Part shown: positions 1 to 64,000 of the stretch, piece after piece
How the letters are laid out: each line of letters opens with the position of its first letter
Numbering within the stretch: the stretch's first letter is position 1
Origin: Cupriavidus pinatubonensis
Lineage (GTDB): Bacteria > Pseudomonadota > Gammaproteobacteria > Burkholderiales > Burkholderiaceae
Direction: 5' to 3'
NCBI RefSeq assembly: GCF_019602855.1
Contig: NZ_CP080766.1
Coordinates: forward strand, 310,001 to 374,000
DNA length: 64,000 nucleotides
Translations under genes and position numbers: made by a program
Notes under the pieces: generated by a model
Databases searched by the model: none
What the model saw: only the letters and a program-made list of their open reading frames with translations
Told to the model about the DNA's origin: nothing

Positions 1-901
<901 letters not shown>

Positions 902-905
<4 letters not shown>

Positions 906-1873
906 TCCGCCTGGATGCCGAGTTCGCGGATGAGCTTGCCGTAACGGTCCGCATCCTTGCGCAGGATGGTGCCGAACTGCTGCGGCGTGGATGTAGCGGT
1001 CTCTACGCCGATCGCATTCATCTTGCTCTTGACCTCGGGCAGCGACATCACTGCGTTGATTTCGCGGTTCAGGCGCGCGACCAGCTCGGCGGGCATGCCC
1101 TTCGGGCCGAACGCGCCATACCAGACAGCCAGTTCATAGCCCGGCACAGTTTCGGCGACCGTCGGGGTGTCGGGCAGCAGCGGCGAGCGCTTCGCCTCCG
1201 TAACCGCCAGCAACCGCAGCTTGCCGGCCTTTACGTGCGGCAGCGTCTGGGTGCCGGCCGAGAACAGCAATTGCGTCTGGCCCGCAACGGTGTCGACGAC
1301 GGCCGGAGCGCCGCCCTTGTACGGCACGTGGAGCATCTGCACGCCGGCCATGCGCTCGAACAGCACCGCGCTCAGGTGATTGGTCGAGCCCGGGCCCGCG
1401 CTCGCATAGGCCAGCTTGCCGGGGTTGGCCTTAGCGTAAGCAATCAGTTCCTTCACGTTTTTCGCGGGCACCGACGGATGCACCACCATCGTGTTGGTCA
1501 CATAGGCGAGCAGGCCGAGCGGCGTGAAATCCTCGACGCCGCGGAACGGCATATTGGCCATCAGCGCAGGGTTCATGGCATGCGTGCTCATCGAGCCGAC
1601 CAGCAGCGTGTAGCCATCCGGCTTGGCGCGCGCCACCATCGCGGAGCCGATATTGCCCGACGCGCCCGGCTTGTTGTCGACGATGACCGGCTGGCCGAGG
1701 GAGCGCGTCAGGTGCTCGGACAGCACCCGAGCCAGGATGTCGGTCGAGCCGCCCGCGGCCCACGGGACGATCAGCGTCACGGGCTTCTGCGGATAGGGAT
1801 CTGCGGCATGCGCGGTGGCGCATAGCGCCAGCGCGGCAACACCGCACAGCAGTCGTTTCACAATGGATTTCAT
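902..1873 (-). CDS. Bug-type tripartite tricarboxylate transporter substrate-binding protein
   Basis: A 323-residue periplasmic binding protein of the Bug/TctC family. The start at 1873 (MKSIVKRLL) is chosen because a GGAGAG ribosome site sits seven bases upstream and a clean Sec signal peptide ending in ATAHAAD follows. The longer open frame to 2218 would overlap the ggt gene. Family hallmarks seen are YPQKPVTLIVPWAAGGSTD at the mature N-terminus, KPGASGNIGS, KPDGYTLLVG and HVPYKGGAPAV. No membrane TctA/TctB partners are nearby, so it is an orphan receptor, as is common in Cupriavidus and Bordetella. It may supply a ligand linked to the GAF protein or to the gamma-glutamyltransferase, but the ligand is unknown. 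Confidence 0.93.
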
Positions 1874-1955
1874 GGTCTTGCTCTCCTCAATCCTCAATCG
1901 CGCGCGAGCCAACGTGCAGCTGCCCGCGCCCTTTTCTGTTGATGAATGACCGGAT

Positions 1956-3785
1956 TCAGCGCCCGACGGCATAGCCCTGCATGCCGCGTGCATTGGCACC
2001 GGCCCGCAGCACCAGCCGCCCGTGCGCGTCGCGCTCGCGCGTGCACGCAGACATGCGCCCTTCGGACCATGGATCGCCCACGCGGACGTCATGGCCGCGA
2101 TCGCGCAATGCGGCAAGGGTGGCCTCGGGGAAGCGGGATTCCATCGTGATCCGGTTGAGCACGGTCTGGCGCGGCCAGAACGAGCCCGGGAAATGGTCGA
2201 TATGCCAGGCGGGCGCATCGATGGCCTCCTGCAGGTTCATGCCATGCACCGCATGGCGCAGGAAAAACGCGAGCGACCACTGGTCCTGCTGGTCGCCGCC
2301 GGGCGTGCCGAACACCATGTACGGTTCGCCATCGCGCAGCGCGAGCGAAGGCGACAGCGTCGTGCACGGGCGCTTGCCCGGTTCGAGCGAATTCGGCAGG
2401 CCCGGCTCGAGCCACGTCATCTGCAGGCGCGTGTTGAGCGCGAAGCCCAGCGCCGGGATGGTCGGGCTCGACGACAGCCAGCCGCCGGACGGCGTGGCGG
2501 CCACCATATTGCCGTGCCGGTCGATCACGTCCACATGGCAGGTATCGCCGACGAACAGTTCGCGCTCCGCCCATTCGGACACCGGCGGCAGTTCGGCAAA
2601 CGTCGGCTCGCCGACGCCGAAGCGCACATCGGCGCGCTGCAGCGTGCGCACCGCCGCTTCCAGGTCGGGCAGCCGCGGCGTCGCGCCGCCCGGCATGCCG
2701 GCGTCGATCGCGCGCGAGGCGCGTTCGCCGATGCGCTGCGCACGGCCGGCCAGATAATCGCCATCGAGCAGCGCGGCAAGCGGGCTGGCGTCGAAGCGGG
2801 GGTCGCCGTACCACGCGAGCCGGTCCGCCATGGCCAGCTTGCAAGCCTCGGCAATGCGGTGCACGAATTCCGCCGAGTCCGGCGCGTGCTGTTCGAGTTG
2901 CGCTTGCCGCAGCATGCCGAGCTGCTGCAGGAACACCGGGCCCTGGCTCCAGATATCGCACTTGGCAACGGTGTAGCGGCCGAAGTCAAGCGTCACGGGC
3001 GCTTCCACGTCGGGCTGCCATGCGGCCATGTCCTCGTAGCGAAGCAGGCCCGCATGCTTGTCGCCGGTGGTGTCCCGCACTGGCGTGTTGCGGCAATAGT
3101 TGTCGATCTCGCGGGCCACGAAGCCTCGGTACCAGCAGTCCATGGCAGCGTCGATCTGTCCTTCGCGCGTCTGGCTGCGCTGTTGCGCTTCCTCGACGAT
3201 GCGCGTGTAGGTGGCCGCCAGCACCGGCAGCGTGTGCAGGCTGCCCGGGCGCGGCACCTTGCCGCCCGGCAGCCAGGTCTCTGCAGAGCTATGCCATTCA
3301 TCGCGGAACAGCGCCTGCACGGCCAGAATCGCGCGAGAGATGCGGGGCACCAGCGGAAATCCGTCACGCGCATACCCGATGGCCGGCGCCAGCACGTCAG
3401 CGAGCGACCACGTGCCGTGCTCGCGCAGCATGGTCAGCCAGGCCCCAAAGGCGCCCGGCACCGTGGCCGGCATCAGGCCGATGCCGGGCATCATCTCAAG
3501 CCCCATGGCGCGCAACTGCGCCGGATCCGCCAGCGCCGGCGCGGCGCCCTGCCCGCAGACCGAACGTACGCGGCGCTCGCGTTCGCTCCAGTACAGGATC
3601 GGCACTTCGCCACCGGGACCGTTCAGGTGCGGCTCCACCACTTGCAGCACAAAGCCGGCCGCAGCAGCGGCGTCGAAGGCATTGCCGCCCCGCTCCAGCA
3701 CGCCCATCGCTGTCTGCGTGGCCAGCCAGTGGGTCGAGGCCGCCACGCCAAAAGTGCCGACGATTTCCGGGCGGGTAGTGAACAT
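1956..3785 (-). CDS. ggt: Gamma-glutamyltransferase family protein
   Basis: A 609-residue Ntn-hydrolase of the gamma-glutamyltranspeptidase family, normally made as a proenzyme that cleaves itself before a threonine to form large and small subunits. The candidate nucleophile is Thr415 in GDTCHVDVIDRHGNMVAATP, matching the family pattern T-x-H-x-x-V-x-D-x-x-G-N. The N-terminal part has the usual ERGGNAFDAAAAAGF segment. No convincing signal peptide is visible, so it may act in the cytoplasm on gamma-glutamyl compounds or on acylases' substrates. The ATG at 3785 has GGAG nine bases upstream. It is divergent from a LysR gene, the probable regulator, and is followed by the Bug receptor gene after an 82-base gap, suggesting an uptake-and-hydrolysis unit. 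Confidence 0.9.
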   Translation of the reverse strand: MFTTRPEIVGTFGVAASTHWLATQTAMGVLERGGNAFDAAAAAGFVLQVVEPHLNGPGGEVPILYWSERERRVRSVCGQGAAPALADPAQLRAMGLEMMPGIGLMPATVPGAFGAWLTMLREHGTWSLADVLAPAIGYARDGFPLVPRISRAILAVQALFRDEWHSSAETWLPGGKVPRPGSLHTLPVLAATYTRIVEEAQQRSQTREGQIDAAMDCWYRGFVAREIDNYCRNTPVRDTTGDKHAGLLRYEDMAAWQPDVEAPVTLDFGRYTVAKCDIWSQGPVFLQQLGMLRQAQLEQHAPDSAEFVHRIAEACKLAMADRLAWYGDPRFDASPLAALLDGDYLAGRAQRIGERASRAIDAGMPGGATPRLPDLEAAVRTLQRADVRFGVGEPTFAELPPVSEWAERELFVGDTCHVDVIDRHGNMVAATPSGGWLSSSPTIPALGFALNTRLQMTWLEPGLPNSLEPGKRPCTTLSPSLALRDGEPYMVFGTPGGDQQDQWSLAFFLRHAVHGMNLQEAIDAPAWHIDHFPGSFWPRQTVLNRITMESRFPEATLAALRDRGHDVRVGDPWSEGRMSACTRERDAHGRLVLRAGANARGMQGYAVGR

Positions 3786-3826
3786 GAATAGGGCTCCAAA
3801 GGTTCAAGCCAGTATAGGAGCATGAA

Positions 3827-3874
3827 ATAACCGCAATGACGTCTTTGGTTATCATTGCATTACCGATTGGTTAT
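3827..3874. promoter_or_regulatory. Repeated ATAACC/GGTTAT motifs in the ggt-lysR divergent promoter
   Basis: The 115-base gap between the divergent ggt and lysR genes holds ATAACC at 3827-3832 and GGTTAT at 3847-3852 and 3869-3874, giving one inverted and one direct relationship about 20 bases apart. LysR regulators usually bind a pair of such dyads between divergent genes. That this is the binding site is an inference from position and symmetry only. Confidence 0.4.
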
Positions 3875-3900
3875 ACGACTTCGCTGCGCCCCTGCCCCCT

Positions 3901-4848
3901 ATGTCCATTGCTTCCGACAAACTGGTCCATCGCGTCATATCGCGGCTGCGCCTGCGGCACATGCCGCTGCTGCTGGCGCTGGAACAGCAGCGGTCGGTAT
4001 CGCGCGTCGCCGCGGAAATGAACCTGTCGCAGCCCGCTGTCACCAAGATGCTGCGCGAAATCGAAGACATCTTCACGGTGCCGCTGTTCACGCGTACGCG
4101 GCAAGGGCTTGAGCCGACCCCAACCGGCCTGAGCGTGCTCGCGCACGCGCGCCTGGCGCTGGCCGACGCGGACGCGCTTAGCCGCGAACTGGCCGTAATC
4201 GAGGCCGGGTTGTCCGGACGCCTGCGCCTTGGCGTGATCCCGTACATCGCGCGGCCAGTGCTCGATGCCGCCTGCACGTTCGGGCTGGGGCGCTCGCCTC
4301 GCATCTCGGTGCTGGTGCGCGAAGGCACCACGGATGAACTGGTGGCCGCGCTGCGTGCCCACGAACTCGACTGCGTAATCGCGCGTACGTTTTACGTGCC
4401 CGGCGAAGACATCGCGCAACGGCCGCTCTACCGCGAAGAGCCGGTGCTGGTCGTGCCAAGCAAGGTGGCGACGCGGCTGTCAGGCAGCGCCCTGGACTGG
4501 GGCCGGCTGGCCGAGCGCGACTGGATCCTGCCGCCGCCCAATACGCCGATCCGGCGCACCATCAACACCATGTTCGCGGTGGCCGGCGTGGCCCAGCCCA
4601 CGCCAATCGTCGAAACGTACTCGATCAAGACCATGGCTACCGTGATGCGTAGCCATCTGGGCGCCATCACCATCGTGCCCAGAGGCGTTGCCGCCGAACT
4701 GGTCGAAGCCGAGGGCGCGACGATGCTGCCGCATCCGCTGAGCTGGGACTTGCCGCCGGTGGGCGTGATGTGGCGAAGGGAATCCGGCGAGGATGAGAAG
4801 ATCGCGGCGCTCGTGGCCAGCGTGGCCGCGGTGGGGGGACGCGTCTAG
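3901..4848 (+). CDS. LysR family transcriptional regulator
   Basis: A 315-residue LysR-type regulator. The N-terminal winged helix-turn-helix covers about residues 15-75 (VSRVAAEMNLSQPAVTKMLREIE, then PLFTRTRQGLEPTPTG), followed by a periplasmic-binding-like effector domain that begins around residue 95 (SGRLRLGVIPYIARPVLDA). It is divergently placed from ggt with a 115-base shared promoter region, so it most likely controls the ggt-bug-GAF unit and itself. The GbpR/GalR-like N-terminus ('RLRLRHMPLLLALEQQRSVSRVA') resembles LysR members that regulate sugar or amino-acid catabolism, but the effector is not identifiable from sequence alone. Confidence 0.92.
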   Translation: MSIASDKLVHRVISRLRLRHMPLLLALEQQRSVSRVAAEMNLSQPAVTKMLREIEDIFTVPLFTRTRQGLEPTPTGLSVLAHARLALADADALSRELAVIEAGLSGRLRLGVIPYIARPVLDAACTFGLGRSPRISVLVREGTTDELVAALRAHELDCVIARTFYVPGEDIAQRPLYREEPVLVVPSKVATRLSGSALDWGRLAERDWILPPPNTPIRRTINTMFAVAGVAQPTPIVETYSIKTMATVMRSHLGAITIVPRGVAAELVEAEGATMLPHPLSWDLPPVGVMWRRESGEDEKIAALVASVAAVGGRV

Positions 4849-4888
4849 TCCGCTCGCTTCTCCACTCTCCCTGAAGCGAGAGAGCGGA
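4849..4888. terminator. Hairpin between convergent lysR and VOC genes
   Basis: TCCGCTC...GCTTC at 4849-4860 pairs with GAAGCGAGAGAGCGGA at 4873-4888 with a bulge of a few bases. It lies directly after the lysR stop and before the end of the convergent VOC gene, the right place for a bidirectional terminator. There is no clear T-tract, so the function is uncertain. Confidence 0.4.
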
Positions 4889-4921
4889 GCCGGCCATCAA
4901 TGATCCGGCATCGGCAACGAC

Positions 4922-5329
4922 TCAATGCTCGCAATTCACCATCCAGCTCATGCCGAATCGATCCACTAGCATGCCGAAACCGGCAGCCCAGAAGGTCTTC
5001 TGGTAAGGCAGCACCACCTGTCCGCCTTCCGACAGCGCCTGGAAAATCTGCGCGCCTTCGGCCTCGCTAACCGCACCGACCGACAGGCTGAATCCTGAAA
5101 ATGCGGGCGCCGGAATGCCCGGCCTGCCGTCGGACGCCATGATCTGGGTCTCGCCGATCTGGATGTTGGCGTGCATGACCTTTTCCCGCCATGCCGGATC
5201 CACCGGCTGGTCGGGGGGAGCGTCCTTGTACCGCATAACGAAGGTCACCGTGGCGCCGACCGCCTTGCCGTAGAACGCCACCGCTTCGTCGAAGCGACCG
5301 CCAAAGTCCAGATAAGGTTGCACCTGCAT
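4922..5329 (-). CDS. VOC family protein (PhnB-like)
   Basis: A 135-residue protein of the vicinal oxygen chelate superfamily, PhnB/3-demethylubiquinone-methyltransferase-like group. The opening MQVQPYLDFGGRFDEAVAFY, the central HANIQIGETQIMASD and the end FGMLVDRFGMSWMVN are typical of this small one-domain family. Such proteins are structurally related to glyoxalase and bleomycin-resistance proteins, but most have no proven reaction. The start at 5329 is supported by AGGAG ten bases upstream. A far longer open frame continuing to 6352 is rejected because it runs antisense-style through the histidine kinase in another frame. It stands alone between the LysR gene and the sensor kinase. Confidence 0.88.
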   Translation of the reverse strand: MQVQPYLDFGGRFDEAVAFYGKAVGATVTFVMRYKDAPPDQPVDPAWREKVMHANIQIGETQIMASDGRPGIPAPAFSGFSLSVGAVSEAEGAQIFQALSEGGQVVLPYQKTFWAAGFGMLVDRFGMSWMVNCEH

Positions 5330-5436
5330 GTCCTGCTCCTTGCAAGAGATGGAACGACCAAGTTGGCCCCGGCCGCAACGGACCGGGATGCCCGCAAGAT
5401 AGGCCTCGTACGGCGACTTGGCAAGCCGCCATGGAT

Positions 5437-6879
5437 TCAGGCGACTGCGTGGGGACGCGGGTCGCCACCAGCGGGGAACAGCAGCGAAAACACGGTCTCG
5501 CCGTCGCTGCTGCTGACGAGCGCCCGCCCGCCGTGCAGGCGCATGATGGAATCGACGATGGCCAGTCCCAGCCCCGTGGATGCCGCGGAATTGCGCCGCG
5601 ACGGATCGGCACGGTAGAAGCGGCCGAAGATGTGCGGCAAGACCTCGGGGGCGATGGCCGGGCCCGCATTGACCACGCGGATGCACGTGCCATCGCCCGC
5701 TTCGCCAACTTCGCCGGCGCGCCGCGCGATGTCCACGCGTACCGTGCTGCCAGCAGGGGCATGGCGCAGGGCATTGTCGAGCAGGTTCGTGACGGCACGA
5801 CGCAGTAGCGTCTGGTCCGCGTGGATGCTTGCATCGCCCGCCACCGACAGGCGCACGTTGCGGTCGGCGGCCACGGCCTCGAAATACTCGGCTACCTTGT
5901 CGAGCTCCGCGCGCGCATCCAGCCCACGCACGCCCATGGCGACCTGGGCGTGGTCGGCACGCGCGAGGAACAGCATGTTTTCGATCATGCGCGACAGGCG
6001 CTCGTATTCCTCGAGATTGGATTCGAGCAATGCCTCGTACTCCGCCACGCTGCGGCTCTGCGCGAGCGTGACTTCGGTCTGGCCGACAAGATTGCTGATG
6101 GGCGTGCGGAAGTCGTGCGCAAGGTCCGCCGAGAACGCGGACAGCCGCGAGAAGCTGTCCTGCAGGCGCGCCAGCATGCCGTTGAGTTCGCGCGCCAGTT
6201 CGCGCAGTTCGGCCGGCGCGCTGCCGGCATCGAGACGCGTGGCAAGGCGGCTCGTGGTCACCGCCGCCGCATCGGCCGCCATGCGGCGCAGCGGTCGCAG
6301 CCCGCGCCGTGCGAGCACAAAGCCGAGCGCCGCCGCGACTGCCGCACCACACAGCGTGGCCGCAAGCAACCGATGACGGTACTCGCGCATCAGCGCCACG
6401 CGGTAACCGGCGTCGCGCAGCACCACGATCTCGACCGAGCGGCCGGTGTCGCCAAGCTGGCCAAGCGCCGCAATGGCCGGCGACTGCGCCCCGCTCTTCG
6501 GCCGCCAGGCTTCCAGCATCGACTTGTGCGGCTGCGTGGTGACCGGCAGCACGTGCAGCGGCGGAATGGCTTCGTTGCGCGGATTGAGCGTGACCAACGG
6601 ATCGCCCTGCGGCGTGCGCACGACCAGGATCAGGCCTTCATGGCCCATGGCGATGTCCGCAAAGCGATGCGTGTCGGCGCGGACCTCGTCTTCGTTGCGC
6701 ACCTCGCGCAGCAGATGGCGCACGAGCAGCACCTCGCTGACCAGCTCACTTTCGTCACGGCCCTGCAACTGCGCCGACAGTGCGCTCGACAGGTATGCGG
6801 CAACGCCCGCCAGGATCGCGGCAGTCGCCAGTCCATATGCGAGCGTCAGGCGCGCGGTAAGCGACGATGGCAACCGCAT
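5437..6879 (-). CDS. Heavy-metal-type sensor histidine kinase (CusS/CzcS-like)
   Basis: A 480-residue inner-membrane kinase. A first transmembrane helix lies at about residues 8-32, a periplasmic sensor region reaches to about residue 170, and a second helix (LLAATLCGAAVAAALGFVLA) is followed by a HAMP linker. The H-box is SADLAHDFRTPISN with the phosphoacceptor His255, and the N- and G-boxes are LLDNALRHAP and STGLGLAIVDSI. This architecture and the HDFRTP H-box are typical of the IrlS/CusS/CzcS heavy-metal kinases. The gene follows the response regulator. I chose the ATG at 6879, which overlaps the TGA by one base. A GTG at 6882 is the alternative. It probably senses copper, silver, zinc or a related ion. 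Confidence 0.9.
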   Translation of the reverse strand: MRLPSSLTARLTLAYGLATAAILAGVAAYLSSALSAQLQGRDESELVSEVLLVRHLLREVRNEDEVRADTHRFADIAMGHEGLILVVRTPQGDPLVTLNPRNEAIPPLHVLPVTTQPHKSMLEAWRPKSGAQSPAIAALGQLGDTGRSVEIVVLRDAGYRVALMREYRHRLLAATLCGAAVAAALGFVLARRGLRPLRRMAADAAAVTTSRLATRLDAGSAPAELRELARELNGMLARLQDSFSRLSAFSADLAHDFRTPISNLVGQTEVTLAQSRSVAEYEALLESNLEEYERLSRMIENMLFLARADHAQVAMGVRGLDARAELDKVAEYFEAVAADRNVRLSVAGDASIHADQTLLRRAVTNLLDNALRHAPAGSTVRVDIARRAGEVGEAGDGTCIRVVNAGPAIAPEVLPHIFGRFYRADPSRRNSAASTGLGLAIVDSIMRLHGGRALVSSSDGETVFSLLFPAGGDPRPHAVA

Positions 6880-7568
6880 CACGCGTCGCCCAGTCCGGGC
6901 TCGCCATCATCGAGCACGTAGCCCATGCCGCGCCGCGTGTGGATCAGCTTGTGGTCGAACGGATCGTCGACCTTCGCGCGTAGCCTCCGGATGGAGACAT
7001 CGACCACATTGGTGTTGCTGTCGAAGTTCACGTCCCACACCTGCGAGGCGATCAGCGAGCGCGACAGCACCTCGCCGCGGCGCCGTGCGAGCAGGTAGAG
7101 CAGCGCGAATTCCTTCGATGTGAGGTCGATCTTCTGGCCCGAGCGCGACACGCGCCGGCGGATTGCGTCGATCTGCAAATCGGCGACTTCGATGAACTCG
7201 CTCTCGCGCAGCGGCCCGCGGCGCAGGATGGTGCGGATGCGCATGACCAGCTCGGCAAACGCGAATGGCTTGACCATGTAGTCGTCGGCGCCAAGCTCCA
7301 GTCCCTTCAACCGGTCCTGCAGTTCATCGCGCGCGGTCAGGAACAGCACCGGCGTATCACGTTCGCGGCGCAGTTCACGCAGCACGCTCCAGCCGTCCAT
7401 GCCGGGCAGCATCACGTCGAGCACGATGAGGTCATAAGGCTGCTCGCGCGCATGGGCCAGACCGTCGACACCGTCGCGCGCAAGGTCGACCACAAAGCCG
7501 GATTCGGTCAGCCCCTTGAGCAGGTAATCGCCCGCTTTCGGCTCGTCTTCGACAATCAGGATGCGCAT
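6879..7568 (-). CDS. Heavy-metal response regulator (CusR/CzcR-like, OmpR family)
   Basis: A 229-residue two-domain regulator. The receiver domain begins [20 protein letters not shown], with the phosphoacceptor Asp51 in [13 protein letters not shown], and the KP motif [10 protein letters not shown]. The C-terminal winged helix ends with [20 protein letters not shown] and the near-invariant [11 protein letters not shown] of the heavy-metal response regulator group (CusR, CopR, CzcR). It leads a two-gene operon with the sensor kinase and faces a small exported protein across a 172-base divergent promoter. The nearby RND fragment at the window start is a possible target, but several unrelated genes lie between. 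Confidence 0.92.
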
Positions 7569-7643
7569 TCAGGACCTCTCAGGCGGGCCCCATTGCGCCG
7601 CCAGGGCATAACGCTAGCGGAGTCTGGCGACGTGTGGCGAAAG

Positions 7644-7670
7644 ATGTCAAAAATGTCATCTACAGGTGAC
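7644..7670. promoter_or_regulatory. Candidate operator of the heavy-metal response regulator
   Basis: ATGTCA occurs twice in direct orientation at 7644-7649 and 7653-7658. The second copy begins an imperfect 16-base palindrome, GTCATCTACAGGTGAC (7655-7670). TGTCA/TGACA half-sites resemble the boxes described for CopR/CusR-type regulators. The element lies between the divergent regulator gene and the small exported protein, so it could control both. Confidence 0.45.
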
Positions 7671-7740
7671 GCATCCGCGTCGCACAGGCCGGTAAAATGC
7701 GCGGTGACACCGAACGCGCCTATTGGTTCCGAGCCATCCG

Positions 7741-8145
7741 ATGAAACGCCTGCCGATCCGATTTTTCCTGCTGTGCCTTCCGTTGCTGGCGCTGTCCGGC
7801 CCGGCTGGGGCCGCATCCCACGCGCCGGCCTGCGGCGCGGTGCAGGCAGCGGGCCTGTCACTAGCCGAACGCCATGCGGCGGCCAAGGCGAGCGCCGAGG
7901 CAGCGCTTGATCCGGCACACCAATGCGCAGAGGGCGCCGTGCGGGTCATGGCTGGCCCGGATAGCGAGGGCCGGCCGCTGAAGTTGCACGAGCGCCGTGA
8001 GGACGCCGATGACGAGCCCGTGCAAAGCGGCGCCCTGCCGGAGCTGCCCGTGTCAGCGCTGGCGCACTATGCGCATGCTGCGGCGATGGTTTCGCCGGCT
8101 ACCACGTTTGCTGGGCCGTTTAGTGGGTTTCCGTTTTTGCCGTGA
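7741..8145 (+). CDS. Small exported hypothetical protein
   Basis: A 134-residue protein I do not recognise. It has an obvious Sec signal peptide (MKRLPIRFFLLCLPLLALSG, cleavage likely after AGAA), then a short mature part with two cysteines (ACGAVQ and HQCAEG) and a run of charged residues followed by an alanine- and proline-rich tail. The ATG at 7741 is preferred because the signal peptide starts there. The open frame extends upstream only to a TTG. Being divergent from the CusRS-like operon and exported, it may be a metal-responsive periplasmic protein, but that is inferred from position. The stop lies exactly at the edge of the long inverted repeat that follows. Confidence 0.65.
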   Translation: MKRLPIRFFLLCLPLLALSGPAGAASHAPACGAVQAAGLSLAERHAAAKASAEAALDPAHQCAEGAVRVMAGPDSEGRPLKLHERREDADDEPVQSGALPELPVSALAHYAHAAAMVSPATTFAGPFSGFPFLP

Positions 8146-8172
8146 TTAGTGGGGTGAGGGGTTGTTGTCGCT

Positions 8173-8229
8173 CTTGGCTGGCGCTGCTGTTTCGCCGGCG
8201 TAGCCGGCGAAACAGCAGCGCCAGCCAAG
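8173..8229. terminator. Perfect 27-bp hairpin, bidirectional terminator between convergent genes
   Basis: Bases 8173-8199 and 8203-8229 are exact reverse complements separated only by GTA, giving an uninterrupted 27-base-pair GC-rich stem. It lies between the stop of the exported protein (8143-8145) and that of the H-NS-like gene (8257-8259). Outside the perfect stem the symmetry continues imperfectly, with TGATTAG at 8143-8149 mirrored by CTAATCA at 8257-8263, so the whole 121-base element ends at both stop codons. No T-tract follows. Termination or mRNA 3' end protection is the likely role. Confidence 0.7.
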
Positions 8230-8256
8230 AACGCTACCCCCCATTTCACCGAACCC

Positions 8257-8583
8257 CTAATCAACCCGATAAAAATCAATCGACTGCCCCGCATTCACCG
8301 CCCGCTGCAGCCAATCCGGATATTCCCCAGTCCCATCCCAACTCTGCCCCAACGCATTCCGGTAAATCGGCCCCTTCTTAGGCGGCTGGGGTGCTGCAGT
8401 GGCGGCCATAACGGCCGGTACGTCGGGGGCGCCGGGCATTTCCCCAGCTTCCAGATCCCCGTGGGATGGTTCCCCGTCAAAACATCCAGCGGCAATCAAA
8501 TCGTCAAGCGTCAGGGCGTAGTTGTCCATTTGCTCGCGAATCCAGGCGATCGCGGCCAGTTTGGCTGAATCAGACTCAGGCAT
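8257..8583 (-). CDS. H-NS family histone-like nucleoid protein
   Basis: A short H-NS-type protein of about 108 residues. The C-terminus GPIYRNALGQSWDGTGEYPDW followed by LQRAVNAGQSIDFYRVD fits the H-NS DNA-binding domain (consensus Y-R-N-x-x-G-x-x-W-x-G-x-G-x-x-P-x-W-L). The N-terminal half (SAKLAAIAWIREQMDNYALTLDDLIAAGCF) would be the oligomerisation helix plus linker, and is shorter than in classical H-NS. Such proteins bind AT-rich, curved or horizontally acquired DNA and silence transcription. I chose the ATG at 8583 over the track-long start at 8670 because the extra N-terminus is arginine-rich and unlike the family, though the ribosome site is weak. Its location in an accessory-rich area fits a xenogeneic silencer role. 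Confidence 0.75.
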   Translation of the reverse strand: MPESDSAKLAAIAWIREQMDNYALTLDDLIAAGCFDGEPSHGDLEAGEMPGAPDVPAVMAATAAPQPPKKGPIYRNALGQSWDGTGEYPDWLQRAVNAGQSIDFYRVD

Positions 8584-8710
8584 GAGTATCGTGAGAAGCC
8601 CGCCGCGATGTCTCCGATCCCGGCGGTGCAATAGAAGACCGGCGCCAGGCGGCGCCGGTGTGATTTCCACGATTTTACCGTGTTTGGCAGACCCGTCGGC
8701 GAAATACGCC

Positions 8711-8774
8711 CGTCATGGCCCATGCAGCGGTCCATGACGGCGGTCCATGACGGCATTGTCATGGCGCAGTCATG
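8711..8774. promoter_or_regulatory. Cluster of CCATGAC/GTCATGG motifs upstream of the repeat peptide gene
   Basis: Five copies of the motif CCATGAC or its complement lie within 64 bases: GTCATGG at 8712-8718, CCATGAC at 8732-8738 and 8745-8751, GTCATGG at 8758-8764 and GTCATG at 8769-8774. The two middle copies are part of an exact tandem 13-base repeat (GCGGTCCATGACG at 8727-8739 and 8740-8752). The cluster sits about 80-140 bases before the start of the exported repeat peptide. Multiple regulator sites are likely; the regulator is unknown. Confidence 0.5.
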
Positions 8775-8850
8775 CTGCTGTGCGGCCCCGCTCCCTAGAC
8801 TGGCTGCATGGTTGGTCAAGCCCTGACCGGCCCACTACCGGAGAAGAACC

Positions 8851-9090
8851 ATGCAACTGCTCAGACATACCCTGATGGCCACGGCGATGGCCGCCACGCT
8901 CGCCGGCATGGCGACCGCAGCGAGCGCAGCCGGGACACGTGACCCTTACCTGGACGGCAGTCGCAGCATCCACAGCCCGCGCGATGTCTTCACCGATGGC
9001 GCCCGCAGTGGCCCGCGTACGCCTGATCCATACACTGACGGCTCACGCAGCGGTCCACGCACGCCCGACGCCTACACGGACGGCGCCTGA
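8851..9090 (+). CDS. Small exported protein built of DPYTDGxRSGPRTP repeats
   Basis: A 79-residue protein with a 27-residue Sec signal peptide (cleavage after ASAA). The whole mature part is made of about four copies of a 13-residue unit: DPYLDGSRSIHSP, DVFTDGARSGPRTP, DPYTDGSRSGPRTP and DAYTDGA. The ribosome site GGAGAAG lies six bases before the ATG at 8851. Nothing like an enzyme can be recognised. The repeat has alternating acidic (D) and basic (R) residues with glycine and proline, suggesting a disordered periplasmic or secreted peptide that could bind ions or a surface. It is a single-gene unit between the H-NS-like gene and the convergent BKACE gene. Confidence 0.75.
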   Translation: MQLLRHTLMATAMAATLAGMATAASAAGTRDPYLDGSRSIHSPRDVFTDGARSGPRTPDPYTDGSRSGPRTPDAYTDGA

Positions 9091-9101
9091 ACGCACTGGG
9101 C

Positions 9102-9962
9102 TCAGCGCACCTCGCCGTAAATACGGCGCGCGTCCGCCGCCGTGGCGAGCGGGCGGCCCAGCGTCAGCGCGCCGTGCGCGGCCTGTTCCACCAGCGATGC
9201 ATTGCCCGGTGCCAGGCTGCCATCGCGCAGGTACAGATTGTTCTCGAAGCCCACGCGGACATGGCCGCCAAACGCTGCCGCGGCGGTCACGCAGGCATTC
9301 TCTTCGCGGCCAAACGCGCAGATGGACCACGGCAAGGTGTTGTCGGCCACCTGCAGGAACGGCAGCAGGTCGCGCGGTGACGATACCTGCCCCGCCGAGT
9401 AACGCCCCAGCACATACAGTACGGACCACGCTCCGGGCGGGACCATGCCGCGCTCACGCATGGCCTGCCAGCGCTGCACATCGGCCGCGTCATACAGGAT
9501 CACCTGCGTCATGATGCGCTCGCGCGCGAGCCAGCCGAGGAAGTCCGCCAGTTCGGTCTCGCTGACTTCCGGCACTGCAATTTCGCGCAGGCCCACGGAT
9601 ACGGCTTCCGGCCGCAGTTCGCGCACCATGGCCATCTGCTGCGGGGCCTTGTACACGCCGGCTGCCTCGCTGGTGACCTGCACCAGCAGTGCATCGCCAA
9701 CCGCCTGCTTCACCGTGGCCAGTGCGTCGCGGTAGGTTTCCACGTCGAGCGAGTGGCGCCCTTCGGCGTCGCGCACATGCATGTGCATCATGGCCGCGCC
9801 TGCGTCCAGGCAGGCCCTGGCGTCCGCCGCCAGCGCGGCGGCGGTCAGCGGCACCGCGGCGTGGTCGCTCGCGCGCTTGTAGGCGCCGTTAGGCGCCACC
9901 GTGATGATCAGCGGTGAACTGGCCAGCGGTTGCTGGCTGGGAATTTGGGTCGCTTGCGTCAT
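9102..9962 (-). CDS. 3-keto-5-aminohexanoate cleavage (BKACE, DUF849) family protein
   Basis: A 286-residue member of the beta-keto acid cleavage enzyme family. These zinc enzymes condense a beta-keto acid with acetyl-CoA to give acetoacetate and a new CoA ester. The zinc-binding HMH pair is visible in AAMMHMHVRD, with the opening PLIITVAPNGA, the VTSEAAGVYK segment, and GGHVRVGFENNLYL near the end carrying a further metal-site histidine region. It overlaps the stop of the upstream dehydrogenase by four bases (ATGA), so the two enzymes are co-translated. With a 3-hydroxyacid or hydroxyacyl dehydrogenase as partner, a pathway such as carnitine-like or 3-hydroxy-acid degradation is likely; the exact substrate cannot be read. 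Confidence 0.88.
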   Translation of the reverse strand: MTQATQIPSQQPLASSPLIITVAPNGAYKRASDHAAVPLTAAALAADARACLDAGAAMMHMHVRDAEGRHSLDVETYRDALATVKQAVGDALLVQVTSEAAGVYKAPQQMAMVRELRPEAVSVGLREIAVPEVSETELADFLGWLARERIMTQVILYDAADVQRWQAMRERGMVPPGAWSVLYVLGRYSAGQVSSPRDLLPFLQVADNTLPWSICAFGREENACVTAAAAFGGHVRVGFENNLYLRDGSLAPGNASLVEQAAHGALTLGRPLATAADARRIYGEVR

Positions 9963-10927
9963 GGCTGGATCTCGGGCAGTTCGGGGGCAATCAGGTCAAG
10001 GCCGGCGCGTAGCAGCCTGTCGTAACGCGCGCGTTCGGCGGCAATGGTTTCGGGCGTCCACGCGTAGAAGCCCTCGCCGCGCTTCATGCCGTGTCGGCCA
10101 TCTGCGGCGCGCTCCGCGAGGCAGCGCGCGGGATGGTCGTCATTGCAGAACGTCGGGTACATGGTAGCGCCGGCGGCCGCATGCACGTCGATGCCGGCAT
10201 GGTCGCGCTGCAGCACAGGGCCCGCAGCCAGAAAGCGGAAGCCAAAACCGAAGCGCACGGCGGCATCCACGTCTTCAGCAGAAGCAATGCCGCGGTCGAT
10301 CAGGCTGAATGCCTCGCGCGACAGTGCGTGCTGCAGGCGGTTGGCCAGGAAACCGGGCAGGTCCTGCTTTACCTTGACCGGCACCATGCCGCAGCGGCGC
10401 ATAAACGCGATCAGCGCGTCGGCACACGCTTCATCGCTGCCGATGCCCATGACCACCTCCACCAGCGGCACCAGATGCGCCGGCATGAAGAAGTGCAGGC
10501 CTAGCATGCGGCCGTGCCCCGACAGGCCATCGCCGATGGCGCTGATCGGAAAGCTGGAACTATTGCTGGCGAGCACGGCATCGGGCCGGGCGCGCGCAGC
10601 CAGATCCGCGAACAGCGCCTGCTTCAGATCCAGGCGCTCGGGAATGCATTCGATCACGAGATCCACCGTCGACCAGTCGAGAGCATCAAGATCCGGCACC
10701 ACGGCCAGCCGGTCGGCGCCTTCAGAGCGACCGATAGCCTCCAGATTCGCGGCCACGCGTCCCGGCATCGCGGCGGCCCGCCCGGCATCAGGTTCGATCA
10801 CGGTGGTGCGGCACAGTGCCCGCGTCAGGACCACAGCGACATCGGCGCCCATGGTGCCGCCGCCGACCACGACGGCATGGGCGCTGCCGGGACGGTCGAG
10901 GGGCACAGGCGTAGCGGAATTCTGCAT
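9959..10927 (-). CDS. 3-hydroxyacyl-CoA dehydrogenase family protein (carnitine-dehydrogenase-like)
   Basis: A 322-residue NAD-dependent dehydrogenase. The Rossmann motif is VVVGGGTMGADVAVVL near residue 18, with the family signature LASNSSSFPISAI, LGLHFFMPAHLVPLVEV carrying the catalytic histidine, and KVKQDLPGFLANRLQHAL in the C-terminal helical domain. This is the fold of L-carnitine dehydrogenase and 3-hydroxybutyryl-CoA dehydrogenase. Paired with a BKACE enzyme, the logical route is oxidation of a 3-hydroxy acid to a 3-keto acid followed by acetyl-CoA-dependent cleavage, as shown for L-carnitine. No betaine-type transporter or thioesterase is next to it, so carnitine itself is only one possibility. 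It is divergent from a LysR gene that probably regulates it. Confidence 0.85.
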   Translation of the reverse strand: MQNSATPVPLDRPGSAHAVVVGGGTMGADVAVVLTRALCRTTVIEPDAGRAAAMPGRVAANLEAIGRSEGADRLAVVPDLDALDWSTVDLVIECIPERLDLKQALFADLAARARPDAVLASNSSSFPISAIGDGLSGHGRMLGLHFFMPAHLVPLVEVVMGIGSDEACADALIAFMRRCGMVPVKVKQDLPGFLANRLQHALSREAFSLIDRGIASAEDVDAAVRFGFGFRFLAAGPVLQRDHAGIDVHAAAGATMYPTFCNDDHPARCLAERAADGRHGMKRGEGFYAWTPETIAAERARYDRLLRAGLDLIAPELPEIQP

Positions 10928-11049
10928 GGCGTCTCTTCAGATGGCTAAGGCGGCCGGCACGCTTCGGCCCCCGCCCGAATGGGTGAATCGGGAATGGCAG
11001 CAGTGTAGAGAAGGCGCTTTGATTGATGAAGTCGATTCTATGGATAAAA

Positions 11050-11068
11050 TGATCTGAATTCGAGATCA
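11050..11068. promoter_or_regulatory. LysR-type dyad in the dehydrogenase-lysR divergent promoter
   Basis: TGATCT-GAATTCG-AGATCA is a perfect six-base inverted repeat with a seven-base centre, 38 bases before the lysR ATG. It fits the T-N11-A type LysR box and lies in the 179-base gap between the divergent dehydrogenase-BKACE operon and the lysR gene. Confidence 0.5.
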
Positions 11069-11106
11069 ATCAGACGACCCCGGAGCCCACCCGGGTGCGA
11101 GCGCCC

Positions 11107-12048
11107 ATGAAGATCAACCTGTCGATGCGTGACATTGAGACCACGCTGGTACTCGGCCGCACGCTGAACTTCCGTCAGGCGGCCAGCCAGCTGCACCTGT
11201 CGCAATCCGCCTTGTCCACCCAGATCCTGCGCATCGAGGAATCGCTCGGCGTGCGGCTGTTCGACCGCACCACGCGCACGGTACGGCTCACCGCGGCGGG
11301 CGGGGTGTTCATGCAGCAGGCCGCGCTGCTGCAGGCGGCGTTCCGTGGTGCGATCGACGCCGTCACCGGCATAGCAAGCGCCGAGCGCGGGCAGGTGGCC
11401 GTGGCGGCGCTGCCGTCGCTGGCGGCGCGCATGCTGCCGCGCGTGCTGATGGCCTACCACCGCGCGCGTCCCGAAGTGGCGCTGAAGGTGTTCGATACGC
11501 TATCCGGCCCCGCGTTCGACATGGTCCGCGCTGGCGAGGTCGATTTTGCGCTGACCGCGGCCGATCCGCAGCAGGCCGACCTGCACTACGAACCGCTGCT
11601 GTCCGACCGCTTCGTGCTGCTGATCCCGGCCGCGCACGCGATGGCGCGCGGCTCGGGCCCGCTACGCTGGGCCGACACCGCGAACGCGCCGCATGTATCG
11701 ATGACGAATCCGAGCAGCGTGCGCCAATACACCGAATGGGCCTTCCTGCAGAACCGCATTCGCTTCCAGCCCGTGTTCGAGGCCGAGCACCTGGCGACCA
11801 TCGCGGCAATGGTCGAATGCGGCTTCGGCGTCGCCGCGCTGCCGGAGATCGCCGCCGGCACGGTACGCCAGCCGGGCATCGTCGAGCGGCTGCTCACGGC
11901 ACCCGTAACAGAGCGGTCGATCGGACTAGTCACCCCGCGCAACCGCAGCCTGTCGCCGGCGGCGGCTGAATTGGCCGATGCCGTGCGCGTGCACCTGGCC
12001 CAGTTCCGTGAACAGCCGGAGGCGGCCGGCGCCGAGGTGGGCCCATGA
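11107..12048 (+). CDS. LysR family transcriptional regulator
   Basis: A 313-residue LysR regulator. The DNA-binding helix-turn-helix is in LNFRQAASQLHLSQSALSTQ, followed by LGVRLFDRTTRTVRLTAAGG and the linker helix, and then the effector-binding domain from about residue 90 (AERGQVAVAALPSLAARMLP). The ATG at 11107 is chosen over an in-frame GTG at 11095. It probably activates the divergent dehydrogenase-BKACE genes through the palindrome at 11050-11068. The gene ends by overlapping the start of the Na+/H+ antiporter gene by four bases (ATGA), so the antiporter is co-transcribed with the regulator. Confidence 0.92.
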   Translation: MKINLSMRDIETTLVLGRTLNFRQAASQLHLSQSALSTQILRIEESLGVRLFDRTTRTVRLTAAGGVFMQQAALLQAAFRGAIDAVTGIASAERGQVAVAALPSLAARMLPRVLMAYHRARPEVALKVFDTLSGPAFDMVRAGEVDFALTAADPQQADLHYEPLLSDRFVLLIPAAHAMARGSGPLRWADTANAPHVSMTNPSSVRQYTEWAFLQNRIRFQPVFEAEHLATIAAMVECGFGVAALPEIAAGTVRQPGIVERLLTAPVTERSIGLVTPRNRSLSPAAAELADAVRVHLAQFREQPEAAGAEVGP

Positions 12049-14222
12049 GCATCATCGTCGACGTTCTCGTGCTGGCCGGCGTGCTGCTGGCCATCGTGGC
12101 CGTGGTGCAGGTCGCCGCCGCGCGGCTGGTGTTGCCGGAATCGACGCTGCTGTCGGCGATCGGCATCGCGATCGGCGCGGGCTATGTGGCCATCGATGCC
12201 GCGCACCCCGCCTTCGCGCAGCACTTCCTGCATCCGCTGATCGATCCCGAACTGCCGCCGGAAGCCTACCTGTGGATCTTCCTGCCGCCGCTGCTGTTCC
12301 ACGCCGCGCTGACCGCCGATGTGCGCAGCATGGTGCCTGACGCGGCGCCGATTTTGCTGTTAGCCGTCGTCGCGGTGATCGTGGCCACGGGCGTGATCGG
12401 GGTGGCCACCTCCGCCGCCAGCGGCATGCCGCTGGCGGCCTGCCTGCTGCTCGGCGCCGTGGTCGCCACTACCGATCCCGCAGCCGTCATCGCCATCTTC
12501 CGCGACGTGGGCGCGCCCGCGCGCCTGATCCGGCTCGTCGAAGGCGAAAGCCTGCTCAACGATGCCGCGGCCATTGCCATCGTCGGCGTGCTGGTGGCGA
12601 TGCTGACGGGCCACGGCGCGCAGGCCACGCTGGGCGCCGGCGTGCGCGAACTGGCCTGGTCGTTCATCGGTGGCGTGCTGTGCGGTGCGCTGGCGGGCCG
12701 GCTCGTGGCCGAGGTGCTGCCGCGCCTGTCGGGCCTGGCCATGGCCGAAAGCGCGCTCACGCTGGCACTGCCCTACCCGCTTTACCTGCTGGCCGACCAG
12801 CTGCTCGATGTGTCCGGCGTCGTAGCCGTGGTGTGCGCGGGCCTGATGGTCAGCGCACTGGGCCCCACGCGGCTGACGCCCGCCAACTAGCGGCACCTGC
12901 GCATGATCTGGGAACAGTTCGCGGGCATCGCGGGGGCCGTGGTCTTCCTGCTGGCCGCGGTGCGCGTGCCATCGCTGCTGGCCGGCGTCACGCCCCATCA
13001 TGGCTGGCTGTTGCTGGTGCTGGTGGCCGCCGCCCTCGGCGCGCGGCTGCTGACACTGTTCGGCCTGCTGCCCGTGCTGTCATGGCTGCGGCTGAGCGCG
13101 CCGATCAGCGGCCCGTTCAAGCTGGCCATCGCATGGGGCGGGCTGCGCGGCGCGGTCACGCTGGTGCTCGCGCTCGGCATTGCGGAGAACATCGCGCTGC
13201 CTCTGCAGGTGCGCCACTTCGTCGCGATCCTGGCGACAGGCTTCGTGCTGGTCAGCCTGCTGCTCAACGGCACCACGCTGCGCGCGCTGATCCACCGGCT
13301 CGGCCTCAACCAGCTGTCGCCGCAGGAACGCGCGCTGCAGCAGCAGGCCATCCGGCTCTCCACCGAAGAAGTCGAGGCGATGCTGGGCCGCGTCGCCGAA
13401 ACGTTCGACCTGCCTCCGGCGGCCGCTCGCGAAGTTGCGCAGCACTACCGGCGCGGCATCGAGCTGGGTTCCGTGGAGTTCGATTTCGACAGCGCACTGT
13501 CCGAACGCGACCGGTTGACCATCGGGCTGGTCACGCTGGCCACACGAGAGCGCGAACTGATTCCTGAGTACGGCGACGGCGTGATCTCGGTGGCGAACCT
13601 CGACGCGATGATGCGCAACACGTCGCACATGATCGATGCCGCGCGCGAGCAGGGCCGCATCGGCTACAAGCGCGCGGCACGTGCGATCCTGCAGTACCAC
13701 CTGGGCTACCGCATCGCGTTCTTTCTGCACAAGTGGCTGGGCCTCGATCGTCCTTTGGCACGCGCGCTGGCGGACCGTTTCGAACTGCTGATCTGCCGCC
13801 AGACCGTGCTGGACCGCCTGCGCCGCTACAACCGGTCGTTGCTGACGCCGGTGTTCGGTGCGCGCATGACTACGGTACTGGACGGCGTGCTCGAAGAACG
13901 CTTCCACTCTGCCGGCGAAGGCCTGGCGCAGATGCGCGAACAGTTCGGCGACTACACCGTAGCGCTGGAACGGCGCCTGCTGATGCTGTTCGCGCTGCGC
14001 AAGGGCCAGCGATCGCTGGCCACCATGCGCGAGGAAGCGGTGATCTCGAAGGAGGCCTTCAACCAGATCGACCAGATCATGCAGCATGCGTGGCAAGCCA
14101 ATCTGGTACGGCCGCCGCTGCGCGCGGCCCCGGACCGCTGGGCGCGCTGGCACAAGCCGCCGCAGACGGAAACGCGTGCCCCGGAGGAGACAATGCCGGA
14201 GCCGCCTCGGGAGCAGCGGTAG
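12045..14222 (+). pseudogene. NhaP-type Na+/H+ antiporter interrupted by an in-frame amber codon
   Basis: Two open frames in the same reading frame, 12045-12890 (281 residues) and 12903-14222 (439 residues), read as one CPA1-family antiporter of about 725 residues when the TAG at 12888-12890 is ignored. The first part holds the conserved VATTDPAAVIAIFRDVGAP and LVEGESLLNDAAAI segments. The second resumes with RHLRMIWEQF, further membrane helices (AIAWGGLRGAVTLVLALGIA) and a long cytoplasmic tail. The flanking text LTPAN*RHLRMIWEQ suggests that TGG (Trp) became TAG. No frameshift is involved. The second part starts at ATG 12903 without a visible ribosome site. It may be a nonsense mutant, a sequencing error, or a split antiporter. 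Confidence 0.8.
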
Positions 14223-14231
14223 CCGCAGCGC

Positions 14232-14453
14232 TCACCCGCCGCACCCGGCGCGCAACAGTACGCCATCGACCCGTGCCTGCACATAGGCCGACACATCTAC
14301 CAGACTCAGCAGCACGGCCAGCAGCGCGATGGCTGACCATGCTGCCGCCTGCTTCGCGCGCCCACCGGACTTCAACGCGGCTAGCACAGGCGGCAGCAGG
14401 CATGCGGCGATGAACAGGCATCGGACGAGATACGGAAGTGCCGACATCGACAT
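14232..14453 (-). CDS. Small hypothetical membrane protein
   Basis: A 73-residue protein with two predicted membrane helices (YLVRCLFIAACLLPPVLAAL and AAAWSAIALLAVLLSLVDVS) separated by a short basic loop (KSGGRAKQ). It starts eight bases after the MFS permease stop codon, with GAGGGAG just upstream of the first ATG at 14453. A second in-frame ATG at 14447 has better spacing. Position and orientation make it the second gene of the MFS operon. It is not recognised. It ends ten bases from the convergent antiporter stop. A much longer open frame to 15542 is rejected as antisense-frame shadow of the permease gene. Confidence 0.6.
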   Translation of the reverse strand: MSMSALPYLVRCLFIAACLLPPVLAALKSGGRAKQAAAWSAIALLAVLLSLVDVSAYVQARVDGVLLRAGCGG

Positions 14454-14461
14454 GGGCTCCC

Positions 14462-15694
14462 TCAGCCCTGCGCACCTGCGCCGGCAGGCACAGTCGGCGG
14501 CGCGGTGACGCCACGACGCAGGCCGAGCCACGAGCAGATCGCCGCGAAGCCCGTCGCCACACCGAGGGCGACGATAGTCTGCACATAGCTGCCGGTCGAT
14601 TCGAACGAACGCGCGCCAAGTTGCACACTCAGGAACGCGCCGGCCTGGTGGACCAGGAACAGCAGCCCGAATACCCTGCCCTTGACCTGGCCGCCATAGC
14701 GCTCGAAGCAGAACATCGACGTCAGAATGACGGTGCCGAGATAGCTGCTGCCGAACACCAGTGCGAACGGCAGCACACCGGCCTGCGGTACCAGCAGCAA
14801 CAGCATCGCGATACAGCGCATGGCGTAGAACGCGGCCAGCAGCCGGTGCTTGTCGAAGCGCAGCGCCAGCGCGCCCGAGGCAATGCCGCTGACGAGTTCC
14901 AGCACGCCAAGCGCGCTGAGCGCATAGCCCATTTCCATGCGGGCCACGCCGCGGTCCTGCCAGTGTGCGAGCAGATGCACGTCGATAAAGGCCATGGTCG
15001 CGCCGCAGCCGAAGAACCCTGCGGCCAGCACGTAGAACACGGGATCGCGCCGCACGATCGACCATGCCGAGGCGCTTGCCTGCGTGGTAGCTGCCGCCGG
15101 AGCTGGCGGCTCCCAGCGCGACAGCAGCCAGAGCACTGCGGCCACCGGCACCGCGAAGACCATGCCGACCGCACCGAACACCGTCGTCCACGCGGCCTTC
15201 GGCTGCAGCCAGATCCAGAATGGCGACAGCACGATAAAGCCGATCGCCGTGCCGTTCGTGACGACGGCATAGGCGAGCCCTTTTCGTCGCGCCTCGAACA
15301 GGCGGTCCACAAGCACGCCCATCGGCACGAAGGTCATGGCCGCCAGCCCGAACGCGCCGGCCATGCCAAAAGCGAGACTGAACCAGACCAGCGACTGGTT
15401 CCACAAGGCTGCGCTGGCATAGGCCAGGCCCGCCGCCAGCGCGCCGATGGCCGACGTGCGCAACGGCCCCACCCGGTCGCTGAGCGCGCCGACGACCGGC
15501 GACATGAGGCCCGTCGCCAGCATGAACAGCGCGCCGGACCATGCGAACTGCGCGCGGCCTTGCCCGAAGTGCGACGCAAGCTGCACGAAATACACCTGGT
15601 AGACGCCTTTGACGGCGGTCGACGCAAACATCACCGCAAAGCCGGTGGCGACCAGCAACAGCGTGACGGAACGGGAGATCGGTGGGCTTTGCAT
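14462..15694 (-). CDS. MFS transporter
   Basis: A 410-residue major facilitator protein with twelve hydrophobic segments. The loop between helices 2 and 3 is GALSDRVGPLR, matching the G-x-x-x-D-R-x-G-R/P MFS signature, and the central loop lies around residues 195-215. The sequence is closest in style to oxalate/formate-antiporter and monocarboxylate-type MFS proteins (VYQVYFVQLASHFGQGRAQFAW), but the substrate is unknown. The ATG at 15694 has CAGGAGCC upstream. It is divergent from the GlxA-type regulator across a 204-base region with three similar candidate operator sites, so that regulator probably controls it. Confidence 0.88.
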   Translation of the reverse strand: MQSPPISRSVTLLLVATGFAVMFASTAVKGVYQVYFVQLASHFGQGRAQFAWSGALFMLATGLMSPVVGALSDRVGPLRTSAIGALAAGLAYASAALWNQSLVWFSLAFGMAGAFGLAAMTFVPMGVLVDRLFEARRKGLAYAVVTNGTAIGFIVLSPFWIWLQPKAAWTTVFGAVGMVFAVPVAAVLWLLSRWEPPAPAAATTQASASAWSIVRRDPVFYVLAAGFFGCGATMAFIDVHLLAHWQDRGVARMEMGYALSALGVLELVSGIASGALALRFDKHRLLAAFYAMRCIAMLLLLVPQAGVLPFALVFGSSYLGTVILTSMFCFERYGGQVKGRVFGLLFLVHQAGAFLSVQLGARSFESTGSYVQTIVALGVATGFAAICSWLGLRRGVTAPPTVPAGAGAQG

Positions 15695-15781
15695 GCTGGT
15701 GGCTCCTGGAGCGAAGTGGAGGGGGTTACTGCCATGCTATGGGCCGCCGCGGCCGCTCACCAGCAAAGGATCTGACACCTA

Positions 15782-15857
15782 TGGCAAATTTTCAGCCATG
15801 ACTATTTTCCAATCGATCCGTAGAAATTCGCCACCAAATCACGATAGTGGCAAAATT
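15782..15857. promoter_or_regulatory. Three TGGCRAAWTT sites in the MFS-glxA divergent promoter
   Basis: TGGCAAATTT at 15782-15791, TGGCGAATTTC on the minus strand at 15823-15833, and TGGCAAAATT at 15848-15857 share a common core. TGGC half-sites are typical of AraC-family, including GlxA-type, binding sites. They lie between the MFS gene and the GlxA-type regulator and probably bind it. Confidence 0.5.
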
Positions 15858-15898
15858 CCGGTTCGTCACTGATCCGCGATGCATCAGGTTATCCGACC

Positions 15899-16879
15899 AT
15901 GCCAACCGCCTACTTCCTCATGCTGCCCGGCATCCACATGCTCGACCTGGCCGGGCCGCTGCAGATCCTGTCGACCGTCGCCGAACTCGACATCGGGCCG
16001 CTCGCGGTGCGCTGCGTGGGCCCGCATTCGAGCGTGCAGGCGTTCCAGGGCATTGAACTTGGCCGTGTCGGACCGTTGCCGGCACGGCTGCTTCCGGGCG
16101 ATCTCGTGCTCGCCATCGGCAGCAAGATGACGGACACGCTGTTCCGCTCGCCCGCCTGGCGGGATACGGCGGACTGGTTGCGCGGCGTAGCGGCAGACGC
16201 CAAGGAAAGGCCCACCATCGCCGCCGTGTGCACAGGGGCTTACCTGCTCGGCGAGGCCGGCTTGCTGGATGGCCGGTTATGCACCACGCACTACGCCCAT
16301 GTTGGCAGGCTGCGCGCGAAGCATCCCAACGCGACCGTGGTCGACAACCGCATCTTCGTCAGCGACGGCAATATTTGGACTTCCGCGGGTGTTGCCTCGG
16401 GCATCGATATGGCGTTGCAGCTCGTGGCCGATACCTTTGGCGATGACGCCGCCATTCGCGTGGCGCGCGAGAACGTGGTGCCGTTCCGGCGCTTCAGCAG
16501 CGACCCGGAACTCGCGTCGAAATTCCGCTCGCGCTCGCATGGCAATGCGCTGGTGCATGCGGTGCAGGACGCGATCTCGGCCGACCTCTCGGTGAGCGTG
16601 TCCGATCCTTCATTCGCGCAAACCTTTGCCACCAGCGTCAGGCACCTGTCGCGCGTGTTTGCGCGGGAAACCGGGCTCACGCCCAAGCAGTACCAGCTAG
16701 CGCTGCGCATGGACAAGGCATGCCGGCTGCTGGAGGCGTCTTCACTGCCGATCGAGGAAATCGCCGAGCAATGCGGCTTTGCGAGCGTGCAGGCGTTCCG
16801 CGCCTGCTGGAACAAGGCGCAGCCGATGACGCCGGGTGAATTCCGGCAGGCGCATCCGGGCGAACGCATCGTCCATTGA
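15899..16879 (+). CDS. GlxA family AraC-type transcriptional regulator (DJ-1/PfpI domain + HTH)
   Basis: A 326-residue regulator with two parts. Residues 1-185 form a DJ-1/PfpI-like class I glutamine amidotransferase domain (YFLMLPGIHMLDLAGPLQIL; the nucleophile-elbow cysteine is in AAVCTGAYLLGEAG). The C-terminal 100 residues are an AraC-type double helix-turn-helix (TSVRHLSRVFARETGLTPKQ, then IEEIAEQCGFASVQAFRACW). In this GlxA family (GbdR, CdhR, ArgR relatives) the N-terminal domain usually binds a small nitrogen compound instead of acting as an enzyme. The gene is divergent from the MFS permease and likely controls it. The start ATG at 15899 has only a weak AGG upstream. Confidence 0.9.
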   Translation: MPTAYFLMLPGIHMLDLAGPLQILSTVAELDIGPLAVRCVGPHSSVQAFQGIELGRVGPLPARLLPGDLVLAIGSKMTDTLFRSPAWRDTADWLRGVAADAKERPTIAAVCTGAYLLGEAGLLDGRLCTTHYAHVGRLRAKHPNATVVDNRIFVSDGNIWTSAGVASGIDMALQLVADTFGDDAAIRVARENVVPFRRFSSDPELASKFRSRSHGNALVHAVQDAISADLSVSVSDPSFAQTFATSVRHLSRVFARETGLTPKQYQLALRMDKACRLLEASSLPIEEIAEQCGFASVQAFRACWNKAQPMTPGEFRQAHPGERIVH

Positions 16880-16894
16880 TCGCTGCCAGGGAGG

Positions 16895-17575
16895 CTACTG
16901 GCCGCGCGCTTTTTCGGCAGCCAGGTAAGCGTCGCGCGATGGCAGCAGGTGCCGGCGGCACAGTGCCACCAGGTCGTCGCGCCGCCCTTCGCGCAGCGCT
17001 TCGATCATGGCCCAGTGCTCCTGCCGGGCGCGTTCGCGGTACGCGGCCGCGGCAAGCGTGCCGAAGCGGATTGGATGGGTGCGCCGCGCGTATTCGCCGA
17101 TGGCCTGTTGCAGCACGGCGTTATCGGTCAGTGCGAACAGTTCGCGGTGGAACGCCTGGTTGATGCGGAAGACCGCGCGCGCATCCTCGGCGGCGACAGC
17201 GGCATCGTGGCGTTGCTGGATGTCGATCAGCGCCTGCAGGCGCGCTGGCGGCACCGGCAACGCGATCAGCGCTGCAGCGTGGCACTCCAGCACCTCGCGC
17301 AAGCCGTAGAGCTCCACCACTTCATGCGCATCAAAGGCGCGCACGACGGCACCGACATTGCGCCGGCGCTCCACCACGCCCATCTGCTCCAGCTCTGCCA
17401 GCACCTGCCGGACCACGTGGCGCTTGAGGCCGAAACGCGCCATCAGCGCGTCTTCGGTCAGCCGCTCGCGCGGGTGCAGGCGGCCGAAGACGATGTCTTC
17501 TTCGAGCGTGTCGAGTGCCTGCTCCATCGCGTCGCCGCCGTCGATGGCGGTGACCGTTGCCGTGGTCGCAGTCAT
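16895..17575 (-). CDS. GntR family regulator, FCD subfamily
   Basis: A 226-residue GntR-type repressor. The winged helix lies at about residues 25-80 (ERLTEDALMARFGLKRHVVR, QVLAELEQMGVVERRRN) and the all-helical FCD effector domain follows, with the metal- or ligand-site histidines in FRINQAFHRELFALTDN and further on. It is the second gene after the dehydratase, only three bases behind its stop, so the two are one operon. It most likely represses that operon through the palindrome before the dehydratase gene. FCD regulators usually respond to organic or sugar acids, in keeping with a sugar-acid dehydratase partner. Confidence 0.9.
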   Translation of the reverse strand: MTATTATVTAIDGGDAMEQALDTLEEDIVFGRLHPRERLTEDALMARFGLKRHVVRQVLAELEQMGVVERRRNVGAVVRAFDAHEVVELYGLREVLECHAAALIALPVPPARLQALIDIQQRHDAAVAAEDARAVFRINQAFHRELFALTDNAVLQQAIGEYARRTHPIRFGTLAAAAYRERARQEHWAMIEALREGRRDDLVALCRRHLLPSRDAYLAAEKARGQ

Positions 17576-17578
17576 GGC

Positions 17579-19342
17579 TCAGCCCTGCTTCGGCACGGTA
17601 TCGACCGTCTGCGCGGCGCGCAAGAAGTCGAAATCGACGCCCTGGTCAGCCTGCGTCACGGTCTCGAGGAACAGCTTGCGATAACCACGTTCCGCGCGCG
17701 GGCGTTCGACTGGCTGCGCGGCAGCGCGGCGGGCCAGCTCGGCGTCGTCGACGAGCAGCGCGATCTCACGGTTCGCGACCGACAGCCGGATGCGGTCGCC
17801 GCTCTGCACAAGCGCCAGCGGCCCGCCGATGGCCGCTTCGGGCGTCACATGCAGCACGATGGTGCCGGCCGCGGTACCGCTCATGCGCCCGTCCGACACA
17901 CGCACCATGTCCTTCACGCCTGCGCGTGCGAGCTTCTTGGGGATCGGCATATAGCCGGCTTCGGGCATGCCCGGCGCGCCGGTCGGCCCGATGCGCTTGA
18001 GCACGAGGATGTCGTCGGCCTTGACGTCGAGCGACTCGTCGTCAATGCGCTGTGCCATGTCCTCGGCATTCTCGAACACCACCGCACGCCCTTCGTGCTC
18101 CATCAGCGCGGGGTTGGCGGCCGACTGCTTGATGATGGCGCCGCCCGGTGCCAGGTTGCCGCGCAGTACCGCCAGGCCGCCGGCCGGGTAGATCGGGTTG
18201 CCGGCACTGCGAATCACGTCCTGCGGGAACAGCGGCGGCGCAGCGTCGAGCTCCTCGCCGAGCGTGCGGCCTGACACGGTCAGCGTGTCGAGATGCAGCA
18301 GCGGACGCAGTTCGCGCAGCAGTGTCAGCATGCCGCCTGCCTTGTGGAAGTCTTCCATGTAGTGCTGGCCCGAAGGCTTCAGGTCGACCAGCACCGGCGT
18401 TTCCCGGCTCATGCGATCGAGCCCTGCCAGGTCGATGTCGATGCCCAGGCGCCCGGCGATCGCCGTCAGGTGGACGATGCCGTTGGTCGATCCGCCGATG
18501 GCCAGCAGCACGCGCAGCGCGTTCTCGAAGGCCTTGCCGGTCAGGATGCGGTCGGGCGTCAGCCGGGCGGCGGCCATGGCGACCGCCGTGGTACCGGTGC
18601 GCTCCGCCACACGCACGCGGTCGGCGGTCACCGCGGGTGCTGACGCGCCGCCGCTCACCATCATGCCCAGCGCTTCGGCAACACACGCCATGGTGCTGGC
18701 CGTGCCCATTACCGAACACGTGCCCACGCTTGCCACGAGCTGGTTGTTGACGTCGGCAATCTCCGCGCTGTCGATCTCCTCGGCGCGGTAGCGGCCCCAG
18801 TAGCGGCGGCAGTCCGTGCACGCCCCAACCCGTTCGCTGCGATGCGACCCGGTCAGCATCGATCCGGTCACAAGCTGGATCGCGGGCACGCCGGCCGACG
18901 CCGCCCCCATCAGCTGCGCCGGCACCGTCTTGTCGCAGCCGCCGATCAGCACCACGGCGTCCATGGGCTGCGCGCGGATCATCTCCTCGGTGTCCATCGA
19001 CATCAGGTTGCGCAGGTACATGCTGGTCGGCGCGGAGAAGCTCTCGTGCACCGAGATCGTCGGGAAATCCACCGGCAGACCGCCCGCGAGCATCACGCCG
19101 CGCTTGACCGCCTCTACGAGCTGCGGCGCATTGCCGTGGCAGGGGTTGTAGCTGCTGCCCGTGTTGACGATGCCGATCACCGGACGCGACAGCGCGTCGT
19201 CAGTAAAGCCCGCCCCTTTGATGAAGGCCTTGCGCAGGAACAGCGAGAAGCCTGTGTCGCCATAGTTCGTGAGGCCCTTGGCAAGTCCTTCGGTGGGGGC
19301 GGCGCCGTCCTGCGGCAGCTTGGGGTCGTCGGCGGAAGGCAT
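17579..19342 (-). CDS. IlvD/Edd family dehydratase (probable sugar-acid dehydratase)
   Basis: A 587-residue iron-sulfur dehydratase that removes water from a 2,3-dihydroxy acid to give a 2-keto acid. Cluster-binding cysteines are visible in SSYNPCHGNAP, VLIGGCDKTVPAQ and VGACTDCRRYWGRY. Substrate-site segments include ILTGKAFENALRVLLAIGGST and VRVSDGRMSGTAAGTIVLHV. Length and the ACTDC form fit the L-arabonate/D-xylonate dehydratase side of the family more than IlvD of branched-chain synthesis. Its genetic neighbours, a GntR-FCD regulator in the same operon and a divergent Bug receptor, also point to catabolism of a hydroxy or sugar acid. The exact substrate is not determined. Confidence 0.9.
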   Translation of the reverse strand: MPSADDPKLPQDGAAPTEGLAKGLTNYGDTGFSLFLRKAFIKGAGFTDDALSRPVIGIVNTGSSYNPCHGNAPQLVEAVKRGVMLAGGLPVDFPTISVHESFSAPTSMYLRNLMSMDTEEMIRAQPMDAVVLIGGCDKTVPAQLMGAASAGVPAIQLVTGSMLTGSHRSERVGACTDCRRYWGRYRAEEIDSAEIADVNNQLVASVGTCSVMGTASTMACVAEALGMMVSGGASAPAVTADRVRVAERTGTTAVAMAAARLTPDRILTGKAFENALRVLLAIGGSTNGIVHLTAIAGRLGIDIDLAGLDRMSRETPVLVDLKPSGQHYMEDFHKAGGMLTLLRELRPLLHLDTLTVSGRTLGEELDAAPPLFPQDVIRSAGNPIYPAGGLAVLRGNLAPGGAIIKQSAANPALMEHEGRAVVFENAEDMAQRIDDESLDVKADDILVLKRIGPTGAPGMPEAGYMPIPKKLARAGVKDMVRVSDGRMSGTAAGTIVLHVTPEAAIGGPLALVQSGDRIRLSVANREIALLVDDAELARRAAAQPVERPRAERGYRKLFLETVTQADQGVDFDFLRAAQTVDTVPKQG

Positions 19343-19346
19343 TCTG

Positions 19347-19378
19347 CGTCTCCGATAAGATTATTGATAATCGAGACG
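19347..19378. promoter_or_regulatory. Nested inverted repeats, probable GntR operator
   Basis: GATTAT-TG-ATAATC (19359-19372) is a perfect inverted repeat, flanked by an outer pair CGTCTC (19347-19352) and GAGACG (19373-19378). It lies 5-36 bases before the dehydratase start, where a bound repressor would block transcription or translation start. The GntR gene of the same operon is the obvious candidate. Confidence 0.5.
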
Positions 19379-19596
19379 CGAAGCTTAGCGGGGCTTGCCC
19401 ACAGGCCGCAAGGGCTGCGGTGCTTGCGGCAAATTAATCTGCATTCGTGATCAGTCGATAGAAAAATTCTGATACATCAATCAAGAGGCTCACCCTACAC
19501 TTGGCCTCGATGACGAGCCGGGCGTTATCGGCAAGCGGCATGGAATCGCCGCGCTCTCCCCCCGATTCCACAAGATCCCGGCACAGGAGACTTTTC

Positions 19597-20616
19597 ATGT
19601 CCGGCATTTCCCGCATGCCCGGCCGGGGCATTCGTGCGCCGCGCCGCGCGCTGCTGCTGTCGTCGCTGGCCTGCACCACCCTGCTGCTGGCCCCGTCGCT
19701 GGCGGCTGCCAGCGACTATCCCAACAAGCCGATCCGTCTTGTCGTGCCGTACCCGCCGGGGGGCGCCACCGACGTTATCGGCCGCACGCTGGCCCAGCAT
19801 CTGTCGGCCACGCTCGGCCAGCAGGTCGTGGTCGACAACCGTGCCGGCGCCGCCGGCAATATCGGCGCGGACCTGGTCGCCAAGGCTGCGCCGGACGGCT
19901 ACACGCTGCTGATGGGCGCGCTGACTAGCCATGCGATCAACGCCGCGCTGTACAAGAGCCGCGTGCCGTACGACATCGAGAAGAGCTTCGCGCCGGTGGC
20001 CATCGTGGGCACCGTGCCGCTGGTCTTCGTGGTCAATCCGTCCGTCAATGCCAGCACGCTGCCGCAACTGGTGTCGCTGGCGAGGTCGAAGCCGGGCACG
20101 ATCACCTACGGCTCCGCCGGCAACGGCTCGCCGCAGCACCTGGCGGGCGAGTTGTTCAAGCGCATGGCCGGCGTGGACATGCTGCACGTGCCATACAAGG
20201 GCAGCGGCCCGGCCATGACCGATCTGATCGGCGGCCAGGTGCTGAGTATGGTGGAGACCGTGCCGGCCGCGCAGGCCTACGTGAAAGGCGGAAAGATCCG
20301 CGCGCTGGCGGTGACTTCGTCCCAGCGCGTCAGCGCCCTGCCCGACGTGCCGACGGCGGCCGAAGCGGGCCTGAAGGACTTCGAGGTCAGCTCCATGTTC
20401 GGCATCGTCGCGCCGGCGGGCACGCCGGCACCGGTAATCGACCGGCTGAGCGCCGACCTGAAGAAGATCCTGGCCGAACCGGACGTCAAGGAAGCGCTGC
20501 TCAAGCAAGGCGCCATTGCCACGTGGACCACGCCGGCGCAGACCAGCGCACGGATCAAGTCCGAGCTCGCGCGATGGAATACGGTGATCCGCGATGCAGG
20601 CGTGAAGCCTGAATAA
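19597..20616 (+). CDS. Bug-type tripartite tricarboxylate transporter substrate-binding protein
   Basis: A 339-residue periplasmic binding protein. The ATG at 19597 is fixed by AGGAGA six bases upstream; longer open frames to 19501 lack this. A long signal peptide (twin arginine-like RAPRRALLLSS, then hydrophobic core, cleavage near SLAAAS) precedes DYPNKPIRLVVPYPPGGATD, followed by RAGAAGNIGAD, APDGYTLLMG and HVPYKGSGPAMTDLIGG, all hallmarks of the Bug/TctC family. It is divergent from the dehydratase-GntR operon across 254 bases. It probably captures the acid that the dehydratase degrades, with membrane partners encoded elsewhere. Confidence 0.92.
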   Translation: MSGISRMPGRGIRAPRRALLLSSLACTTLLLAPSLAAASDYPNKPIRLVVPYPPGGATDVIGRTLAQHLSATLGQQVVVDNRAGAAGNIGADLVAKAAPDGYTLLMGALTSHAINAALYKSRVPYDIEKSFAPVAIVGTVPLVFVVNPSVNASTLPQLVSLARSKPGTITYGSAGNGSPQHLAGELFKRMAGVDMLHVPYKGSGPAMTDLIGGQVLSMVETVPAAQAYVKGGKIRALAVTSSQRVSALPDVPTAAEAGLKDFEVSSMFGIVAPAGTPAPVIDRLSADLKKILAEPDVKEALLKQGAIATWTTPAQTSARIKSELARWNTVIRDAGVKPE

Positions 20617-20633
20617 GCGGCAGGCAAGCCGCC

Positions 20634-20662
20634 CGGGAAGGCAGCCGGCGGCTGCCTTCCCG
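20634..20662. terminator. Hairpin terminator after the Bug gene
   Basis: CGGGAAGGCAGCC at 20634-20646 pairs perfectly with GGCTGCCTTCCCG at 20650-20662 around a GGC loop, a 13-base-pair stem. It begins 18 bases after the Bug stop codon and ends just before the EAL remnant on the other strand, so it can serve both strands. There is no T-tract. Confidence 0.6.
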
Positions 20663-20663
20663 C

Positions 20664-21050
20664 TCAGGGTGCCGCCTTCTCCAGCACCATCTCGCGCCTC
20701 GGGAAGGCCGCGGCCGGAATCGGCTCGCCGAGCAGGTAACCCTGAAGCGCGTCGCAGCCGGCCTCGGTCAGGAACTTGCGCTACGCAGGCGCTTCGACAC
20801 CCTCCGCGACGACGTTGAGGTTCAGCGTCCGGCCGAGCGCGACGATAGCGGAAACAATGGCGGCGTCTTCGGTGTCATGCGCCAGGTCGCGCACAAAGCC
20901 GCGGTCGATCTTCAGTTCGCTCGCGGGGATGCGCTTCAGGTGAAGCAGGCTCAAGTAGCCCGTGCCGAAGTCGTCGATGGCGATGGGCACGCCCAGCGCG
21001 TCGAGGCTGCCGAGTATCCGCAGACTCTCGTCAACCTGATTATCCTTCAT
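20664..21050 (-). pseudogene. Remnant of an EAL-domain (c-di-GMP phosphodiesterase) gene
   Basis: The frame encodes the second half of an EAL domain: GVPIAIDDFGTGYLSLLHLK, ASELKIDRGFVRDL, then LNVVAEGVEAPA. It is broken there by TAG at about 20779-20781 and continues in the same frame as RKFLTEAGCDALQGYLLGEPIP to a normal TGA at 20664. In the family the position is usually Gln (CAG), so a single base change is likely. The E-x-L motif and everything before it is missing, because hipA ends about 40 bases upstream. A phosphodiesterase cannot be made from this piece. It is a decayed gene end, probably truncated when the hipBA module arrived. Confidence 0.8.
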
Positions 21051-21090
21051 GCGGCGTTCGATACGAGCACCCCGCCGTCGGGCAGCGAAA

Positions 21091-22431
21091 CTATGGCTGC
21101 ATGCTGGCCAGCCTTTCGACCGACGTGCGCAAGCCGTTCAGGATCGCGTCTGCCACGCGCTGCGGGAATCCTGGTGGAAGCATCGCTCCCACGGTATCGA
21201 TCACCGCAGGCGTGCGGGCAATCAACCGCTCGATCACCGGCTCAGCATTGGTGCCCAGGAAACATTGCGACGCCATGGCGTTGAAGTGCCGGCGCTGGAT
21301 GTCGCGCAGCGCATAGTGCCGGCTCTTGCCCGCGACGGCCATGGCCAGCTTGGTGCGATGCCACGAAAACTGGTTCGGACCGTCTCCAATGACCGGCCAG
21401 ACCGACATGACGTCATAGAGCGGCGTCATCCGGTAGCGCCCGCCGGCCAGCAGGCGGATGCTGAAGTTCTTCGCATGTCCGTCGGGCGCGGCAAGCAGCC
21501 AGAACAGCAGTTGGGCACTGAACAGCGTTTCCAGGTCCTGCGTGGGGGTTTCGGAATTGCGCAGCACCGTCGCGATCCGCTCCATGCCCGGACCGCCATC
21601 GGCTTCGTACTTCTGCAGCGAACTGAGCCCGAAAACCTGGCAGAAATCCTCCTGCGGGAGGCGCAGCAACCAGTTTCCCGAAGCATGCATCTGGCGGTCG
21701 AAGCGGCTCACGCTCAGCACCTTCTGCTCGCCGAACGTCAGCATTTCGCTATGCGCGACCGGCAGCCCGTAGGCGCCAAGGATATTCAGGCATAGCCATT
21801 CGTTCTCGACCGATGCGCTCAGGTCGGCGCGCCGGTTGCCGACCAGCCCCAGGGGCAGCTTCAGGATATGCGTGGTCGGCGTGGCACCGTGCGGGCGCAG
21901 CCACTGCCCCGCATGCCGCAGCAACGCCGTCTTTTCCTGCGCGCCGGCAATCGAGATGCGGAAGTCGTCGTCCTGGTCATGTCCTGGTGCCGGCGTCGAC
22001 ACGGTGTCGCGCAGCCATTGCTCGATCTGCTGGTCGGACAGCGGCTCTCCCTCGATGCGGTCATGGCCTGCGGGGATCTCGTCTTCACCGAGCAGCTGCA
22101 CCGCGCCGACGCAATCGCGGCCGATCGCCGACAGCAGCGCGAAGGCATCGGTCGAGCCGGTCCCGAATCGCATAGCCAGCCGGCGCCGGATCGGTTCGCT
22201 GTCGGGCAACAGGTTATCGAAATAGTGATGCACCGGTTCGCCACGGATGACCTTGCGGGTACCCAATGCATAGTCGAGCGACAGCGACAGCGGCCGGCCC
22301 GTGTCCGAGTGCATCCACGCCGTGTCGTACTCGAACTCTGTCGCGGCACTTCCCGGATTGCGCCATGTTCCCACGCGCTGGCCATTGGCCCAGACCGACA
22401 GCGCTGGTGTCCGCGTCTTGCGTATGGCCAT
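21091..22431 (-). CDS. hipA: HipA-type serine/threonine kinase toxin
   Basis: A 446-residue toxin of the HipA family, which phosphorylates translation components (glutamyl-tRNA synthetase in E. coli) and causes dormancy. Visible hallmarks are the N-terminal subdomain 1 (ALSVWANGQRVGTW, then HHYFDNLLPDSEPIRRRLA), the nucleotide-binding loop FRISIAGAQEKTALL, the LSVSRFDRQ segment, and the catalytic Asp317-Gly-His-Ala-Lys-Asn322 motif (DGHAKN). All key residues appear intact. The ATG at 22431 follows GGGGTGG. A GTG at 22440 is the alternative. It follows the hipB antitoxin by two bases, antitoxin first, as usual. Confidence 0.93.
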   Translation of the reverse strand: MAIRKTRTPALSVWANGQRVGTWRNPGSAATEFEYDTAWMHSDTGRPLSLSLDYALGTRKVIRGEPVHHYFDNLLPDSEPIRRRLAMRFGTGSTDAFALLSAIGRDCVGAVQLLGEDEIPAGHDRIEGEPLSDQQIEQWLRDTVSTPAPGHDQDDDFRISIAGAQEKTALLRHAGQWLRPHGATPTTHILKLPLGLVGNRRADLSASVENEWLCLNILGAYGLPVAHSEMLTFGEQKVLSVSRFDRQMHASGNWLLRLPQEDFCQVFGLSSLQKYEADGGPGMERIATVLRNSETPTQDLETLFSAQLLFWLLAAPDGHAKNFSIRLLAGGRYRMTPLYDVMSVWPVIGDGPNQFSWHRTKLAMAVAGKSRHYALRDIQRRHFNAMASQCFLGTNAEPVIERLIARTPAVIDTVGAMLPPGFPQRVADAILNGLRTSVERLASMQP

Positions 22432-22433
22432 GG

Positions 22434-22679
22434 TCACCACCCCGCCTCGGCATCCACGCCGCCACGCTTTTCCTGCACCACCAGTTCGAGTCCGAGCACC
22501 CCGATCAAGGCCAGCAACTGGTCTACGCTGATGCTGCCGGGATTCAGCTCCATGTGGGACATACGGCTCTGGCTGATATTGAGCCTGGCCGCCGTTTCGC
22601 TCTGATTGAGGCCTGCGGCCTTGCGGGCGCCCTGAAGCACCTGCCGGACCTGCAAGGGAGTGGAAAGGACTTGTTTCAT
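22434..22679 (-). CDS. hipB: HipB-type antitoxin, XRE helix-turn-helix protein
   Basis: An 81-residue antitoxin and repressor with one helix-turn-helix (AAGLNQSETAARLNISQSRM) followed by the SHMELNPGSISVDQLLALIG dimerisation part and a flexible acidic tail that should contact HipA. I use the ATG at 22679 (MKQVLSTPLQ). The longer frame from 22709 begins inside an operator half-site (its ATGGGTA is part of the repeat) and has no ribosome site. HipB binds HipA and represses the operon. Four operator half-sites lie upstream at 22703-22797. Confidence 0.9.
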   Translation of the reverse strand: MKQVLSTPLQVRQVLQGARKAAGLNQSETAARLNISQSRMSHMELNPGSISVDQLLALIGVLGLELVVQEKRGGVDAEAGW

Positions 22680-22702
22680 GTGGTTCGCCTTGCGCCCGCT
22701 TT

Positions 22703-22797
22703 TACCCATGTAGTTGGTATATCTACTTTACCTATGTCATCGGTATTTCGCAAATACCCATGACATCGTTATTCCTTAAATAATCGTGTCATGGGTA
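22703..22797. promoter_or_regulatory. HipB operator array: four TACCCATGACA-type half-sites
   Basis: Half-sites TACCCATG (22703-22710), TGTCATCGGTA (22735-22745), TACCCATGACA (22755-22765) and TGTCATGGGTA (22787-22797) alternate in orientation. The middle two belong to an inverted repeat of 15-base arms (22734-22748 and 22752-22766) with one mismatch. The array covers the promoter in front of hipB and the first codons of the annotated LuxR-type frame. E. coli hipBA is also controlled from four operators. Confidence 0.7.
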
Positions 22798-23588
22798 TCT
22801 TGATGTCACTCAAAATGCATATTTCGCCGATCAGGTCGGCTACCAGGTGTCTTCTCATCCCCCGTTCGGGGCATTGGCATGGGCCAGATTTCGCCCACCA
22901 TGACAGGAATAGCCAGGCACGCCCTGGAGCGGCCAAAGGAATTCCCCGAGTCGGCCCCGCGGCGGCTTTCGTCCTCACACTGCGCGACGCGATCGCGCGC
23001 AGGCAGCATGCCGTGTACAGCCACCTTGCCAACCTAGAAGAAGCCTTTTCCTCGTTCGACGAGGCCATTTGCCTGGTCGGCCCGACCGGGGCCGTGATGC
23101 GCGTCTCGCCGCTGGCTCGCGAAATCTTCGCCGGGCCGATGTTCGCCGAGCGCCATGGCACTATCTGGCATGCCGACCCGCGCATGCGCGCCATGCTGCT
23201 GCAGTCCGTGGCCATGACATGCCAGACTGGAGTGCGGCAAAGCATGACGATTCCCGCCGAAACCGGCGTTACGGTCACCGTCGACATGGTGGTAGGCGGG
23301 CCGTCGCTGCGCGTGGCCGGCGAACGCTGCGTGCTGATGCGCATGCAACGCCGCAACAGCGGCGACACGCAACCGGACCCGGACCACCTTGCCGCGGTGT
23401 TCCGCATCACGCCGGCGGAGGCCCGCGTGCTGGGCGCGCTGGTGACGGGCCAGACGGCTGCGGCCTATGCCGCCTCGGCGGGCGTATCGGTCAACACCGT
23501 ACGCAAGCAGATTGCCATGCTGATGGCGAAGATGCAGTGCAACCGCCAGTCGGAACTGGTCAGGAAGGCGATCCTGGGACAGGGATAG
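22791..23588 (+). CDS. LuxR-type regulator, probably 5'-truncated
   Basis: The frame encodes 265 residues. The C-terminal 60 are a LuxR-type helix-turn-helix (FRITPAEARVLGALVTGQTA, AAYAASAGVSVNTVRKQIAM). The preceding part (LEEAFSSFDEAICLVGPTGA, then VMRVSPLAREIF) looks like a PAS-like linker found in longer LuxR proteins of this group, usually about 350-380 residues. The first 55 residues (MGILMSLKMHISPIRSATRC...) look unlike any domain, and the presumed ATG is inside a HipB half-site. I infer that the 5' end was lost next to the hipBA insertion. It may still be expressed from another start. Function and ligand are unknown. Confidence 0.65.
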   Translation: MGILMSLKMHISPIRSATRCLLIPRSGHWHGPDFAHHDRNSQARPGAAKGIPRVGPAAAFVLTLRDAIARRQHAVYSHLANLEEAFSSFDEAICLVGPTGAVMRVSPLAREIFAGPMFAERHGTIWHADPRMRAMLLQSVAMTCQTGVRQSMTIPAETGVTVTVDMVVGGPSLRVAGERCVLMRMQRRNSGDTQPDPDHLAAVFRITPAEARVLGALVTGQTAAAYAASAGVSVNTVRKQIAMLMAKMQCNRQSELVRKAILGQG

Positions 23589-23739
23589 CCAGTCTTCAAG
23601 GGCTCGCGCGGCGTATACTCGGCGCCTGAGGCCACGCCTCCCCGCGCTGCGCGCTTCTGTTGCGACCGCAGGATGCGCTACATGAGCCGCCGCGCGCCAC
23701 CGACATCAAACAACATCAAATCAGTTACGGAGTCGCAGC

Positions 23740-24615
23740 ATGCGTGTCGCATTCCTCGGGCTTGGCGTCATGGGTTTCCACATGGCCGGCCACCTGGCCG
23801 CCAAGGGCCATGAAGTCACTGTCTACAACCGCACTGCAGCGAAGGCGCAGGCCTGGGTCGAGAAGTTTGGCGGCAAGGCGGCCGACACCCCGGCGCAGGC
23901 CGTCAGGCAGGCCGACGTAGTCTGCTCGTGCGTGGGCAACGACGACGACCTGCGCTCGGTGCTGACTGGTCCGGATGGCGCGTTCTTCGCCGCGCCCACG
24001 GGCTGCATCTTCGTCGACCACACCACCGCCAGCGCCAACGTGGCGCGCGAACTCTACGCGGCGGCGCGCGAGCGCGGCCTGCATTTCGTCGACGGCCCCG
24101 TGTCCGGCGGCGAAGTCGGCGCGGAGAAAGGCATCCTGACCATCATGTGCGGCGGCGACGCCGACGTCTACGCGCGCGTCGAGCCCGTGATCGCCGCGTA
24201 TGCGCGCGCCGTGACGCGCATTGGCGAAGCGGGCGCAGGCCAGCTCGCGAAGATGGTCAACCAGATCAGCATCGCCGGCCTGATCCAGGGCTTGTCCGAA
24301 GCCATCGCGTTCGGCGAGCGCGCCGGCCTCGACATGAAGCTGGTGCTCGACGTCATCAGCAAGGGCGCGGCCGGTTCCTGGCAGCTCGAGAATCGCGGCC
24401 CGACCATGATCGAAAACAAGTTCGACTTCGGCTTCGCCGTGGACTGGATGCGCAAGGACCTGGGCCTGTGCCTGGACGAGGCGCGCCGCAACGGCGCGAG
24501 CCTGCCGGTCACCGCGACGGTCGACCAGTTCTATGCCGACCTGCAGCAGATGGGCTGCGGCCGCTCGGACACATCGTCGCTGATCAAGCGCCTGCGCCGG
24601 TTTTCGCAGAACTGA
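23740..24615 (+). CDS. NAD(P)-dependent oxidoreductase, 3-hydroxyisobutyrate dehydrogenase family
   Basis: A 291-residue beta-hydroxyacid dehydrogenase. The Rossmann motif is AFLGLGVMGFHMAGHL, with the substrate-site signature FVDGPVSGGEVGAEKGILTI and the catalytic lysine in GAGQLAKMVNQISIAGLIQG. The family includes 3-hydroxyisobutyrate, tartronate semialdehyde and glyoxylate reductases; the sequence GFHMAGHLAAKGHEVTVYNRT fits the general HIBADH/GLYR group and does not point to one substrate. It is a single-gene unit: no neighbours share its direction closely, and a weak TATACT -10-like element lies 120 bases upstream. Confidence 0.9.
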   Translation: MRVAFLGLGVMGFHMAGHLAAKGHEVTVYNRTAAKAQAWVEKFGGKAADTPAQAVRQADVVCSCVGNDDDLRSVLTGPDGAFFAAPTGCIFVDHTTASANVARELYAAARERGLHFVDGPVSGGEVGAEKGILTIMCGGDADVYARVEPVIAAYARAVTRIGEAGAGQLAKMVNQISIAGLIQGLSEAIAFGERAGLDMKLVLDVISKGAAGSWQLENRGPTMIENKFDFGFAVDWMRKDLGLCLDEARRNGASLPVTATVDQFYADLQQMGCGRSDTSSLIKRLRRFSQN

Positions 24616-24719
24616 CTGAGCGATCCGGACGGCACCTGGCCGTCCGACAAGTCCTACATGGCAATCGGCCTGCGCCCGAAAGGCTCGATATATCCGCGTG
24701 CCTAAGCTGGAAGGCATGA

Positions 24720-24741
24720 GCACGGATGGCCTCATCCGTGC
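24720..24741 (+). other. Leader hairpin before the glycine-zipper lipoprotein
   Basis: GCACGGATG (24720-24728) pairs exactly with CATCCGTGC (24733-24741) around GCCT. The nine-base-pair stem ends just before the CAGGAG ribosome site of the lipoprotein gene, so it could be an operator or an mRNA element limiting translation. Confidence 0.45.
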
Positions 24742-24759
24742 GCGGCACAGGAGACGACC

Positions 24760-24936
24760 ATGTGGAAAATCGCAGTCGCGCTGCTGGTCAGCGCTGGCAT
24801 GGGCCTCGCCGGCTGTACCGCGGCCGGTGCAGTGGCCGGTGGCGTTGCGGGGCACGAACTGTCGCACGGCAGCACCGCGGGCACCGTCGGCGGCGCAGTG
24901 GTCGGTGGCGTGGTCGGCCATGAACTCGGCAAGTAG
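24760..24936 (+). CDS. Small glycine-zipper lipoprotein (OsmB-like)
   Basis: A 58-residue protein, too short for many gene callers but well supported. CAGGAG sits seven bases before the ATG at 24760, and a lipoprotein signal peptide ends in the lipobox LAGC with Cys19 as the acylated residue. The mature part has two near-identical glycine-zipper halves, AGAVAGGVAGHELSHGS and GGAVVGGVVGHELGK. Such proteins (OsmB, SlyB relatives) sit in the outer membrane and are often stress-induced. A rho-independent terminator follows 38 bases later, so it is a monocistronic unit. Confidence 0.85.
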   Translation: MWKIAVALLVSAGMGLAGCTAAGAVAGGVAGHELSHGSTAGTVGGAVVGGVVGHELGK

Positions 24937-24973
24937 TCCTGAACCAGTTCTGAATCGAAGGCTCATCCGTTCC

Positions 24974-25001
24974 AACGCCCGCTGTTCGCGCAGCGGGCGT
25001 T
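24974..25001 (+). terminator. Rho-independent terminator of the lipoprotein gene
   Basis: AACGCCCGCTG (24974-24984) and CAGCGGGCGTT (24991-25001) form an eleven-base-pair stem with loop TTCGCG, followed by T and CC. It starts 37 bases after the lipoprotein stop and is the clearest intrinsic terminator of this area. Confidence 0.75.
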
Positions 25002-25136
25002 TCCATGTGCGCACGCCTCTGGCGCAAACCGGCTTCAACGGTTTCGCATGCGTCCTGAATATATTTGCCAAGGCCGCACGATATGCGCGCACGCAACTGG
25101 CTATACGAATTATTCGGCTAGGATAGGCAGCAAGCC

Positions 25137-25157
25137 ATGCCAACTCGATCCCCATGA
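25137..25157 (+). promoter_or_regulatory. Seven-codon upstream mini-ORF coupled to the L,D-transpeptidase
   Basis: ATG CCA ACT CGA TCC CCA TGA encodes MPTRSP and stops with a TGA that overlaps the transpeptidase ATG as ATGA. The transpeptidase itself has no visible ribosome site, whereas AGGCAG precedes the mini-ORF. Translation restart after the mini-ORF is a reasonable inference. Confidence 0.35.
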
Positions 25158-26827
25158 CACCCGCCACCACGCCTGATACGCGCCTGTCGGCCACCCCCGC
25201 CTCCCATGCACGTCACTGGATCGGCGGCACGCTCGCTGCCTGGCTGCTTGCCTGCGCCGCCAGCGCCGCGGCGCAGCCGCTGTGGTTCGCCAGCGGACGC
25301 CCCACGCCCGACGCCCAGCAGGCGGTGTCCGCACTGGCCAGCGCGCAGACGGATGGCCTGGTGCCGCAGGACTACGATGCCGACGGCCTGAAACGCGCGC
25401 TCGCCGAAGCCGCCACCGGCCCGCAGCCCGCGCAGGACGCCATCGACAAGCTCGACAACACGCTCAGCGACGCCATGCGGCGCTACCTGTCGGACCTGCA
25501 CAGCGGCCGTGTCGATCCACGCAAGGTACACGCCAATTTCACGGCGCCGCCATCGACGGCGTTCGAGCCCGACAGTTACCTGCGCGCCGCCGTGGCTGGC
25601 CACCGGCTGCCCGAAGCCATCCGCGAGGCCGCACCCTCCTTCCCGCTATACGGCACGCTTCGCGACGCGCTTGCGCACTACCGGACGCTGGCCGCGCAAC
25701 CGGGCTGGGACCGCACGCTACCGGCTCTGCCCGGCGGCAAGCTGACGAGCGGCCAGGCTTACAGCGGGCTTGCCGAAATGGCGCGGCGCCTGCAGGCGCT
25801 TGGCGACATGCCCGCCGATGCGCCGGCGCCCAAGCGCTATAGCGGTGCGGTCGTGGACGGCGTCAAGGCCTTCCAGGCACGCCACGGGCTGGAGGCGGAT
25901 GGCGTGATCGGCGCCGGCACGCTGGCGCAGCTCAATACCACCCCGGCCGCGCGCGTGCGGCAGATCGAGCTGACCATGGAGCGCCTGCGCTGGACCCCGC
26001 TCACCGACAGCCCGCGCATGATCGTGGTGAATATCCCCGAGTTCATGCTGCGCGCCTATGACTACAACGGCGGCAAGCTCGATATCAAGCTCGAGATGAA
26101 AGTCATCGTCGGCAAGGCGCTCGATACGCGCACGCCGCTGTTCAAAGAGGACATGCGCTATATCGAGTTCAGTCCGTACTGGAACGTGCCGCCGTCGATC
26201 GCGCGCTCGGAGACCATCCCGAGATTGCGGCGCGATCCGGCCTATTTCACGCAGCAGGGCTTCGAGTTCGTCTCCAATGGCAAGGCCGTCACCACGCTGT
26301 CCGACGCCAACCTGGATGCCGTGCTGAACGGCCGCATGCGCATCCGCCAGCGCCCCGGCCCGATGAACGCGCTCGGCGACATCAAGTTCGTGTTCCCCAA
26401 CAATCAGAACATCTACCTGCACCACACCCCCACGCCGCAACTGTTCAAGCGCGACCGGCGCGACTTCAGCCACGGCTGCATCCGTGTCGAGGAACCCGTG
26501 GCACTGGCGAAGTTCGTGCTACAGGACATGCCGGGCTGGACCGAAGAACGTATCCGGCAGGCGATGACCAAGGGGCAGTCGAACACCGTGGCGCTGCAGC
26601 AGCCGCTGCCTGTGGTGCTTGCCTACGGCACCGCGATTGCCCGCGCCGATGGCCGGGTATACTTCCTGCCTGACATTTATGGCCAGGACAAGCTGCTGGA
26701 CCAGGCGCTGAGCCAGAAAACCGCGCGCCGGCCCGCCAGTGTGCCGGCATCGGCACCGGCCGCCCCTGCAACACCGGCCACCCCGGATGCCCTTGCCCGT
26801 CCGGCGCCCACGCAGAACCCGACATGA
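25154..26827 (+). CDS. L,D-transpeptidase (YcbB/LdtD-like)
   Basis: A 557-residue cell-wall enzyme that forms 3-3 crosslinks in peptidoglycan. A membrane or signal segment (residues 22-40) is followed by a scaffold region, a PG_binding_1 motif (YSGAVVDGVKAFQARHGLEA) near residue 235, and the YkuD catalytic domain from about residue 290. The catalytic motif is HHTPTPQLF...DFSHGCIRVEEP, with His in HHTP and nucleophile Cys442. An alanine-proline-rich tail follows. Length and order match the YcbB/LdtD type. It overlaps the next gene by four bases (ATGA), so both act together at the cell wall. Confidence 0.93.
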   Translation: MTPATTPDTRLSATPASHARHWIGGTLAAWLLACAASAAAQPLWFASGRPTPDAQQAVSALASAQTDGLVPQDYDADGLKRALAEAATGPQPAQDAIDKLDNTLSDAMRRYLSDLHSGRVDPRKVHANFTAPPSTAFEPDSYLRAAVAGHRLPEAIREAAPSFPLYGTLRDALAHYRTLAAQPGWDRTLPALPGGKLTSGQAYSGLAEMARRLQALGDMPADAPAPKRYSGAVVDGVKAFQARHGLEADGVIGAGTLAQLNTTPAARVRQIELTMERLRWTPLTDSPRMIVVNIPEFMLRAYDYNGGKLDIKLEMKVIVGKALDTRTPLFKEDMRYIEFSPYWNVPPSIARSETIPRLRRDPAYFTQQGFEFVSNGKAVTTLSDANLDAVLNGRMRIRQRPGPMNALGDIKFVFPNNQNIYLHHTPTPQLFKRDRRDFSHGCIRVEEPVALAKFVLQDMPGWTEERIRQAMTKGQSNTVALQQPLPVVLAYGTAIARADGRVYFLPDIYGQDKLLDQALSQKTARRPASVPASAPAAPATPATPDALARPAPTQNPT

Positions 26828-27387
26828 AGCACACTCGCACTCCCTCCCGCCGCCGTTTCCTGCAACACACCGGCGGCCTGGCGATCGGCGCCGGCCTGGC
26901 CGCGTTGTCGCCGCAACTGGCGCTGGCCAACGTATCCGGCGCACGCAGCCTGTCTTTCGATCACACGCATACCGGCGAACATCTACAGCTCGTGTATGCG
27001 TTAGGCGATCAGGTGCTGCCGCAGGCACAGACCACGCTCAACCATTTCCTGCGCGATCACTACTCCGGTCAGGTCGGCGTGATCGATCCTCAGCTTTTCG
27101 GGCTGCTGTTCGAACTGCGCCGCACGCTCGGCAGCGAATCGCCATTCCAGGTGATCTCGGGTTACCGCAGCCCGGTCACGAACGCGCGCCTGCGCCTCAC
27201 GGGCGGTGGCGGCGTGGCGAAGCACAGCCTGCATATGGACGGCAAGGCCATCGACATCCGTCTGCCGGGTGTTGCGTTGGCCGATCTGCGCGATGCGGCC
27301 ATGTCGCTCGGCGTGGGCGGCGTAGGCTTCTACGCGCGCGAGGACTTCGTCCACGTCGACACCGGCCGCGTGCGCCACTGGGGCTGA
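26824..27387 (+). CDS. YcbK-like DUF882 protein, predicted metallopeptidase (M15 fold)
   Basis: A 187-residue protein with a twin-arginine signal peptide (SRRRFLQHTGGLAIGAGL). The mature domain has the peptidase M15/DUF882 zinc-site motifs: SGYRSPVTNARLR, then HSLHMDGKAIDIRLPG (His and Asp ligands) and VHVDTGRVRHWG (His ligand). Homologues such as YcbK lie next to ycbB in E. coli and other bacteria. An endopeptidase working on peptidoglycan beside the L,D-transpeptidase is the natural reading. Export through Tat suggests folding before transport. Start at ATG 26824 overlaps the previous stop. Confidence 0.9.
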   Translation: MKHTRTPSRRRFLQHTGGLAIGAGLAALSPQLALANVSGARSLSFDHTHTGEHLQLVYALGDQVLPQAQTTLNHFLRDHYSGQVGVIDPQLFGLLFELRRTLGSESPFQVISGYRSPVTNARLRLTGGGGVAKHSLHMDGKAIDIRLPGVALADLRDAAMSLGVGGVGFYAREDFVHVDTGRVRHWG

Positions 27388-27526
27388 CCAGGGCCCCCAG
27401 CGACGCTGCTACGGCAGAAATCGCGCGCAACTGCTGCTGTCCGCATGCCGGGGCCATCGCTAGCCTTGAGTCTGTGCCACGCCCGCAAGGCGTGGCTGGC
27501 CCAAGAGCGATGCGAGACCAGCCCCC

Positions 27527-29233
27527 ATGTACCTCTATGACTCCACCGACCAGCAACTGGTCGACGAGCGCGTTACCCAGTTCACTGACCAGACCGCACG
27601 CTTCCTGAGCGGTGATCTCACGGAAGACGAATTCCGTATCCTGCGTCTGCAGAACGGGCTCTACATCCAGCGTCATGCGCCGATGCTGCGTGTGGCGATC
27701 CCCTACGGCATGCTGGTTTCGCGCCAACTGCGCAAGCTGGCCGAGATCTCGCGGCGCTGGGACCGCGGCTACGGCCACTTCAGCACGCGCCAGAACATGC
27801 AGTTCAACTGGCCGCGCCTGGAAGACGCGCCTGCCATCCTGGCCGAACTCGCCACGGTCCAGATGCATGCGATCCAGACCAGCGGCAACTGCATCCGCAA
27901 TACGACCACGGACCACTTTGCCGGCATCGCACCCGATGAGGTGGTGAACCCGCTGGTGTGGTGCGAAATCATCCGGCAATGGTCGATGCTGCATCCGGAA
28001 TTCGCGTTCCTTCCGCGCAAGTTCAAGATCGCCGTCAGTGGCGCCACCACCGACCGTGCCGCGGTAGGCGTGCACGACATCGGGCTGCAGGCGGTCGAGC
28101 GCGACGGCGAAACCGGCTTCCGCGTGTGGGTGGGCGGCGGCATGGGGCGCACGCCGATGGTCGGCAAGGAAATCAGCGGATTCGTGCACTGGTCCGACTT
28201 GCTCACCTACCTCCAGGCGATCCTGCGGGTTTACAACCTGCATGGCCGGCGCGACAACAAGTACAAGGCGCGCATCAAGATTCTCGTGAAGGACCTTACG
28301 CCGGAAGTCTTCGCTCAGCAGGTCCATGAACACTGGCAGCCTATCCGCGGCGGCCCCGATACCGTCGATGCGGATTTCGTGCGCGACATCGCCACGCGCT
28401 TCACCACGCTGGATTACGACGCTGCCGCCGCGCAGGACCACGACCCGAACCCCGCGCTGGCCGCCGCCAACCCGCGCTTTGCGCGCTGGCTGCGCAGCAA
28501 CGTGCATGCGCACCGCGTGCCCGGCTATGCCGCCGTCACGGTATCGCTGAAGGCCACCGGCACGCCGCCCGGCGACATCACCGCCGACCAGATGGAAGCC
28601 GCGGCAGACCTCGCGGACCACTACGGCTTTGGCGAGCTGCGCGTCTCGCACGAACAGAACCTGATCATCGCCGACGTGCGTCGCACGCGCCTGCATGAAC
28701 TGTGGCAGCAGCTGCAGACGTGGAACCTCGCCACGCCCAATATCGGCCTGCTCACCAACATCATCGCCTGCCCGGGCGGGGATTTCTGCTCGCTGGCCAA
28801 TGCGGTATCGATCCCGCTGGCCGAGGCGATTCAGCAACGCTTCGACGATCTCGACTACCTCTACGAGATCGGCGAACTCGACCTGAACATCTCGGGCTGC
28901 ATCAACTCTTGCGGACACCACCACGTCGGCCATATCGGCATCCTCGGCGTCGACAAGGCCGGCGAGGAGTGGTACCAGGTCACCCTTGGCGGACGCCAGG
29001 GCGGGCCATCCGGTGCCGCAATCGGCCGCATCATCGGGCCATCGTTCGCGCGCGATGAGATTCCGGAGGTGGTCGAGGAACTGATCAAGCGCTACATCGC
29101 GATGCGCGACAGTGAAGCGGAGCGCTTCATCGATGTGGTCGAGCGTGTCGGTATCGAACCGTTCAAGGTTGCGGTCTATCAGAATCCGGTGATTGCAAAG
29201 CGCCGTCTGGAAGCGGAGGCTGCCCGTGTCTGA
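27527..29233 (+). CDS. Nitrite/sulfite reductase, siroheme [4Fe-4S] hemoprotein
   Basis: A 568-residue assimilatory reductase of the sulfite/nitrite family. It has the two repeated ferredoxin-like half domains (HFSTRQNMQFNWPRLEDAPA early, HEQNLIIADVRRTRLHELW later) and the four cluster cysteines in CPGGDFCSLAN and GCINSCGHHHVGHIG. The reaction is six-electron reduction of sulfite to sulfide or nitrite to ammonium with an external electron donor. Unlike the usual Cupriavidus arrangement, no DUF934, cysH, cysD or cysN follows, so this is an orphan copy and could be specialised. The start at 27527 has no strong ribosome site. Confidence 0.9.
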   Translation: MYLYDSTDQQLVDERVTQFTDQTARFLSGDLTEDEFRILRLQNGLYIQRHAPMLRVAIPYGMLVSRQLRKLAEISRRWDRGYGHFSTRQNMQFNWPRLEDAPAILAELATVQMHAIQTSGNCIRNTTTDHFAGIAPDEVVNPLVWCEIIRQWSMLHPEFAFLPRKFKIAVSGATTDRAAVGVHDIGLQAVERDGETGFRVWVGGGMGRTPMVGKEISGFVHWSDLLTYLQAILRVYNLHGRRDNKYKARIKILVKDLTPEVFAQQVHEHWQPIRGGPDTVDADFVRDIATRFTTLDYDAAAAQDHDPNPALAAANPRFARWLRSNVHAHRVPGYAAVTVSLKATGTPPGDITADQMEAAADLADHYGFGELRVSHEQNLIIADVRRTRLHELWQQLQTWNLATPNIGLLTNIIACPGGDFCSLANAVSIPLAEAIQQRFDDLDYLYEIGELDLNISGCINSCGHHHVGHIGILGVDKAGEEWYQVTLGGRQGGPSGAAIGRIIGPSFARDEIPEVVEELIKRYIAMRDSEAERFIDVVERVGIEPFKVAVYQNPVIAKRRLEAEAARV

Positions 29234-29366
29234 AGCCATGGCTGCGCTGTAGCAAGATACAAAATCGGAGAATGACCGCAGCAGTGCTCGCCGACGCGCT
29301 GCCTCTGTCACCGTTAGGCGGGCCTGCTCCCTTCCATGTAGTGGGAATCCAGATACCTGCCTGGTC

Positions 29367-29419
29367 CTGATCTTCCCAATCCATTACAGTTGACAAAACT
29401 GCCAAAAGGACAAGATCAG
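29367..29419. promoter_or_regulatory. Inverted repeat CTGATCTT...AAGATCAG before the mocR gene
   Basis: CTGATCTT (29367-29374) and AAGATCAG (29412-29419) are exact complements 37 bases apart, the second touching the mocR start codon. TTGACA at 29390-29395 and a possible -10 lie between. MocR regulators often bind such paired sites and autoregulate. Confidence 0.45.
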
Positions 29420-30868
29420 ATGACAGGCGCCCCCCGGCCGATGACCCGCTATGAAGAACTGGCGGAGGACATTGCCCAGTCCATCCATGCCGGTGTGCTG
29501 CGCCTCGGCGATCGGCTGCCGTCGGTGCGCCAGGCCAGCACCGGCCGCGGCGTCAGCCAGTCGACCGTGTTCCAGGCCTACTACCTGCTGGAGGCGCGTG
29601 GCCTGATCCGCGCGCGCGAGCGTTCCGGCTACTACGTGGCCACGGGCTCGCGCCAGCTTGCACCGGAGGCGGAAACGCCGTCGGCACCCGTGCAGGAGTC
29701 GGGTCCGGTCGATGTCAGCGAACTGGTCTTCAAGGTGCTGGAGTCCACGATGCGGCGCGACGTGGTGCCATTCGGCTCGGCATTCCCGAGCCCCTTGCTG
29801 TTCCCGATGCAGCGGCTGGCCAAGACCATGGCCACGACCGTGCAGAAGCTGGACCCATGGAGCAGTGTCGACGACCTCACGCCAGGCAATGCGAACCTGC
29901 GCCGCCAGATCGCGCTGCGCTACCTGGCGGACGGGCTGACCGTGCAGGCCGACGAGATCGTCGTCACCAACGGCGCGCTGGAGGCGCTGAACCTGTGCCT
30001 GATGGCCGTCACGCGTCCCGGCGATGCGGTGGTGATCGAAAGCCCGACGTTCTACGCGGCGCTGCAGGCACTGGAACGCTGTGGCCTGTCTGCCATTGAG
30101 GTGCCCACGCATCCGCGCGAGGGCATCGAGCTGGGCGCGCTGGAGCAGGCACTGGAGCGGCACCGCCCGAAGGCGTGCTGGCTGATGACCAACTTCCAGA
30201 ACCCGCTTGGCTCGCTGATGCCCGACGCGAAGAAGCAGGCGCTCGTCGAACTGCTGGCGCGGTATGAGGTACCGCTGATCGAAGACGATGTCTATGGCGA
30301 GCTCTACTTCGGCACGCGCCGCCCCACGCCGGCCAAGGCGTTCGACAAGGCCGGGCTGGTCATGCACTGCGCATCGTTCTCGAAGTGTCTGGCGCCGGGC
30401 TATCGCGTTGGCTGGGCCGCACCCGGCCGCTTCGCGCGCGATGTCGCGCGGCTCAAGCTGACCACGACGCTGGCCGGCTCCGCGCCCGCGCAGGTGGCCA
30501 TTGCGGCGTATCTGGAAAAAGGCGGTTATGACCGGCACCTGCGCCAGCTCAGGCACGCGCTCATGCTGCGGCAGGATGCCGTGGCACAGGCGGTGGCGCG
30601 GCACTTCCCGCCCGGCACGCGTGCGACGCGCCCGGCGGGCGGCTATTTCCTGTGGATCGAACTGCCTGAAGACACCGACACGCTGGCGCTGCAACAGCTG
30701 GCGCTGTCGCACGGCATCAGCATCGCACCGGGGCCGATCTTCTCGGCCCGGCACAGTTTCCGCAATTGCCTGCGGCTCAACTACGGACACGAATGGGACA
30801 AGCGTGCCGAGACCGCGCTGGCCACGCTGGGCCGGCTGGCCGGCGCGGTGGCCGGCACACGGTCGTAA
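29420..30868 (+). CDS. MocR/PdxR-type regulator with aminotransferase-like domain
   Basis: A 482-residue fusion of a GntR winged helix (LAEDIAQSIHAGVLRLGDRL, then PSVRQASTGRGVSQSTVFQA) and a fold-type I aminotransferase domain. The PLP lysine is in HCASFSKCLAPGYRVGWAAP, and the residues ending with CLRLNYGHEW match the family end. In MocR proteins the aminotransferase part binds pyridoxal phosphate, often with an amino acid, and controls DNA binding instead of catalysing transamination. The ATG at 29420 has AAAAGGA upstream. A TTG at 29390 is rejected. It ends six bases from the convergent MFS gene. Its target is not evident from its neighbours. Confidence 0.9.
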   Translation: MTGAPRPMTRYEELAEDIAQSIHAGVLRLGDRLPSVRQASTGRGVSQSTVFQAYYLLEARGLIRARERSGYYVATGSRQLAPEAETPSAPVQESGPVDVSELVFKVLESTMRRDVVPFGSAFPSPLLFPMQRLAKTMATTVQKLDPWSSVDDLTPGNANLRRQIALRYLADGLTVQADEIVVTNGALEALNLCLMAVTRPGDAVVIESPTFYAALQALERCGLSAIEVPTHPREGIELGALEQALERHRPKACWLMTNFQNPLGSLMPDAKKQALVELLARYEVPLIEDDVYGELYFGTRRPTPAKAFDKAGLVMHCASFSKCLAPGYRVGWAAPGRFARDVARLKLTTTLAGSAPAQVAIAAYLEKGGYDRHLRQLRHALMLRQDAVAQAVARHFPPGTRATRPAGGYFLWIELPEDTDTLALQQLALSHGISIAPGPIFSARHSFRNCLRLNYGHEWDKRAETALATLGRLAGAVAGTRS

Positions 30869-30874
30869 CGGAGA

Positions 30875-32245
30875 TCAACCCTCAGCGCGCGAGGCTGCGT
30901 AGACCTTCGGCGCAACCTGTTCTGACGGCACCGCGCCCACCGATGCGGCGCGCCGATGGTCGATGCCGCCCACCGCCAGCACGGCCACCACAGCCGGTAC
31001 CGCGATCGCCAGGAAGTTCTGCTCGAGCGGCAAAGCCATGCCTACCAGCACACCGATCACGATCGGCGCAAGGATGGCCCCGGCACGTCCCACGCCCGAC
31101 GCCCAGCCAATGCCCGTCGATCGCGCGGCCACCGGGTAGAACTGCCCCGCATACGCATAGGTGACGATCTGCGTGCCGATGGTCGAGGCACCGGCCAGGC
31201 CCACCAGCAGGAACAGCACCGGCGTGGGCACCTTGTAACCGAGCAGCGCGATCGACACCGCGGCCAGCGCATACATGCCCATCAGCACGTACTTGATGCT
31301 GAAGCGATCAGCCAGCCAGCCGCCGCCAATGGCGCCGAGCATGCCGCCGATATTCAGCACCAGCACGAAGGTCAGCGCAGAGCCCAGGCTGTAGCCGGCC
31401 GACGCCATCAGCTTGGTCAGCCACGAACTGAGCGCGTAGACCATGAACAGGCACATGAAGAAGGCCAGCCAGAACATCAGCGTGCTGAAGCCGCGCCCTT
31501 CGCGGAACAGCTCGCCCACAGCAGCCTGGCCACCCGTGCTGGCGTCCGGCAGCACGAGGCGGTCACCATCCTTGCAAGGGTTCGCCGGATCGATGGCGCG
31601 CAGGATCTTGCGCACGGTGTCGTTTTGTCCGGTGCGAAGCAGGAATGGCATGGAGTCAGGCAGTTTGCTGAGGATCAGCGGCACCAGCAGCGCCGGTGCA
31701 CCAGCGGCCAGGAACACCGACTGCCAGCCGTACTGTTCGAGCAGTTGCTTGCCGAGCAGCGCGGCCAGCATGCCGCCGACAGAGTAGCCGCTGAACATCA
31801 GCGTCACGAGCGTGCCGCGGATACGCCGTGGCGAGTACTCGGTCATCTGCGCCACCACATTGGGCATGACCCCGCCGATGCCGAGCCCGGCCAGGAAACG
31901 ACTCGCGGCGAACAGCATCGGATCGCTGGTCATGCCCGCCGCGGCGGTGAACACGCTGAACAGCAGGATGCAGATGGCAATGGCCTTGCGCCGGCCGATG
32001 CGGTCGGCAATCGTGCCGAGGAAGATGGCCCCGAACATCATGCCGAACAACGCCGAGCTGACCATGAAGCCCGCGTGCGTCGCCGACACCCCCATGTCCT
32101 TCATGATGGCCGGCAAAGCGATGCCGGCCACTGCCAGGTCATAGCCGTCGAAAATGATGATCAGCGCGCACCAGAACAGCACGCCTGCATGGAAGCGGTT
32201 GAAGGTGGCGCCGTCCGCCACTGCGTACACATCGATCTGTCTCAC
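30875..32245 (-). CDS. MFS transporter, aromatic acid:H+ symporter (AAHS) type
   Basis: A 456-residue permease with twelve membrane segments and the AAHS family opening RQIDVYAVADGATFNRFHAG followed by ALIIIFDGYDLAVAGIALPA. The MFS loop is GTIADRIGRRKAIA, repeated later as GWLADRFSIKYVLMG. The family (BenK, PcaK, MhpT) imports benzoate, 4-hydroxybenzoate and similar acids with a proton. I chose the GTG at 32245 because GGAGA lies seven bases upstream and the family N-terminus starts there. The longer frame begins with a TTG at 32266. Gentisate, benzoate or a related acid is possible. Confidence 0.88.
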   Translation of the reverse strand: MRQIDVYAVADGATFNRFHAGVLFWCALIIIFDGYDLAVAGIALPAIMKDMGVSATHAGFMVSSALFGMMFGAIFLGTIADRIGRRKAIAICILLFSVFTAAAGMTSDPMLFAASRFLAGLGIGGVMPNVVAQMTEYSPRRIRGTLVTLMFSGYSVGGMLAALLGKQLLEQYGWQSVFLAAGAPALLVPLILSKLPDSMPFLLRTGQNDTVRKILRAIDPANPCKDGDRLVLPDASTGGQAAVGELFREGRGFSTLMFWLAFFMCLFMVYALSSWLTKLMASAGYSLGSALTFVLVLNIGGMLGAIGGGWLADRFSIKYVLMGMYALAAVSIALLGYKVPTPVLFLLVGLAGASTIGTQIVTYAYAGQFYPVAARSTGIGWASGVGRAGAILAPIVIGVLVGMALPLEQNFLAIAVPAVVAVLAVGGIDHRRAASVGAVPSEQVAPKVYAASRAEG

Positions 32246-32525
32246 TACCTGTCTCCAGTTGTCCAAAAGTCCCGCTTCTTGCGTCGGGATCGCCGCGACG
32301 TTGCCGGCGGCACGTCTTCTGGCGTGGAGAATAGGAGTGGCGCGGACGGCCAGTCCAACACCGAATGGGTATTTCCGGCATACCCCAGAGGTATCGGCCG
32401 TAAAGGCGCCTACAGACTGGCGCGGCTCTGGGGGTGATCACGCGCAAGCCCCTTCATTCAGGGTATACGTGGAGCAGTATGGAACGGGACCGACGGCTAT
32501 CCGGGCCGCCAGCCGGTCAGGTGTT

Positions 32526-33029
32526 TCACTTGGCGGACGGGTCGTCCTTCGGATCCAGGTAATGGATATCCAGCGGGCCTGTGCCGTGGATCTGCACTAC
32601 GGTCTCGGTCTTGCTGAACGCATAGTGATGGGCCTTGGCGGGCAGATAGTGGAAACCGCCCGTCTTCAGGGCATGAGCGTGAGCCATGTCCATCTTGTCC
32701 CCGGCTCCAAGGTAAAGCGTGCCAGAGATCACGGTCAGGTTCTCGGCCTGGGTATGCCAGTGGGCCGGTACCTTGTAGCCGGCCGGCGTCTTGAGCCGGA
32801 TGACAAACGGCACGTCTTTGCCCGGATCGCCGTACAACACGGCAAGCTTCGCCCCTTTGGGCAGCGAAGCGGGCGCGTCGCCCCATTTCACCGCGTCTGG
32901 GTTGATCATCTCCATGCCTGCCGCGGCCGGTTCCTGAGCATTGGCTGGTCCGGCCGCTGCCAATAACGCCAGGATCGCTGCCGCCAGCCATGCCTGCCGC
33001 GCTGCATGCTCTGAAGAATGCGCTTTCAT
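32526..33029 (-). CDS. Exported cupin domain protein
   Basis: A 167-residue protein with a Sec signal peptide (cleavage near GPANAQ) and one cupin domain. The first cupin motif, GYKVPAHWHTQAENLTVISG, contains His-x-His and Glu metal ligands, and the second motif is in HYLPAKAHHYAFSK. The ATG at 33029 is fixed by AAGGAGA seven bases upstream. A longer frame to 33056 is rejected. Periplasmic cupins of this type bind metal ions, and an enzyme role is unproven. It stands alone between the MFS gene and the aryl-polyene-like cluster, with no shared operon. Confidence 0.85.
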   Translation of the reverse strand: MKAHSSEHAARQAWLAAAILALLAAAGPANAQEPAAAGMEMINPDAVKWGDAPASLPKGAKLAVLYGDPGKDVPFVIRLKTPAGYKVPAHWHTQAENLTVISGTLYLGAGDKMDMAHAHALKTGGFHYLPAKAHHYAFSKTETVVQIHGTGPLDIHYLDPKDDPSAK

Positions 33030-33192
33030 GATCTTCTCCTTCTTGCGTTGGCCCATGCTCGCACGCGGCCTGGCAGCCGCATCGTTACCTCCGAGGAGAG
33101 CCTGAGACCATCGTAGTGCAGGCGCACGGCGTCGGCGTTACTGGACGTCCAGCGCAAAGGCCACGGCGGAGGTGCTGGTCCGACCAACGCTT

Positions 33193-33993
33193 TCAGGTCG
33201 CCCGGTTCGGCGGGCGCGAGTTGCCGTCCGCGGCCGCATGCAACCGCCGCCAGAGCAGCCGTGGCAATCGCACCAGCCAGCCGGTCACCAGCCGCAGGTG
33301 CATCCACCCCAGCAGCAGGTTGTCGCGCAGATAACGGAAGTGGGACACACCGCCCGCGCGCGGATCGAAGTAGCGCACGGGCGCATCGAGGTTGACCGGC
33401 CGCACGCCGCGCCAGCACAGGCGCACTGCCACCTCGGGATCAAAGTCGAAGCGCCGCATCCAGCGGCTTTCCCGCATGATGGCCCGCAGCGGTTCGATCG
33501 GATAGACACGGAAGCCGTACAGTGAATCGCCGATGCCGGCCCACAGTGTTTCGACGTCCGTCCAGAAGTTGGACACGCGGCGCCAGTACACGCGTTCGAC
33601 CGGCGCGCTCGCATCGAAAATCGGGCGCCCGAGCACCATTGCGTCCGGGTCGCGCATCGACGCCGCCATGAACTGCGCGATCAGCTGGGCCGGGTGCTGG
33701 CCGTCGGAGTCCATCACCAACGCATGCGTGAAGCCCTCCGCGGCGGCGGCCTCGATGCCGTGCAGCACCGCCGCGCCCTTGCCCTGGTTTTCGGGCAGGA
33801 CCAGTACGCGCAGACCGGAATCCTCGCGGGCCTGTTGCTGCAGCCATTGCGTGCTGTCGTCGGTGCTGCCATCTACCACCACCCAGACCGGACACCAGGC
33901 CGCGCGCGCGGCACGCAGCGTTTCCCGCAGCTTCGCGCCGGGGTTGTAGCTGGGGATCAGCAGCAGATGGGTCGGGGACGGCTGCGGGGCCAT
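33193..33993 (-). CDS. Family 2 glycosyltransferase of the aryl-polyene-like cluster
   Basis: A 266-residue GT2 enzyme with a GT-A fold: LLLIPSYNPGAKLRETLRAA, WVVVDGSTDDSTQWL, then the acidic VMDSDGQH motif for the nucleotide sugar, and RRFDFDPEVAVRLCWRG further on. A basic, partly hydrophobic tail (WLVRLPRLLWRRLHAAAD) may attach it to the inner membrane. Aryl polyene clusters commonly carry a GT2 of this form, close to dolichol-phosphate mannosyltransferase and UDP-glucose transferases. It is last in the leftward ACP-ketoreductase-glycosyltransferase operon, 15 bases after the ketoreductase. Confidence 0.9.
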   Translation of the reverse strand: MAPQPSPTHLLLIPSYNPGAKLRETLRAARAAWCPVWVVVDGSTDDSTQWLQQQAREDSGLRVLVLPENQGKGAAVLHGIEAAAAEGFTHALVMDSDGQHPAQLIAQFMAASMRDPDAMVLGRPIFDASAPVERVYWRRVSNFWTDVETLWAGIGDSLYGFRVYPIEPLRAIMRESRWMRRFDFDPEVAVRLCWRGVRPVNLDAPVRYFDPRAGGVSHFRYLRDNLLLGWMHLRLVTGWLVRLPRLLWRRLHAAADGNSRPPNRAT

Positions 33994-34008
33994 GGTGGGA
34001 AGACAGGT

Positions 34009-34758
34009 TCAGGCCATGCCGCCATTGACGGACAGTACCTGGCCGGTCACATAGGCTGCCGCATCGGAAGCCAGGTAGGCCACCATGCCGGCCACGTCAT
34101 CGGGCGTGCCCGCGCGGCCGGCTGGCACGATCTGGCGGACGCGCTCCGCGGGGAACGCCAGTTCCGTCATGGGGGATTCGATCACGCCCGGCGCCACGGC
34201 ATTGACCGTAACGCCGCGCGACGCCATCTCGATCGCCAGCGAGCGCGTCGCGCCGATCAGGCCCGCCTTGGCCGCGGCATAGTTGGCCTGCCCGCGGTTG
34301 CCCATCACGCCGGCCACCGAGGCCATATTGATGATGCGGCCCCAGCGCGTGCGCATCATCGGCATCAGCAAGGGCTGCGTCACATGGAAAAAGCCGTGCA
34401 GCGAGACGTCGATGACGCGGCGCCACTGGTCGCGGCTCATGCCAAGCAGCGGCGCATCGTCGTGGATGCCGGCGTTGTTGACCAGGATCTGCACCGTGCC
34501 GTGTTGAAGTACACGCTGCAGTGCAGCTTCGGTCGCGTCGGCGTCGGTCACGTCGAAGGCAATGGCGGTCGAGGCACCGCCCGCTGCGCGGATGGTGGCC
34601 GCCACGGCTTCCGCCTGCGCCAGGTTGCGATTCGCGTGGACCCACACCTCATTGCCGGCTGCGGCGAGGGCGTGACTGATAGCACTGCCGATAGCGCCGC
34701 TCGCGCCGGTGACGAGCGCCAGCCTGCGCGTAGCTTGCGGCCTGCCCTGCTGCGCCAT
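34009..34758 (-). CDS. 3-ketoacyl-ACP reductase (FabG-like) of the aryl-polyene-like cluster
   Basis: A 249-residue short-chain dehydrogenase. It has the NADP-binding TGASGAIGSAISHALAAAG, the NNAGIHDD motif, catalytic Ser-Tyr-Lys with MASVAGVMGNRGQANYAAAK, and the C-terminal end VLSVNGGMA. It should reduce the 3-ketoacyl-ACP intermediate during chain extension. GGGAGC lies upstream of the ATG at 34758. It stands between the ACP gene and the glycosyltransferase gene in the leftward operon. In primary metabolism a fabG would be next to fabD and acpP, which is not the case here, so this is a dedicated pathway copy. Confidence 0.92.
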   Translation of the reverse strand: MAQQGRPQATRRLALVTGASGAIGSAISHALAAAGNEVWVHANRNLAQAEAVAATIRAAGGASTAIAFDVTDADATEAALQRVLQHGTVQILVNNAGIHDDAPLLGMSRDQWRRVIDVSLHGFFHVTQPLLMPMMRTRWGRIINMASVAGVMGNRGQANYAAAKAGLIGATRSLAIEMASRGVTVNAVAPGVIESPMTELAFPAERVRQIVPAGRAGTPDDVAGMVAYLASDAAAYVTGQVLSVNGGMA

Positions 34759-34809
34759 AAGTGCTCCCTGTCCTGCTCCTGTCCGCCGGATCGGCCTTGG
34801 CCGCCGCGC

Positions 34810-35070
34810 TCAGCGCGTGCGGTTTGCCGCGACGTAGGCGGCCAGGCTGCCCAGCGAGGCGAAGATGGTCTTGTTGTCGGGATTGTCCGAGCGCAGTTCG
34901 ACCCCGTACTTGCGCGACACCAGCAGCGCGATTTCCAGGATATCGATGGAATCGAGCCCGAAACCGTCGCCGTAAAGCGGCGTATCGGCGCTCACGTCTT
35001 CCAGTTTCAGGTCGGCGATGTCCAGTTCGCCAATGATCAGGCTAGCGAGTTCCGTGTCGAGTTCGTTCAT
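34810..35070 (-). CDS. Acyl carrier protein
   Basis: An 86-residue carrier protein. The phosphopantetheine serine is Ser41 in GFGLDSIDILEIALLVSRKY, the usual D-S-I/L motif. It carries the growing acyl chain for the ketosynthase, ketoreductase and dehydratases of this cluster. Canonical aryl polyene clusters have two ACPs; only one is seen here. ATG at 35070 is used because the preceding extension (MPGFGSIASPSSG...) is unlike ACPs. It is the first gene of the leftward operon, divergent from the main rightward operon across a 253-base region. Confidence 0.9.
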   Translation of the reverse strand: MNELDTELASLIIGELDIADLKLEDVSADTPLYGDGFGLDSIDILEIALLVSRKYGVELRSDNPDNKTIFASLGSLAAYVAANRTR

Positions 35071-35323
35071 TGTCGTGAATGTCTTCTTCCGCTCATAAGT
35101 GACGCCGGAAGACGGCGAGGCGATGCTACCAAAGCCCGGCACATCGCACTACCTGAGAGAAGTTTAGTAACAACATTGGAACGACTTTGCTGAAACATCG
35201 CTGCGTCCCCGGGGTCTTTTAAGGTATAAAGCGTTCGCCTTGACGGCGTTGCGCGCGCGAAATGCCATTCTGTGCGCCATCCGCCCGCAGGAAAAGAGTA
35301 TATTGCATCACAATAATTCCGTA

Positions 35324-36034
35324 ATGCCCTCGAGCCAACCTTCCCACCCAGTCGTCCCGTCTTCCGCCGCAACGCCGCTACTGCAGCGTGCCGGTTGGGT
35401 GGCTGCACCCGTGGGCTTTCTGGCGTACGAATCGGCACTTCACCACGCGGCGCATACGCCGGGAAGCGAAGTCCCGGCGCTGATGCTGGGACTGGCGCCA
35501 TTTGTGCTGATTGCCCTCGCCGCAGCGTGGCGCGCCACTTGGCGCTTGCCCTGGCTAGTGTTTGTGACGGCTTGCGGCGTTGCGTTGTGGGTCGCGCGCA
35601 TTCCCTTGGCCGCTCATTTTGGCTGGACTTACTTCCTCCAGCACTTTGGGGCGAACACGGCTCTCGCCGCCATGTTCGGCCGGACGCTGCGCGCTGGCGC
35701 GACACCGCTCTGCAGCGAGTTCGCGGCGGCGATCCACGGCCCGCTGACGCCGGACATGCAACGCTATACCCAGCGCGTGACCCAGGCCTGGACCCTGTTC
35801 TTCGGCGCGACGGCCCTGGCGTCGCTCGTGCTATTTGCGGTCGCGCCCATGTCAACGTGGTCGACGTTTGCCAATCTCGGCACCCCCATCCTGATCGCGC
35901 TGATGTTCGTTGCCGAAGCGGCCTGCCGCCGCGCGCTGCTGCCGGCGGCCAAGGACACCGGCGTGCTCGATGCCGTGCGCGGCTATCGCACCGTGATGAC
36001 CGAGCGCGCCAGCCGCGCCGGCGCGTCGCGCTGA
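35324..36034 (+). CDS. Membrane protein of the aryl-polyene-like cluster (COG4648 type)
   Basis: A 236-residue polytopic inner-membrane protein, with about five hydrophobic helices (APVGFLAYESALHHAAHTPG, LAPFVLIALAAAWRATWRLP, LPWLVFVTACGVALWVARIP, QAWTLFFGATALASLVLFAV and ANLGTPILIALMFVAEAACR). It matches the COG4648 membrane proteins that open many aryl polyene and related fatty-acid clusters. Their job is unknown. The start at ATG 35324 (MPSSQPSHPVV) is a choice among weak options, since no strong ribosome site is seen. It leads the nine-gene rightward operon. Confidence 0.82.
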   Translation: MPSSQPSHPVVPSSAATPLLQRAGWVAAPVGFLAYESALHHAAHTPGSEVPALMLGLAPFVLIALAAAWRATWRLPWLVFVTACGVALWVARIPLAAHFGWTYFLQHFGANTALAAMFGRTLRAGATPLCSEFAAAIHGPLTPDMQRYTQRVTQAWTLFFGATALASLVLFAVAPMSTWSTFANLGTPILIALMFVAEAACRRALLPAAKDTGVLDAVRGYRTVMTERASRAGASR

Positions 36035-36047
36035 ACGCGGATTGCTT

Positions 36048-37760
36048 ATGACGAGCACGTTCGCCCTTCTCTCTCATCCCGACCCAGACAGCGTCGTCGC
36101 GTGGCGCGGCAGCCAACCGGTCACGGCCAGCCGGTTCCTGGCGGATGTCCACGCGCTCGCGGCACGCCTGCCACCCGGCGACCACGTCTTCAATGCGTGT
36201 GCGGATCGATACCGCTTTGCGGTCGGACTCTGCGCGTCGCTGCTGTGCGGCAAGGTGAGCCTGCTGCCGTCGGCACAGACGCCGGAAACGGTGCGGCAAC
36301 TCGCCGCGTTTGCGCCGGATGTCTTCTGCCTGTACGACGACGCGGATGGCAGCGTGGCGCTGCCCCGTTTCTTTTACGATGCATCTGAGCCCGAGCCATC
36401 CGCACCGCTGCCCGTACCGGACATTCCGGCAGAGCGGCTGATGGCCTATGTGTTCACCTCGGGCACCACCGGCCAGCCTGTCGCCCATGCCAAGACGTGG
36501 GGCGCGATGGTGCGCGGCGCGCGTGCCACGGCGCAACGCCTTGGCCTGGCGGACGGCCGCGCGTGGACGCTGGTCGGCACGCTGCCCCCGCAGCATATGT
36601 TCGGACTGGAAGCCACGGTGATGCTGGCCCTGCAAGGTAGCGCAGCGCTGGCCTCGGTGCGCGCGTTCTATCCGGCCGATATCCGCGCTGCCCTGCGCGA
36701 CGTCCCGCAGCCACGCGCGCTGGTGACGTCCCCGGTGCACCTGCGCGCACTGCTGCAATCAGACAGCGACCTGCCTGCCGCCGACCTCGTGCTGTCCGCT
36801 ACGGCCCCGATGAGCCGAGCCATGGCACGGCAGGCGCAGGCTGGTCTGGCGGCACCTTTGCTCGAGATCTACGGCAGCACCGAGACCGGCGCGATGGCGA
36901 CGCGCAAAACCGCCGACACGGACGAATGGACGCTGTTGCCCGGCATCACCCTGGAAAGCCGCAGCGATCACGCTGGCGATGGCGAATCCGAGCCCGCGAT
37001 ACGGGTCCGCGGCGGCCACATCGACGAGCCAGTGGCGCTCGGCGATGCCATCGCGCCGCTCGACGCCGGGCGCTTCGTGCTCCACGGCCGCAAGGCCGAC
37101 ATGATCAAGATAGCCGGCAAGCGCACGTCGCTCGCCTATCTCAATCAGCAACTCACAGCCATCGACGGCGTGCAGGACGGCACCTTCTACGTGCCCGATG
37201 ACGTGCATGAAGTCGAGGCCGCAGGCCGCGTGGTGCGGCTCGTGGCGCTGGCCGTAGCCCCCGGCGTGCCGGCCGCGCGCATCCTGCAGGAGCTGCGCGA
37301 GCGCATCGACGCCGCGTTCCTGCCGCGGCCGCTTTGTCTCGTCGATCGCCTGCCGCGCAATGCCGCGGGCAAGCTTCCGCGAGAAGCACTGGCGCCGCTG
37401 GTGGCCGCGCAACTGGCACAGCGCCACGCGCCAGGCTTTGTGATCGACGCGGGGCACCCGGCGATAGCGGGCCATTTTCCGGGCAATCCCGTGGTCCCCG
37501 GCGTGGTACTGCTGGACCATGCGATCCTGCAGATCGGCGCAGCGCTCGGACAACCGCTTGCCGTCGCGCAAGTTGGCACGGTCAAGTTCCTGAGCCCGGT
37601 CCGGCCCGGCGAGCGGGTCGAGGTCGCACACCAGCTGCATGGGGACCACGCCGGCACGGCGTCCATCCGCTTCACGCTGCGCGCGGGCGGCCGTGACGTG
37701 GCCAGCGGCACGCTGAGCACGCGGGCCACGCTGGCGAGCAGGGAGGCATCGCCATGCTGA
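36048..37760 (+). CDS. Fused acyl-CoA/ACP ligase and FabZ-like dehydratase
   Basis: A 570-residue two-domain protein. Residues 1-450 are an adenylate-forming ligase with YVFTSGTTGQPVAHAKTWG (P-loop), LLEIYGSTETGAMATRK, FVLHGRKADMIKIAGKR and the lysine end RLPRNAAGKLPREAL. The last 120 residues are a hot-dog dehydratase domain with IAGHFPGNPVVPGVVLLDHA, the FabZ/ApeI-like active-site motif with the His of H-F-P-G. So one polypeptide activates a carboxylic acid starter or monomer and dehydrates a 3-hydroxyacyl chain. It starts 14 bases after the membrane protein gene. A TTG at 36042 is rejected. Confidence 0.9.
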   Translation: MTSTFALLSHPDPDSVVAWRGSQPVTASRFLADVHALAARLPPGDHVFNACADRYRFAVGLCASLLCGKVSLLPSAQTPETVRQLAAFAPDVFCLYDDADGSVALPRFFYDASEPEPSAPLPVPDIPAERLMAYVFTSGTTGQPVAHAKTWGAMVRGARATAQRLGLADGRAWTLVGTLPPQHMFGLEATVMLALQGSAALASVRAFYPADIRAALRDVPQPRALVTSPVHLRALLQSDSDLPAADLVLSATAPMSRAMARQAQAGLAAPLLEIYGSTETGAMATRKTADTDEWTLLPGITLESRSDHAGDGESEPAIRVRGGHIDEPVALGDAIAPLDAGRFVLHGRKADMIKIAGKRTSLAYLNQQLTAIDGVQDGTFYVPDDVHEVEAAGRVVRLVALAVAPGVPAARILQELRERIDAAFLPRPLCLVDRLPRNAAGKLPREALAPLVAAQLAQRHAPGFVIDAGHPAIAGHFPGNPVVPGVVLLDHAILQIGAALGQPLAVAQVGTVKFLSPVRPGERVEVAHQLHGDHAGTASIRFTLRAGGRDVASGTLSTRATLASREASPC

Positions 37761-38725
37761 CCTGGCTTCGCAAGCCCCAGCCACTGGACACCGACTGGTC
37801 CAGCCGCCAGGAACGCAGCAATGTCACGCTGATGCGCGTGATGACGTGGATTTCGCTCGCGCTCGGCCGCCCTGCCGGGCGCGTGGTGCTGCGCCTGATC
37901 GCGGCGTACTTCACGCTGTTCTCGCCGACCGCGCGCCATGCCTCGCGCGCGTACATGGACCGCGCGCTCGGCCGCGAAGCCGGCTGGATGGACGGCTTCC
38001 GCCATGTCTTCACGTTCGCGTCGACCATCCACGACCGCATCTACCTGCTCAACGGCCGCTTCGACCTGTTCGACATCCGCCTGCACGGCGAAAAGCAGCT
38101 CGAACAGACGATCGCGCGCGGGCAAGGCGCGTTCCTGATGGGCGCGCACCTGGGCAGTTTCGAGGTGATCCGCGCCATGGGCCGGAAGCATCCGGACATG
38201 CGTGTCGCCATCACCATGTACGAAGAGAACGCCCACAAGCTCAACGACGTGCTGCAGTCGATCAACCCGGCCATGCGCCGCGACATGATCACGCTGGGCA
38301 AGGTCGACGCCATGCTGCGCGTGCGCGACTACCTGGACCGCGGCTACATGATCGGCATGCTGGCCGACCGCACGCTGTCGCAGCGCGCGACGGACCCGGT
38401 ACAGCAGTGCGATTTCCTGGGGGCGCCGACGGGCTTCCCGACCGGTCCGCTGCGCATGGCGGCCATGCTGCGCCGGCCGGTGTTCTTCATCACCGGGCTG
38501 TACCGCGGCGGCAATCGCTACGATGTGCACTTCGTACCGCTTGCCGACTTCTCGCAAGTCGCGCGCGGACGCCGCGAGGCCGAAGTGCAGGCCGCGCTGC
38601 AACGCTACGTGGCGCTGCTCGAGCAGTTCTGCCGCAGTGCGCCGTACAACTGGTTCAATTTCTACGACTTCTGGCACGCCGGCCCGCCGCTGTCCGAACA
38701 GCCGCCGCCAGGCAACGAGCCCTGA
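37754..38725 (+). CDS. LpxL/HtrB-like lipid acyltransferase of the aryl-polyene-like cluster
   Basis: A 323-residue acyltransferase of the lysophospholipid/lipid A family. The catalytic H-x4-E motif is visible as GAHLGSFEV (His132, Glu137), with a first membrane-anchoring helix around residues 27-45. It should transfer an acyl chain, possibly the polyene itself, to a lipid or sugar acceptor at the inner membrane. It overlaps the preceding ligase-dehydratase gene by seven bases. Such acyltransferases are regular members of aryl polyene clusters, where they attach the polyene to a glycerol- or sugar-based lipid. Confidence 0.9.
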   Translation: MLTWLRKPQPLDTDWSSRQERSNVTLMRVMTWISLALGRPAGRVVLRLIAAYFTLFSPTARHASRAYMDRALGREAGWMDGFRHVFTFASTIHDRIYLLNGRFDLFDIRLHGEKQLEQTIARGQGAFLMGAHLGSFEVIRAMGRKHPDMRVAITMYEENAHKLNDVLQSINPAMRRDMITLGKVDAMLRVRDYLDRGYMIGMLADRTLSQRATDPVQQCDFLGAPTGFPTGPLRMAAMLRRPVFFITGLYRGGNRYDVHFVPLADFSQVARGRREAEVQAALQRYVALLEQFCRSAPYNWFNFYDFWHAGPPLSEQPPPGNEP

Positions 38726-38728
38726 CCG

Positions 38729-39337
38729 ATGCGCCGAATCCGCCTGATTTTGCCGGCCCTGCTGCTGGCTGCTGCAATGCTGCCCGGCATGGCCGGGCAG
38801 GCGCTCGCCGCCGACAGCGGCTCGTCCGCCTGGGGCGTCGACCAGCTCATGTCCGCACTCGCGCAGCGCAAGTCCGGCCGCGTGCAGTTCACCGAGACCA
38901 AGTACCTGGCGATCCTGGATCGCCCGGTGGAATCGAGTGGCGAACTGGTGTTCACCGCGCCCGACCACCTCGAAAAACGCACCGTCACGCCCAAACCTGA
39001 AAACCTGGTGCTCGACGGCGACATGATGACGGTGGAACGCGGCGGCAAACGCTTCACCATGCCGCTGCAGAACTACCCGGAAATCGCCGCGTTCATCGAG
39101 AGCATCCGCGGCACGCTGGCGGGCAACCGCACCACGCTCGAACGCTACTACAAGCTCGGCCTCCAGGGCCGCGCGAGCCGCTGGACGCTGACGCTAACGC
39201 CGGCCGATTCGCGCATGGCGGCCATGGTCACCCAGGTGCGTATCGAGGGCGCTCATGATGGGCTCGACAGTGTGGAAATCCGCCAGGCCGACGGCGACCG
39301 TTCGGTCATGAAGATCCGCCCCGCCGGCAAGCCATGA
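38729..39337 (+). CDS. LolA-like outer-membrane lipoprotein carrier homologue
   Basis: A 202-residue exported protein with a Sec signal peptide (residues 1-28, ending GQALAAD) and a LolA/LolB-type fold (VDQLMSALAQRKSGRVQFTE, then SSGELVFTAPDHLEKRTVTP and NLVLDGDMMTVERGGKR). LolA family members carry hydrophobic acyl cargo across the periplasm. In aryl polyene clusters they are thought to help move the lipid product to the outer membrane. It starts three bases after the acyltransferase stop and overlaps the exporter start by four bases (ATGA), so transport and periplasmic carrier are co-translated. Confidence 0.9.
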   Translation: MRRIRLILPALLLAAAMLPGMAGQALAADSGSSAWGVDQLMSALAQRKSGRVQFTETKYLAILDRPVESSGELVFTAPDHLEKRTVTPKPENLVLDGDMMTVERGGKRFTMPLQNYPEIAAFIESIRGTLAGNRTTLERYYKLGLQGRASRWTLTLTPADSRMAAMVTQVRIEGAHDGLDSVEIRQADGDRSVMKIRPAGKP

Positions 39338-41772
39338 TGCCGGCGCCGCGCGGCGGTTCGCGCACAACCGCCCTGCCCTGGGCCCGGCTGGCCGTGGCGC
39401 TCTGGCTGGCGTGGTTGCTGGCCTGCGCGGCCGTGGTTGCGCGCACCGGGTTCACCGCCGACCTGTCCGCGTTCCTGCCGCGCATGCCGAGCGCCGAACA
39501 GCAATTGCTGGTGGACCAGTTGCGCGAAGGACTGGTGTCGCGCCTGATCCTGGTCGGTGTGGAAGGCGGCGACGCCGACGGGCGTGCGGCCGTATCGCGG
39601 ACGATGGCGGCCAGGCTGCGCCAGGATGCCCGGTTCTCTGCGATCACCAATGGCGAGCCGGTCAACCAGGCCGCCGACCAGCGCTATGTCTACAACCACC
39701 GCTACCTGCTGAGCCCGACGGTCACGCCCGAACGGTTCTCGCAGCAGGGCCTGTCCGCGGCCGTCGGCGAAACGTTCGATCTGCTGGCGTCCCCGGCCGG
39801 ACTGTTCACCAAGTCCCTGCTGCCACGCGACCCGACCGGCGAAGTGATGTCGATGATGGGCCAGCTTGACGCCCAGCAACGCGTGCCGATGCACGCGGGC
39901 GCGTGGGTTTCGCATGACGGGAAGCGTGCCGTACTGCTCGCGCAGACGGCTAGCGCCGGCTCCGACACCGACGGCCAGGCCCGGGCGATCGACGCCATCC
40001 ACGGGGCATTTGCCGACGCGGCCAAGGCCGGCCCGTACCGGCTCGTGATGACGGGGCCCGGCGTGTTCTCGGTCAAGGCACGCGACACCATCCGCCATGA
40101 CGTGGAACGGCTGTCGGCAATCGGCATAGCGATCATCATCACGCTGCTGCTGGTGGTGTATCGCTCGGTGCCGCTGCTGGTGCTCGGGCTTGTGCCGGTG
40201 CTGTCCGGCGCGCTGGCCGGCATTGCGGCCGTGAGCCTCGGTTTCGGCGGGACCGTGCACGGGCTGACGCTCGGCTTCGGCACCACGCTGATCGGCGAAG
40301 CCGTCGACTATTCGATCTACCTTTTCGTCCAGTCGGCGCAGTACACGCGCAACGGGCAGCGAGACAACCGCGCCTGGATCGCCGGCTTCTGGCCGACCGT
40401 GCGGCTCGGCGTGCTGACTTCGGTGTGCGGGTTCGCCTCGCTGCTGCTGTCGGGCTTTCCGGGGCTGGCGCAGCTTGGGCTGTACTCGATCGCCGGGCTG
40501 GCCACCGCCGCGCTGGTCACGCGCTTCGTGCTGCCGCATCTGGTCCCTGCCAACCTGCACCTGCGCGATGTCACGCCGCTCGGCCAGCGCCTGGCGGCGC
40601 TGCTGGCGCGCGCCAGCCGGCTGCGATGGCTGGTGGCCGTGGCGGCGATTGCCGCCTGCGCTGTGCTGTGGGCGCGCCACGACTCGCTGTGGGGACGCGA
40701 GCTGTCGGCGCTGAGCCCCGTGGCGGCCTCGGAGCAGGCGCTCGACGCCTCGCTGCGCGCCGATCTTGGCGCGCCCGACGTGCGCTACCTGGTGGTCCTT
40801 TCGGGCCCGGACCAGGAATCAGTACTGCGGGATGCCGAGCGCGTAGCGCGCGAACTCGATCCTCTCGTGGCATCAGATGTCATCGGCGGCTACGAAAGCC
40901 CCGCTCGCTACCTGCCAAGCGCCGCGACCCAACGCGCGCGCCAGGCCAGCCTGCCACCGCCCGAGGAACTGTCGCAGCGCCTGCGCACGGCCATCGCGCA
41001 ACAGCCCGTGCGGCCGGAACTGTTCGCTCCGTTCCTGGCAGAGGCCAACCAGGCACGCACGGCGCCGCTGCTGCAGCGCCAGGACCTCAAGGGCACGTCG
41101 ATGGCGCTTGCCATCGACGCCCTGCTGACCCAGCGCGGCGACCACTGGAATGCCACCCTGCCCTTGCGTGCGCCGGCCAATGCCAAATCCACCGACGTGC
41201 TCGACAGCCAGCCCATACGCGCGGCACTGGCGCGCGCCGGTGCCGGCCATGCGCTCTTCGTTGACCTCAAGCGCGAGTCGGACCAGCTCTATGGCGGCTA
41301 TATGCGCGAGGCGCTGCACCTCTCGCTCGGCGGCGTGCTCGCCATTCTCGTGCTGCTTTCGGTAGCGCTGCGTTCGCCACGCCGCGTGCTGGCCACAGTA
41401 CTGCCGCTGGCCGCGGCGGCGCTGGCTGTCATGGGCGGGCTGGCGGCGCTGGGCCAGCCGCTCACACTTTTGCATCTGGTAGGCCTGCTGCTGCTTGTGG
41501 CAGTGGGATCGAACTACGCGCTGTTTTTCAATGGCGCGGCCGGTAGCGGGCCGGCGACGGCCATTTCGGCGCATACACTGGTATCGCTGCTGTTGGCCAA
41601 CATGACCACGGTGGCGGCGTTCGGGCTACTGGCTTTGTCGGATTTGCCGCTGCTGAAGGCATTCGGCCTGACAGTCGGTCCGGGCGCGGTGCTGGCGTTG
41701 TGCTTCTCGGCCATCCTGGCGCCCACGCCAGCCAACGCTAGCGGTAGCAGCTGGAACGATGAAGACGTCTGA
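39334..41772 (+). CDS. MMPL/RND-type lipid exporter of the aryl-polyene-like cluster
   Basis: An 812-residue inner-membrane transporter with twelve helices arranged as two repeats. Each repeat has a large periplasmic loop: after the first helix (residues about 40-260) and again at 450-640. Family segments include FGTTLIGEAVDYSIYLFVQS in the first half and VGLLLLVAVGSNYALFFNGA with ALSDLPLLKAFGLTVGPGAV in the second. MMPL proteins flip or export lipids and polyketides. In aryl polyene clusters the MMPL exporter is a core member. It overlaps the following deacetylase gene by 14 bases. Confidence 0.92.
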   Translation: MMPAPRGGSRTTALPWARLAVALWLAWLLACAAVVARTGFTADLSAFLPRMPSAEQQLLVDQLREGLVSRLILVGVEGGDADGRAAVSRTMAARLRQDARFSAITNGEPVNQAADQRYVYNHRYLLSPTVTPERFSQQGLSAAVGETFDLLASPAGLFTKSLLPRDPTGEVMSMMGQLDAQQRVPMHAGAWVSHDGKRAVLLAQTASAGSDTDGQARAIDAIHGAFADAAKAGPYRLVMTGPGVFSVKARDTIRHDVERLSAIGIAIIITLLLVVYRSVPLLVLGLVPVLSGALAGIAAVSLGFGGTVHGLTLGFGTTLIGEAVDYSIYLFVQSAQYTRNGQRDNRAWIAGFWPTVRLGVLTSVCGFASLLLSGFPGLAQLGLYSIAGLATAALVTRFVLPHLVPANLHLRDVTPLGQRLAALLARASRLRWLVAVAAIAACAVLWARHDSLWGRELSALSPVAASEQALDASLRADLGAPDVRYLVVLSGPDQESVLRDAERVARELDPLVASDVIGGYESPARYLPSAATQRARQASLPPPEELSQRLRTAIAQQPVRPELFAPFLAEANQARTAPLLQRQDLKGTSMALAIDALLTQRGDHWNATLPLRAPANAKSTDVLDSQPIRAALARAGAGHALFVDLKRESDQLYGGYMREALHLSLGGVLAILVLLSVALRSPRRVLATVLPLAAAALAVMGGLAALGQPLTLLHLVGLLLLVAVGSNYALFFNGAAGSGPATAISAHTLVSLLLANMTTVAAFGLLALSDLPLLKAFGLTVGPGAVLALCFSAILAPTPANASGSSWNDEDV

Positions 41773-42628
41773 CATGAACCCCACTGCGCAGCACGGGCCG
41801 ATGCCACCAGCGGCGCGCCGCTGGCGGCCCGGCATGCTGCTGTACGGCGCGGGCGTGGTGCACGCAGGTGCCGCCGCGGCTGTGCTCGCCAATCCGGCCA
41901 CACTCGGCCTGGCTGCAGCGAGTGTCGGCGTCACGCATGCGGTGCTTGCTACAGTCGGACTGTGGCCGCGCAGCACGTGGCTCGGGCCGAACGTGCTGCG
42001 GCTGCCAGCGAGCGCCGGCAACAGCGTGGCGCTGACTTTCGATGACGGCCCGCACCCGGACATGACCCCGCGCGTGCTCGACATGCTCGACCGTCATGGC
42101 GCGCGCGCCACGTTTTTCTGCATTGGCGAGCGCGCGGCGCGATATCCCGATCTCGTACGGGAGATCGCACGCCGCGGGCATACCGTGGAGAACCACAGCA
42201 TGCATCACCGGCTCGATTTTTCGCTGTTCGGCCCCTGGCGCATGCGTCGCGAGATCCGCGCGGCCCAGCAGTTGCTGACCGAGATCACGGGACAGCCACC
42301 GCGCTATTTCCGCGCGCCGGCAGGACTGCGCAATCTGTTCCTCGAACCCGTGCTGTGCGCGGAGGGACTGCAGCTTGCCGCATGGACCCGGCGCGGCTAC
42401 GACACGCGCAACGGCGACCATGCCGCGCGCGTCGTGCAGCGCCTCATGCGAAACCTGGCCGCTGGCGACATCCTGCTGCTGCACGACGGCAATAGCGGTG
42501 TCGATACGGCCGGCAAACCGCACTGCACGACCGTGCTGCCCAAACTGCTTGCAACAATTACCGACGCGGGCCTGCGCTGCGTGACGCTGCGTGCCGGCAT
42601 GGCGGCATGGGACTTGCAAGCGGCTTGA
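41759..42628 (+). CDS. NodB-type polysaccharide deacetylase family protein
   Basis: A 289-residue protein. Two hydrophobic helices at the N-terminus (MLLYGAGVVHAGAAAAVLAN, LGLAAASVGVTHAVLATVGL) anchor it in the membrane. The rest is a carbohydrate esterase 4 domain: SVALTFDDGPHPDMTPRVLD (Asp-Asp metal site), HTVENHSMHHRLDFSLFGPW (His ligands), RYFRAPAGLRNLFLEP and ILLLHDGN. It removes acetyl groups from sugars or a related amide. It lies inside the operon between the exporter and the ketosynthase, which is unusual for aryl polyene clusters, so it may modify the sugar part of the product. ATG 41774 is an alternative start. Confidence 0.88.
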   Translation: MKTSDMNPTAQHGPMPPAARRWRPGMLLYGAGVVHAGAAAAVLANPATLGLAAASVGVTHAVLATVGLWPRSTWLGPNVLRLPASAGNSVALTFDDGPHPDMTPRVLDMLDRHGARATFFCIGERAARYPDLVREIARRGHTVENHSMHHRLDFSLFGPWRMRREIRAAQQLLTEITGQPPRYFRAPAGLRNLFLEPVLCAEGLQLAAWTRRGYDTRNGDHAARVVQRLMRNLAAGDILLLHDGNSGVDTAGKPHCTTVLPKLLATITDAGLRCVTLRAGMAAWDLQAA

Positions 42629-42632
42629 TACA

Positions 42633-43868
42633 ATGGCCGCACCCCGCGTCTCCTACTCAACACATTCCGTGTCGCCGCTACATCTTTCGCATTTCACTGC
42701 CACCAGTTGCATCGGCACCGGGCTTGACGACACGGTGAGCGCACTGCGAGAACAGCGCGGCGGCCTCGCGCCGTGCCAGTTCGGTGATATCCGGCTCGAT
42801 ACCTGGGTCGGCGAAGTGCCGGGCGTCGACAGCGTCACCCTGCCGCCGGCATTGGCGGATTTTACCTGCCGCAACAATAGCCTGGCCCTGCTCGCGCTGG
42901 AACAGGATGGCTTCGCCGACCGGGTACGCGAGGCGGTGGCACGCTACGGCGCGGACCGCATCGGCGTATTCCTCGGCACCAGCACGGCGGGCGTGCTGCA
43001 GACTGAACTTGCCTACCGGCAACGCGATCCGCAAACGGGCGCGTTGCCTGCAGGCCTCAGCTATGCCGGTACCCACAGTCCGTATTCGCTGCCGGGCTTC
43101 GTACGCGCGTATTTTGGCTTGCAGGGCCCGGCCAACGCGGTGTCGTCGGCGTGTTCATCCGGCGCAAAAGTATTCACGTCGGCGCGCCGCCTGATTGAAG
43201 CCGGACTGATCGATGCAGCCGTCGTCGGCGGCGTGGACTCGTTGTGCCACACCACGCTGTATGGCTTCGGCTCGCTCGAATTGCTCTCCAACCAGCCATG
43301 CCGGCCATTCGATGCCGATCGCAACGGCATCTCGATCGGTGAGGCCGCCGCCTTTGTGCTGGTCGAGCGCACGCCCGATCCCGCACCGGACGGTGCGATC
43401 CTGCTGCTTGGCATCGGCGAGTCGAGCGACGCACACCATATGTCGGCACCGCACCCGGAAGGCCTGGGCGCCCGCATGGCCATGGAGCAGGCGCTGACCC
43501 GTGCCGGCGTGTCGCCGGAACAGGTCGATTACGTGAACCTGCACGGTACCGCCACGCGCGCCAATGACGCCACGGAAGCGCGCGCGATCTCGGCATTGCT
43601 GCCGGGCACGCCATGCAGTTCCACCAAGGGCGCCACGGGGCATACGCTTGGCGCCGCGGGCGCACTCGAAGCGGTGATCAGCGCACTGGCCCTGCGCCAC
43701 GGGCTGCTGCCGGCTGGCATCAACACCACGCAGATCGATCCCGCGCTTGCGGTGGACTACTGCCTTGCAACGCGCGAACAGCCGCTGCGCCATGTGCTCA
43801 GCAATGCGTTCGGCTTCGGCGGTTCCAACTGCAGCCTGCTGCTGGGCCGCGCAACGGGCGCGCAATGA
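42633..43868 (+). CDS. Beta-ketoacyl-ACP synthase (KS) of the aryl-polyene-like cluster
   Basis: A 411-residue condensing enzyme of the KASI/II type. The active-site cysteine is Cys174 in SSACSSGAKVFTS, with His304 in NLHGTATRAND, Lys332 and His337 in STKGATGHTLGAAGALEA, and the NAFGFGGSNCSLLLG end. All four catalytic residues are present, so it should condense malonyl-ACP with the acyl chain. ATG at 42633 follows the deacetylase stop by four bases. It is the only complete ketosynthase in the cluster and overlaps the following chain-length-factor-like gene by four bases. Confidence 0.92.
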   Translation: MAAPRVSYSTHSVSPLHLSHFTATSCIGTGLDDTVSALREQRGGLAPCQFGDIRLDTWVGEVPGVDSVTLPPALADFTCRNNSLALLALEQDGFADRVREAVARYGADRIGVFLGTSTAGVLQTELAYRQRDPQTGALPAGLSYAGTHSPYSLPGFVRAYFGLQGPANAVSSACSSGAKVFTSARRLIEAGLIDAAVVGGVDSLCHTTLYGFGSLELLSNQPCRPFDADRNGISIGEAAAFVLVERTPDPAPDGAILLLGIGESSDAHHMSAPHPEGLGARMAMEQALTRAGVSPEQVDYVNLHGTATRANDATEARAISALLPGTPCSSTKGATGHTLGAAGALEAVISALALRHGLLPAGINTTQIDPALAVDYCLATREQPLRHVLSNAFGFGGSNCSLLLGRATGAQ

Positions 43869-44692
43869 CCATGCGCACACCGCTTATCGCTTTCATCGAT
43901 GGCATCGGGGTGCTCGGCCCGGGGTTGAGCGGCTGGGCACAGGCCAACGAGGTGCTTGCCGGACGGCAACCCTACGAACCTGCGGCGACGGAACTCGCTC
44001 CGCCGGACATCCTGCCGCCGGCCGAACGCCGCCGCAGCGGCACGGCTGTCAGGCTCGCGCTCGGCATCGGTCAGCAAGCTGTTGCCGCCAGCGGCATGGA
44101 AGCCGCGGACCTGCCTACGGTCTTCACGTCTTCGAGTGCCGATGGGCACAACTTCCACGCCATCTGCGAAGCGCTCGCGCAGCCAGAGCCGTTGATGTCG
44201 CCGACGCGCTTTCACAACTCTGTGCACAACGTCGCCGCCGGGTACTGGTCGATTGCTACGCGCGCGATGCGCCCGGCCAATGTGCTGAGCGCGCTCGACG
44301 CGAGCTTTAGTGCCGGCCTGCTGGAAGCGGCGGCGCAGGTATCGGCCGACCAGGAGCCCTGCCTGCTAATCGCCTACGACTCCGATTATCCGGAACCGCT
44401 GCGCACGCTACGGCCCATCGCGGCGCCGTTCGGTGTCGCGATGCTGCTATCGCCGCATCGTTCTGGGCGCTCGCTGGCACAGATAGAAGTGGGACTGGCT
44501 CAGGCGCCCGCGACGCCGATGGATGATGCTGCGCTGGAGCACCTGCGCCGCTCGGTACCGACCGCGCGCGCACTGCCATTGCTGCATGCCGTCGCCGTGC
44601 AGTCGACCGGCACGGTGGTGCTCGATTACCTGGAAGACCTGCAACTGCAGGTGACGGTACAGCCGCAAACGCAGCGCGGGACTGGCGAATAG
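43865..44692 (+). CDS. Beta-ketoacyl synthase-like protein (chain-length-factor type)
   Basis: A 275-residue homologue of ketosynthase N-terminal half (MRTPLIAFIDGIGVLGPGLS, then SPTRFHNSVHNVAAGYWSIA). At the place of the active-site cysteine the sequence reads NVLSALDASFSAGLLEAA, without a Cys, so it cannot be a full condensing enzyme. It matches the ApeC-like/KS-CLF partner proteins of aryl polyene clusters that pair with the active ketosynthase and set the chain length. Start ATG 43865 overlaps the ketosynthase stop (ATGA). Shorter than a normal KS (about 400 residues), in line with the CLF-like group. Confidence 0.85.
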   Translation: MTMRTPLIAFIDGIGVLGPGLSGWAQANEVLAGRQPYEPAATELAPPDILPPAERRRSGTAVRLALGIGQQAVAASGMEAADLPTVFTSSSADGHNFHAICEALAQPEPLMSPTRFHNSVHNVAAGYWSIATRAMRPANVLSALDASFSAGLLEAAAQVSADQEPCLLIAYDSDYPEPLRTLRPIAAPFGVAMLLSPHRSGRSLAQIEVGLAQAPATPMDDAALEHLRRSVPTARALPLLHAVAVQSTGTVVLDYLEDLQLQVTVQPQTQRGTGE

Positions 44693-44693
44693 C

Positions 44694-45155
44694 GTGCCGG
44701 CCCCGCACACGCCTCTAGACCACGCCTGGATTACAACCCGGATTCCCCATCAGGGCAGCATGTGCCTGCTCGACAGCGTGCTCGACTGGGACGCGGATTT
44801 CATTCGCTGCCAGGCCACGAGCCACCGCAGCGTCGACAACCCGCTCCGCGCGCACGGGCGGCTGGCCGCCGTGTGCGGCGTGGAATACGCGGCGCAGGCC
44901 ATGGCCGTGCACGGCGCGGTGCTGCAGCAAGGCGGGGAGCGCCCGCGCATGGGCTATCTCGCCAGCGTGCGCAAGCTCGCGCTGGACGTCGAACGGCTCG
45001 ACGATATAGACGGGCCGCTGACCATCGAAGCCCATCGCGTCAGCGGCGAAGGCAGCAACGTGCTCTATGCGTTCGAGGTCAGCGGTGGCGGCAAGCGGCT
45101 GCTTTCCGGCCGGGCGGCGGTGATCCTTGACGTGGCGCCACCCGGCGCCGCCTGA
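44694..45155 (+). CDS. ApeP-like 3-hydroxyacyl-ACP dehydratase
   Basis: A 153-residue hot-dog-fold protein of the type found at the end of aryl polyene and fatty-acid-like clusters (ApeP/PA-hydratase group). IPHQGSMCLLDSVLDWDADF opens the fold, and the typical histidine and glutamate positions are in HGRLAAVCGVEYAAQAMAVH. It should dehydrate the 3-hydroxyacyl-ACP intermediate, so the cluster has two dehydratase domains, this one and the one fused to the ligase. Start is GTG at 44694, one base after the previous stop. Six bases separate its stop from the convergent fahA gene, with no terminator between. Confidence 0.85.
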   Translation: MPAPHTPLDHAWITTRIPHQGSMCLLDSVLDWDADFIRCQATSHRSVDNPLRAHGRLAAVCGVEYAAQAMAVHGAVLQQGGERPRMGYLASVRKLALDVERLDDIDGPLTIEAHRVSGEGSNVLYAFEVSGGGKRLLSGRAAVILDVAPPGAA

Positions 45156-45161
45156 ACGCGC

Positions 45162-46430
45162 TTACGCTTTGGGCGCCGGCAGGATCTTGCCGGACACTGC
45201 GCCAAAGCCGACGACGTATCCGTCGCCCGCAGCGAAACCGCTCATCACGACTTCATCGCCGTCCTCGAGGAACGCGCGGCTGCTGCCGTCGGCGAGCTTC
45301 AACGGCTCGGCACCGTTGCGCGTGAGTTCGAGCAGGCTGCCGTAGGAATCCGGCGTGGTGCCGCTGATCGTGCCCGAGCCCATCAGGTCGCCCACGCGCA
45401 CGTTGCAACCCGACACCGTGTGATGCGCGAGTTGCTGCGCCATGGTCCAGTACATCGCCTTGAAGTTGGTGCGGCAGATCGTGGTGGCCGCCGCGGCGCC
45501 TTGCGGGCGCAGCGCGACTTCGAGCGCGATGTCGTAGGCGTTCTTGCTTTGCTGCTGCAGGTACGGCAGCGGCTGCGGCGACTGCTCGGGGTTGTCGCGG
45601 CGGAACGGCTCCAGCGCTTCCATAGTCACGATCCACGGCGAAATCGAGGTACCGAAGCCCTTGGAATTGAACGGCCCGAGCGGCACATATTCCCACTGCT
45701 GGATGTCACGCGCGCTCCAGTCGTTGAGCAGCACCATGCCAAACATATAGTTCGGTGCATCAGCCGTGCTGACCGGTTCGCCCAGTGCCGATTCCTTGCC
45801 GACGATAAAGCCGACCTCAAGCTCGAAGTCGAGCTTGCGGCATGCGCTGAAAATCGGGCGCGCTTCGTTGGGCAGCTTGATCTGCCCGTTCGGGCGGCGC
45901 AGGTCGGTACCGCTCACCACCACCGAGCTCGCACGGCCGTTGTAGCCGATCGGGATTTCCAGCCAGTTCGGCAGCAGCGCGTTGTCCGGATCGCGGAACA
46001 TGCGGCCGACGTTTGTGGCGTGTTCCTTCGACGAATAGAAGTCGGTGTAGCCGGGAATCTCGACGGGAAGATGCAGCATCACCTGGTCCATCGGTACGAG
46101 TGCGCGGTCACGCAGCGCGGCGTTGTCGCGCAGGGCGGCGTCGGCGCCCGACAGCAGCGCGGTCAGGCGCTGGCGCGTTTCGGACCACACCGGCTTGCCC
46201 AGTGCGATGAAGCGGTTGAGGCTGGCGGCGGCAAACGTGCCCTTCGCTGCCACGGGCAGCAGGCCGGCTTCATCGAGCGCAGCCAGATCGAGCACAGCAT
46301 TGCCGATCGCAACGCCGACGCGTGCAGCCTGGCCCTTCACGGAAAAGATGCCGTACGGCAGGTTCTGCAGGGGAAAATGGGTCTTGCCGTCGTTGGCGGA
46401 TTCAATCCAGCTGGTGATCGGGGCGGTCAT
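45162..46430 (-). CDS. fahA: Fumarylacetoacetase
   Basis: A 422-residue enzyme of the homogentisate pathway that splits fumarylacetoacetate into fumarate and acetoacetate in tyrosine and phenylalanine degradation. The N-terminal SH3-like domain and the catalytic FAH domain are recognised, with YTDFYSSKEHATNVGRMFRD, KLDFELEVGFIVGKESALGE (metal-binding acids) and VLLNDWSARDIQQWEYVPLG. Length matches the family (about 420). It is 78 bases downstream of hmgA in the same direction, so hmgA-fahA form an operon. Maleylacetoacetate isomerase, the step between, is not in the window. Confidence 0.96.
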   Translation of the reverse strand: MTAPITSWIESANDGKTHFPLQNLPYGIFSVKGQAARVGVAIGNAVLDLAALDEAGLLPVAAKGTFAAASLNRFIALGKPVWSETRQRLTALLSGADAALRDNAALRDRALVPMDQVMLHLPVEIPGYTDFYSSKEHATNVGRMFRDPDNALLPNWLEIPIGYNGRASSVVVSGTDLRRPNGQIKLPNEARPIFSACRKLDFELEVGFIVGKESALGEPVSTADAPNYMFGMVLLNDWSARDIQQWEYVPLGPFNSKGFGTSISPWIVTMEALEPFRRDNPEQSPQPLPYLQQQSKNAYDIALEVALRPQGAAAATTICRTNFKAMYWTMAQQLAHHTVSGCNVRVGDLMGSGTISGTTPDSYGSLLELTRNGAEPLKLADGSSRAFLEDGDEVVMSGFAAGDGYVVGFGAVSGKILPAPKA

Positions 46431-46508
46431 GTGGGACTCCGGAAAATGTCTGTGGCACGCGGATATTGCCGCGTGCCGTTTGTTTGTTTTATGTGGCGTC
46501 TGCCGTGC

Positions 46509-47828
46509 TTAGCGCACGTTCGGGTTGAAATGCTTCTTCAGCCCTTGCCAGCAGGTGTAGTAGTCCTGCTGCAGCGATGCCGAGCGCGCTGCGTACGGCG
46601 TGGGCCGGATCACGCCCGGCGTCTCGAACATGAAGGCCATGGTGTCGGTGATGTGGTGCGGCGTCGATGTGTCGGCCGAGGTCGCCTTGGCAAACGTATC
46701 GGCATCGGGACCGTGGCCGCTCATGCAGTTGTGCAGGCTCGCGCCGCCCGGGGCGAAGCCGTCGGCCTTAGCGTCGTACACGCCGGTGATCAGGCCCATG
46801 AACTCGCTGGCGATATTGCGGTGGAACCAGGGCGGGCGGAACGAGTTTTCCATGGCCAGCCAGCGCGGTCCGAAAATGACGAAGTCGATGGTGTCCACGC
46901 CCGGCGTGTCCGACGGCGACTGCAGTACCAGGAAGATCGACGGGTCCGGGTGGTCGAAGCTGATCGAGCCAATGGTGTTGAAGCGGCGCAGGTCGTACTT
47001 GTACGGCGCGAAGTTGCCGTGCCAGGCCACCACATCGAGCGGCGAATGGCCGATATCGGCGCGCCACAGATTGCCCTGGAACTTGGCCACCAGCTCGAAA
47101 TCGCCTTCCCGGTCCTCGTACGCGGCAACCGGGGTCATGAAATCGCGCGGGTTAGCCAGGCCATTGGAGCCGATCACGCCGAGGTCGGGCAGCTTGAACA
47201 GCGCACCATAGTTCTCGCAGATATAGCCACGCGCCTCACCATCAGGCAGTTCCACGCGGAAACGCACGCCGCGCGGAATCACCACGATCTCCTGCGGCTC
47301 CACGTCGAGCCGGCCCATTTCCGTCACGAAACGCACGCGACCCTGTTGCGGCACGATCAGCATTTCGCCGTCGGCGTTGTAGAAGAAGCGGTCCTGCATC
47401 GACTGGTTGGCCAGATACAGATGGATACCGCAACCGGTCATGGCGTCCGGACCCCCGTTGCCTGCCATGGTGACGATGCCGTCGATGAAATCCGTTGGCG
47501 TAGTGGGCATGGCCGGCGGGCTCCAGCGCATCTGGTTCGGCGATGGCGGCACCTCGTCGAAGCGGCTCAGGAACCGCGACTGCTCCACCAGCGTGAACGG
47601 CTTGTGCACGGCGCCCGGGCGGATGCGGTACAGCCACGAACGGCGGTTGTGGGCGCGCGGCGCGGTGAAAGCCGTGCCTGACAACTGCTCGGCGTACAGG
47701 CCGTACGGCGCGCGCTGCGGTGAGTTCTGGCCAACCGGCAGTGCGCCAGGAAGCGCCTCGGTGGCGAACTCGTTGGCAAAGCCGGACATGTAGCCATGTT
47801 CGGCCAGTTGGGTGTGCGTAAGGTTCAT
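46509..47828 (-). CDS. hmgA: Homogentisate 1,2-dioxygenase
   Basis: A 439-residue iron enzyme that opens the ring of homogentisate to maleylacetoacetate. Typical segments are [20 protein letters not shown] at the N-terminus, [20 protein letters not shown] (His and Glu iron ligands) and [12 protein letters not shown] (His ligand). I use the ATG at 47828 ([13 protein letters not shown]). The open frame to 47915 has an unrelated repeat-derived N-terminus. With fahA downstream it gives two of the three steps from homogentisate to fumarate plus acetoacetate. Three 14-base tandem repeats lie 42-83 bases upstream. Confidence 0.96.
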
Positions 47829-47869
47829 GGTCGGATCAGCGTCGGGGGTCAGGAGCTTTCGATCGGATG

Positions 47870-47911
47870 ACGAAATGCGAAGTACGAATGTCGAATTACG
47901 AATTGCGTAAT
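47870..47911. repeat. Three tandem 14-bp repeats upstream of hmgA, candidate operator
   Basis: ACGAAATGCGAAGT (47870-47883), ACGAATGTCGAATT (47884-47897) and ACGAATTGCGTAAT (47898-47911) are adjacent and in register. The last one overlaps a palindrome ATTACG-AATTG-CGTAAT (47895-47911). They are AT-rich against a GC-rich background and sit just before hmgA. Regulator binding is likely, but no regulator gene is adjacent. Confidence 0.6.
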
Positions 47912-48120
47912 GCATTTACCATATCGTAATCATCAGCAATGGACGTGTCAAACCGTTGCCGGGACGCGCGCGGGAAAACGCACATCACAGACGTTGTAGG
48001 CGGGAAACGAGGGAAACGCGGAGAGACTCGCGGGAAAAAAGCGCGGGAGGGTTCCGGCCGGGAAAAATATGCCGGCCACGCAGCCGACAGACCGAGGAAA
48101 AGCGATGCTTGGACGACAAC

Positions 48121-48151
48121 AACCGGCACAGCGCATGGCACTGTGCCGGTT
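48121..48151 (-). terminator. Hairpin downstream of the XRE gene
   Basis: AACCGGCACAG (48121-48131) and CTGTGCCGGTT (48141-48151) form an eleven-base-pair stem with a nine-base loop, about 80 bases past the XRE stop in its direction. On the minus strand the stem is followed by GTTGTCGTCC, a weak T-rich tail. Confidence 0.5.
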
Positions 48152-48233
48152 GCTGCGGTACCTGTCCGGCAGGTGACTGCCTGTGCCGGCCCGTCTGGAA
48201 CGTGGCCGGTCAGGCAGCCCTGGAAAGCCGAGG

Positions 48234-48605
48234 CTAGTGGCCCTCGCCCGTACCGGAGCCGAAGCTGCCGGTAGCCGGGCTGGCCGCGGTCGCCGGCGCA
48301 CTCGGGGCCGCTTGGCCGGCCATCGAGGCTGCCGTGACGCCGCCATTGCGGCTGGCAATAAATGCGTTTACGTCGGCAGCAAGATGCTGCGGCGCCAGGA
48401 CCACTTCTAGCCCCAGGGCTTCGCATGCGGCCAGGAAGGTCGACATGCGGGGATCGGCTTGGCCAGACTCTGCACGCAGGTAGGCTTCTCGCGAGATTCC
48501 CGCCTTGCGGGCAACGTCTTCCTGCTTCAGCTTGCGCGCTCGACGCAACGCCCGCAGTTGCCGGAACGGTTCGCTAGCGCCTCTTGGCACGGCTGTACTG
48601 TTCAT
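48234..48605 (-). CDS. XRE family helix-turn-helix regulator
   Basis: A 123-residue protein with a Cro/CI-type helix-turn-helix in residues 14-70 (LRALRRARKLKQEDVARKAG, ISREAYLRAESGQADPRMST). A short C-terminal region of low complexity (AAPSAPATAASPATGSFGSG) follows and looks disordered. The ATG at 48605 is used. It could be a stand-alone repressor or an antitoxin-like protein, but no toxin gene lies next to it. It is divergent from the TetR gene across 297 bases. Confidence 0.82.
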   Translation of the reverse strand: MNSTAVPRGASEPFRQLRALRRARKLKQEDVARKAGISREAYLRAESGQADPRMSTFLAACEALGLEVVLAPQHLAADVNAFIASRNGGVTAASMAGQAAPSAPATAASPATGSFGSGTGEGH

Positions 48606-48867
48606 GTCGGTCTCCAGTCACCAGTGAAAAAAAAGTGCGCGGACGTGCATTCGAGTATAGAGCACGCGAAGCATTCCGTATGTAACTGCCCAAACACTTT
48701 GTGCAGATTTCTTGCAACGAAGGTTTTGGAGGCCAAAGCAGGCTGCCGAGGGGCCGAATACTGCACAGAATCGTCGTACCGCCCTGACAGTAACGAGAAT
48801 GTCGCAATTGCGTTGACGTACAAGGCACACGACTTGACTTGCCCCCGCTTTAGCCGCGGCAACTTCA

Positions 48868-48895
48868 TTGACAAACCGACCGGTCGTGCTATTCT
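48868..48895 (+). promoter_or_regulatory. Promoter of the tetR gene with operator in the spacer
   Basis: TTGACA (48868-48873) and TATTCT (48890-48895) are separated by 16 bases. The perfect palindrome CGACCGGTCG (48877-48886) lies in that spacer, so a bound repressor would block RNA polymerase. A similar motif is found before the hydrolase gene (49559-49570). Confidence 0.65.
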
Positions 48896-48902
48896 CAATT
48901 CC

Positions 48903-49508
48903 ATGCAAAAAGGCCAACTGACGCGTAACGCTATCATCGAACAAGCACTCGACACCGCCGCCAAGGTTGGTTTCGAACAGCTTTCGCTGGCGAGCCTGGC
49001 GGCGGACACCAATATGTCCAAGAGTGGCCTGTACGCCCACTTCAAGTCGAAAGAGGCGCTGCAGCAAGCTGTCCTGGAACTGGCGACGGACCGCTTTGCG
49101 ACCATGGTCGTCCGCCCCGCCATGCGGCAGCCGCGCGGCGTTGCACGCATGGAGGCGCTGTTCGAAGGCTACCTGGAATGGCTGGGCGGCACCGTGACGC
49201 AGGGACGTTGCCTGTTCATGGCGCTTGGGCAGGAGTATCGCGACAAGCCCGGCGCGATTCGCGACCAGGTGGTGCAGTCGCTCAAGGACTGGCACAGCAC
49301 CATTGCGCGCGTGGTCGCGGACGGTATCGAAGAGGGCGAGTTTGCGCCGGACGTCGATGCGCGCCAGTTCGCCTTCGACATGGTGGGTATCGGCATGTCG
49401 TTCCAGCAGTCATTCAAGCTGCTGGGCCGCGCCGACGCCGAAACCATGGCCAGGCGCGCATTTGCCGGCCTGCTCAACCGCGCTCGCCAGCGCGCAGCGG
49501 CAAACTGA
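48903..49508 (+). CDS. TetR/AcrR family transcriptional regulator
   Basis: A 201-residue repressor. The helix-turn-helix is in residues 8-55 (RNAIIEQALDTAAKVGFEQL, then SLASLAADTNMSKSGLYAHF), and the C-terminal part (about 60-200) is the ligand-binding and dimerisation domain. The ATG at 48903 is the clear start. A longer frame from 48459 has no domain in its N-terminus. It very likely represses its own promoter and that of the alpha/beta hydrolase gene 140 bases downstream, since both have the same palindrome type. The ligand is unknown, perhaps an ester or amide hydrolysed by that enzyme. Confidence 0.92.
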   Translation: MQKGQLTRNAIIEQALDTAAKVGFEQLSLASLAADTNMSKSGLYAHFKSKEALQQAVLELATDRFATMVVRPAMRQPRGVARMEALFEGYLEWLGGTVTQGRCLFMALGQEYRDKPGAIRDQVVQSLKDWHSTIARVVADGIEEGEFAPDVDARQFAFDMVGIGMSFQQSFKLLGRADAETMARRAFAGLLNRARQRAAAN

Positions 49509-49558
49509 AACCGCCTGAAAGGATTCCGGACGACAGCGTACAGCTATCCAAAAAAAGC

Positions 49559-49570
49559 ACGACTGGTCGT
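49559..49570 (+). promoter_or_regulatory. Second TetR-type operator upstream of the hydrolase gene
   Basis: ACGACTGGTCGT has the same ACGA-N4-TCGT shape as the palindrome in the tetR promoter. A TATAAC -10-like element follows at 49575-49580, so the site overlaps the promoter of the hydrolase gene. Confidence 0.55.
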
Positions 49571-49648
49571 TCTTTATAACAGCGTGGACATTCCGTAACC
49601 GCTTTGGTCGGTCCGATCCGCGCACCCCATCAGTTGGAGGTGTTGGTT

Positions 49649-50617
49649 GTGAGGCAAGGACTTTCATCATCTTCTCCTGGCACCGCCGTGAAACACACGG
49701 CGCCTGCCCTGGGAGCGCTCGCCGCCCTGGCTCGCTTGCGCTGGCAGGCGGGCAGCCTGATCAACCCGGCGGGCACGGCGCGAGCGCTGGAACGGCTCTG
49801 GTTCGGACCGCCACGTGGGACCCCGAACGGCGCCGCGCTGCGGCTACTCGATCGCGCGCGTGCCGACTGGGCGCTCGTTGTTGGCCATGGACCGAGCCGG
49901 CGGGTTCGCGTGTACCGGTGGGGCAACAGTGGTCCGGTGGTGTTGCTGGCCCACGGCTGGGGCGGCCATGCCGGCCAGTGGCATGCAGTGGTCGATGGAT
50001 TGCTCGCGGCGGGTATGCGCGTGGTGGCGTTCGATGCGCTGTCGCATGGCGCGTCGGATGCCGGCGTGCGCGGCAGCACACAGACCTCGGTGCTGGAGAT
50101 GTCGCGCTCATTGCTGGCGACGGCTTGGCATGCCGGGCCGGTGCACGCAGTGGTGGCGCACTCGCTGGGCAGTGCCGCCACCGCACTCGCGATCCGCGAG
50201 GGCCTGCCCGCGCGGGCCGCAGTGATGATTGGCCCGCCGGCCGACATGCACGCCGCGTGCGCCACGATGGCATGGAACCTCGGCATCGGTCCGCGCGTGC
50301 TGGCACGCATGCAGCGCGACAGCGAGCAATGGCTGGGCATGCCGTGGTCCGCGTTCAACGTGCCCGATGTGGGCCGCGCGCGCCCCGTGCCGCCGACGCT
50401 CGTCATCCATGACCGGCACGACCGCGAGGTGCGTTGGGAAGACGGCGCCGCCATCGCGGGCGCGTGGCCGCAGGCGCAGTTGCTGACCACCGAAGGCCTT
50501 GGCCACCGGCGCATCCTGCAGGACGCCGGCGTGATCGCGCGAATCGCCGATTTCATGGGACCGGCGGCCGCGCGGCCCTTGCCCGGGCTCGCGCTGCCAG
50601 ACATGGCCTTGCAGTAA
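49649..50617 (+). CDS. Alpha/beta hydrolase
   Basis: A 322-residue hydrolase. The oxyanion loop is VLLAHGWGGHAGQW, the nucleophile Ser172 sits in VVAHSLGSAATALA, the acid residue is likely in LVIHDRHDREVRWE, and the catalytic His in TTEGLGHRRILQD. Thus the triad is complete. I chose the GTG at 49649 because GGAGG is eight bases upstream. The track start at 49604 is TTG. It is most likely an esterase or lipase-type enzyme; the N-terminal 80 residues lack a clear domain. Expression is probably controlled by the neighbouring TetR protein. Confidence 0.88.
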   Translation: MRQGLSSSSPGTAVKHTAPALGALAALARLRWQAGSLINPAGTARALERLWFGPPRGTPNGAALRLLDRARADWALVVGHGPSRRVRVYRWGNSGPVVLLAHGWGGHAGQWHAVVDGLLAAGMRVVAFDALSHGASDAGVRGSTQTSVLEMSRSLLATAWHAGPVHAVVAHSLGSAATALAIREGLPARAAVMIGPPADMHAACATMAWNLGIGPRVLARMQRDSEQWLGMPWSAFNVPDVGRARPVPPTLVIHDRHDREVRWEDGAAIAGAWPQAQLLTTEGLGHRRILQDAGVIARIADFMGPAAARPLPGLALPDMALQ

Positions 50618-50633
50618 GAGCGGGAGAACCGAC

Positions 50634-50957
50634 ATGTTCCTGGTCAGCAATGACATGACAGCCACACTGCCCGCACGCACCTCCTTGCGCGTCGTGGCGG
50701 ACCCTGGCGAGCGCGTCGCCGTGCGCTGCACAGATGGCGAGCTGTGGCTGATCCGCGACGGCGATCCGAAGGACACGTCGTTGGCCGCCAGCGAAAGCTT
50801 CACGCTGGCCGAGGCCAGCGGCGTCGAACTGTACGCGGTCACCGCGGCGACACTACGGGTCACCCGCTGCCGCTCCGGCGGCGCCACCATCAGAGGCTGG
50901 CGCGGCTGGTACAGGCGCGCCCTCAACCTGGTCTATCCCATGCAATCCAGCGGCTGA
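50634..50957 (+). CDS. DUF2917 domain-containing protein
   Basis: A 107-residue protein of unknown function with the DUF2917 pattern (SLRVVADPGERVAVRCTDGE, LWLIRDGDPKDTSLAASESF), which looks like a short beta-rich, cupin-like fold. A basic, aromatic tail follows (RGWRGWYRRALNLVYPM). CGGGAGAACCGAC lies just upstream of the ATG at 50634. It follows the hydrolase gene by 16 bases and is probably co-transcribed with it. No catalytic motif is visible. Confidence 0.8.
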   Translation: MFLVSNDMTATLPARTSLRVVADPGERVAVRCTDGELWLIRDGDPKDTSLAASESFTLAEASGVELYAVTAATLRVTRCRSGGATIRGWRGWYRRALNLVYPMQSSG

Positions 50958-50971
50958 AAGCCGCCTTGTTG

Positions 50972-50997
50972 GCGGGCGACGCAAAGCGTCGTCCCGC
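50972..50997. terminator. Hairpin between convergent DUF2917 and aliA genes
   Basis: GCGGGCGACGC (50972-50982) pairs with GCGTCGTCCCGC (50986-50997) with a single bulge and an AAA loop. It lies between two convergent genes, so it may terminate both. Confidence 0.5.
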
Positions 50998-51038
50998 TTC
51001 ATCAGGTGTGGAATTTGCCTGTCAGTTAATTGCTTAAT

Positions 51039-52688
51039 TTACCTCTCGGCAGCCTGTTCCCGAAGCATTTCCCGCAGCCTGAACTTCTGGATCTTGCCGG
51101 CCGGCGTCGCCGGCAAGGCGTCCTGCACGATCAGCCGTTCGGGGATGTACTGCAGCGCCACCTTCTGCGCCTTCAGGAAATCCACCATCGCCGGCTTGTC
51201 GAAGCCCTGCCCTTGCCTGGGCACGACCACGGCACACGCACGCTCGCCCAGCCGCTCATCGGGATACGCGACGATGGCGACCTGCGCTACGGCAGGATGC
51301 CGGTACAGCAGCGTCTCGATCTCGACCACCGGGATGTTCTCGCCACCGCGGATGATCACGTCCTTGCTGCGCCCGGCGATGCGCACGTAGCCCTCTGCGT
51401 CGAGCTTCGCCAGATCGCCGGTATCGAACCATCCCTCGGCATCCGTCGCGTTCAGTTGTGGCCGCTTCAGGTAACCGCCGAAGTTCGAGCACGCACGCAC
51501 GAGCAGGCGTCCAACCTCGCCCGCCAGCACGGAAGCATCCTGCGCATCCACCACCTTCACCTCTACGCCGGGCAACGGCAAGCCGTCCGTCGTCGAGGCA
51601 CGCTCCTCGCTGTCATCGGGCAACGTTGTCGTTACCGCGCCGTTCTCGCTCATCCCCCAGGCCGAAACGATGCTCGCGCCCAGCGCGGTGCGCGCTCGCT
51701 CCACGAGCGCTCCGGGAATCGGCGCACCCGCGCACAGGAACGTACGCAGGCTCGGCACAGGCTGGCCGGACTCCTCCACCGTGCGCGCAAGATCGGTGAG
51801 GAATGGCGTCGACCCCATCGTGAACGTGACGCCGGTCTCGCGGATCAGCCTGGCCGCCTGTACCGGATTCCAGATGTCCTGAAGGACCGCATGCGCGCCG
51901 AGCACCACGGGCATCATCAGCCCGTACATGAAACCGGTCTGGTGCGCCATGGGCGAGGCCATCAGCACCACATCGCCGGCACCAAGGCGCAGCCGCTCGG
52001 CATAGGGAAGGATGTTGGACAGCAGCGTGTTCGCGGTATGCATCACGCCCTTGGGCTCGCCCGTCGTGCCCGAGGTATAGATGAGCTGGGTGACGTCATC
52101 GGGGCCGGGGCGGTCGCGCCTCAGGATGGCGGCAGCATCCGGGTCGCTGTCGCGATCGGCGCCGCACAGCATGGCCTCAAACCCGTCGGGACCATCGCTT
52201 CCGGTGATCACGACATGACGCAGCGCCGGCAACGAATCGCGCAAGCCTGCCAGCATCCCCGCATGATCAAACCCACGGAACCGCTGCGGCACGACCACGA
52301 CTTTGCTGTCCGCGTGCGCCAGCATGAACGACAGCTCGCGCTCGCGGAAGATCGGCATCAGCGGATTGAGCACCGCGCCGATGCGCGCGCAGGCCAGATA
52401 CAGAGCCGTGACCTCCCAGCCATTGGGAAGCTGGCACGACACCACGTCATTGCGTTCGATGCCGAGCCGGCGCAGCCCGACAGCAATGCGCGTGACCATA
52501 GCATCGAGCTGACGCCACGTGAAATGCCGCACCGCCCCGCTTTCCACCTGCAGCGACGTGAGCGCCGGGCCGTCGGGCGCACGCGCCACAGTGGCGTCGA
52601 AATAATCGTTGATGGTGCGGTCACGCCACAGCCCTGCCGCCACGCTCGCCGCGCGGCGCGGCGCAATCAGTACCGCGTCGAAATCCAT
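51039..52688 (-). CDS. aliA: Cyclohexanecarboxylate-CoA ligase
   Basis: A 549-residue adenylate-forming ligase. Core motifs are QLIYTSGTTGEPKGVMH (P-loop), VSAWGMSENGAVTTT, WFDTGDLAKLDAEGYVRIAG and the catalytic lysine near the end (PATPAGKIQKFRL). Sequence context places it with AliA: it lies with aliB, badI and badH, and would activate cyclohexanecarboxylate to its CoA thioester, the first step of the route to pimeloyl-CoA. It is the last gene of the leftward operon. Related ligases use other alicyclic or aromatic acids, so the exact substrate is inferred from the cluster. Confidence 0.88.
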   Translation of the reverse strand: MDFDAVLIAPRRAASVAAGLWRDRTINDYFDATVARAPDGPALTSLQVESGAVRHFTWRQLDAMVTRIAVGLRRLGIERNDVVSCQLPNGWEVTALYLACARIGAVLNPLMPIFRERELSFMLAHADSKVVVVPQRFRGFDHAGMLAGLRDSLPALRHVVITGSDGPDGFEAMLCGADRDSDPDAAAILRRDRPGPDDVTQLIYTSGTTGEPKGVMHTANTLLSNILPYAERLRLGAGDVVLMASPMAHQTGFMYGLMMPVVLGAHAVLQDIWNPVQAARLIRETGVTFTMGSTPFLTDLARTVEESGQPVPSLRTFLCAGAPIPGALVERARTALGASIVSAWGMSENGAVTTTLPDDSEERASTTDGLPLPGVEVKVVDAQDASVLAGEVGRLLVRACSNFGGYLKRPQLNATDAEGWFDTGDLAKLDAEGYVRIAGRSKDVIIRGGENIPVVEIETLLYRHPAVAQVAIVAYPDERLGERACAVVVPRQGQGFDKPAMVDFLKAQKVALQYIPERLIVQDALPATPAGKIQKFRLREMLREQAAER

Positions 52689-52736
52689 GGCTTGTCTCCT
52701 GTGTTCTTATGTCGATGGCCCGGCTTGTGCGCGGCC

Positions 52737-53888
52737 TCAGGCCGGCACCGCAGCGCGCCCGGCACGGTGGCGCGCGATGATGGTCTTCATGATCTGGGCC
52801 GTGCCGTCGCCGATCTGGAAGCCCAGCACATCGCGCAGTCGCTGCTCCATCACGCCGCGGTCATAGCCGCCATGCCCGAAGGACAGCAGGCACTGGTGCA
52901 CCACGTCGTACGCCAGCTTCGGTGCCCACCACTTGCACATGGCAGCCTCGGACGTATGCGGCAGGCCGTGGTCCTTGAGCCAGAGCGTCTGCAGGCAAAG
53001 CAGGCGCGCTGCGGTGACCTGCGTCTCGAAATCCGCAAGCGGATGCGATACGCCCTGGAACGCCGACAGCGGCTTGCCGAATGCCTGGCGTTCGGCCACG
53101 TATTCCCACGTCTCATCGAGCGCTGCCTGCGCCACCGCCAGGACCTGCAACCCGATCAGCGCACGTGAGAAATCGAAACCCTGCATCACCTGCACAAAGC
53201 CCTGACCTTCCGTGCCCAGCAGATGGTCCGCCGGCACGCGCACGTTCTCGAAGAAGATCGAGCCGCGCCCGATCGCGCGCTGGCCGTGGCAATCAAAGCG
53301 GTTGCGCGTCACGCCGGGCAGATCCATCGGCACCAGCACGGCGGAAATGCCGCGCGCGCCGTCCTCGACGCTTCCCGTACGCGCAAACACGACCGCGGCG
53401 TCGGCCTGGTCGGCTGCCGAAATCGACGTCTTCTCGCCGTTGAGCACGTAACTGTCGCCGACGCGTTCCATGCGCAGCCGCAGGCTGCCCGCGTCCGATC
53501 CGCCGCGCGGCTCGGTCAGCGCAATTGCGAACAGCGCCTCGCCCCGGGTGAGGCGCTGCAGCCACGGCCTCCCCACTTCAGGCAAGGCATGCTGCGCGAG
53601 GATCTGACCGTTCAGCGACGCCAGCAGGTTGACATACGACATGCTCAGGTCCGCACGCGCAACCGCTTCATGGATCACGCCGGCGGCCAGGCAACCCATG
53701 CCCTGCCCGCCGTACGCTTCGGGCAGCTCGGGGCCGATGAAGCCCATCTCGCCCATCTGCCGCATCAGCGAGCGGTCCAGCACGCGCGTCTTGTCGCGCT
53801 CCAGGAAACCGGGTGCGATGCACGCATCGGCAAACCGGCGCGCATGCTCGGCCAGCGCCTGCAGGTCTTCGTTGAGGTAGGGATTCAT
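52737..53888 (-). CDS. aliB: Cyclohexanecarboxyl-CoA dehydrogenase, acyl-CoA dehydrogenase family
   Basis: A 383-residue FAD-dependent dehydrogenase. It has FAIALTEPRGGSDAGSLRLR and YVLNGEKTSISAADQADAAV for flavin and substrate binding. In most family members the catalytic base is Glu in the motif I-Y-E-G-T. Here the text is FQIGDGTAQIMK, so Asp361 takes that place. Asp has been reported as catalytic base in ring-specific CoA dehydrogenases of Syntrophus. The enzyme would make the ring double bond, forming cyclohex-1-ene-1-carboxyl-CoA. It lies 48 bases upstream of aliA, in the same operon. Confidence 0.88.
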   Translation of the reverse strand: MNPYLNEDLQALAEHARRFADACIAPGFLERDKTRVLDRSLMRQMGEMGFIGPELPEAYGGQGMGCLAAGVIHEAVARADLSMSYVNLLASLNGQILAQHALPEVGRPWLQRLTRGEALFAIALTEPRGGSDAGSLRLRMERVGDSYVLNGEKTSISAADQADAAVVFARTGSVEDGARGISAVLVPMDLPGVTRNRFDCHGQRAIGRGSIFFENVRVPADHLLGTEGQGFVQVMQGFDFSRALIGLQVLAVAQAALDETWEYVAERQAFGKPLSAFQGVSHPLADFETQVTAARLLCLQTLWLKDHGLPHTSEAAMCKWWAPKLAYDVVHQCLLSFGHGGYDRGVMEQRLRDVLGFQIGDGTAQIMKTIIARHRAGRAAVPA

Positions 53889-53917
53889 GATGTTTCCTCG
53901 ATCTGCCTGTCGGCGCC

Positions 53918-54700
53918 TTACTTCGCGTACTTGCGGAATTCGGGCTTGCGCTTTTCCTGGAATGCCTTGACGCCTTCGCGTGATTCCTCGGTGTCGTAAT
54001 AGAGCTTCAGCGCATACATGCCCATGCCGGCGATGCCACTCTGGTGAGCGGTGTCCATGTTGAACGAGCGCTTGGCGATGGCGACCGCGGTCGGGCTCTT
54101 CTCAAGAATCTCGTCGCACCACTTCTGCACCTCGGCATCGAGCTGCTCGTGCGGCACCACGGCGTTGACGAGGCCCATCGCCAGCGCTTCGGCTGCCGGA
54201 TAGCGGCGGCACAGGTACCAGATTTCGCGCGCTTTCTTTTCGCCGACGACGCGGGCCAGATAGGCCGTGCCATAGCCGGGATCGACCGAGCCGACCTTCG
54301 GCCCGACCTGCCCGAACACGGCCTTTTCGGAGGCGATGGTGAAATCGCAGATCGTGCACAGCACATTGCCGCCCCCGATGGCATAGCCCTGTACTCGCGC
54401 AATGACCGGCTTGGGCACGTCGCGAATAGCGTTGTGCAGTTCTTCCATCGGCAGGCCGATGGTGCCCCGCCCGTCGTACTGCCCTTCATGCGCGGACTGG
54501 TCGCCGCCGGTGCAGAACGCCTTGTCGCCAGCGCCGGCCAACACGATGGCGCCGATCTCGCGGTCATAGCCCGCGCGATTGATCGCGTGGATCAGTTCGT
54601 CGCACGTGCGGCCGCGGAAGGCATTCATCTTCTCCGCGCGATTGATGGTGATCCAGGCCGCGCCGTTGCGGACTTCATAGAGGATGTCTTCGTATTGCAT
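53918..54700 (-). CDS. badI: 2-ketocyclohexanecarboxyl-CoA hydrolase
   Basis: A 260-residue enzyme of the crotonase family, close to BadI and MenB. The oxyanion hole regions are AGAGDKAFCTGGDQSAHEGQ and VQGYAIGGGNVLCTICDFTI, and the MenB/BadI-type segment is VGPKVGSVDPGYGTAYLARV with GEKKAREIWYLCRRY. BadI cuts the ring of 2-ketocyclohexanecarboxyl-CoA hydrolytically to pimeloyl-CoA, which then enters beta-oxidation. The length fits (BadI about 260). It lies between badH and aliB in one direction, 29 bases before aliB, so all are likely one operon. Confidence 0.92.
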   Translation of the reverse strand: MQYEDILYEVRNGAAWITINRAEKMNAFRGRTCDELIHAINRAGYDREIGAIVLAGAGDKAFCTGGDQSAHEGQYDGRGTIGLPMEELHNAIRDVPKPVIARVQGYAIGGGNVLCTICDFTIASEKAVFGQVGPKVGSVDPGYGTAYLARVVGEKKAREIWYLCRRYPAAEALAMGLVNAVVPHEQLDAEVQKWCDEILEKSPTAVAIAKRSFNMDTAHQSGIAGMGMYALKLYYDTEESREGVKAFQEKRKPEFRKYAK

Positions 54701-54748
54701 GGTGATCTGTCTCCTGTGTATTGCCGATTAGGATGGCGAGCGCCGGGC

Positions 54749-55516
54749 TCAGCCGTTCATGGTCAGGCCGCCGGACACGCTGAGCACCTGCCCGGTGATG
54801 AATGCCGCGTCGTCGCTGGCAAAGAAGGTAATGGCGCCCGGCAGGTCGTCGGGCTGGCCGATGCGGCCAAGCGGGATCGAACGCGTGAACGCTTCCATGA
54901 GCTTTTCGGGGTTGCCCGCGCCCTGCTTGTAGTCTTCGAACAGCGCGGTCTGCGTCGGCCCCGGGCACACCACGTTGACGGTGATGCCGTGGCGCGCATG
55001 TTCGCGTGCGATGGTCTTCGAGAACGACACCAGCCCGCCCTTGCACGCGGCATAGACGGCTTCGCCGGACGAGCCCACGCGCGCCGCGTCGGACGCGATA
55101 TTGACGATGCGGCCCTGCTTGCGCTCCACCATGCCGGGCAACACCGCGTGATGCATATGCAGCGCGCCGGTCAGGTTGATGGCGATCAGGCGCTCCCATT
55201 GCGCCGGCTCGGTCTTGGTGAAGGGCCGGAACACGTCCCAACCCGCGTTATTGACGAGGACATCGACGGGCCCCAGCCCTTCCCGCACTGCGGCGACGGC
55301 CAGGTCCACGCTGGCGCGGTCCGTGATGTCGCAAGCGATTGCCAGCGCCTTGCCGCCAGTTTCGGCAATACGGTCCGCCACCTTCCGCGCCGCCTCCGCA
55401 CTGAGGTCGAGCACTGCCACCGCCGCGCCTTCGCGCGCAAAGCGCAAACATGTTGCGCCGCCGATACCACCACCACCGCCAGTCACGATGACCGTTTTGC
55501 CTTTCAATCCCTGCAT
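54749..55516 (-). CDS. badH: 2-hydroxycyclohexanecarboxyl-CoA dehydrogenase
   Basis: A 255-residue short-chain dehydrogenase with the cofactor motif VIVTGGGGGIGGATCLRFA, the NNAGWDVF loop, and catalytic Ser-Tyr-Lys (VNIASDAARVGSSGEAVYAA followed by CKGG). The sequence NNAGWDVFRPFTKTEPAQWE resembles known BadH. It oxidises the ring alcohol to the ketone that BadI cleaves. It is the first gene of the leftward operon, divergent from the MarR-type regulator. A near-perfect 20-base palindrome sits 65 bases before its start. Confidence 0.92.
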   Translation of the reverse strand: MQGLKGKTVIVTGGGGGIGGATCLRFAREGAAVAVLDLSAEAARKVADRIAETGGKALAIACDITDRASVDLAVAAVREGLGPVDVLVNNAGWDVFRPFTKTEPAQWERLIAINLTGALHMHHAVLPGMVERKQGRIVNIASDAARVGSSGEAVYAACKGGLVSFSKTIAREHARHGITVNVVCPGPTQTALFEDYKQGAGNPEKLMEAFTRSIPLGRIGQPDDLPGAITFFASDDAAFITGQVLSVSGGLTMNG

Positions 55517-55580
55517 GGCTATCTCCGAGAAGGTCTCCGGTGCTATCGTGCCGCCATTGCGTCACGCGCCGCCACCGAAT

Positions 55581-55600
55581 TAGGTAAATATATTGACCTA
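55581..55600. promoter_or_regulatory. MarR/BadR-type operator between badH and badR
   Basis: TAGGTAAATATATTGACCTA is a 20-base palindrome with only one mismatched pair, lying midway between the two divergent genes (badH start 55516, regulator start 55653). MarR proteins bind such symmetric AT-rich sites. A bound regulator would cover both promoters. Confidence 0.75.
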
Positions 55601-55652
55601 TACTAGGCTGAGTAGCGTTGTCACGCAAGGCTCTTACACAGTGGATCGGATC

Positions 55653-56165
55653 ATGGTTAACCCGGAATTTGGCGACGATATCGCCCCAAACGCGCGGATG
55701 GAACTGGCAAACCGGCTGTTCTTCCGCCTCTATCAATGCGCAAATATGTTGCATAAGACTGGTTCGCGCGCCGTGGAAGCGGAAGGCCTGACCACGCAGC
55801 AATGGGCGGTACTGGGTGCGCTGTCGCGGCCAGAGGCAGCCAACGGCATGAGCGTGGGAGATCTGGCGCACTACCTGATGGTGAGCCGCCAGAACCTGTC
55901 GGGTCTGGTCAGCCGCATGGAGCGGGACGGCCACGTGAGCCTGGCGCCGGATGCGCGCGACCGTCGTTCGAGGCTCGTGCGGATGAGCGAAACGGGGCGT
56001 GAGGTTTGGCTGCACCAGGCGCAGCCGAAGATCCGCGACTACTACGAGCGCGCGCTGGAAGGCTTCTCCACGAACGACCTCACGCACACGCTGCACTACC
56101 TGCTCAAGCTGCTGGACAATATGCGCGCGCTCGATACCGGCGCGGCGGACTCCGAAAGCGACTGA
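55653..56165 (+). CDS. badR: MarR family transcriptional regulator (BadR-type)
   Basis: A 170-residue winged-helix regulator. The recognition part is SVGDLAHYLMVSRQNLSGLV with the wing DARDRRSRLVRMSETGREVW, and helices at both ends form the dimer. It is divergent from badH-badI-aliB-aliA, matching the position of BadR, the MarR-type regulator of alicyclic acid degradation in Rhodopseudomonas palustris. A ring-CoA intermediate is the expected ligand. I used the ATG at 55653. GTG at 55641 and the TTG at 55593, inside the operator, are less likely. Confidence 0.85.
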   Translation: MVNPEFGDDIAPNARMELANRLFFRLYQCANMLHKTGSRAVEAEGLTTQQWAVLGALSRPEAANGMSVGDLAHYLMVSRQNLSGLVSRMERDGHVSLAPDARDRRSRLVRMSETGREVWLHQAQPKIRDYYERALEGFSTNDLTHTLHYLLKLLDNMRALDTGAADSESD

Positions 56166-56455
56166 CCGGCCGTATCACGTTTGCAACGGCGCGCACGATC
56201 GGCCGCGCCATCCGCCAGCGCCGCTGACCGGGAAGCCGCCTGAAACGGCCAATGGCGCGCAACTTGCGTAAGCACAGGTTTGCTCAGACGCAAGGGCGCC
56301 TTACTCTCGAGGCGCGAGCGCTTTACCGCGCGACGTCCCGCGGCGAAGACCCTGGCACAGGCTGCCCGGGCAACGCCAACAACGCTCCGAAGCCCTGAAC
56401 CACCGTCCGCGCGCGCCGCGCCGACGGCGCCTATCCATTCCGCCGGAGACTCACT

Positions 56456-56749
56456 ATGACCCGATACCTCGTGCTGGCCAACTTCACCGACCAGGGCATC
56501 CGCAGCGTGAAGGACACGACCAAGCGTGCCGCCGCGGTGCGTGAAATGGGCGCCCAGCTAGGCGTGCAGATGAAGGAGATCTACTGGACGCTCGGCGCTT
56601 ATGACCTCGCACTGGTCGTGGAAGCACAGGATGATGATGCGATGACAGCCTTCGGCTTGACGGTCGGGGCCCTGGGCAATGTGCGCACACAAACGCTGCG
56701 CGCGTTCAATGCCGATGAAATGCAGGGGATTCTCGGCAAGATGCGTTGA
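56456..56749 (+). CDS. GYD domain-containing protein
   Basis: A 97-residue alpha-beta protein of the GYD family, named after a conserved Gly-Tyr-Asp, here GAYDLALVVEAQDDDAMTAF. It begins RYLVLANFTDQGIRSVKDTT, also typical. The family is small, dimeric and of unknown function, probably ferredoxin-like in fold. GGAGAC lies just upstream of the ATG at 56456. A strong hairpin follows it at 56764, so it is expressed alone. The 290 bases before it hold no recognisable gene. Confidence 0.88.
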   Translation: MTRYLVLANFTDQGIRSVKDTTKRAAAVREMGAQLGVQMKEIYWTLGAYDLALVVEAQDDDAMTAFGLTVGALGNVRTQTLRAFNADEMQGILGKMR

Positions 56750-56763
56750 TGCACTAATCAACG

Positions 56764-56805
56764 CGAAAAGCGCCTGACCGCTCAATATGCGGCCGGCGCT
56801 TTTCG
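56764..56805. terminator. Strong bidirectional terminator between the GYD gene and the oxidoreductase gene
   Basis: CGAAAAGCGCC (56764-56774) pairs with GGCGCTTTTCG (56795-56805). An inner CCGC/GCGG pair extends the stem. Both ends show an A/T-rich tract (GAAAAG, CTTTTC, TCTTTC), fitting intrinsic terminators for both convergent genes. Confidence 0.75.
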
Positions 56806-56831
56806 TCTTTCGGGTACGCTCTCGGACCGGG

Positions 56832-57848
56832 TCAGAACCCTTCCAGCACCAGCTTGCCGATGGTCTTGCCGCCCTCCAGCATCGCATGGGCGCGGCGCAG
56901 GTTGGCCGCGTTGATGGCGCCGAGATGTTCGCCTACCGTGGTCTGCAGTCGCCCGGCATCCACCAATCGCGCCACCTCGTTGAGCAGCCGGTGCTGCGCG
57001 ATCATGTCGGGCGTGCCGAACATCGCGCGCGTGAACATGAATTCCCACACAAACGCCGCGCTTTTGCTCTTGAGCCGTTCCACCGGCAGCGGCGCCGCGT
57101 TCTCGACGATCGTGCAGATCTTGCCCTGCGGTGCGATCAGGTCCGCCATGACCGGGAAATGGCCATCGGTATCGTTGAAGCACAGGATGTAGTCGACCTG
57201 CGCAAACCCGAGCGCCTTCAATTGCGCAGCCATGTCGCTGCGATGGTCCACGGTATGGTCCGCGCCCAGCCGACGGCACCACGCCTGCGACTCTGGCCGC
57301 GCCGCCGTGGCAATCACCGTCAGCCCCGCCAGCGTCTTGGCAAGCTGGATGCCGATGGACCCCACGCCGCCCGCACCGCCAATGATCAGCACCGACTTGC
57401 CCGCATCGTCGCCCTTGGGCGACACGCCGAGCCGGTCGAACAGCGCTTCCCACGCGGTGATGGCCGTCAGCGGCAACGCGGCGGCGTGCGCGAAATCGAG
57501 CGAGGCCGGCTTGTGCCCGGCAATGCGCTCATCCACGAGGTGGTATTCCGCATTGGCGCCGGGACGAGTGATGCTGCCCGCGTAGTAGACAGGATCGCCA
57601 ACCTTGAACAGGCTGACATCCGGCCCCACGGCGACAACCGTGCCGGCTGCATCCCAGCCCAGCACGCGCGGGTTCGGCTCGACCTGCGGCTTCGGTGCGC
57701 GGACCTTGGTGTCGACCGGATTGACGGCGATGGCCTCGACCTTGACCAGCAGGTCGTGGCCCGACGCAGCAGGCGTTTCAAGTTCGATGTCGACCAGAGA
57801 ATCGGGGTCGGAAATGGGCAGGTAGCGGGTCAGGCCGATGGCTTTCAT
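56832..57848 (-). CDS. Zinc-type alcohol dehydrogenase-like (quinone oxidoreductase family) protein
   Basis: A 338-residue MDR-family oxidoreductase. The GroES-like catalytic domain (residues 1-150, with VKVEAIAVNPVDTKVRAPKP, VLGWDAAGTVVAVG) precedes the NADPH-binding Rossmann part (SVLIIGGAGGVGSIGIQLAK). The cysteine and histidine ligands of true zinc enzymes are not seen, so this is a zinc-free reductase of the zeta-crystallin/ZADH type. It probably reduces quinones or enals with NADPH. The ATG at 57848 (MKAIGLTRYLP) is the family start. The longer frame to 57893 is rejected. It is monocistronic, ending at the strong terminator. Confidence 0.9.
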   Translation of the reverse strand: MKAIGLTRYLPISDPDSLVDIELETPAASGHDLLVKVEAIAVNPVDTKVRAPKPQVEPNPRVLGWDAAGTVVAVGPDVSLFKVGDPVYYAGSITRPGANAEYHLVDERIAGHKPASLDFAHAAALPLTAITAWEALFDRLGVSPKGDDAGKSVLIIGGAGGVGSIGIQLAKTLAGLTVIATAARPESQAWCRRLGADHTVDHRSDMAAQLKALGFAQVDYILCFNDTDGHFPVMADLIAPQGKICTIVENAAPLPVERLKSKSAAFVWEFMFTRAMFGTPDMIAQHRLLNEVARLVDAGRLQTTVGEHLGAINAANLRRAHAMLEGGKTIGKLVLEGF

Positions 57849-58003
57849 GGTCACAGTCCGGTGGTTCGTGCCGGCCCGCAGGTGTGCCCGCAAGCCGGTT
57901 CAGGGAGATGGACTGTAGCGTAGCCGCAATTGACTTGTTTGATTAGCGGGATTATCCGGCAATCACTTTCCTGCAATACAGGAAAATAGCGCCCACAATA
58001 CCC

Positions 58004-58138
58004 TCAGTGAGGTTTCCGCGCCGGGCTCCTGGCCGGGTCTTCGTCGTAGAAACCGGGCGGATAGATCGGATACCGCACAGCCGCGTACACCACCACGGCC
58101 GCGCCGATCGCGGTGATCCAGTCGAGCAGATTCGTCAT
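58004..58138 (-). CDS. Small membrane protein of 44 residues
   Basis: A short gene not usually called. AAGGAG lies seven bases before the ATG at 58138. The protein begins MTNLLDWITAIGAAVVVYAA, one membrane helix, then RYPIYPPGFYDEDPARSPAR, a proline-rich, polar tail. The frame ends with TGA at 58004. No family is known to me. It lies between the oxidoreductase and the thioredoxin gene, with separate orientation from neither, so it could be transcribed with the redox module. Confidence 0.65.
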   Translation of the reverse strand: MTNLLDWITAIGAAVVVYAAVRYPIYPPGFYDEDPARSPARKPH

Positions 58139-58219
58139 GGAGACTCCTTGCAAAGCGCCGGCCACTATTGCTCCGGCCTTTGCTGAAGTCTACGAAGGTT
58201 CCGCCCGCGGTCCAACGAT

Positions 58220-58789
58220 CTATTTCGACTTAGGTTGCTCAGGCTGTGACTTTCGCTGCGCCAGCAACTTCTGGATGGCGGCTTCGGTCTCGGCGTAGCG
58301 CCCTTCGCCGTAGTGCTGGTAGACGATCCGCCCGTCGGCATCGATCAGGTAGGTAGCCGGCCAGTAGCGGTTATGGAAGGCCGACCACGTGCCGTAGGCG
58401 TTGTCCTGCGCGACCGGATAGCGGATATCGAAGCGCCGGATCGCCTCCTGCACATTGGCGGTCGATTTCTCGTACGGAAACTCCGGCGTATGCACGCCGA
58501 CGACAACCAGCCCCTGGTCCTTGTACTTCTCGTGCCACTGCTTCACGTACGGCAGCGTGTTGATGCAGTTGATGCAAGAGTAAGTCCAGAAGTCGACCAG
58601 CACGACCTTGCCGCGCAGCGACTGCATCGTCAGTGGCGGCGAGTTCAGCCAGTGGTCGATCTCCGTGAACTCGGGAGCTTTGCCCTGGTCGCCGACGGCC
58701 GGGCTGGAATAGGCACTGAAGCCGGTGCCGAAGAGGTAGACGGTGACGAGAAGGGCCGCGGCAAGGGCGGCGCGAAATAGTGTGCGCAT
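58220..58789 (-). CDS. Thioredoxin-like (TlpA/redoxin) family protein
   Basis: A 189-residue membrane-anchored thioredoxin-like protein. One N-terminal helix (ALAAALLVTVYLFGTGFSAY) holds it to the inner membrane, with the thioredoxin domain in the periplasm. The active site is FWTYSCINCINTLPYVKQWH, with the C-x-x-C in CINC, then VGVHTPEFPYEKS. The same motif with CINC occurs in DipZ at 61.2 kb, so the two are relatives and could act in one pathway of disulfide or thiol redox control. A direct-repeat element lies upstream (58943-58959). Confidence 0.9.
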   Translation of the reverse strand: MRTLFRAALAAALLVTVYLFGTGFSAYSSPAVGDQGKAPEFTEIDHWLNSPPLTMQSLRGKVVLVDFWTYSCINCINTLPYVKQWHEKYKDQGLVVVGVHTPEFPYEKSTANVQEAIRRFDIRYPVAQDNAYGTWSAFHNRYWPATYLIDADGRIVYQHYGEGRYAETEAAIQKLLAQRKSQPEQPKSK

Positions 58790-58942
58790 GGTCAGGGCTG
58801 GTCGTTGGGCAGTGGGCGCGGCAGCCGCGTCGCTCGGATAGAACGCGCCGCCACGCTTGCTTGCATTTAAGGCGACCGATGTATCGCGCCCTTAGCGCGT
58901 GAAGGCTGCGCTTGCGTGTTTACGTATCGTTGCGGGCGCGCG

Positions 58943-58959
58943 ATACAAACGCATACAAA
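58943..58959 (-). promoter_or_regulatory. TGTAT-N5-TGTAT direct repeat upstream of the thioredoxin gene
   Basis: On the minus strand the sequence reads TTTGTATGCGTTTGTAT, two TGTAT units 10 bases apart, the spacing of OmpR-family binding sites. The same spacing and core occur twice before dipZ (61103-61150). It is 154 bases before the thioredoxin start, beside the end of the kinase gene. Confidence 0.5.
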
Positions 58960-58978
58960 GTGCCGTGGCTCAGGGCCA

Positions 58979-60286
58979 TCAGCCCAAGCGGACTTCGGCC
59001 GCGAGCCCGCCCCCTTCGCGATTGCGCAGCCTGAGCGAGCCGCCCATGGCTACCGCGAGCTGCTGGGCGATCGCCAGGCCCAGCCCGGTGCCGCCGGTCT
59101 CCCGGCTGCGCGAGTTTTCAAGCCGCACGAACGGCTGCAGCACCGATTCGAGCTTGTCCTCCGGGATGCCGGCACCGCGGTCCAGCACTTCGATGACCAC
59201 GGCGTCCTGATCGCGCCGCACGTTCAGTTCCGCCGCGCCGCCGAACTTGATCGCGTTGTCGATCAGGTTCGTCAGGATGCGGCGCAGTGCCTGCGGGCGC
59301 GTCTCGATCGCACAGCCAACGCTCTGCTGCACGGTGACGTCCTTGCCGGTGTCCTGATAGTCATACACCAGGCTTTCCACAAACGAACACAGGTCGATCC
59401 GTGACATCTTCTCGCCACCGCCGTGCGCCGAGCGCGCATACGCCAGCCCTTCCTTCACCAGCGTCTCGATCTCAGCGAGGTCGTTGACCATCTTGCGCTT
59501 CTCCTCGGAGTCGTCGGCCATCTCGGCACGCAGCTTCATGCGCGTGATCGGCGTCTGCAGATCATGGGAAATCGCGGCGAGGATCTGCACGCGCTCCTCC
59601 ACAAACCGGGCGATGCGCTCGCGCATGGCATTGAACGCACGGGCCGCGCGCGCCAGTTCGGTGGGACCGTTCTCCTCAAGCGGCGGCGTCTTCGCGTTCG
59701 GGTCGAGCGCATCGGCGGCATCGGCAAGCTTCACCAGCGGGCGGATGGCCAGCCGCACGGCGAACCAGCAACACACCACCAGCAGCAGCAACTGGATCAC
59801 CAGCACATAGGGCAGCCATTGCGCGATCGGCGTCATGCGCGGGTGCACATCGATGGTCAGCGGGCTGCCGTCGCTGAGCGTCAGGTGCGCCTGCAATCGC
59901 TTGCCATCGCCCGGGATGGATTCCACGCGGACTGCGAAGCGGCCTCCGCCCGCGCCCATGATCCGGTCGGCAATGTCCTGGCCCCGCTGCGTCATCTCCG
60001 GCACACCGGGCAGGCCCGGCCCAAGGATGTACTGATAGTTGCCACGATTCAGGCGCGGCAGCCACTGCGGCCGCTCGCTGGCCGGTAACCGATCAAGGAT
60101 CGCCACCGAGGTGGCGACATCGGTTTCCAGCGTGCCCAGCATCACCTGGCGCGCCGAGATGTAACGCTCGGCGAACAGCACGCCAAACGACAAGCCGTGC
60201 GCGACAACCAGGCCGGCGAGCAGGATCAGGAACAGCCGCGCGCCGAGCGTGCGGGGCCACTCCCAGCGCGGCAAGGTCAAGGTCAC
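58979..60286 (-). CDS. Sensor histidine kinase (EnvZ/OmpR-type system)
   Basis: A 435-residue inner-membrane kinase. The first helix lies at about residues 12-38, then a periplasmic region of about 115 residues, the second helix (VIQLLLLVVCCWFAVRLAI) and a HAMP domain. The H-box is AAISHDLQTPITRMKLRAEM, the N-box LTNLIDNAIKFGG and the G-box GTGLGLAIAQQLAVAM. Starting with GTG at 60286 overlaps the regulator stop by four bases (GTGA). Its signal is unknown, but its neighbours on both sides are thiol-redox proteins, which suggests an envelope redox or oxidant signal. Confidence 0.9.
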   Translation of the reverse strand: MTLTLPRWEWPRTLGARLFLILLAGLVVAHGLSFGVLFAERYISARQVMLGTLETDVATSVAILDRLPASERPQWLPRLNRGNYQYILGPGLPGVPEMTQRGQDIADRIMGAGGGRFAVRVESIPGDGKRLQAHLTLSDGSPLTIDVHPRMTPIAQWLPYVLVIQLLLLVVCCWFAVRLAIRPLVKLADAADALDPNAKTPPLEENGPTELARAARAFNAMRERIARFVEERVQILAAISHDLQTPITRMKLRAEMADDSEEKRKMVNDLAEIETLVKEGLAYARSAHGGGEKMSRIDLCSFVESLVYDYQDTGKDVTVQQSVGCAIETRPQALRRILTNLIDNAIKFGGAAELNVRRDQDAVVIEVLDRGAGIPEDKLESVLQPFVRLENSRSRETGGTGLGLAIAQQLAVAMGGSLRLRNREGGGLAAEVRLG

Positions 60287-61026
60287 TGGCGTGCCTCCCG
60301 GATTTCCACGGGCATCGAGAACACGTAGCCCTCGTTGCGCACGGTCTTGATATGTTTGGGTTCGCGCGCATCGTCGTTGAGGCGCTGGCGCAGGCGGCTG
60401 ACCAGCAGGTCGACCGAGCGCTCGAACATCTCGGCCTCGCGGCCCTGCGTGAGGTTGAGCAGCTGGTCGCGGTTCAGCACGCGCTGCGGATGATCGACGA
60501 ACACGCGCAGCAGCCGGTACTCGGCGCCGCTCAACGCGACGATCGTGCCGTCGCGGTCGATCAGGTGCCGCGCGGTGGTATCGAGCTCCCAGTCCCCGAA
60601 TGCCAGGACCTGCGCGGCTTCAGTGATCTGCAGGTTCGGCGGCAGCATCCGCGTGCGACGCAACACGGCCTTGATGCGCGCCAGCAATTCGCGCGCCGCA
60701 AACGGCTTGGCCAGGTAGTCGTCGGCGCCCATCTCGAGTCCGATGATGCGGTCGGTCTCGTCGTCGCGTGCGGTCAGCATCAGGATCGGCGTAGCCTTGT
60801 GCTTGCCCGCGCGCAGTTCGCGGCACAGCACCAGGCCGTCGTCGCCGGGCATCATCACGTCGAGCACGATCAGGTCCACGGTATTGGCTTCCAGGAACGC
60901 GCGCATGTGCCGCCCATCGGGCGCCACCGTGGTGCGCAGGCCATTCTTGGTGAGATAGGTGGAGACCAGTTCGCGGATTTCCCGGTCGTCATCGACGATC
61001 AGGATGTGGTCGACGTGTGCGTCCAT
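60283..61026 (-). CDS. OmpR-family response regulator
   Basis: A 247-residue regulator: receiver domain with the phosphoacceptor Asp56 (LIVLDVMMPGDDGLVLCREL), and the C-terminal winged helix with SGAEYRLLRVFVDHPQRVLN and RSVDLLVSRLRQRLNDD ending KTVRNEGYVF. ATG at 61026 is chosen. The long frame to 61224 adds an unlikely N-terminus. It is divergent from dipZ, and a pair of 10-base-spaced direct repeats lies between them, the likely binding site. With the kinase it makes one operon, and its targets are probably dipZ and the thioredoxin gene. Confidence 0.92.
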   Translation of the reverse strand: MDAHVDHILIVDDDREIRELVSTYLTKNGLRTTVAPDGRHMRAFLEANTVDLIVLDVMMPGDDGLVLCRELRAGKHKATPILMLTARDDETDRIIGLEMGADDYLAKPFAARELLARIKAVLRRTRMLPPNLQITEAAQVLAFGDWELDTTARHLIDRDGTIVALSGAEYRLLRVFVDHPQRVLNRDQLLNLTQGREAEMFERSVDLLVSRLRQRLNDDAREPKHIKTVRNEGYVFSMPVEIREARQ

Positions 61027-61102
61027 CGTTGTTGCCTCGGCAAAGAGAAAGTGAACGGGCAGCCTGCTTTGCCAGCATTGTATGGGGGTCGGCCGGCGCG
61101 CG

Positions 61103-61150
61103 TGTATCGCCATGTATCTGGCGGCCAGGGCTGCACAAAGCGGTACAAAA
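61103..61150. promoter_or_regulatory. Two TGTAY-N5-TGTRY direct repeats in the regulator-dipZ promoter
   Basis: On the plus strand TGTATCGCCATGTAT (61103-61117) has TGTAT twice, 10 bases apart. On the minus strand TGTACCGCTTTGTGC (61134-61148) has TGTAC and TGTGC with the same spacing. They face opposite directions, in line with two promoters, and match the motif before the thioredoxin gene. Confidence 0.55.
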
Positions 61151-61222
61151 CCGCCGGTTGGCGACACACGCCGGCCACGCGAACGGAGTCTGATTGGGCC
61201 AAGCCAACAAACGGACCGCATC

Positions 61223-63019
61223 ATGACCTTGCTGATCCTCGCCTACCTGGGCGGTGCCCTGACCATCCTGAGTCCATGCATCCTGCCCGTCTTGCCCTTT
61301 GTCCTGAGCCGCACGGGGCAGCCGTTCCTGCGCGGCCGGCTGCCGATGCTGGCCGGGATGGCGCTGACCTTTGCCGTAGTCGCGTCGCTGGCGTCCGCCG
61401 GCGGCGCCTGGGCCGTGCGCGCCAATGCCTACGGCCGCATCGGTGCGCTGGCGCTGCTGGCCTTGTTCGGGCTCTCGCTGCTCTTGCCCAAGGTGGCGGA
61501 CACGCTCGCCCGCCCGGCCGTAGCGCTCGGCAACCGGCTGGCAGGCCGCGCCGGGTCGAATGGCGAGGCATCGGCTTCACCGTGGGGCTCGCTGCTGCTC
61601 GGCATCGCCACCGGCATGCTGTGGGCGCCTTGCGCGGGGCCGATCCTGGGTCTCGTGCTCACTGGCGCCGCGCTGAACGGCGCCAGCGTATCAACGTCGC
61701 TGGCGCTCGCGGCCTATGCCGCCGGTGCGGCGACGTCGCTCGCGGCCGCGCTTGGCCTGGGCGGCCGGGTTTTCGCGGCCATGAAGCGGAGCCTGGGCGC
61801 CAGCGAATGGCTGCGCCGCGGTCTGGGCGCAGGCGTGCTCGGGAGCGTGGTGATCATCGGGCTGGGCGCCGACACCGGCCTGCTGGCGCGATGGTCCGCC
61901 AGCGGCCCGGCGCGTCTTGAGCAGGCACTGGTTGACGCGCTGCACAAGGACCGCCCGGCGCCGCAGGCGGCCAATGAAGTACCGGCTCCCGGCAACGGCA
62001 TGCTGCTGGCCGCCAACGACACGCGCGTCGGTTTCCCGACTCCCCTGCCGGCCCTCCCTGTAGAAGGCCGGTTACCCGCCCTCGACGGCGCGGTGCAATG
62101 GCTCAACTCGCCGCCGCTGTCGCGCGAGCAGCTGCAGGGCAAGGTCACGCTGGTCTACTTCTGGACCTATTCCTGCATCAACTGCATTCGTACCCTGCCC
62201 TACCTTCGTGCGTGGGCGGACAAGTACAAGGATCAGGGCCTGACCGTCGTCGGTGTGCATACGCCCGAGTTCGCGTTCGAAAGATCGACGGATAACGTCC
62301 GGCGCGCGGTGGCGGACTTCCGCATTGGCTTTCCCGTGGCCGTCGACAGCGACTACCGCCTCTGGCGCGCGTTCCACAACAGCTACTGGCCCGCCGCGTA
62401 CTTTGTCGATGCGCGCGGCAATATCCGCCACCACCAGTTCGGCGAGGGCGATTACGCGAAATCCGAACGCGTCATCCAGACGCTGCTGACGGAAGCCGGT
62501 AGCCGTACGGTGGCCGGCGATGTCGTCTCCCCCGATGCCGCCGGTGCACAGGCGGCGCCGGACCTGCACAACGTGCGCTCCGAAGAAACCTATATCGGCT
62601 ACAGCCAGGCAACGAACTTCGCCTCGCCGGGCGAGGTGCGGCCCGACGCTTCTCGGCAGTACACCGTTGGCAAGCTGCTCCTGAACGAGTGGGGCTTGTC
62701 GGGCCAATGGACGGTCGGCCCCGAGCAGGCGACGCTGGATCGGGCCGACGGCACCATCCGCTACCGCTTCCATGCACGCGACCTGCATCTGGTACTAGGG
62801 CCGGCAGCCAATGGCCAGGCCGTCCGCTTCGTCGTGACGATCGACGGCAAGCCGCCGGGCAAGAGCCATGGTGCCGACACGGACGCCGGCGGCAATGGCG
62901 CCGTCACGCAGACGCGGCTCTACCAGCTTGTGCGGCAGGCTGGCGAAGTCGGGGAGCATACGTTCGAGATCCGCTTCGTGGACGCTGGCGCGCAGGCCTA
63001 CGCCTTCACTTTCGGCTAG
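61223..63019 (+). CDS. dipZ: DipZ-like protein: CcdA/DsbD membrane domain plus thioredoxin and C-terminal domain
   Basis: A 598-residue inner-membrane protein with three parts. Residues 1-235 form the CcdA/DsbD-type membrane domain (MTLLILAYLGGALTILSPCI, with Cys in SPCILPV, and LWAPCAGPILGLVL with the second Cys). A thioredoxin domain follows from about residue 285 (VYFWTYSCINCIRTLPYLRA), and a C-terminal beta-rich domain starts near residue 450 (SEETYIGYSQATNFASPGEV), as in DipZ proteins of mycobacteria and proteobacteria. It moves electrons from the cytoplasm to periplasmic thiols. The ATG at 61223 starts the first helix. It is divergent from the two-component system and paralogous to the thioredoxin at 58.2 kb. 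Confidence 0.93.
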   Translation: MTLLILAYLGGALTILSPCILPVLPFVLSRTGQPFLRGRLPMLAGMALTFAVVASLASAGGAWAVRANAYGRIGALALLALFGLSLLLPKVADTLARPAVALGNRLAGRAGSNGEASASPWGSLLLGIATGMLWAPCAGPILGLVLTGAALNGASVSTSLALAAYAAGAATSLAAALGLGGRVFAAMKRSLGASEWLRRGLGAGVLGSVVIIGLGADTGLLARWSASGPARLEQALVDALHKDRPAPQAANEVPAPGNGMLLAANDTRVGFPTPLPALPVEGRLPALDGAVQWLNSPPLSREQLQGKVTLVYFWTYSCINCIRTLPYLRAWADKYKDQGLTVVGVHTPEFAFERSTDNVRRAVADFRIGFPVAVDSDYRLWRAFHNSYWPAAYFVDARGNIRHHQFGEGDYAKSERVIQTLLTEAGSRTVAGDVVSPDAAGAQAAPDLHNVRSEETYIGYSQATNFASPGEVRPDASRQYTVGKLLLNEWGLSGQWTVGPEQATLDRADGTIRYRFHARDLHLVLGPAANGQAVRFVVTIDGKPPGKSHGADTDAGGNGAVTQTRLYQLVRQAGEVGEHTFEIRFVDAGAQAYAFTFG

Positions 63020-63174
63020 CCGCCGGGCCGCTCAGCAGCTGATTCGCCAACGGAATCCACGCAATCCGCAGCCACGAATCGCCGCTTCGGTGCCGACCTG
63101 CAACGGTCTGGCCACGAAAGCGGCGAAATCGCACGCGCGGAAGTGTAAACTGCTGGATTTTTCGCTCTGGCGAC

Positions 63175-63906
63175 ATGCTTCAAGCACCACGGCGCGCAGG
63201 GTTCAGCGGTCCCACGCTGATCCGCCTGCTGGTTCGCCTGACCGGCGACGACGCCCCCGAATCCGGACAATCGCTTTCCGACCAGCTCGGCCAATGGCTT
63301 GGCTGGACGGACGCGATCGCCTTGTCCGCCGCGCTGAACGGCAACCCGCCGGCGGCGGCCGGCGCACGCGCGGGCGGCACCGAACAGGCTGACTGCGCCC
63401 GCATCAGGGCTGCCCTGACGGCAGCCATTGCGGACGACAAGGCGGGCAGCAACCGACAGCGCGGACGGCCGCGCCCGGCCGCGCCGGAGCCGGCGGAAGC
63501 CGTCGTGGACTATGCGGCGTTCCGCCAACGGTACGTCACATTGCAGCAGACCATGGAAACGGAAATCGGCAGCCTGCGCGGCCGCCTGCGGACAACGCTG
63601 GCGGCACGCGGCGCTGGCATGACGCGCCTGTCCATGGTCGATGCCGTCATGGAACGCGTGCTCGGCGCGCGCGAACAGGCGCTCCTGGCCACCGTGCCGG
63701 GGATGCTCGAAGCGCATTTCACGCGCCTGCGCCAGGCCGAGGAAGCCGCACTGGCGAATGCCCAGACGGCGGGCAAGCCGGCACCCGTGTCGTCCGGTGC
63801 CTGGCTGACCGTCTTTCAGAACGATATGCAAAGCGTGTTGCGCGCCGAGCTGGACATCCGCTTCCAGCCCGTCGAAGCATTGCTCGCGGCGCTGCGTGAC
63901 AGCTAA
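63175..63906 (+). CDS. DUF3348 family protein
   Basis: A 243-residue protein of the DUF3348 family found in Burkholderiales. FSGPTLIRLLVRLTGDDAPE at the start and QSLSDQLGQWLGWTDAIALS follow the family pattern. The C-terminal half (FRQRYVTLQQTMETEIGSLR, and further helices) is helical and charged, in keeping with a protein-protein contact role. Function is unknown. Members are generally followed by a DUF802 gene and an OmpA-family gene, which is what begins here. The ATG at 63175 is the likely start; no strong ribosome site is seen. Confidence 0.85.
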   Translation: MLQAPRRAGFSGPTLIRLLVRLTGDDAPESGQSLSDQLGQWLGWTDAIALSAALNGNPPAAAGARAGGTEQADCARIRAALTAAIADDKAGSNRQRGRPRPAAPEPAEAVVDYAAFRQRYVTLQQTMETEIGSLRGRLRTTLAARGAGMTRLSMVDAVMERVLGAREQALLATVPGMLEAHFTRLRQAEEAALANAQTAGKPAPVSSGAWLTVFQNDMQSVLRAELDIRFQPVEALLAALRDS

Positions 63907-63916
63907 CCCAACCATC

Positions 63917-64000
63917 ATGACCCGACCCATTACTCATATCGTCGTCTTCCTGGCAGGCCTGGCCGTCGTGGGCTGGATCGGTGCCGGCTACGCGGGCACT
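63917..64000 (+). CDS. DUF802-like membrane protein, 5' end only
   Basis: An ATG ten bases after the DUF3348 stop opens a frame that runs to the edge of the window. The 28 residues seen (MTRPITHIVVFLAGLAVVGW, then IGAGYAGT) form one N-terminal membrane helix, as in the DUF802 proteins that follow DUF3348 in related genomes. The rest lies outside, so the assignment rests mainly on gene order. Confidence 0.6.
   Translation, partial: MTRPITHIVVFLAGLAVVGWIGAGYAGT

Follow-up and report, generated by a model that had tools for sequence, protein, structure and literature searches.

A putative xanthomonadin-type aryl-polyene gene cluster of the XanB2-less kind in Cupriavidus pinatubonensis

Twelve genes at 33193-45155 of a 64,000-nucleotide stretch of Cupriavidus pinatubonensis DNA (the window) probably constitute, to judge from their sequences, a xanthomonadin-type (pig/arc-like) aryl-polyene cluster of the kind that lacks XanB2, with a proposed 4-hydroxybenzoate (4-HBA) route; we put the probability of this reading at about 0.82. 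The cluster is of a known kind that is common in soil bacteria, and a XanB2-less example has already been published for Ralstonia solanacearum. The first-pass annotation had recognized an aryl-polyene-type cluster, which is borne out by the gene content and by the matches of the ketosynthase (KS) and chain-length factor (CLF) to aryl-polyene entries in the PDB, but it had also regarded the content as non-standard and the product as a new class, and these two ideas are not supported.

Gene content and conservation

Every part named in that annotation was recovered with domain models, with gene starts and ends checked, and a membrane protein and a polysaccharide deacetylase were added to them (Table 1). 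In the region of the divergent stretch that separates the two transcription units, a sigma-70 scan yielded 2 sites where shuffled sequence averaged 1.3, and the predicted promoters do not rise above that background.

Table 1. Features of the aryl-polyene-type cluster (positions in the window)
Feature	Position	Strand	Evidence
GT2 glycosyltransferase, polyprenyl-phosphate-sugar synthase-like	33193-33993	-	PF00535 2e-19
FabG/ApeQ-type ketoreductase	34009-34758	-	FabG model NF004200 above cut-off
Acyl carrier protein (ACP), 86 aa	34810-35070	-	PF00550, NF006617/PRK09184, DSI motif
Divergent intergenic stretch separating two transcription units	35071-35323	.	
Membrane protein, ApeG/ArcU position (ACP/ligase interval)	35324-36034	+	
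Aryl-acid AMP ligase fused to ApeI/FabA-like dehydratase	36048-37760	+	PF00501, PF07977, PF22818
LpxL/HtrB-like acyltransferase	37754-38725	+	PF03279 2.1e-11
LolA-like periplasmic carrier	38729-39337	+	PF19574 1.6e-22
MMPL/RND-type exporter	39334-41772	+	PF03176 1.3e-21
NodB-family polysaccharide deacetylase, ArcN counterpart by content	41759-42628	+	PF01522 4.8e-33
ApeO-type KS	42633-43868	+	NF006618/PRK09185 557 bits, cut-off 407
Half-size CLF, ApeC/ORF16 type, 275 aa	43865-44692	+	PF13723 6.8e-27
ApeP-type dehydratase, GTG start	44694-45155	+	family profile vs PDB

KS and CLF lie side by side in all 80 of the named loci listed, which takes the gene block far beyond chance. Ten core genes are found in 62 of these 80 loci and in 49 of the 54 that extend over at least 18 kb, and the membrane protein has a counterpart in 66 of the 80. 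The ketoreductase is unmatched in 18 of the 80, some of which end early, with loci of C. necator and Ralstonia among the 18, and is thus not universal to the block; four Ralstonia loci (L018, L035, L041, and L058) carry the KS-CLF block with no ketoreductase match, and GT2 is likewise not matched in every listed locus.

Polyene core enzymes

The best PDB match of the KS is 6qsp_A (3.7e-79), and its Cys-His-His set, C176/H306/H339 (numbered from 42627), occupies columns that are at least 97% conserved across 81 sequences. The start ATG of the CLF overlaps the stop of the KS at 43865-43868, and the sole PDB matches of the CLF at E<=0.1 are 6qsp_B and 7f28_A, the latter entry being named in a paper on aryl-polyene ketosynthases (PMC8358021). 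Gln157 of the CLF (numbered from 43868), in a plausible stretch, is a candidate counterpart of the essential helix-6 glutamine, Lysobacter Q166, and is retained by 76 of 79 sequences. With numbering from the start codon, the ATG at 35070, the phosphopantetheine serine of the ACP is Ser41, the same serine number as in AcpP2 (RSc0434) of R. solanacearum as given in PMC9542644, and the genome has one PF01648 (PPTase) match. Residues S147, Y160, and K164 of the ketoreductase are conserved. In the ligase-fused dehydratase, PF07977 scores 23.8 bits against a cut-off of 23, while the ApeI-like PF22818 stays below its cut-off. The family profile of the dehydratase at 44694-45155 matches 6qsr_B at 1.1e-7; ApeP-like PF22817 is found at E<=0.1 in 12 of 15 members of this family, the protein itself reaching only 0.045.

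Comparison with known aryl-polyene systems

Xanthomonadin is an aryl polyene formed from 3-hydroxybenzoate (3-HBA) and is brominated and methylated in Xanthomonas. The family assignment was based on gene content, PDB matches, and published descriptions, the last of these standing in for Xanthomonas, Azoarcus, and R. solanacearum GMI1000 sequences. The C. pinatubonensis cluster combines a KS beside a half-size CLF, one ACP, an aryl ligase, a ketoreductase, two dehydratases, an acyltransferase, LolA, an MMPL exporter, GT2, and, as in arcuflavin, a deacetylase. The description of the Xanthomonas and Lysobacter enzymogenes pigment clusters in PMC3691225 shares with it the KS beside a 275-aa half-CLF, the one ACP, the ketoreductase, two dehydratases, acyltransferase, and LolA-like protein, and a glycosyltransferase resembling dolichyl-phosphate-mannose synthase; a single ACP is also what PMC8253772 reports for xanthomonadin clusters. 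The differences from xanthomonadin are that the cluster has neither halogenase nor methyltransferase and that XanB2 was not found in the genome. Compared with the arcuflavin genes of Azoarcus sp. BH72, as presented in PMC3949708, the content corresponds to arcM-arcV without the methyltransferase, the shared genes of that locus being those for the deacetylase, exporter, LolA, acyltransferase, dehydratase, ligase, hypothetical protein, and ACP. The same account places the Azoarcus glycosyltransferase and reductase in its other polyene locus, and that second locus, the XanB2-type ArcB, a halogenase, a methyltransferase, and dialkylresorcinol genes are Azoarcus extras absent from the C. pinatubonensis cluster. 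The pig-like cluster of R. solanacearum is described in PMC9542644 as highly homologous to the pig cluster of Xanthomonas campestris and as having no xanB2 homologue. Content with one KS, one ACP, and a deacetylase thus places the cluster in the xanthomonadin/arcuflavin branch rather than in a new pathway.

With E. coli APE_Ec (apeA-R), as tabulated in PMC8253772, the cluster has in common the ligase, KS-CLF pair, ketoreductase, ApeI and ApeP dehydratases, RND exporter, LolA, and acyltransferase, whereas two ACPs, ApeR, the ApeK thioesterase, the ApeB methyltransferase, ApeA, and ApeN belong to APE_Ec only. Such shared core enzymes might suggest a canonical Ape cluster of the E. coli/Xenorhabdus kind that has the rest of its genes at other genomic sites, but this is very improbable, because a CLF query across the genome found a single copy, and hence no second aryl-polyene cluster, and a KS query found at E<=0.001 only one other protein, FabF-like by eye and beside a FabG-like gene. 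Furthermore, the deacetylase and single ACP suit the xanthomonadin/arcuflavin branch, and the two cluster types are separate in R. solanacearum, which according to PMC9542644 has an ape-type cluster besides the pig-like one, in contrast to the one CLF copy of C. pinatubonensis. The absences listed by the first-pass annotation hold as far as the searches reach: one ACP was found in 32900-46500 by a search for the GxDS[LMI] pattern, which is blind to ACPs with other motifs; no second full ketosynthase was found; and no ORF within the cluster is left for ApeR, a methyltransferase, or a thioesterase. Most of them are to be expected in this branch. A single ACP is normal in the xanthomonadin branch, ApeO-ApeC alone gave a fully elongated polyene in vitro (PMC8358021), the E. 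coli apeR mutant retains APE lipid production, and the APE_Ec gene table contains neither an ammonia-lyase nor a deacetylase (both PMC8253772). On the other hand, E. coli does need the methyltransferase, the thioesterase, and the second ACP to complete its lipid (PMC8253772), and their absence in C. pinatubonensis implies a route or product somewhat unlike that of APE_Ec.

A flexirubin assignment fails as well. The ketoreductase (263 bits against FlxB) and the LolA-like protein (56 bits against LolA2) match flexirubin models below their cut-offs, and FlxA, a tyrosine ammonia-lyase, has no counterpart. An ammonia-lyase elsewhere in the genome was considered and rejected: the only two PF00221 proteins both score above the hutH (histidine ammonia-lyase) cut-off, and both genes stand beside hutU (urocanase).

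Supply of the starter acid

The suggestion that the cluster ligase activates a starter acid supplied from outside the cluster is retained, and the question becomes which acid. A XanB2-type chorismatase adjoins the cluster in 15 of the 80 listed loci. Among 150 genomes of the family, scored for CLF alone and not for the whole cluster, XanB2 was found in 23, all of them within the 58 that bear a CLF and none within the 92 CLF-less ones (Fisher p 1.2e-11, kinship not corrected for). XanB2 was not found in the C. pinatubonensis genome with a one-protein query or with a four-row profile; the profile was scored on 13 of the 14 initial candidates there and does detect XanB2 in 23 other genomes. No XanB2 was found in the genus Cupriavidus; weak matches in two Cupriavidus loci (L020 and L031; E 1e-7 and 8e-7) are confined to positions 249-356, the YjgF-like C-terminal part, and were left uncounted. 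XanB2 is therefore a usual but not universal feature of xanthomonadin-type clusters and is not regarded here as a defining trait of the gene-cluster family, although its absence bars the name xanthomonadin for the product. All of the 35 CLF-bearing genomes without XanB2, that of C. pinatubonensis included, have UbiC, which leads us to expect a 4-HBA start, but UbiC occurs in 135 of the 150 genomes, and its presence is only a weak clue. Two of the 35 (G045 and G067; 42-43% identity) may represent another aryl-polyene branch. The one UbiC gene of C. pinatubonensis is unlinked to the cluster (C2:3226725-3227219).

According to PMC3691225, deletion of the XanB2 homologue in Lysobacter lowers pigment by about 90%, suggesting that without XanB2 the pigment output may be reduced or altered, and feeding of 3-HBA restores the pigment. 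This restoration would also fit a lesser possibility, namely that the same pathway starts from 3-HBA or another hydroxybenzoate taken from soil or aromatic catabolism and makes pigment only when the acid is available. The ligase pocket positions are identical in Burkholderia with and without XanB2; the idea that the pocket tracks XanB2 was thereby rejected, and the unchanged pocket suggests that the substrate of the ligase stays the same upon XanB2 loss, in keeping with the main reading as well as with an external supply. Against an external supply, UbiC provides a ready internal source, the E. coli pathway is itself predicted to start from 4-HBA made by UbiC (PMC8253772), and none of the twelve cluster genes was recognizable as an importer or regulator serving such an acid.

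The aryl-acid AMP ligase part comprises residues 1-~455 of the fusion protein, and its best PDB matches are 4-chlorobenzoate-CoA ligase. At one position, which we take from other ligases to line the pocket, 30 Cupriavidus loci (covering 30 of 38 matching genomes) have Gln in 23, Ala in 5, Leu in 1, and His in 1, the Ala being found in C. pinatubonensis and four other Cupriavidus genomes. Of 43 named relatives, 39 have Gln and 4 have His at the same position. The pocket comparisons among named loci started from 50 loci, of which L012, L026, and L045 yielded no ligase that could be used, and L007 was excluded because it stops short of the cluster ligase and a different ligase had been picked up. 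The Ala in this small subclade might reflect a changed specificity and a different head group, such as an aryl acid that is larger, modified, or not hydroxylated, but we consider this unlikely because the position lies outside the columns that are at least 95% conserved, is His in other Cupriavidus, and presumably has its role by likeness to other ligases, and because a single residue seldom determines specificity. Equally doubtful is a reading in which the subclade starts its polyene with neither 3- nor 4-hydroxybenzoate, so that a novel head group would sit on an amino-sugar lipid produced by GT2 and the deacetylase. The arcuflavin ligase ArcT is reported to take 3-HBA and benzoates modified at the 4-position (PMC3949708), in line with the main reading.

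The first-pass annotation had also drawn attention to homogentisate genes beside the cluster. The adjacency is real, with the genes for FAH and HGD directly downstream at 45162-47915, and it could be read as the supply of an aryl head, homogentisate or a derivative being the starter. That reading is improbable in the extreme, because the genes encode degradation, lie on the strand opposite to the cluster, and accompany it in all 14 Cupriavidus loci but in none of the 49 other listed loci with at least 3 kb downstream. A link to the cluster was thus rejected, and the neighbours look incidental and lineage-specific.

Anchor, transport, and proposed route

The best NCBIfam match of GT2 is PpgS, at 44 bits below the cut-off of 370, and dolichol monophosphate mannose synthase (1.8e-4) is the one PDB entry that GT2 matches at E<=0.001. 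In the deacetylase, whose PDB matches are chitin/GlcNAc deacetylases, the motifs DDGP, HSMHH, RAPAG, and HD are conserved. The membrane protein has no Pfam or NCBIfam match, and its predicted structure, all-helical with a mean pLDDT of 79, has no PDB fold match at E<=0.001.

From the gene identities, the conserved catalytic residues, the conservation of the block, and the XanB2, UbiC, and ammonia-lyase complement of the genome, we infer a substrate, a product, an order of steps, and an anchor chemistry as follows. The unlinked UbiC would convert chorismate into 4-HBA, which the cluster ligase would adenylate and load onto the single ACP. The KS/half-CLF pair would extend the chain with malonyl units, and the ketoreductase and two dehydratases would reduce and dehydrate every unit to give a conjugated polyene carboxylic acid. 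GT2 and the NodB-family deacetylase might provide a lipid-linked amino sugar, to which the LpxL-like acyltransferase would join the polyene; the MMPL exporter would then flip the lipid-bound polyene, and LolA would ferry it to the outer membrane. The expected product is a 4-HBA-started, non-brominated, unmethylated aryl polyene on an outer-membrane lipid, likely a yellow membrane pigment that, by analogy, may protect against light and oxidation. A literature search found no publication on the product of this cluster in Cupriavidus, which is no proof that none exists.

Biological implications

What had seemed odd about the cluster disappears, as the lack of the expected genes is characteristic of an aryl-polyene branch that is already known. 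The question is thereby sharpened to whether CLF-bearing genomes without XanB2, 35 of the 58, make a 4-hydroxyphenyl pigment from a ubiquinone precursor, and the conserved deacetylase together with GT2 offers a testable idea on how such a pigment might be anchored in the membrane.

Gene content and core enzymes

The cluster comprises twelve genes, three on the minus strand and nine on the plus strand, in a Cupriavidus genome of 7.55 Mb in 4 contigs (the window is G000:C1:310001-374000), and the plus-strand run is tightly packed with several start/stop overlaps. The first-pass annotation described an aryl-polyene-like cluster, and all the parts it listed were found in the region, although it had left out the membrane protein and the polysaccharide deacetylase. 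The ketosynthase (KS) shares 96% identity with its C. numazuensis counterpart. It matched the PRK09185 model with 557 bits (cut-off 407), and its best solved structure was the ketosynthase 6qsp_A (3.7e-79); 6qsp is identified in PMC8358021 as ApeO-ApeC of Xenorhabdus doucetiae. The only PDB sequences matching the protein resembling a chain-length factor (CLF) at E<=0.1 were 6qsp_B and 7f28_A, and 7F28 is mentioned once in the same paper, on Acinetobacter aryl-polyene ketosynthases. As a single query, the second dehydratase (DH2, ApeP-type) matched 6qsr_B weakly (E 0.008), and its family profile found the same chain at 1.1e-7. Columns at least 97% conserved include the Cys-His-His set of the KS, the Ser-Tyr-Lys of the ketoreductase, the phosphopantetheine serine of the ACP, and the NodB motifs of the deacetylase.

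Genes of the cluster and features observed in or beside it, or elsewhere (L-numbers, loci of relatives' named genomes, except L003 and L004 of the last two rows, which lie in G000, the window's own genome)
Feature	Location	Strand	Remarks
GT2, ketoreductase, ACP	window	minus	three genes
Membrane protein, ligase-dehydratase, acyltransferase, LolA, MMPL exporter, polysaccharide deacetylase, KS, half-CLF, second dehydratase	window 35324-45155	plus	nine genes
Cupin-family protein	window 32526-33056		apparent signal peptide; adjoins GT2; matched also in two Cupriavidus relatives (L006, L008)
XanB2-type chorismatase	L048:2-808		beside cluster
XanB2-type chorismatase	L080:16220-17296		beside cluster
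XanB2-type chorismatase	L070:15250-16308		beside cluster
XanB2-type chorismatase	L052:15607-16719		beside cluster
FAD-dependent halogenase-like gene (PF04820)	L052:16722-18089		near cluster; ORF family in 20/80 loci, absent from window cluster
Methyltransferase fused to PAP2-type-looking membrane domain (by eye)	L074:4041-5447		Rhodoferax MAG
Short protein (97 aa) whose start looks signal-like by eye	L043:10047-10340		downstream of ApeP-like gene; ORF family in 31/80 loci (those shown: Burkholderia, Paraburkholderia, Trinickia), absent from window
hutH + hutU (histidine utilization)	G000 C1:1180257-1184636 (L003)		separate large contig from L004
hutH + hutU (histidine utilization)	G000 C2:3074264-3078637 (L004)		separate large contig from L003

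Distribution among relatives

A capped scan of named genomes, with 575 relatives reported, kept 80 loci, and KS and CLF were present in all 80. The ten core genes (ACP, membrane protein, ligase, acyltransferase, LolA, MMPL, deacetylase, KS, CLF, and DH2) were all matched in 62 of the 80 loci. Of the 54 that span at least 18 kb, 49 had the full set; the exceptions were four Cupriavidus loci with no match to the membrane protein and one cut locus with none to the ACP. The loci come from, among other genera, Cupriavidus, Ralstonia, Burkholderia, Paraburkholderia, Caballeronia, Polaromonas, Ramlibacter, Thiobacillus, and Acidithiobacillus. Among 60 Cupriavidus genomes, 38 had a ligase match at E<=1e-60, and thus the cluster is often absent within the genus. 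The ketoreductase was matched in 62/80 and GT2 in 50/80 of the loci kept, partly because loci end early. No ketoreductase match was found in C. necator-type and Ralstonia loci having GT2 and ACP side by side, and the reductase of such clusters may lie elsewhere. Unlike the window, L009, L010, L018, L019, L031, L035, L038, and L058 (at the locus start) carry GT2 and ACP with no ketoreductase match between them. The R. soli strain of L058, 21MJYT02-11, is predicted in PMC10196183 to have two aryl-polyene clusters.

Genes that seemed missing

The genes absent from the window cluster are mostly normal absences for its branch. Table 1 of PMC3949708 gives the Azoarcus arcuflavin locus as methyltransferase, PS-deacetylase, hypothetical, exporter, LolA, acyltransferase, dehydratase, AMP-ligase, hypothetical, and ACP, and the window cluster has the same set minus the methyltransferase. 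A methyltransferase family occurs in 25/80 of the loci kept. In L013, for instance, its gene (PF13489) separates the deacetylase from the KS; in the window these two are directly adjacent, and the site holds no methyltransferase. According to PMC8253772, a second ACP is not universal in aryl-polyene (APE) clusters, xanthomonadin clusters being the example named; no ammonia-lyase is listed in its gene table for APE_Ec, and 4-hydroxybenzoate (4-HBA), the product of UbiC in E. coli, is the predicted starting point of the APE_Ec pathway. In E. coli, apeK deletion lowered pigment only partly, and the primary APE lipid was still present in an apeR mutant (PMC8253772). ApeO-ApeC alone made a fully elongated polyene in vitro (PMC8358021). 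The finished lipid in E. coli, however, needs all genes including apeB, apeF, and apeK, except perhaps apeR (PMC8253772), and therefore the window's branch must do without them or use other proteins.

Chorismatase and the starter unit

What is really absent from the window's cluster is XanB2, the usual starter enzyme of the xanthomonadin branch. A XanB2-type chorismatase (PF21168; best PDB matches 5ag3/5a3k and FkbO 4bps; 242 bits against NCBIfam TIGR04444, below the cut-off of 325) adjoins the cluster in 15/80 of the loci kept. Across 150 family genomes, the profile matched 23 and CLF 58 (E<=1e-15); all 23 XanB2-positive genomes were among the CLF-bearing ones and none among the 92 without CLF (Fisher p 1.2e-11, which overstates independence since the species are related). 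The two genes start 3-13 kb apart in 17/23, and the other six, all of the genome group g8, are draft assemblies with the two on different contigs. The g8 chorismatase, on another contig, scores lower, and one g8 genome has the same hit coordinates as the L042 Caballeronia genome. In the 150-genome set, the XanB2 profile matched none of the 15 from Cupriavidus. Among 50 of the 80 named genomes, 18 matched, or 16 after two weak C-terminal-only matches were set aside: Cupriavidus 0/14, Ralstonia-type 0/5 (taking in L023, filed as Burkholderiaceae bacterium), Polaromonas 0/2, Paraburkholderia 2/13, Burkholderia 5/7, Caballeronia-type 5/5 (taking in L062, filed as Burkholderia turbans), Trinickia 1/1, and Acidithiobacillus, Thiobacillus, and Rhodoferax together 3/3.

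UbiC was found in 135/150 genomes. Every one of the 35 genomes with CLF but no XanB2 carries it, and XanB2 is present in the only two CLF-bearing genomes that lack it, so that none of the 58 is without a known hydroxybenzoate source. With UbiC this widespread, the pattern is compatible with a 4-HBA starter in XanB2-less genomes and does not prove it. Two of the 35, G045 and G067, show only 42-43% CLF identity and may represent another APE branch. The window's branch has already been reported without XanB2: PMC9542644 describes the R. solanacearum cluster as having high homology to the pig cluster of X. campestris and no xanB2, and its AcpP2 as restoring xanthomonadin to a xanC mutant of X. campestris.

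The ligase is similar to 4-chlorobenzoate ligase (3.5e-9). Alignment to that enzyme gave twenty positions surrounding the aryl pocket, as presumed from it and from plant 4CL. All twenty are identical in Burkholderia with XanB2 (L025, L048, L063, L065) and without it (L022, L043), and thus the ligase of these Burkholderia does not reflect XanB2 loss. Position 282 is Gln in 39/43 and His in 4/43 of the other family ligases, and Ala in the window and three near relatives; the 30 Cupriavidus loci read, of 38 matching genomes, have 23 Gln, 5 Ala (the window's included), 1 Leu, and 1 His. The other ligases share 152 columns of at least 95% conservation; five of these are changed in all four members of the window's subclade, and position 282 lies outside the set. 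The change at position 282 is a lead, not evidence, toward a new starter.

Proposed membrane anchor and outlook

GT2 best matched polyprenyl-phosphate sugar synthases, weakly, and the deacetylase matched GlcNAc and chitin deacetylases. Together they resemble the ArnC/ArnD and FlmF2/NaxD pairs, which produce undecaprenyl-phosphate-linked amino sugars for lipid A. On this basis, the polyene is predicted to be joined to an amino-sugar lipid.

The cluster is real, widespread, complete-looking, and of a known kind. Its remaining interest is modest and rests on the putative starter and anchor.
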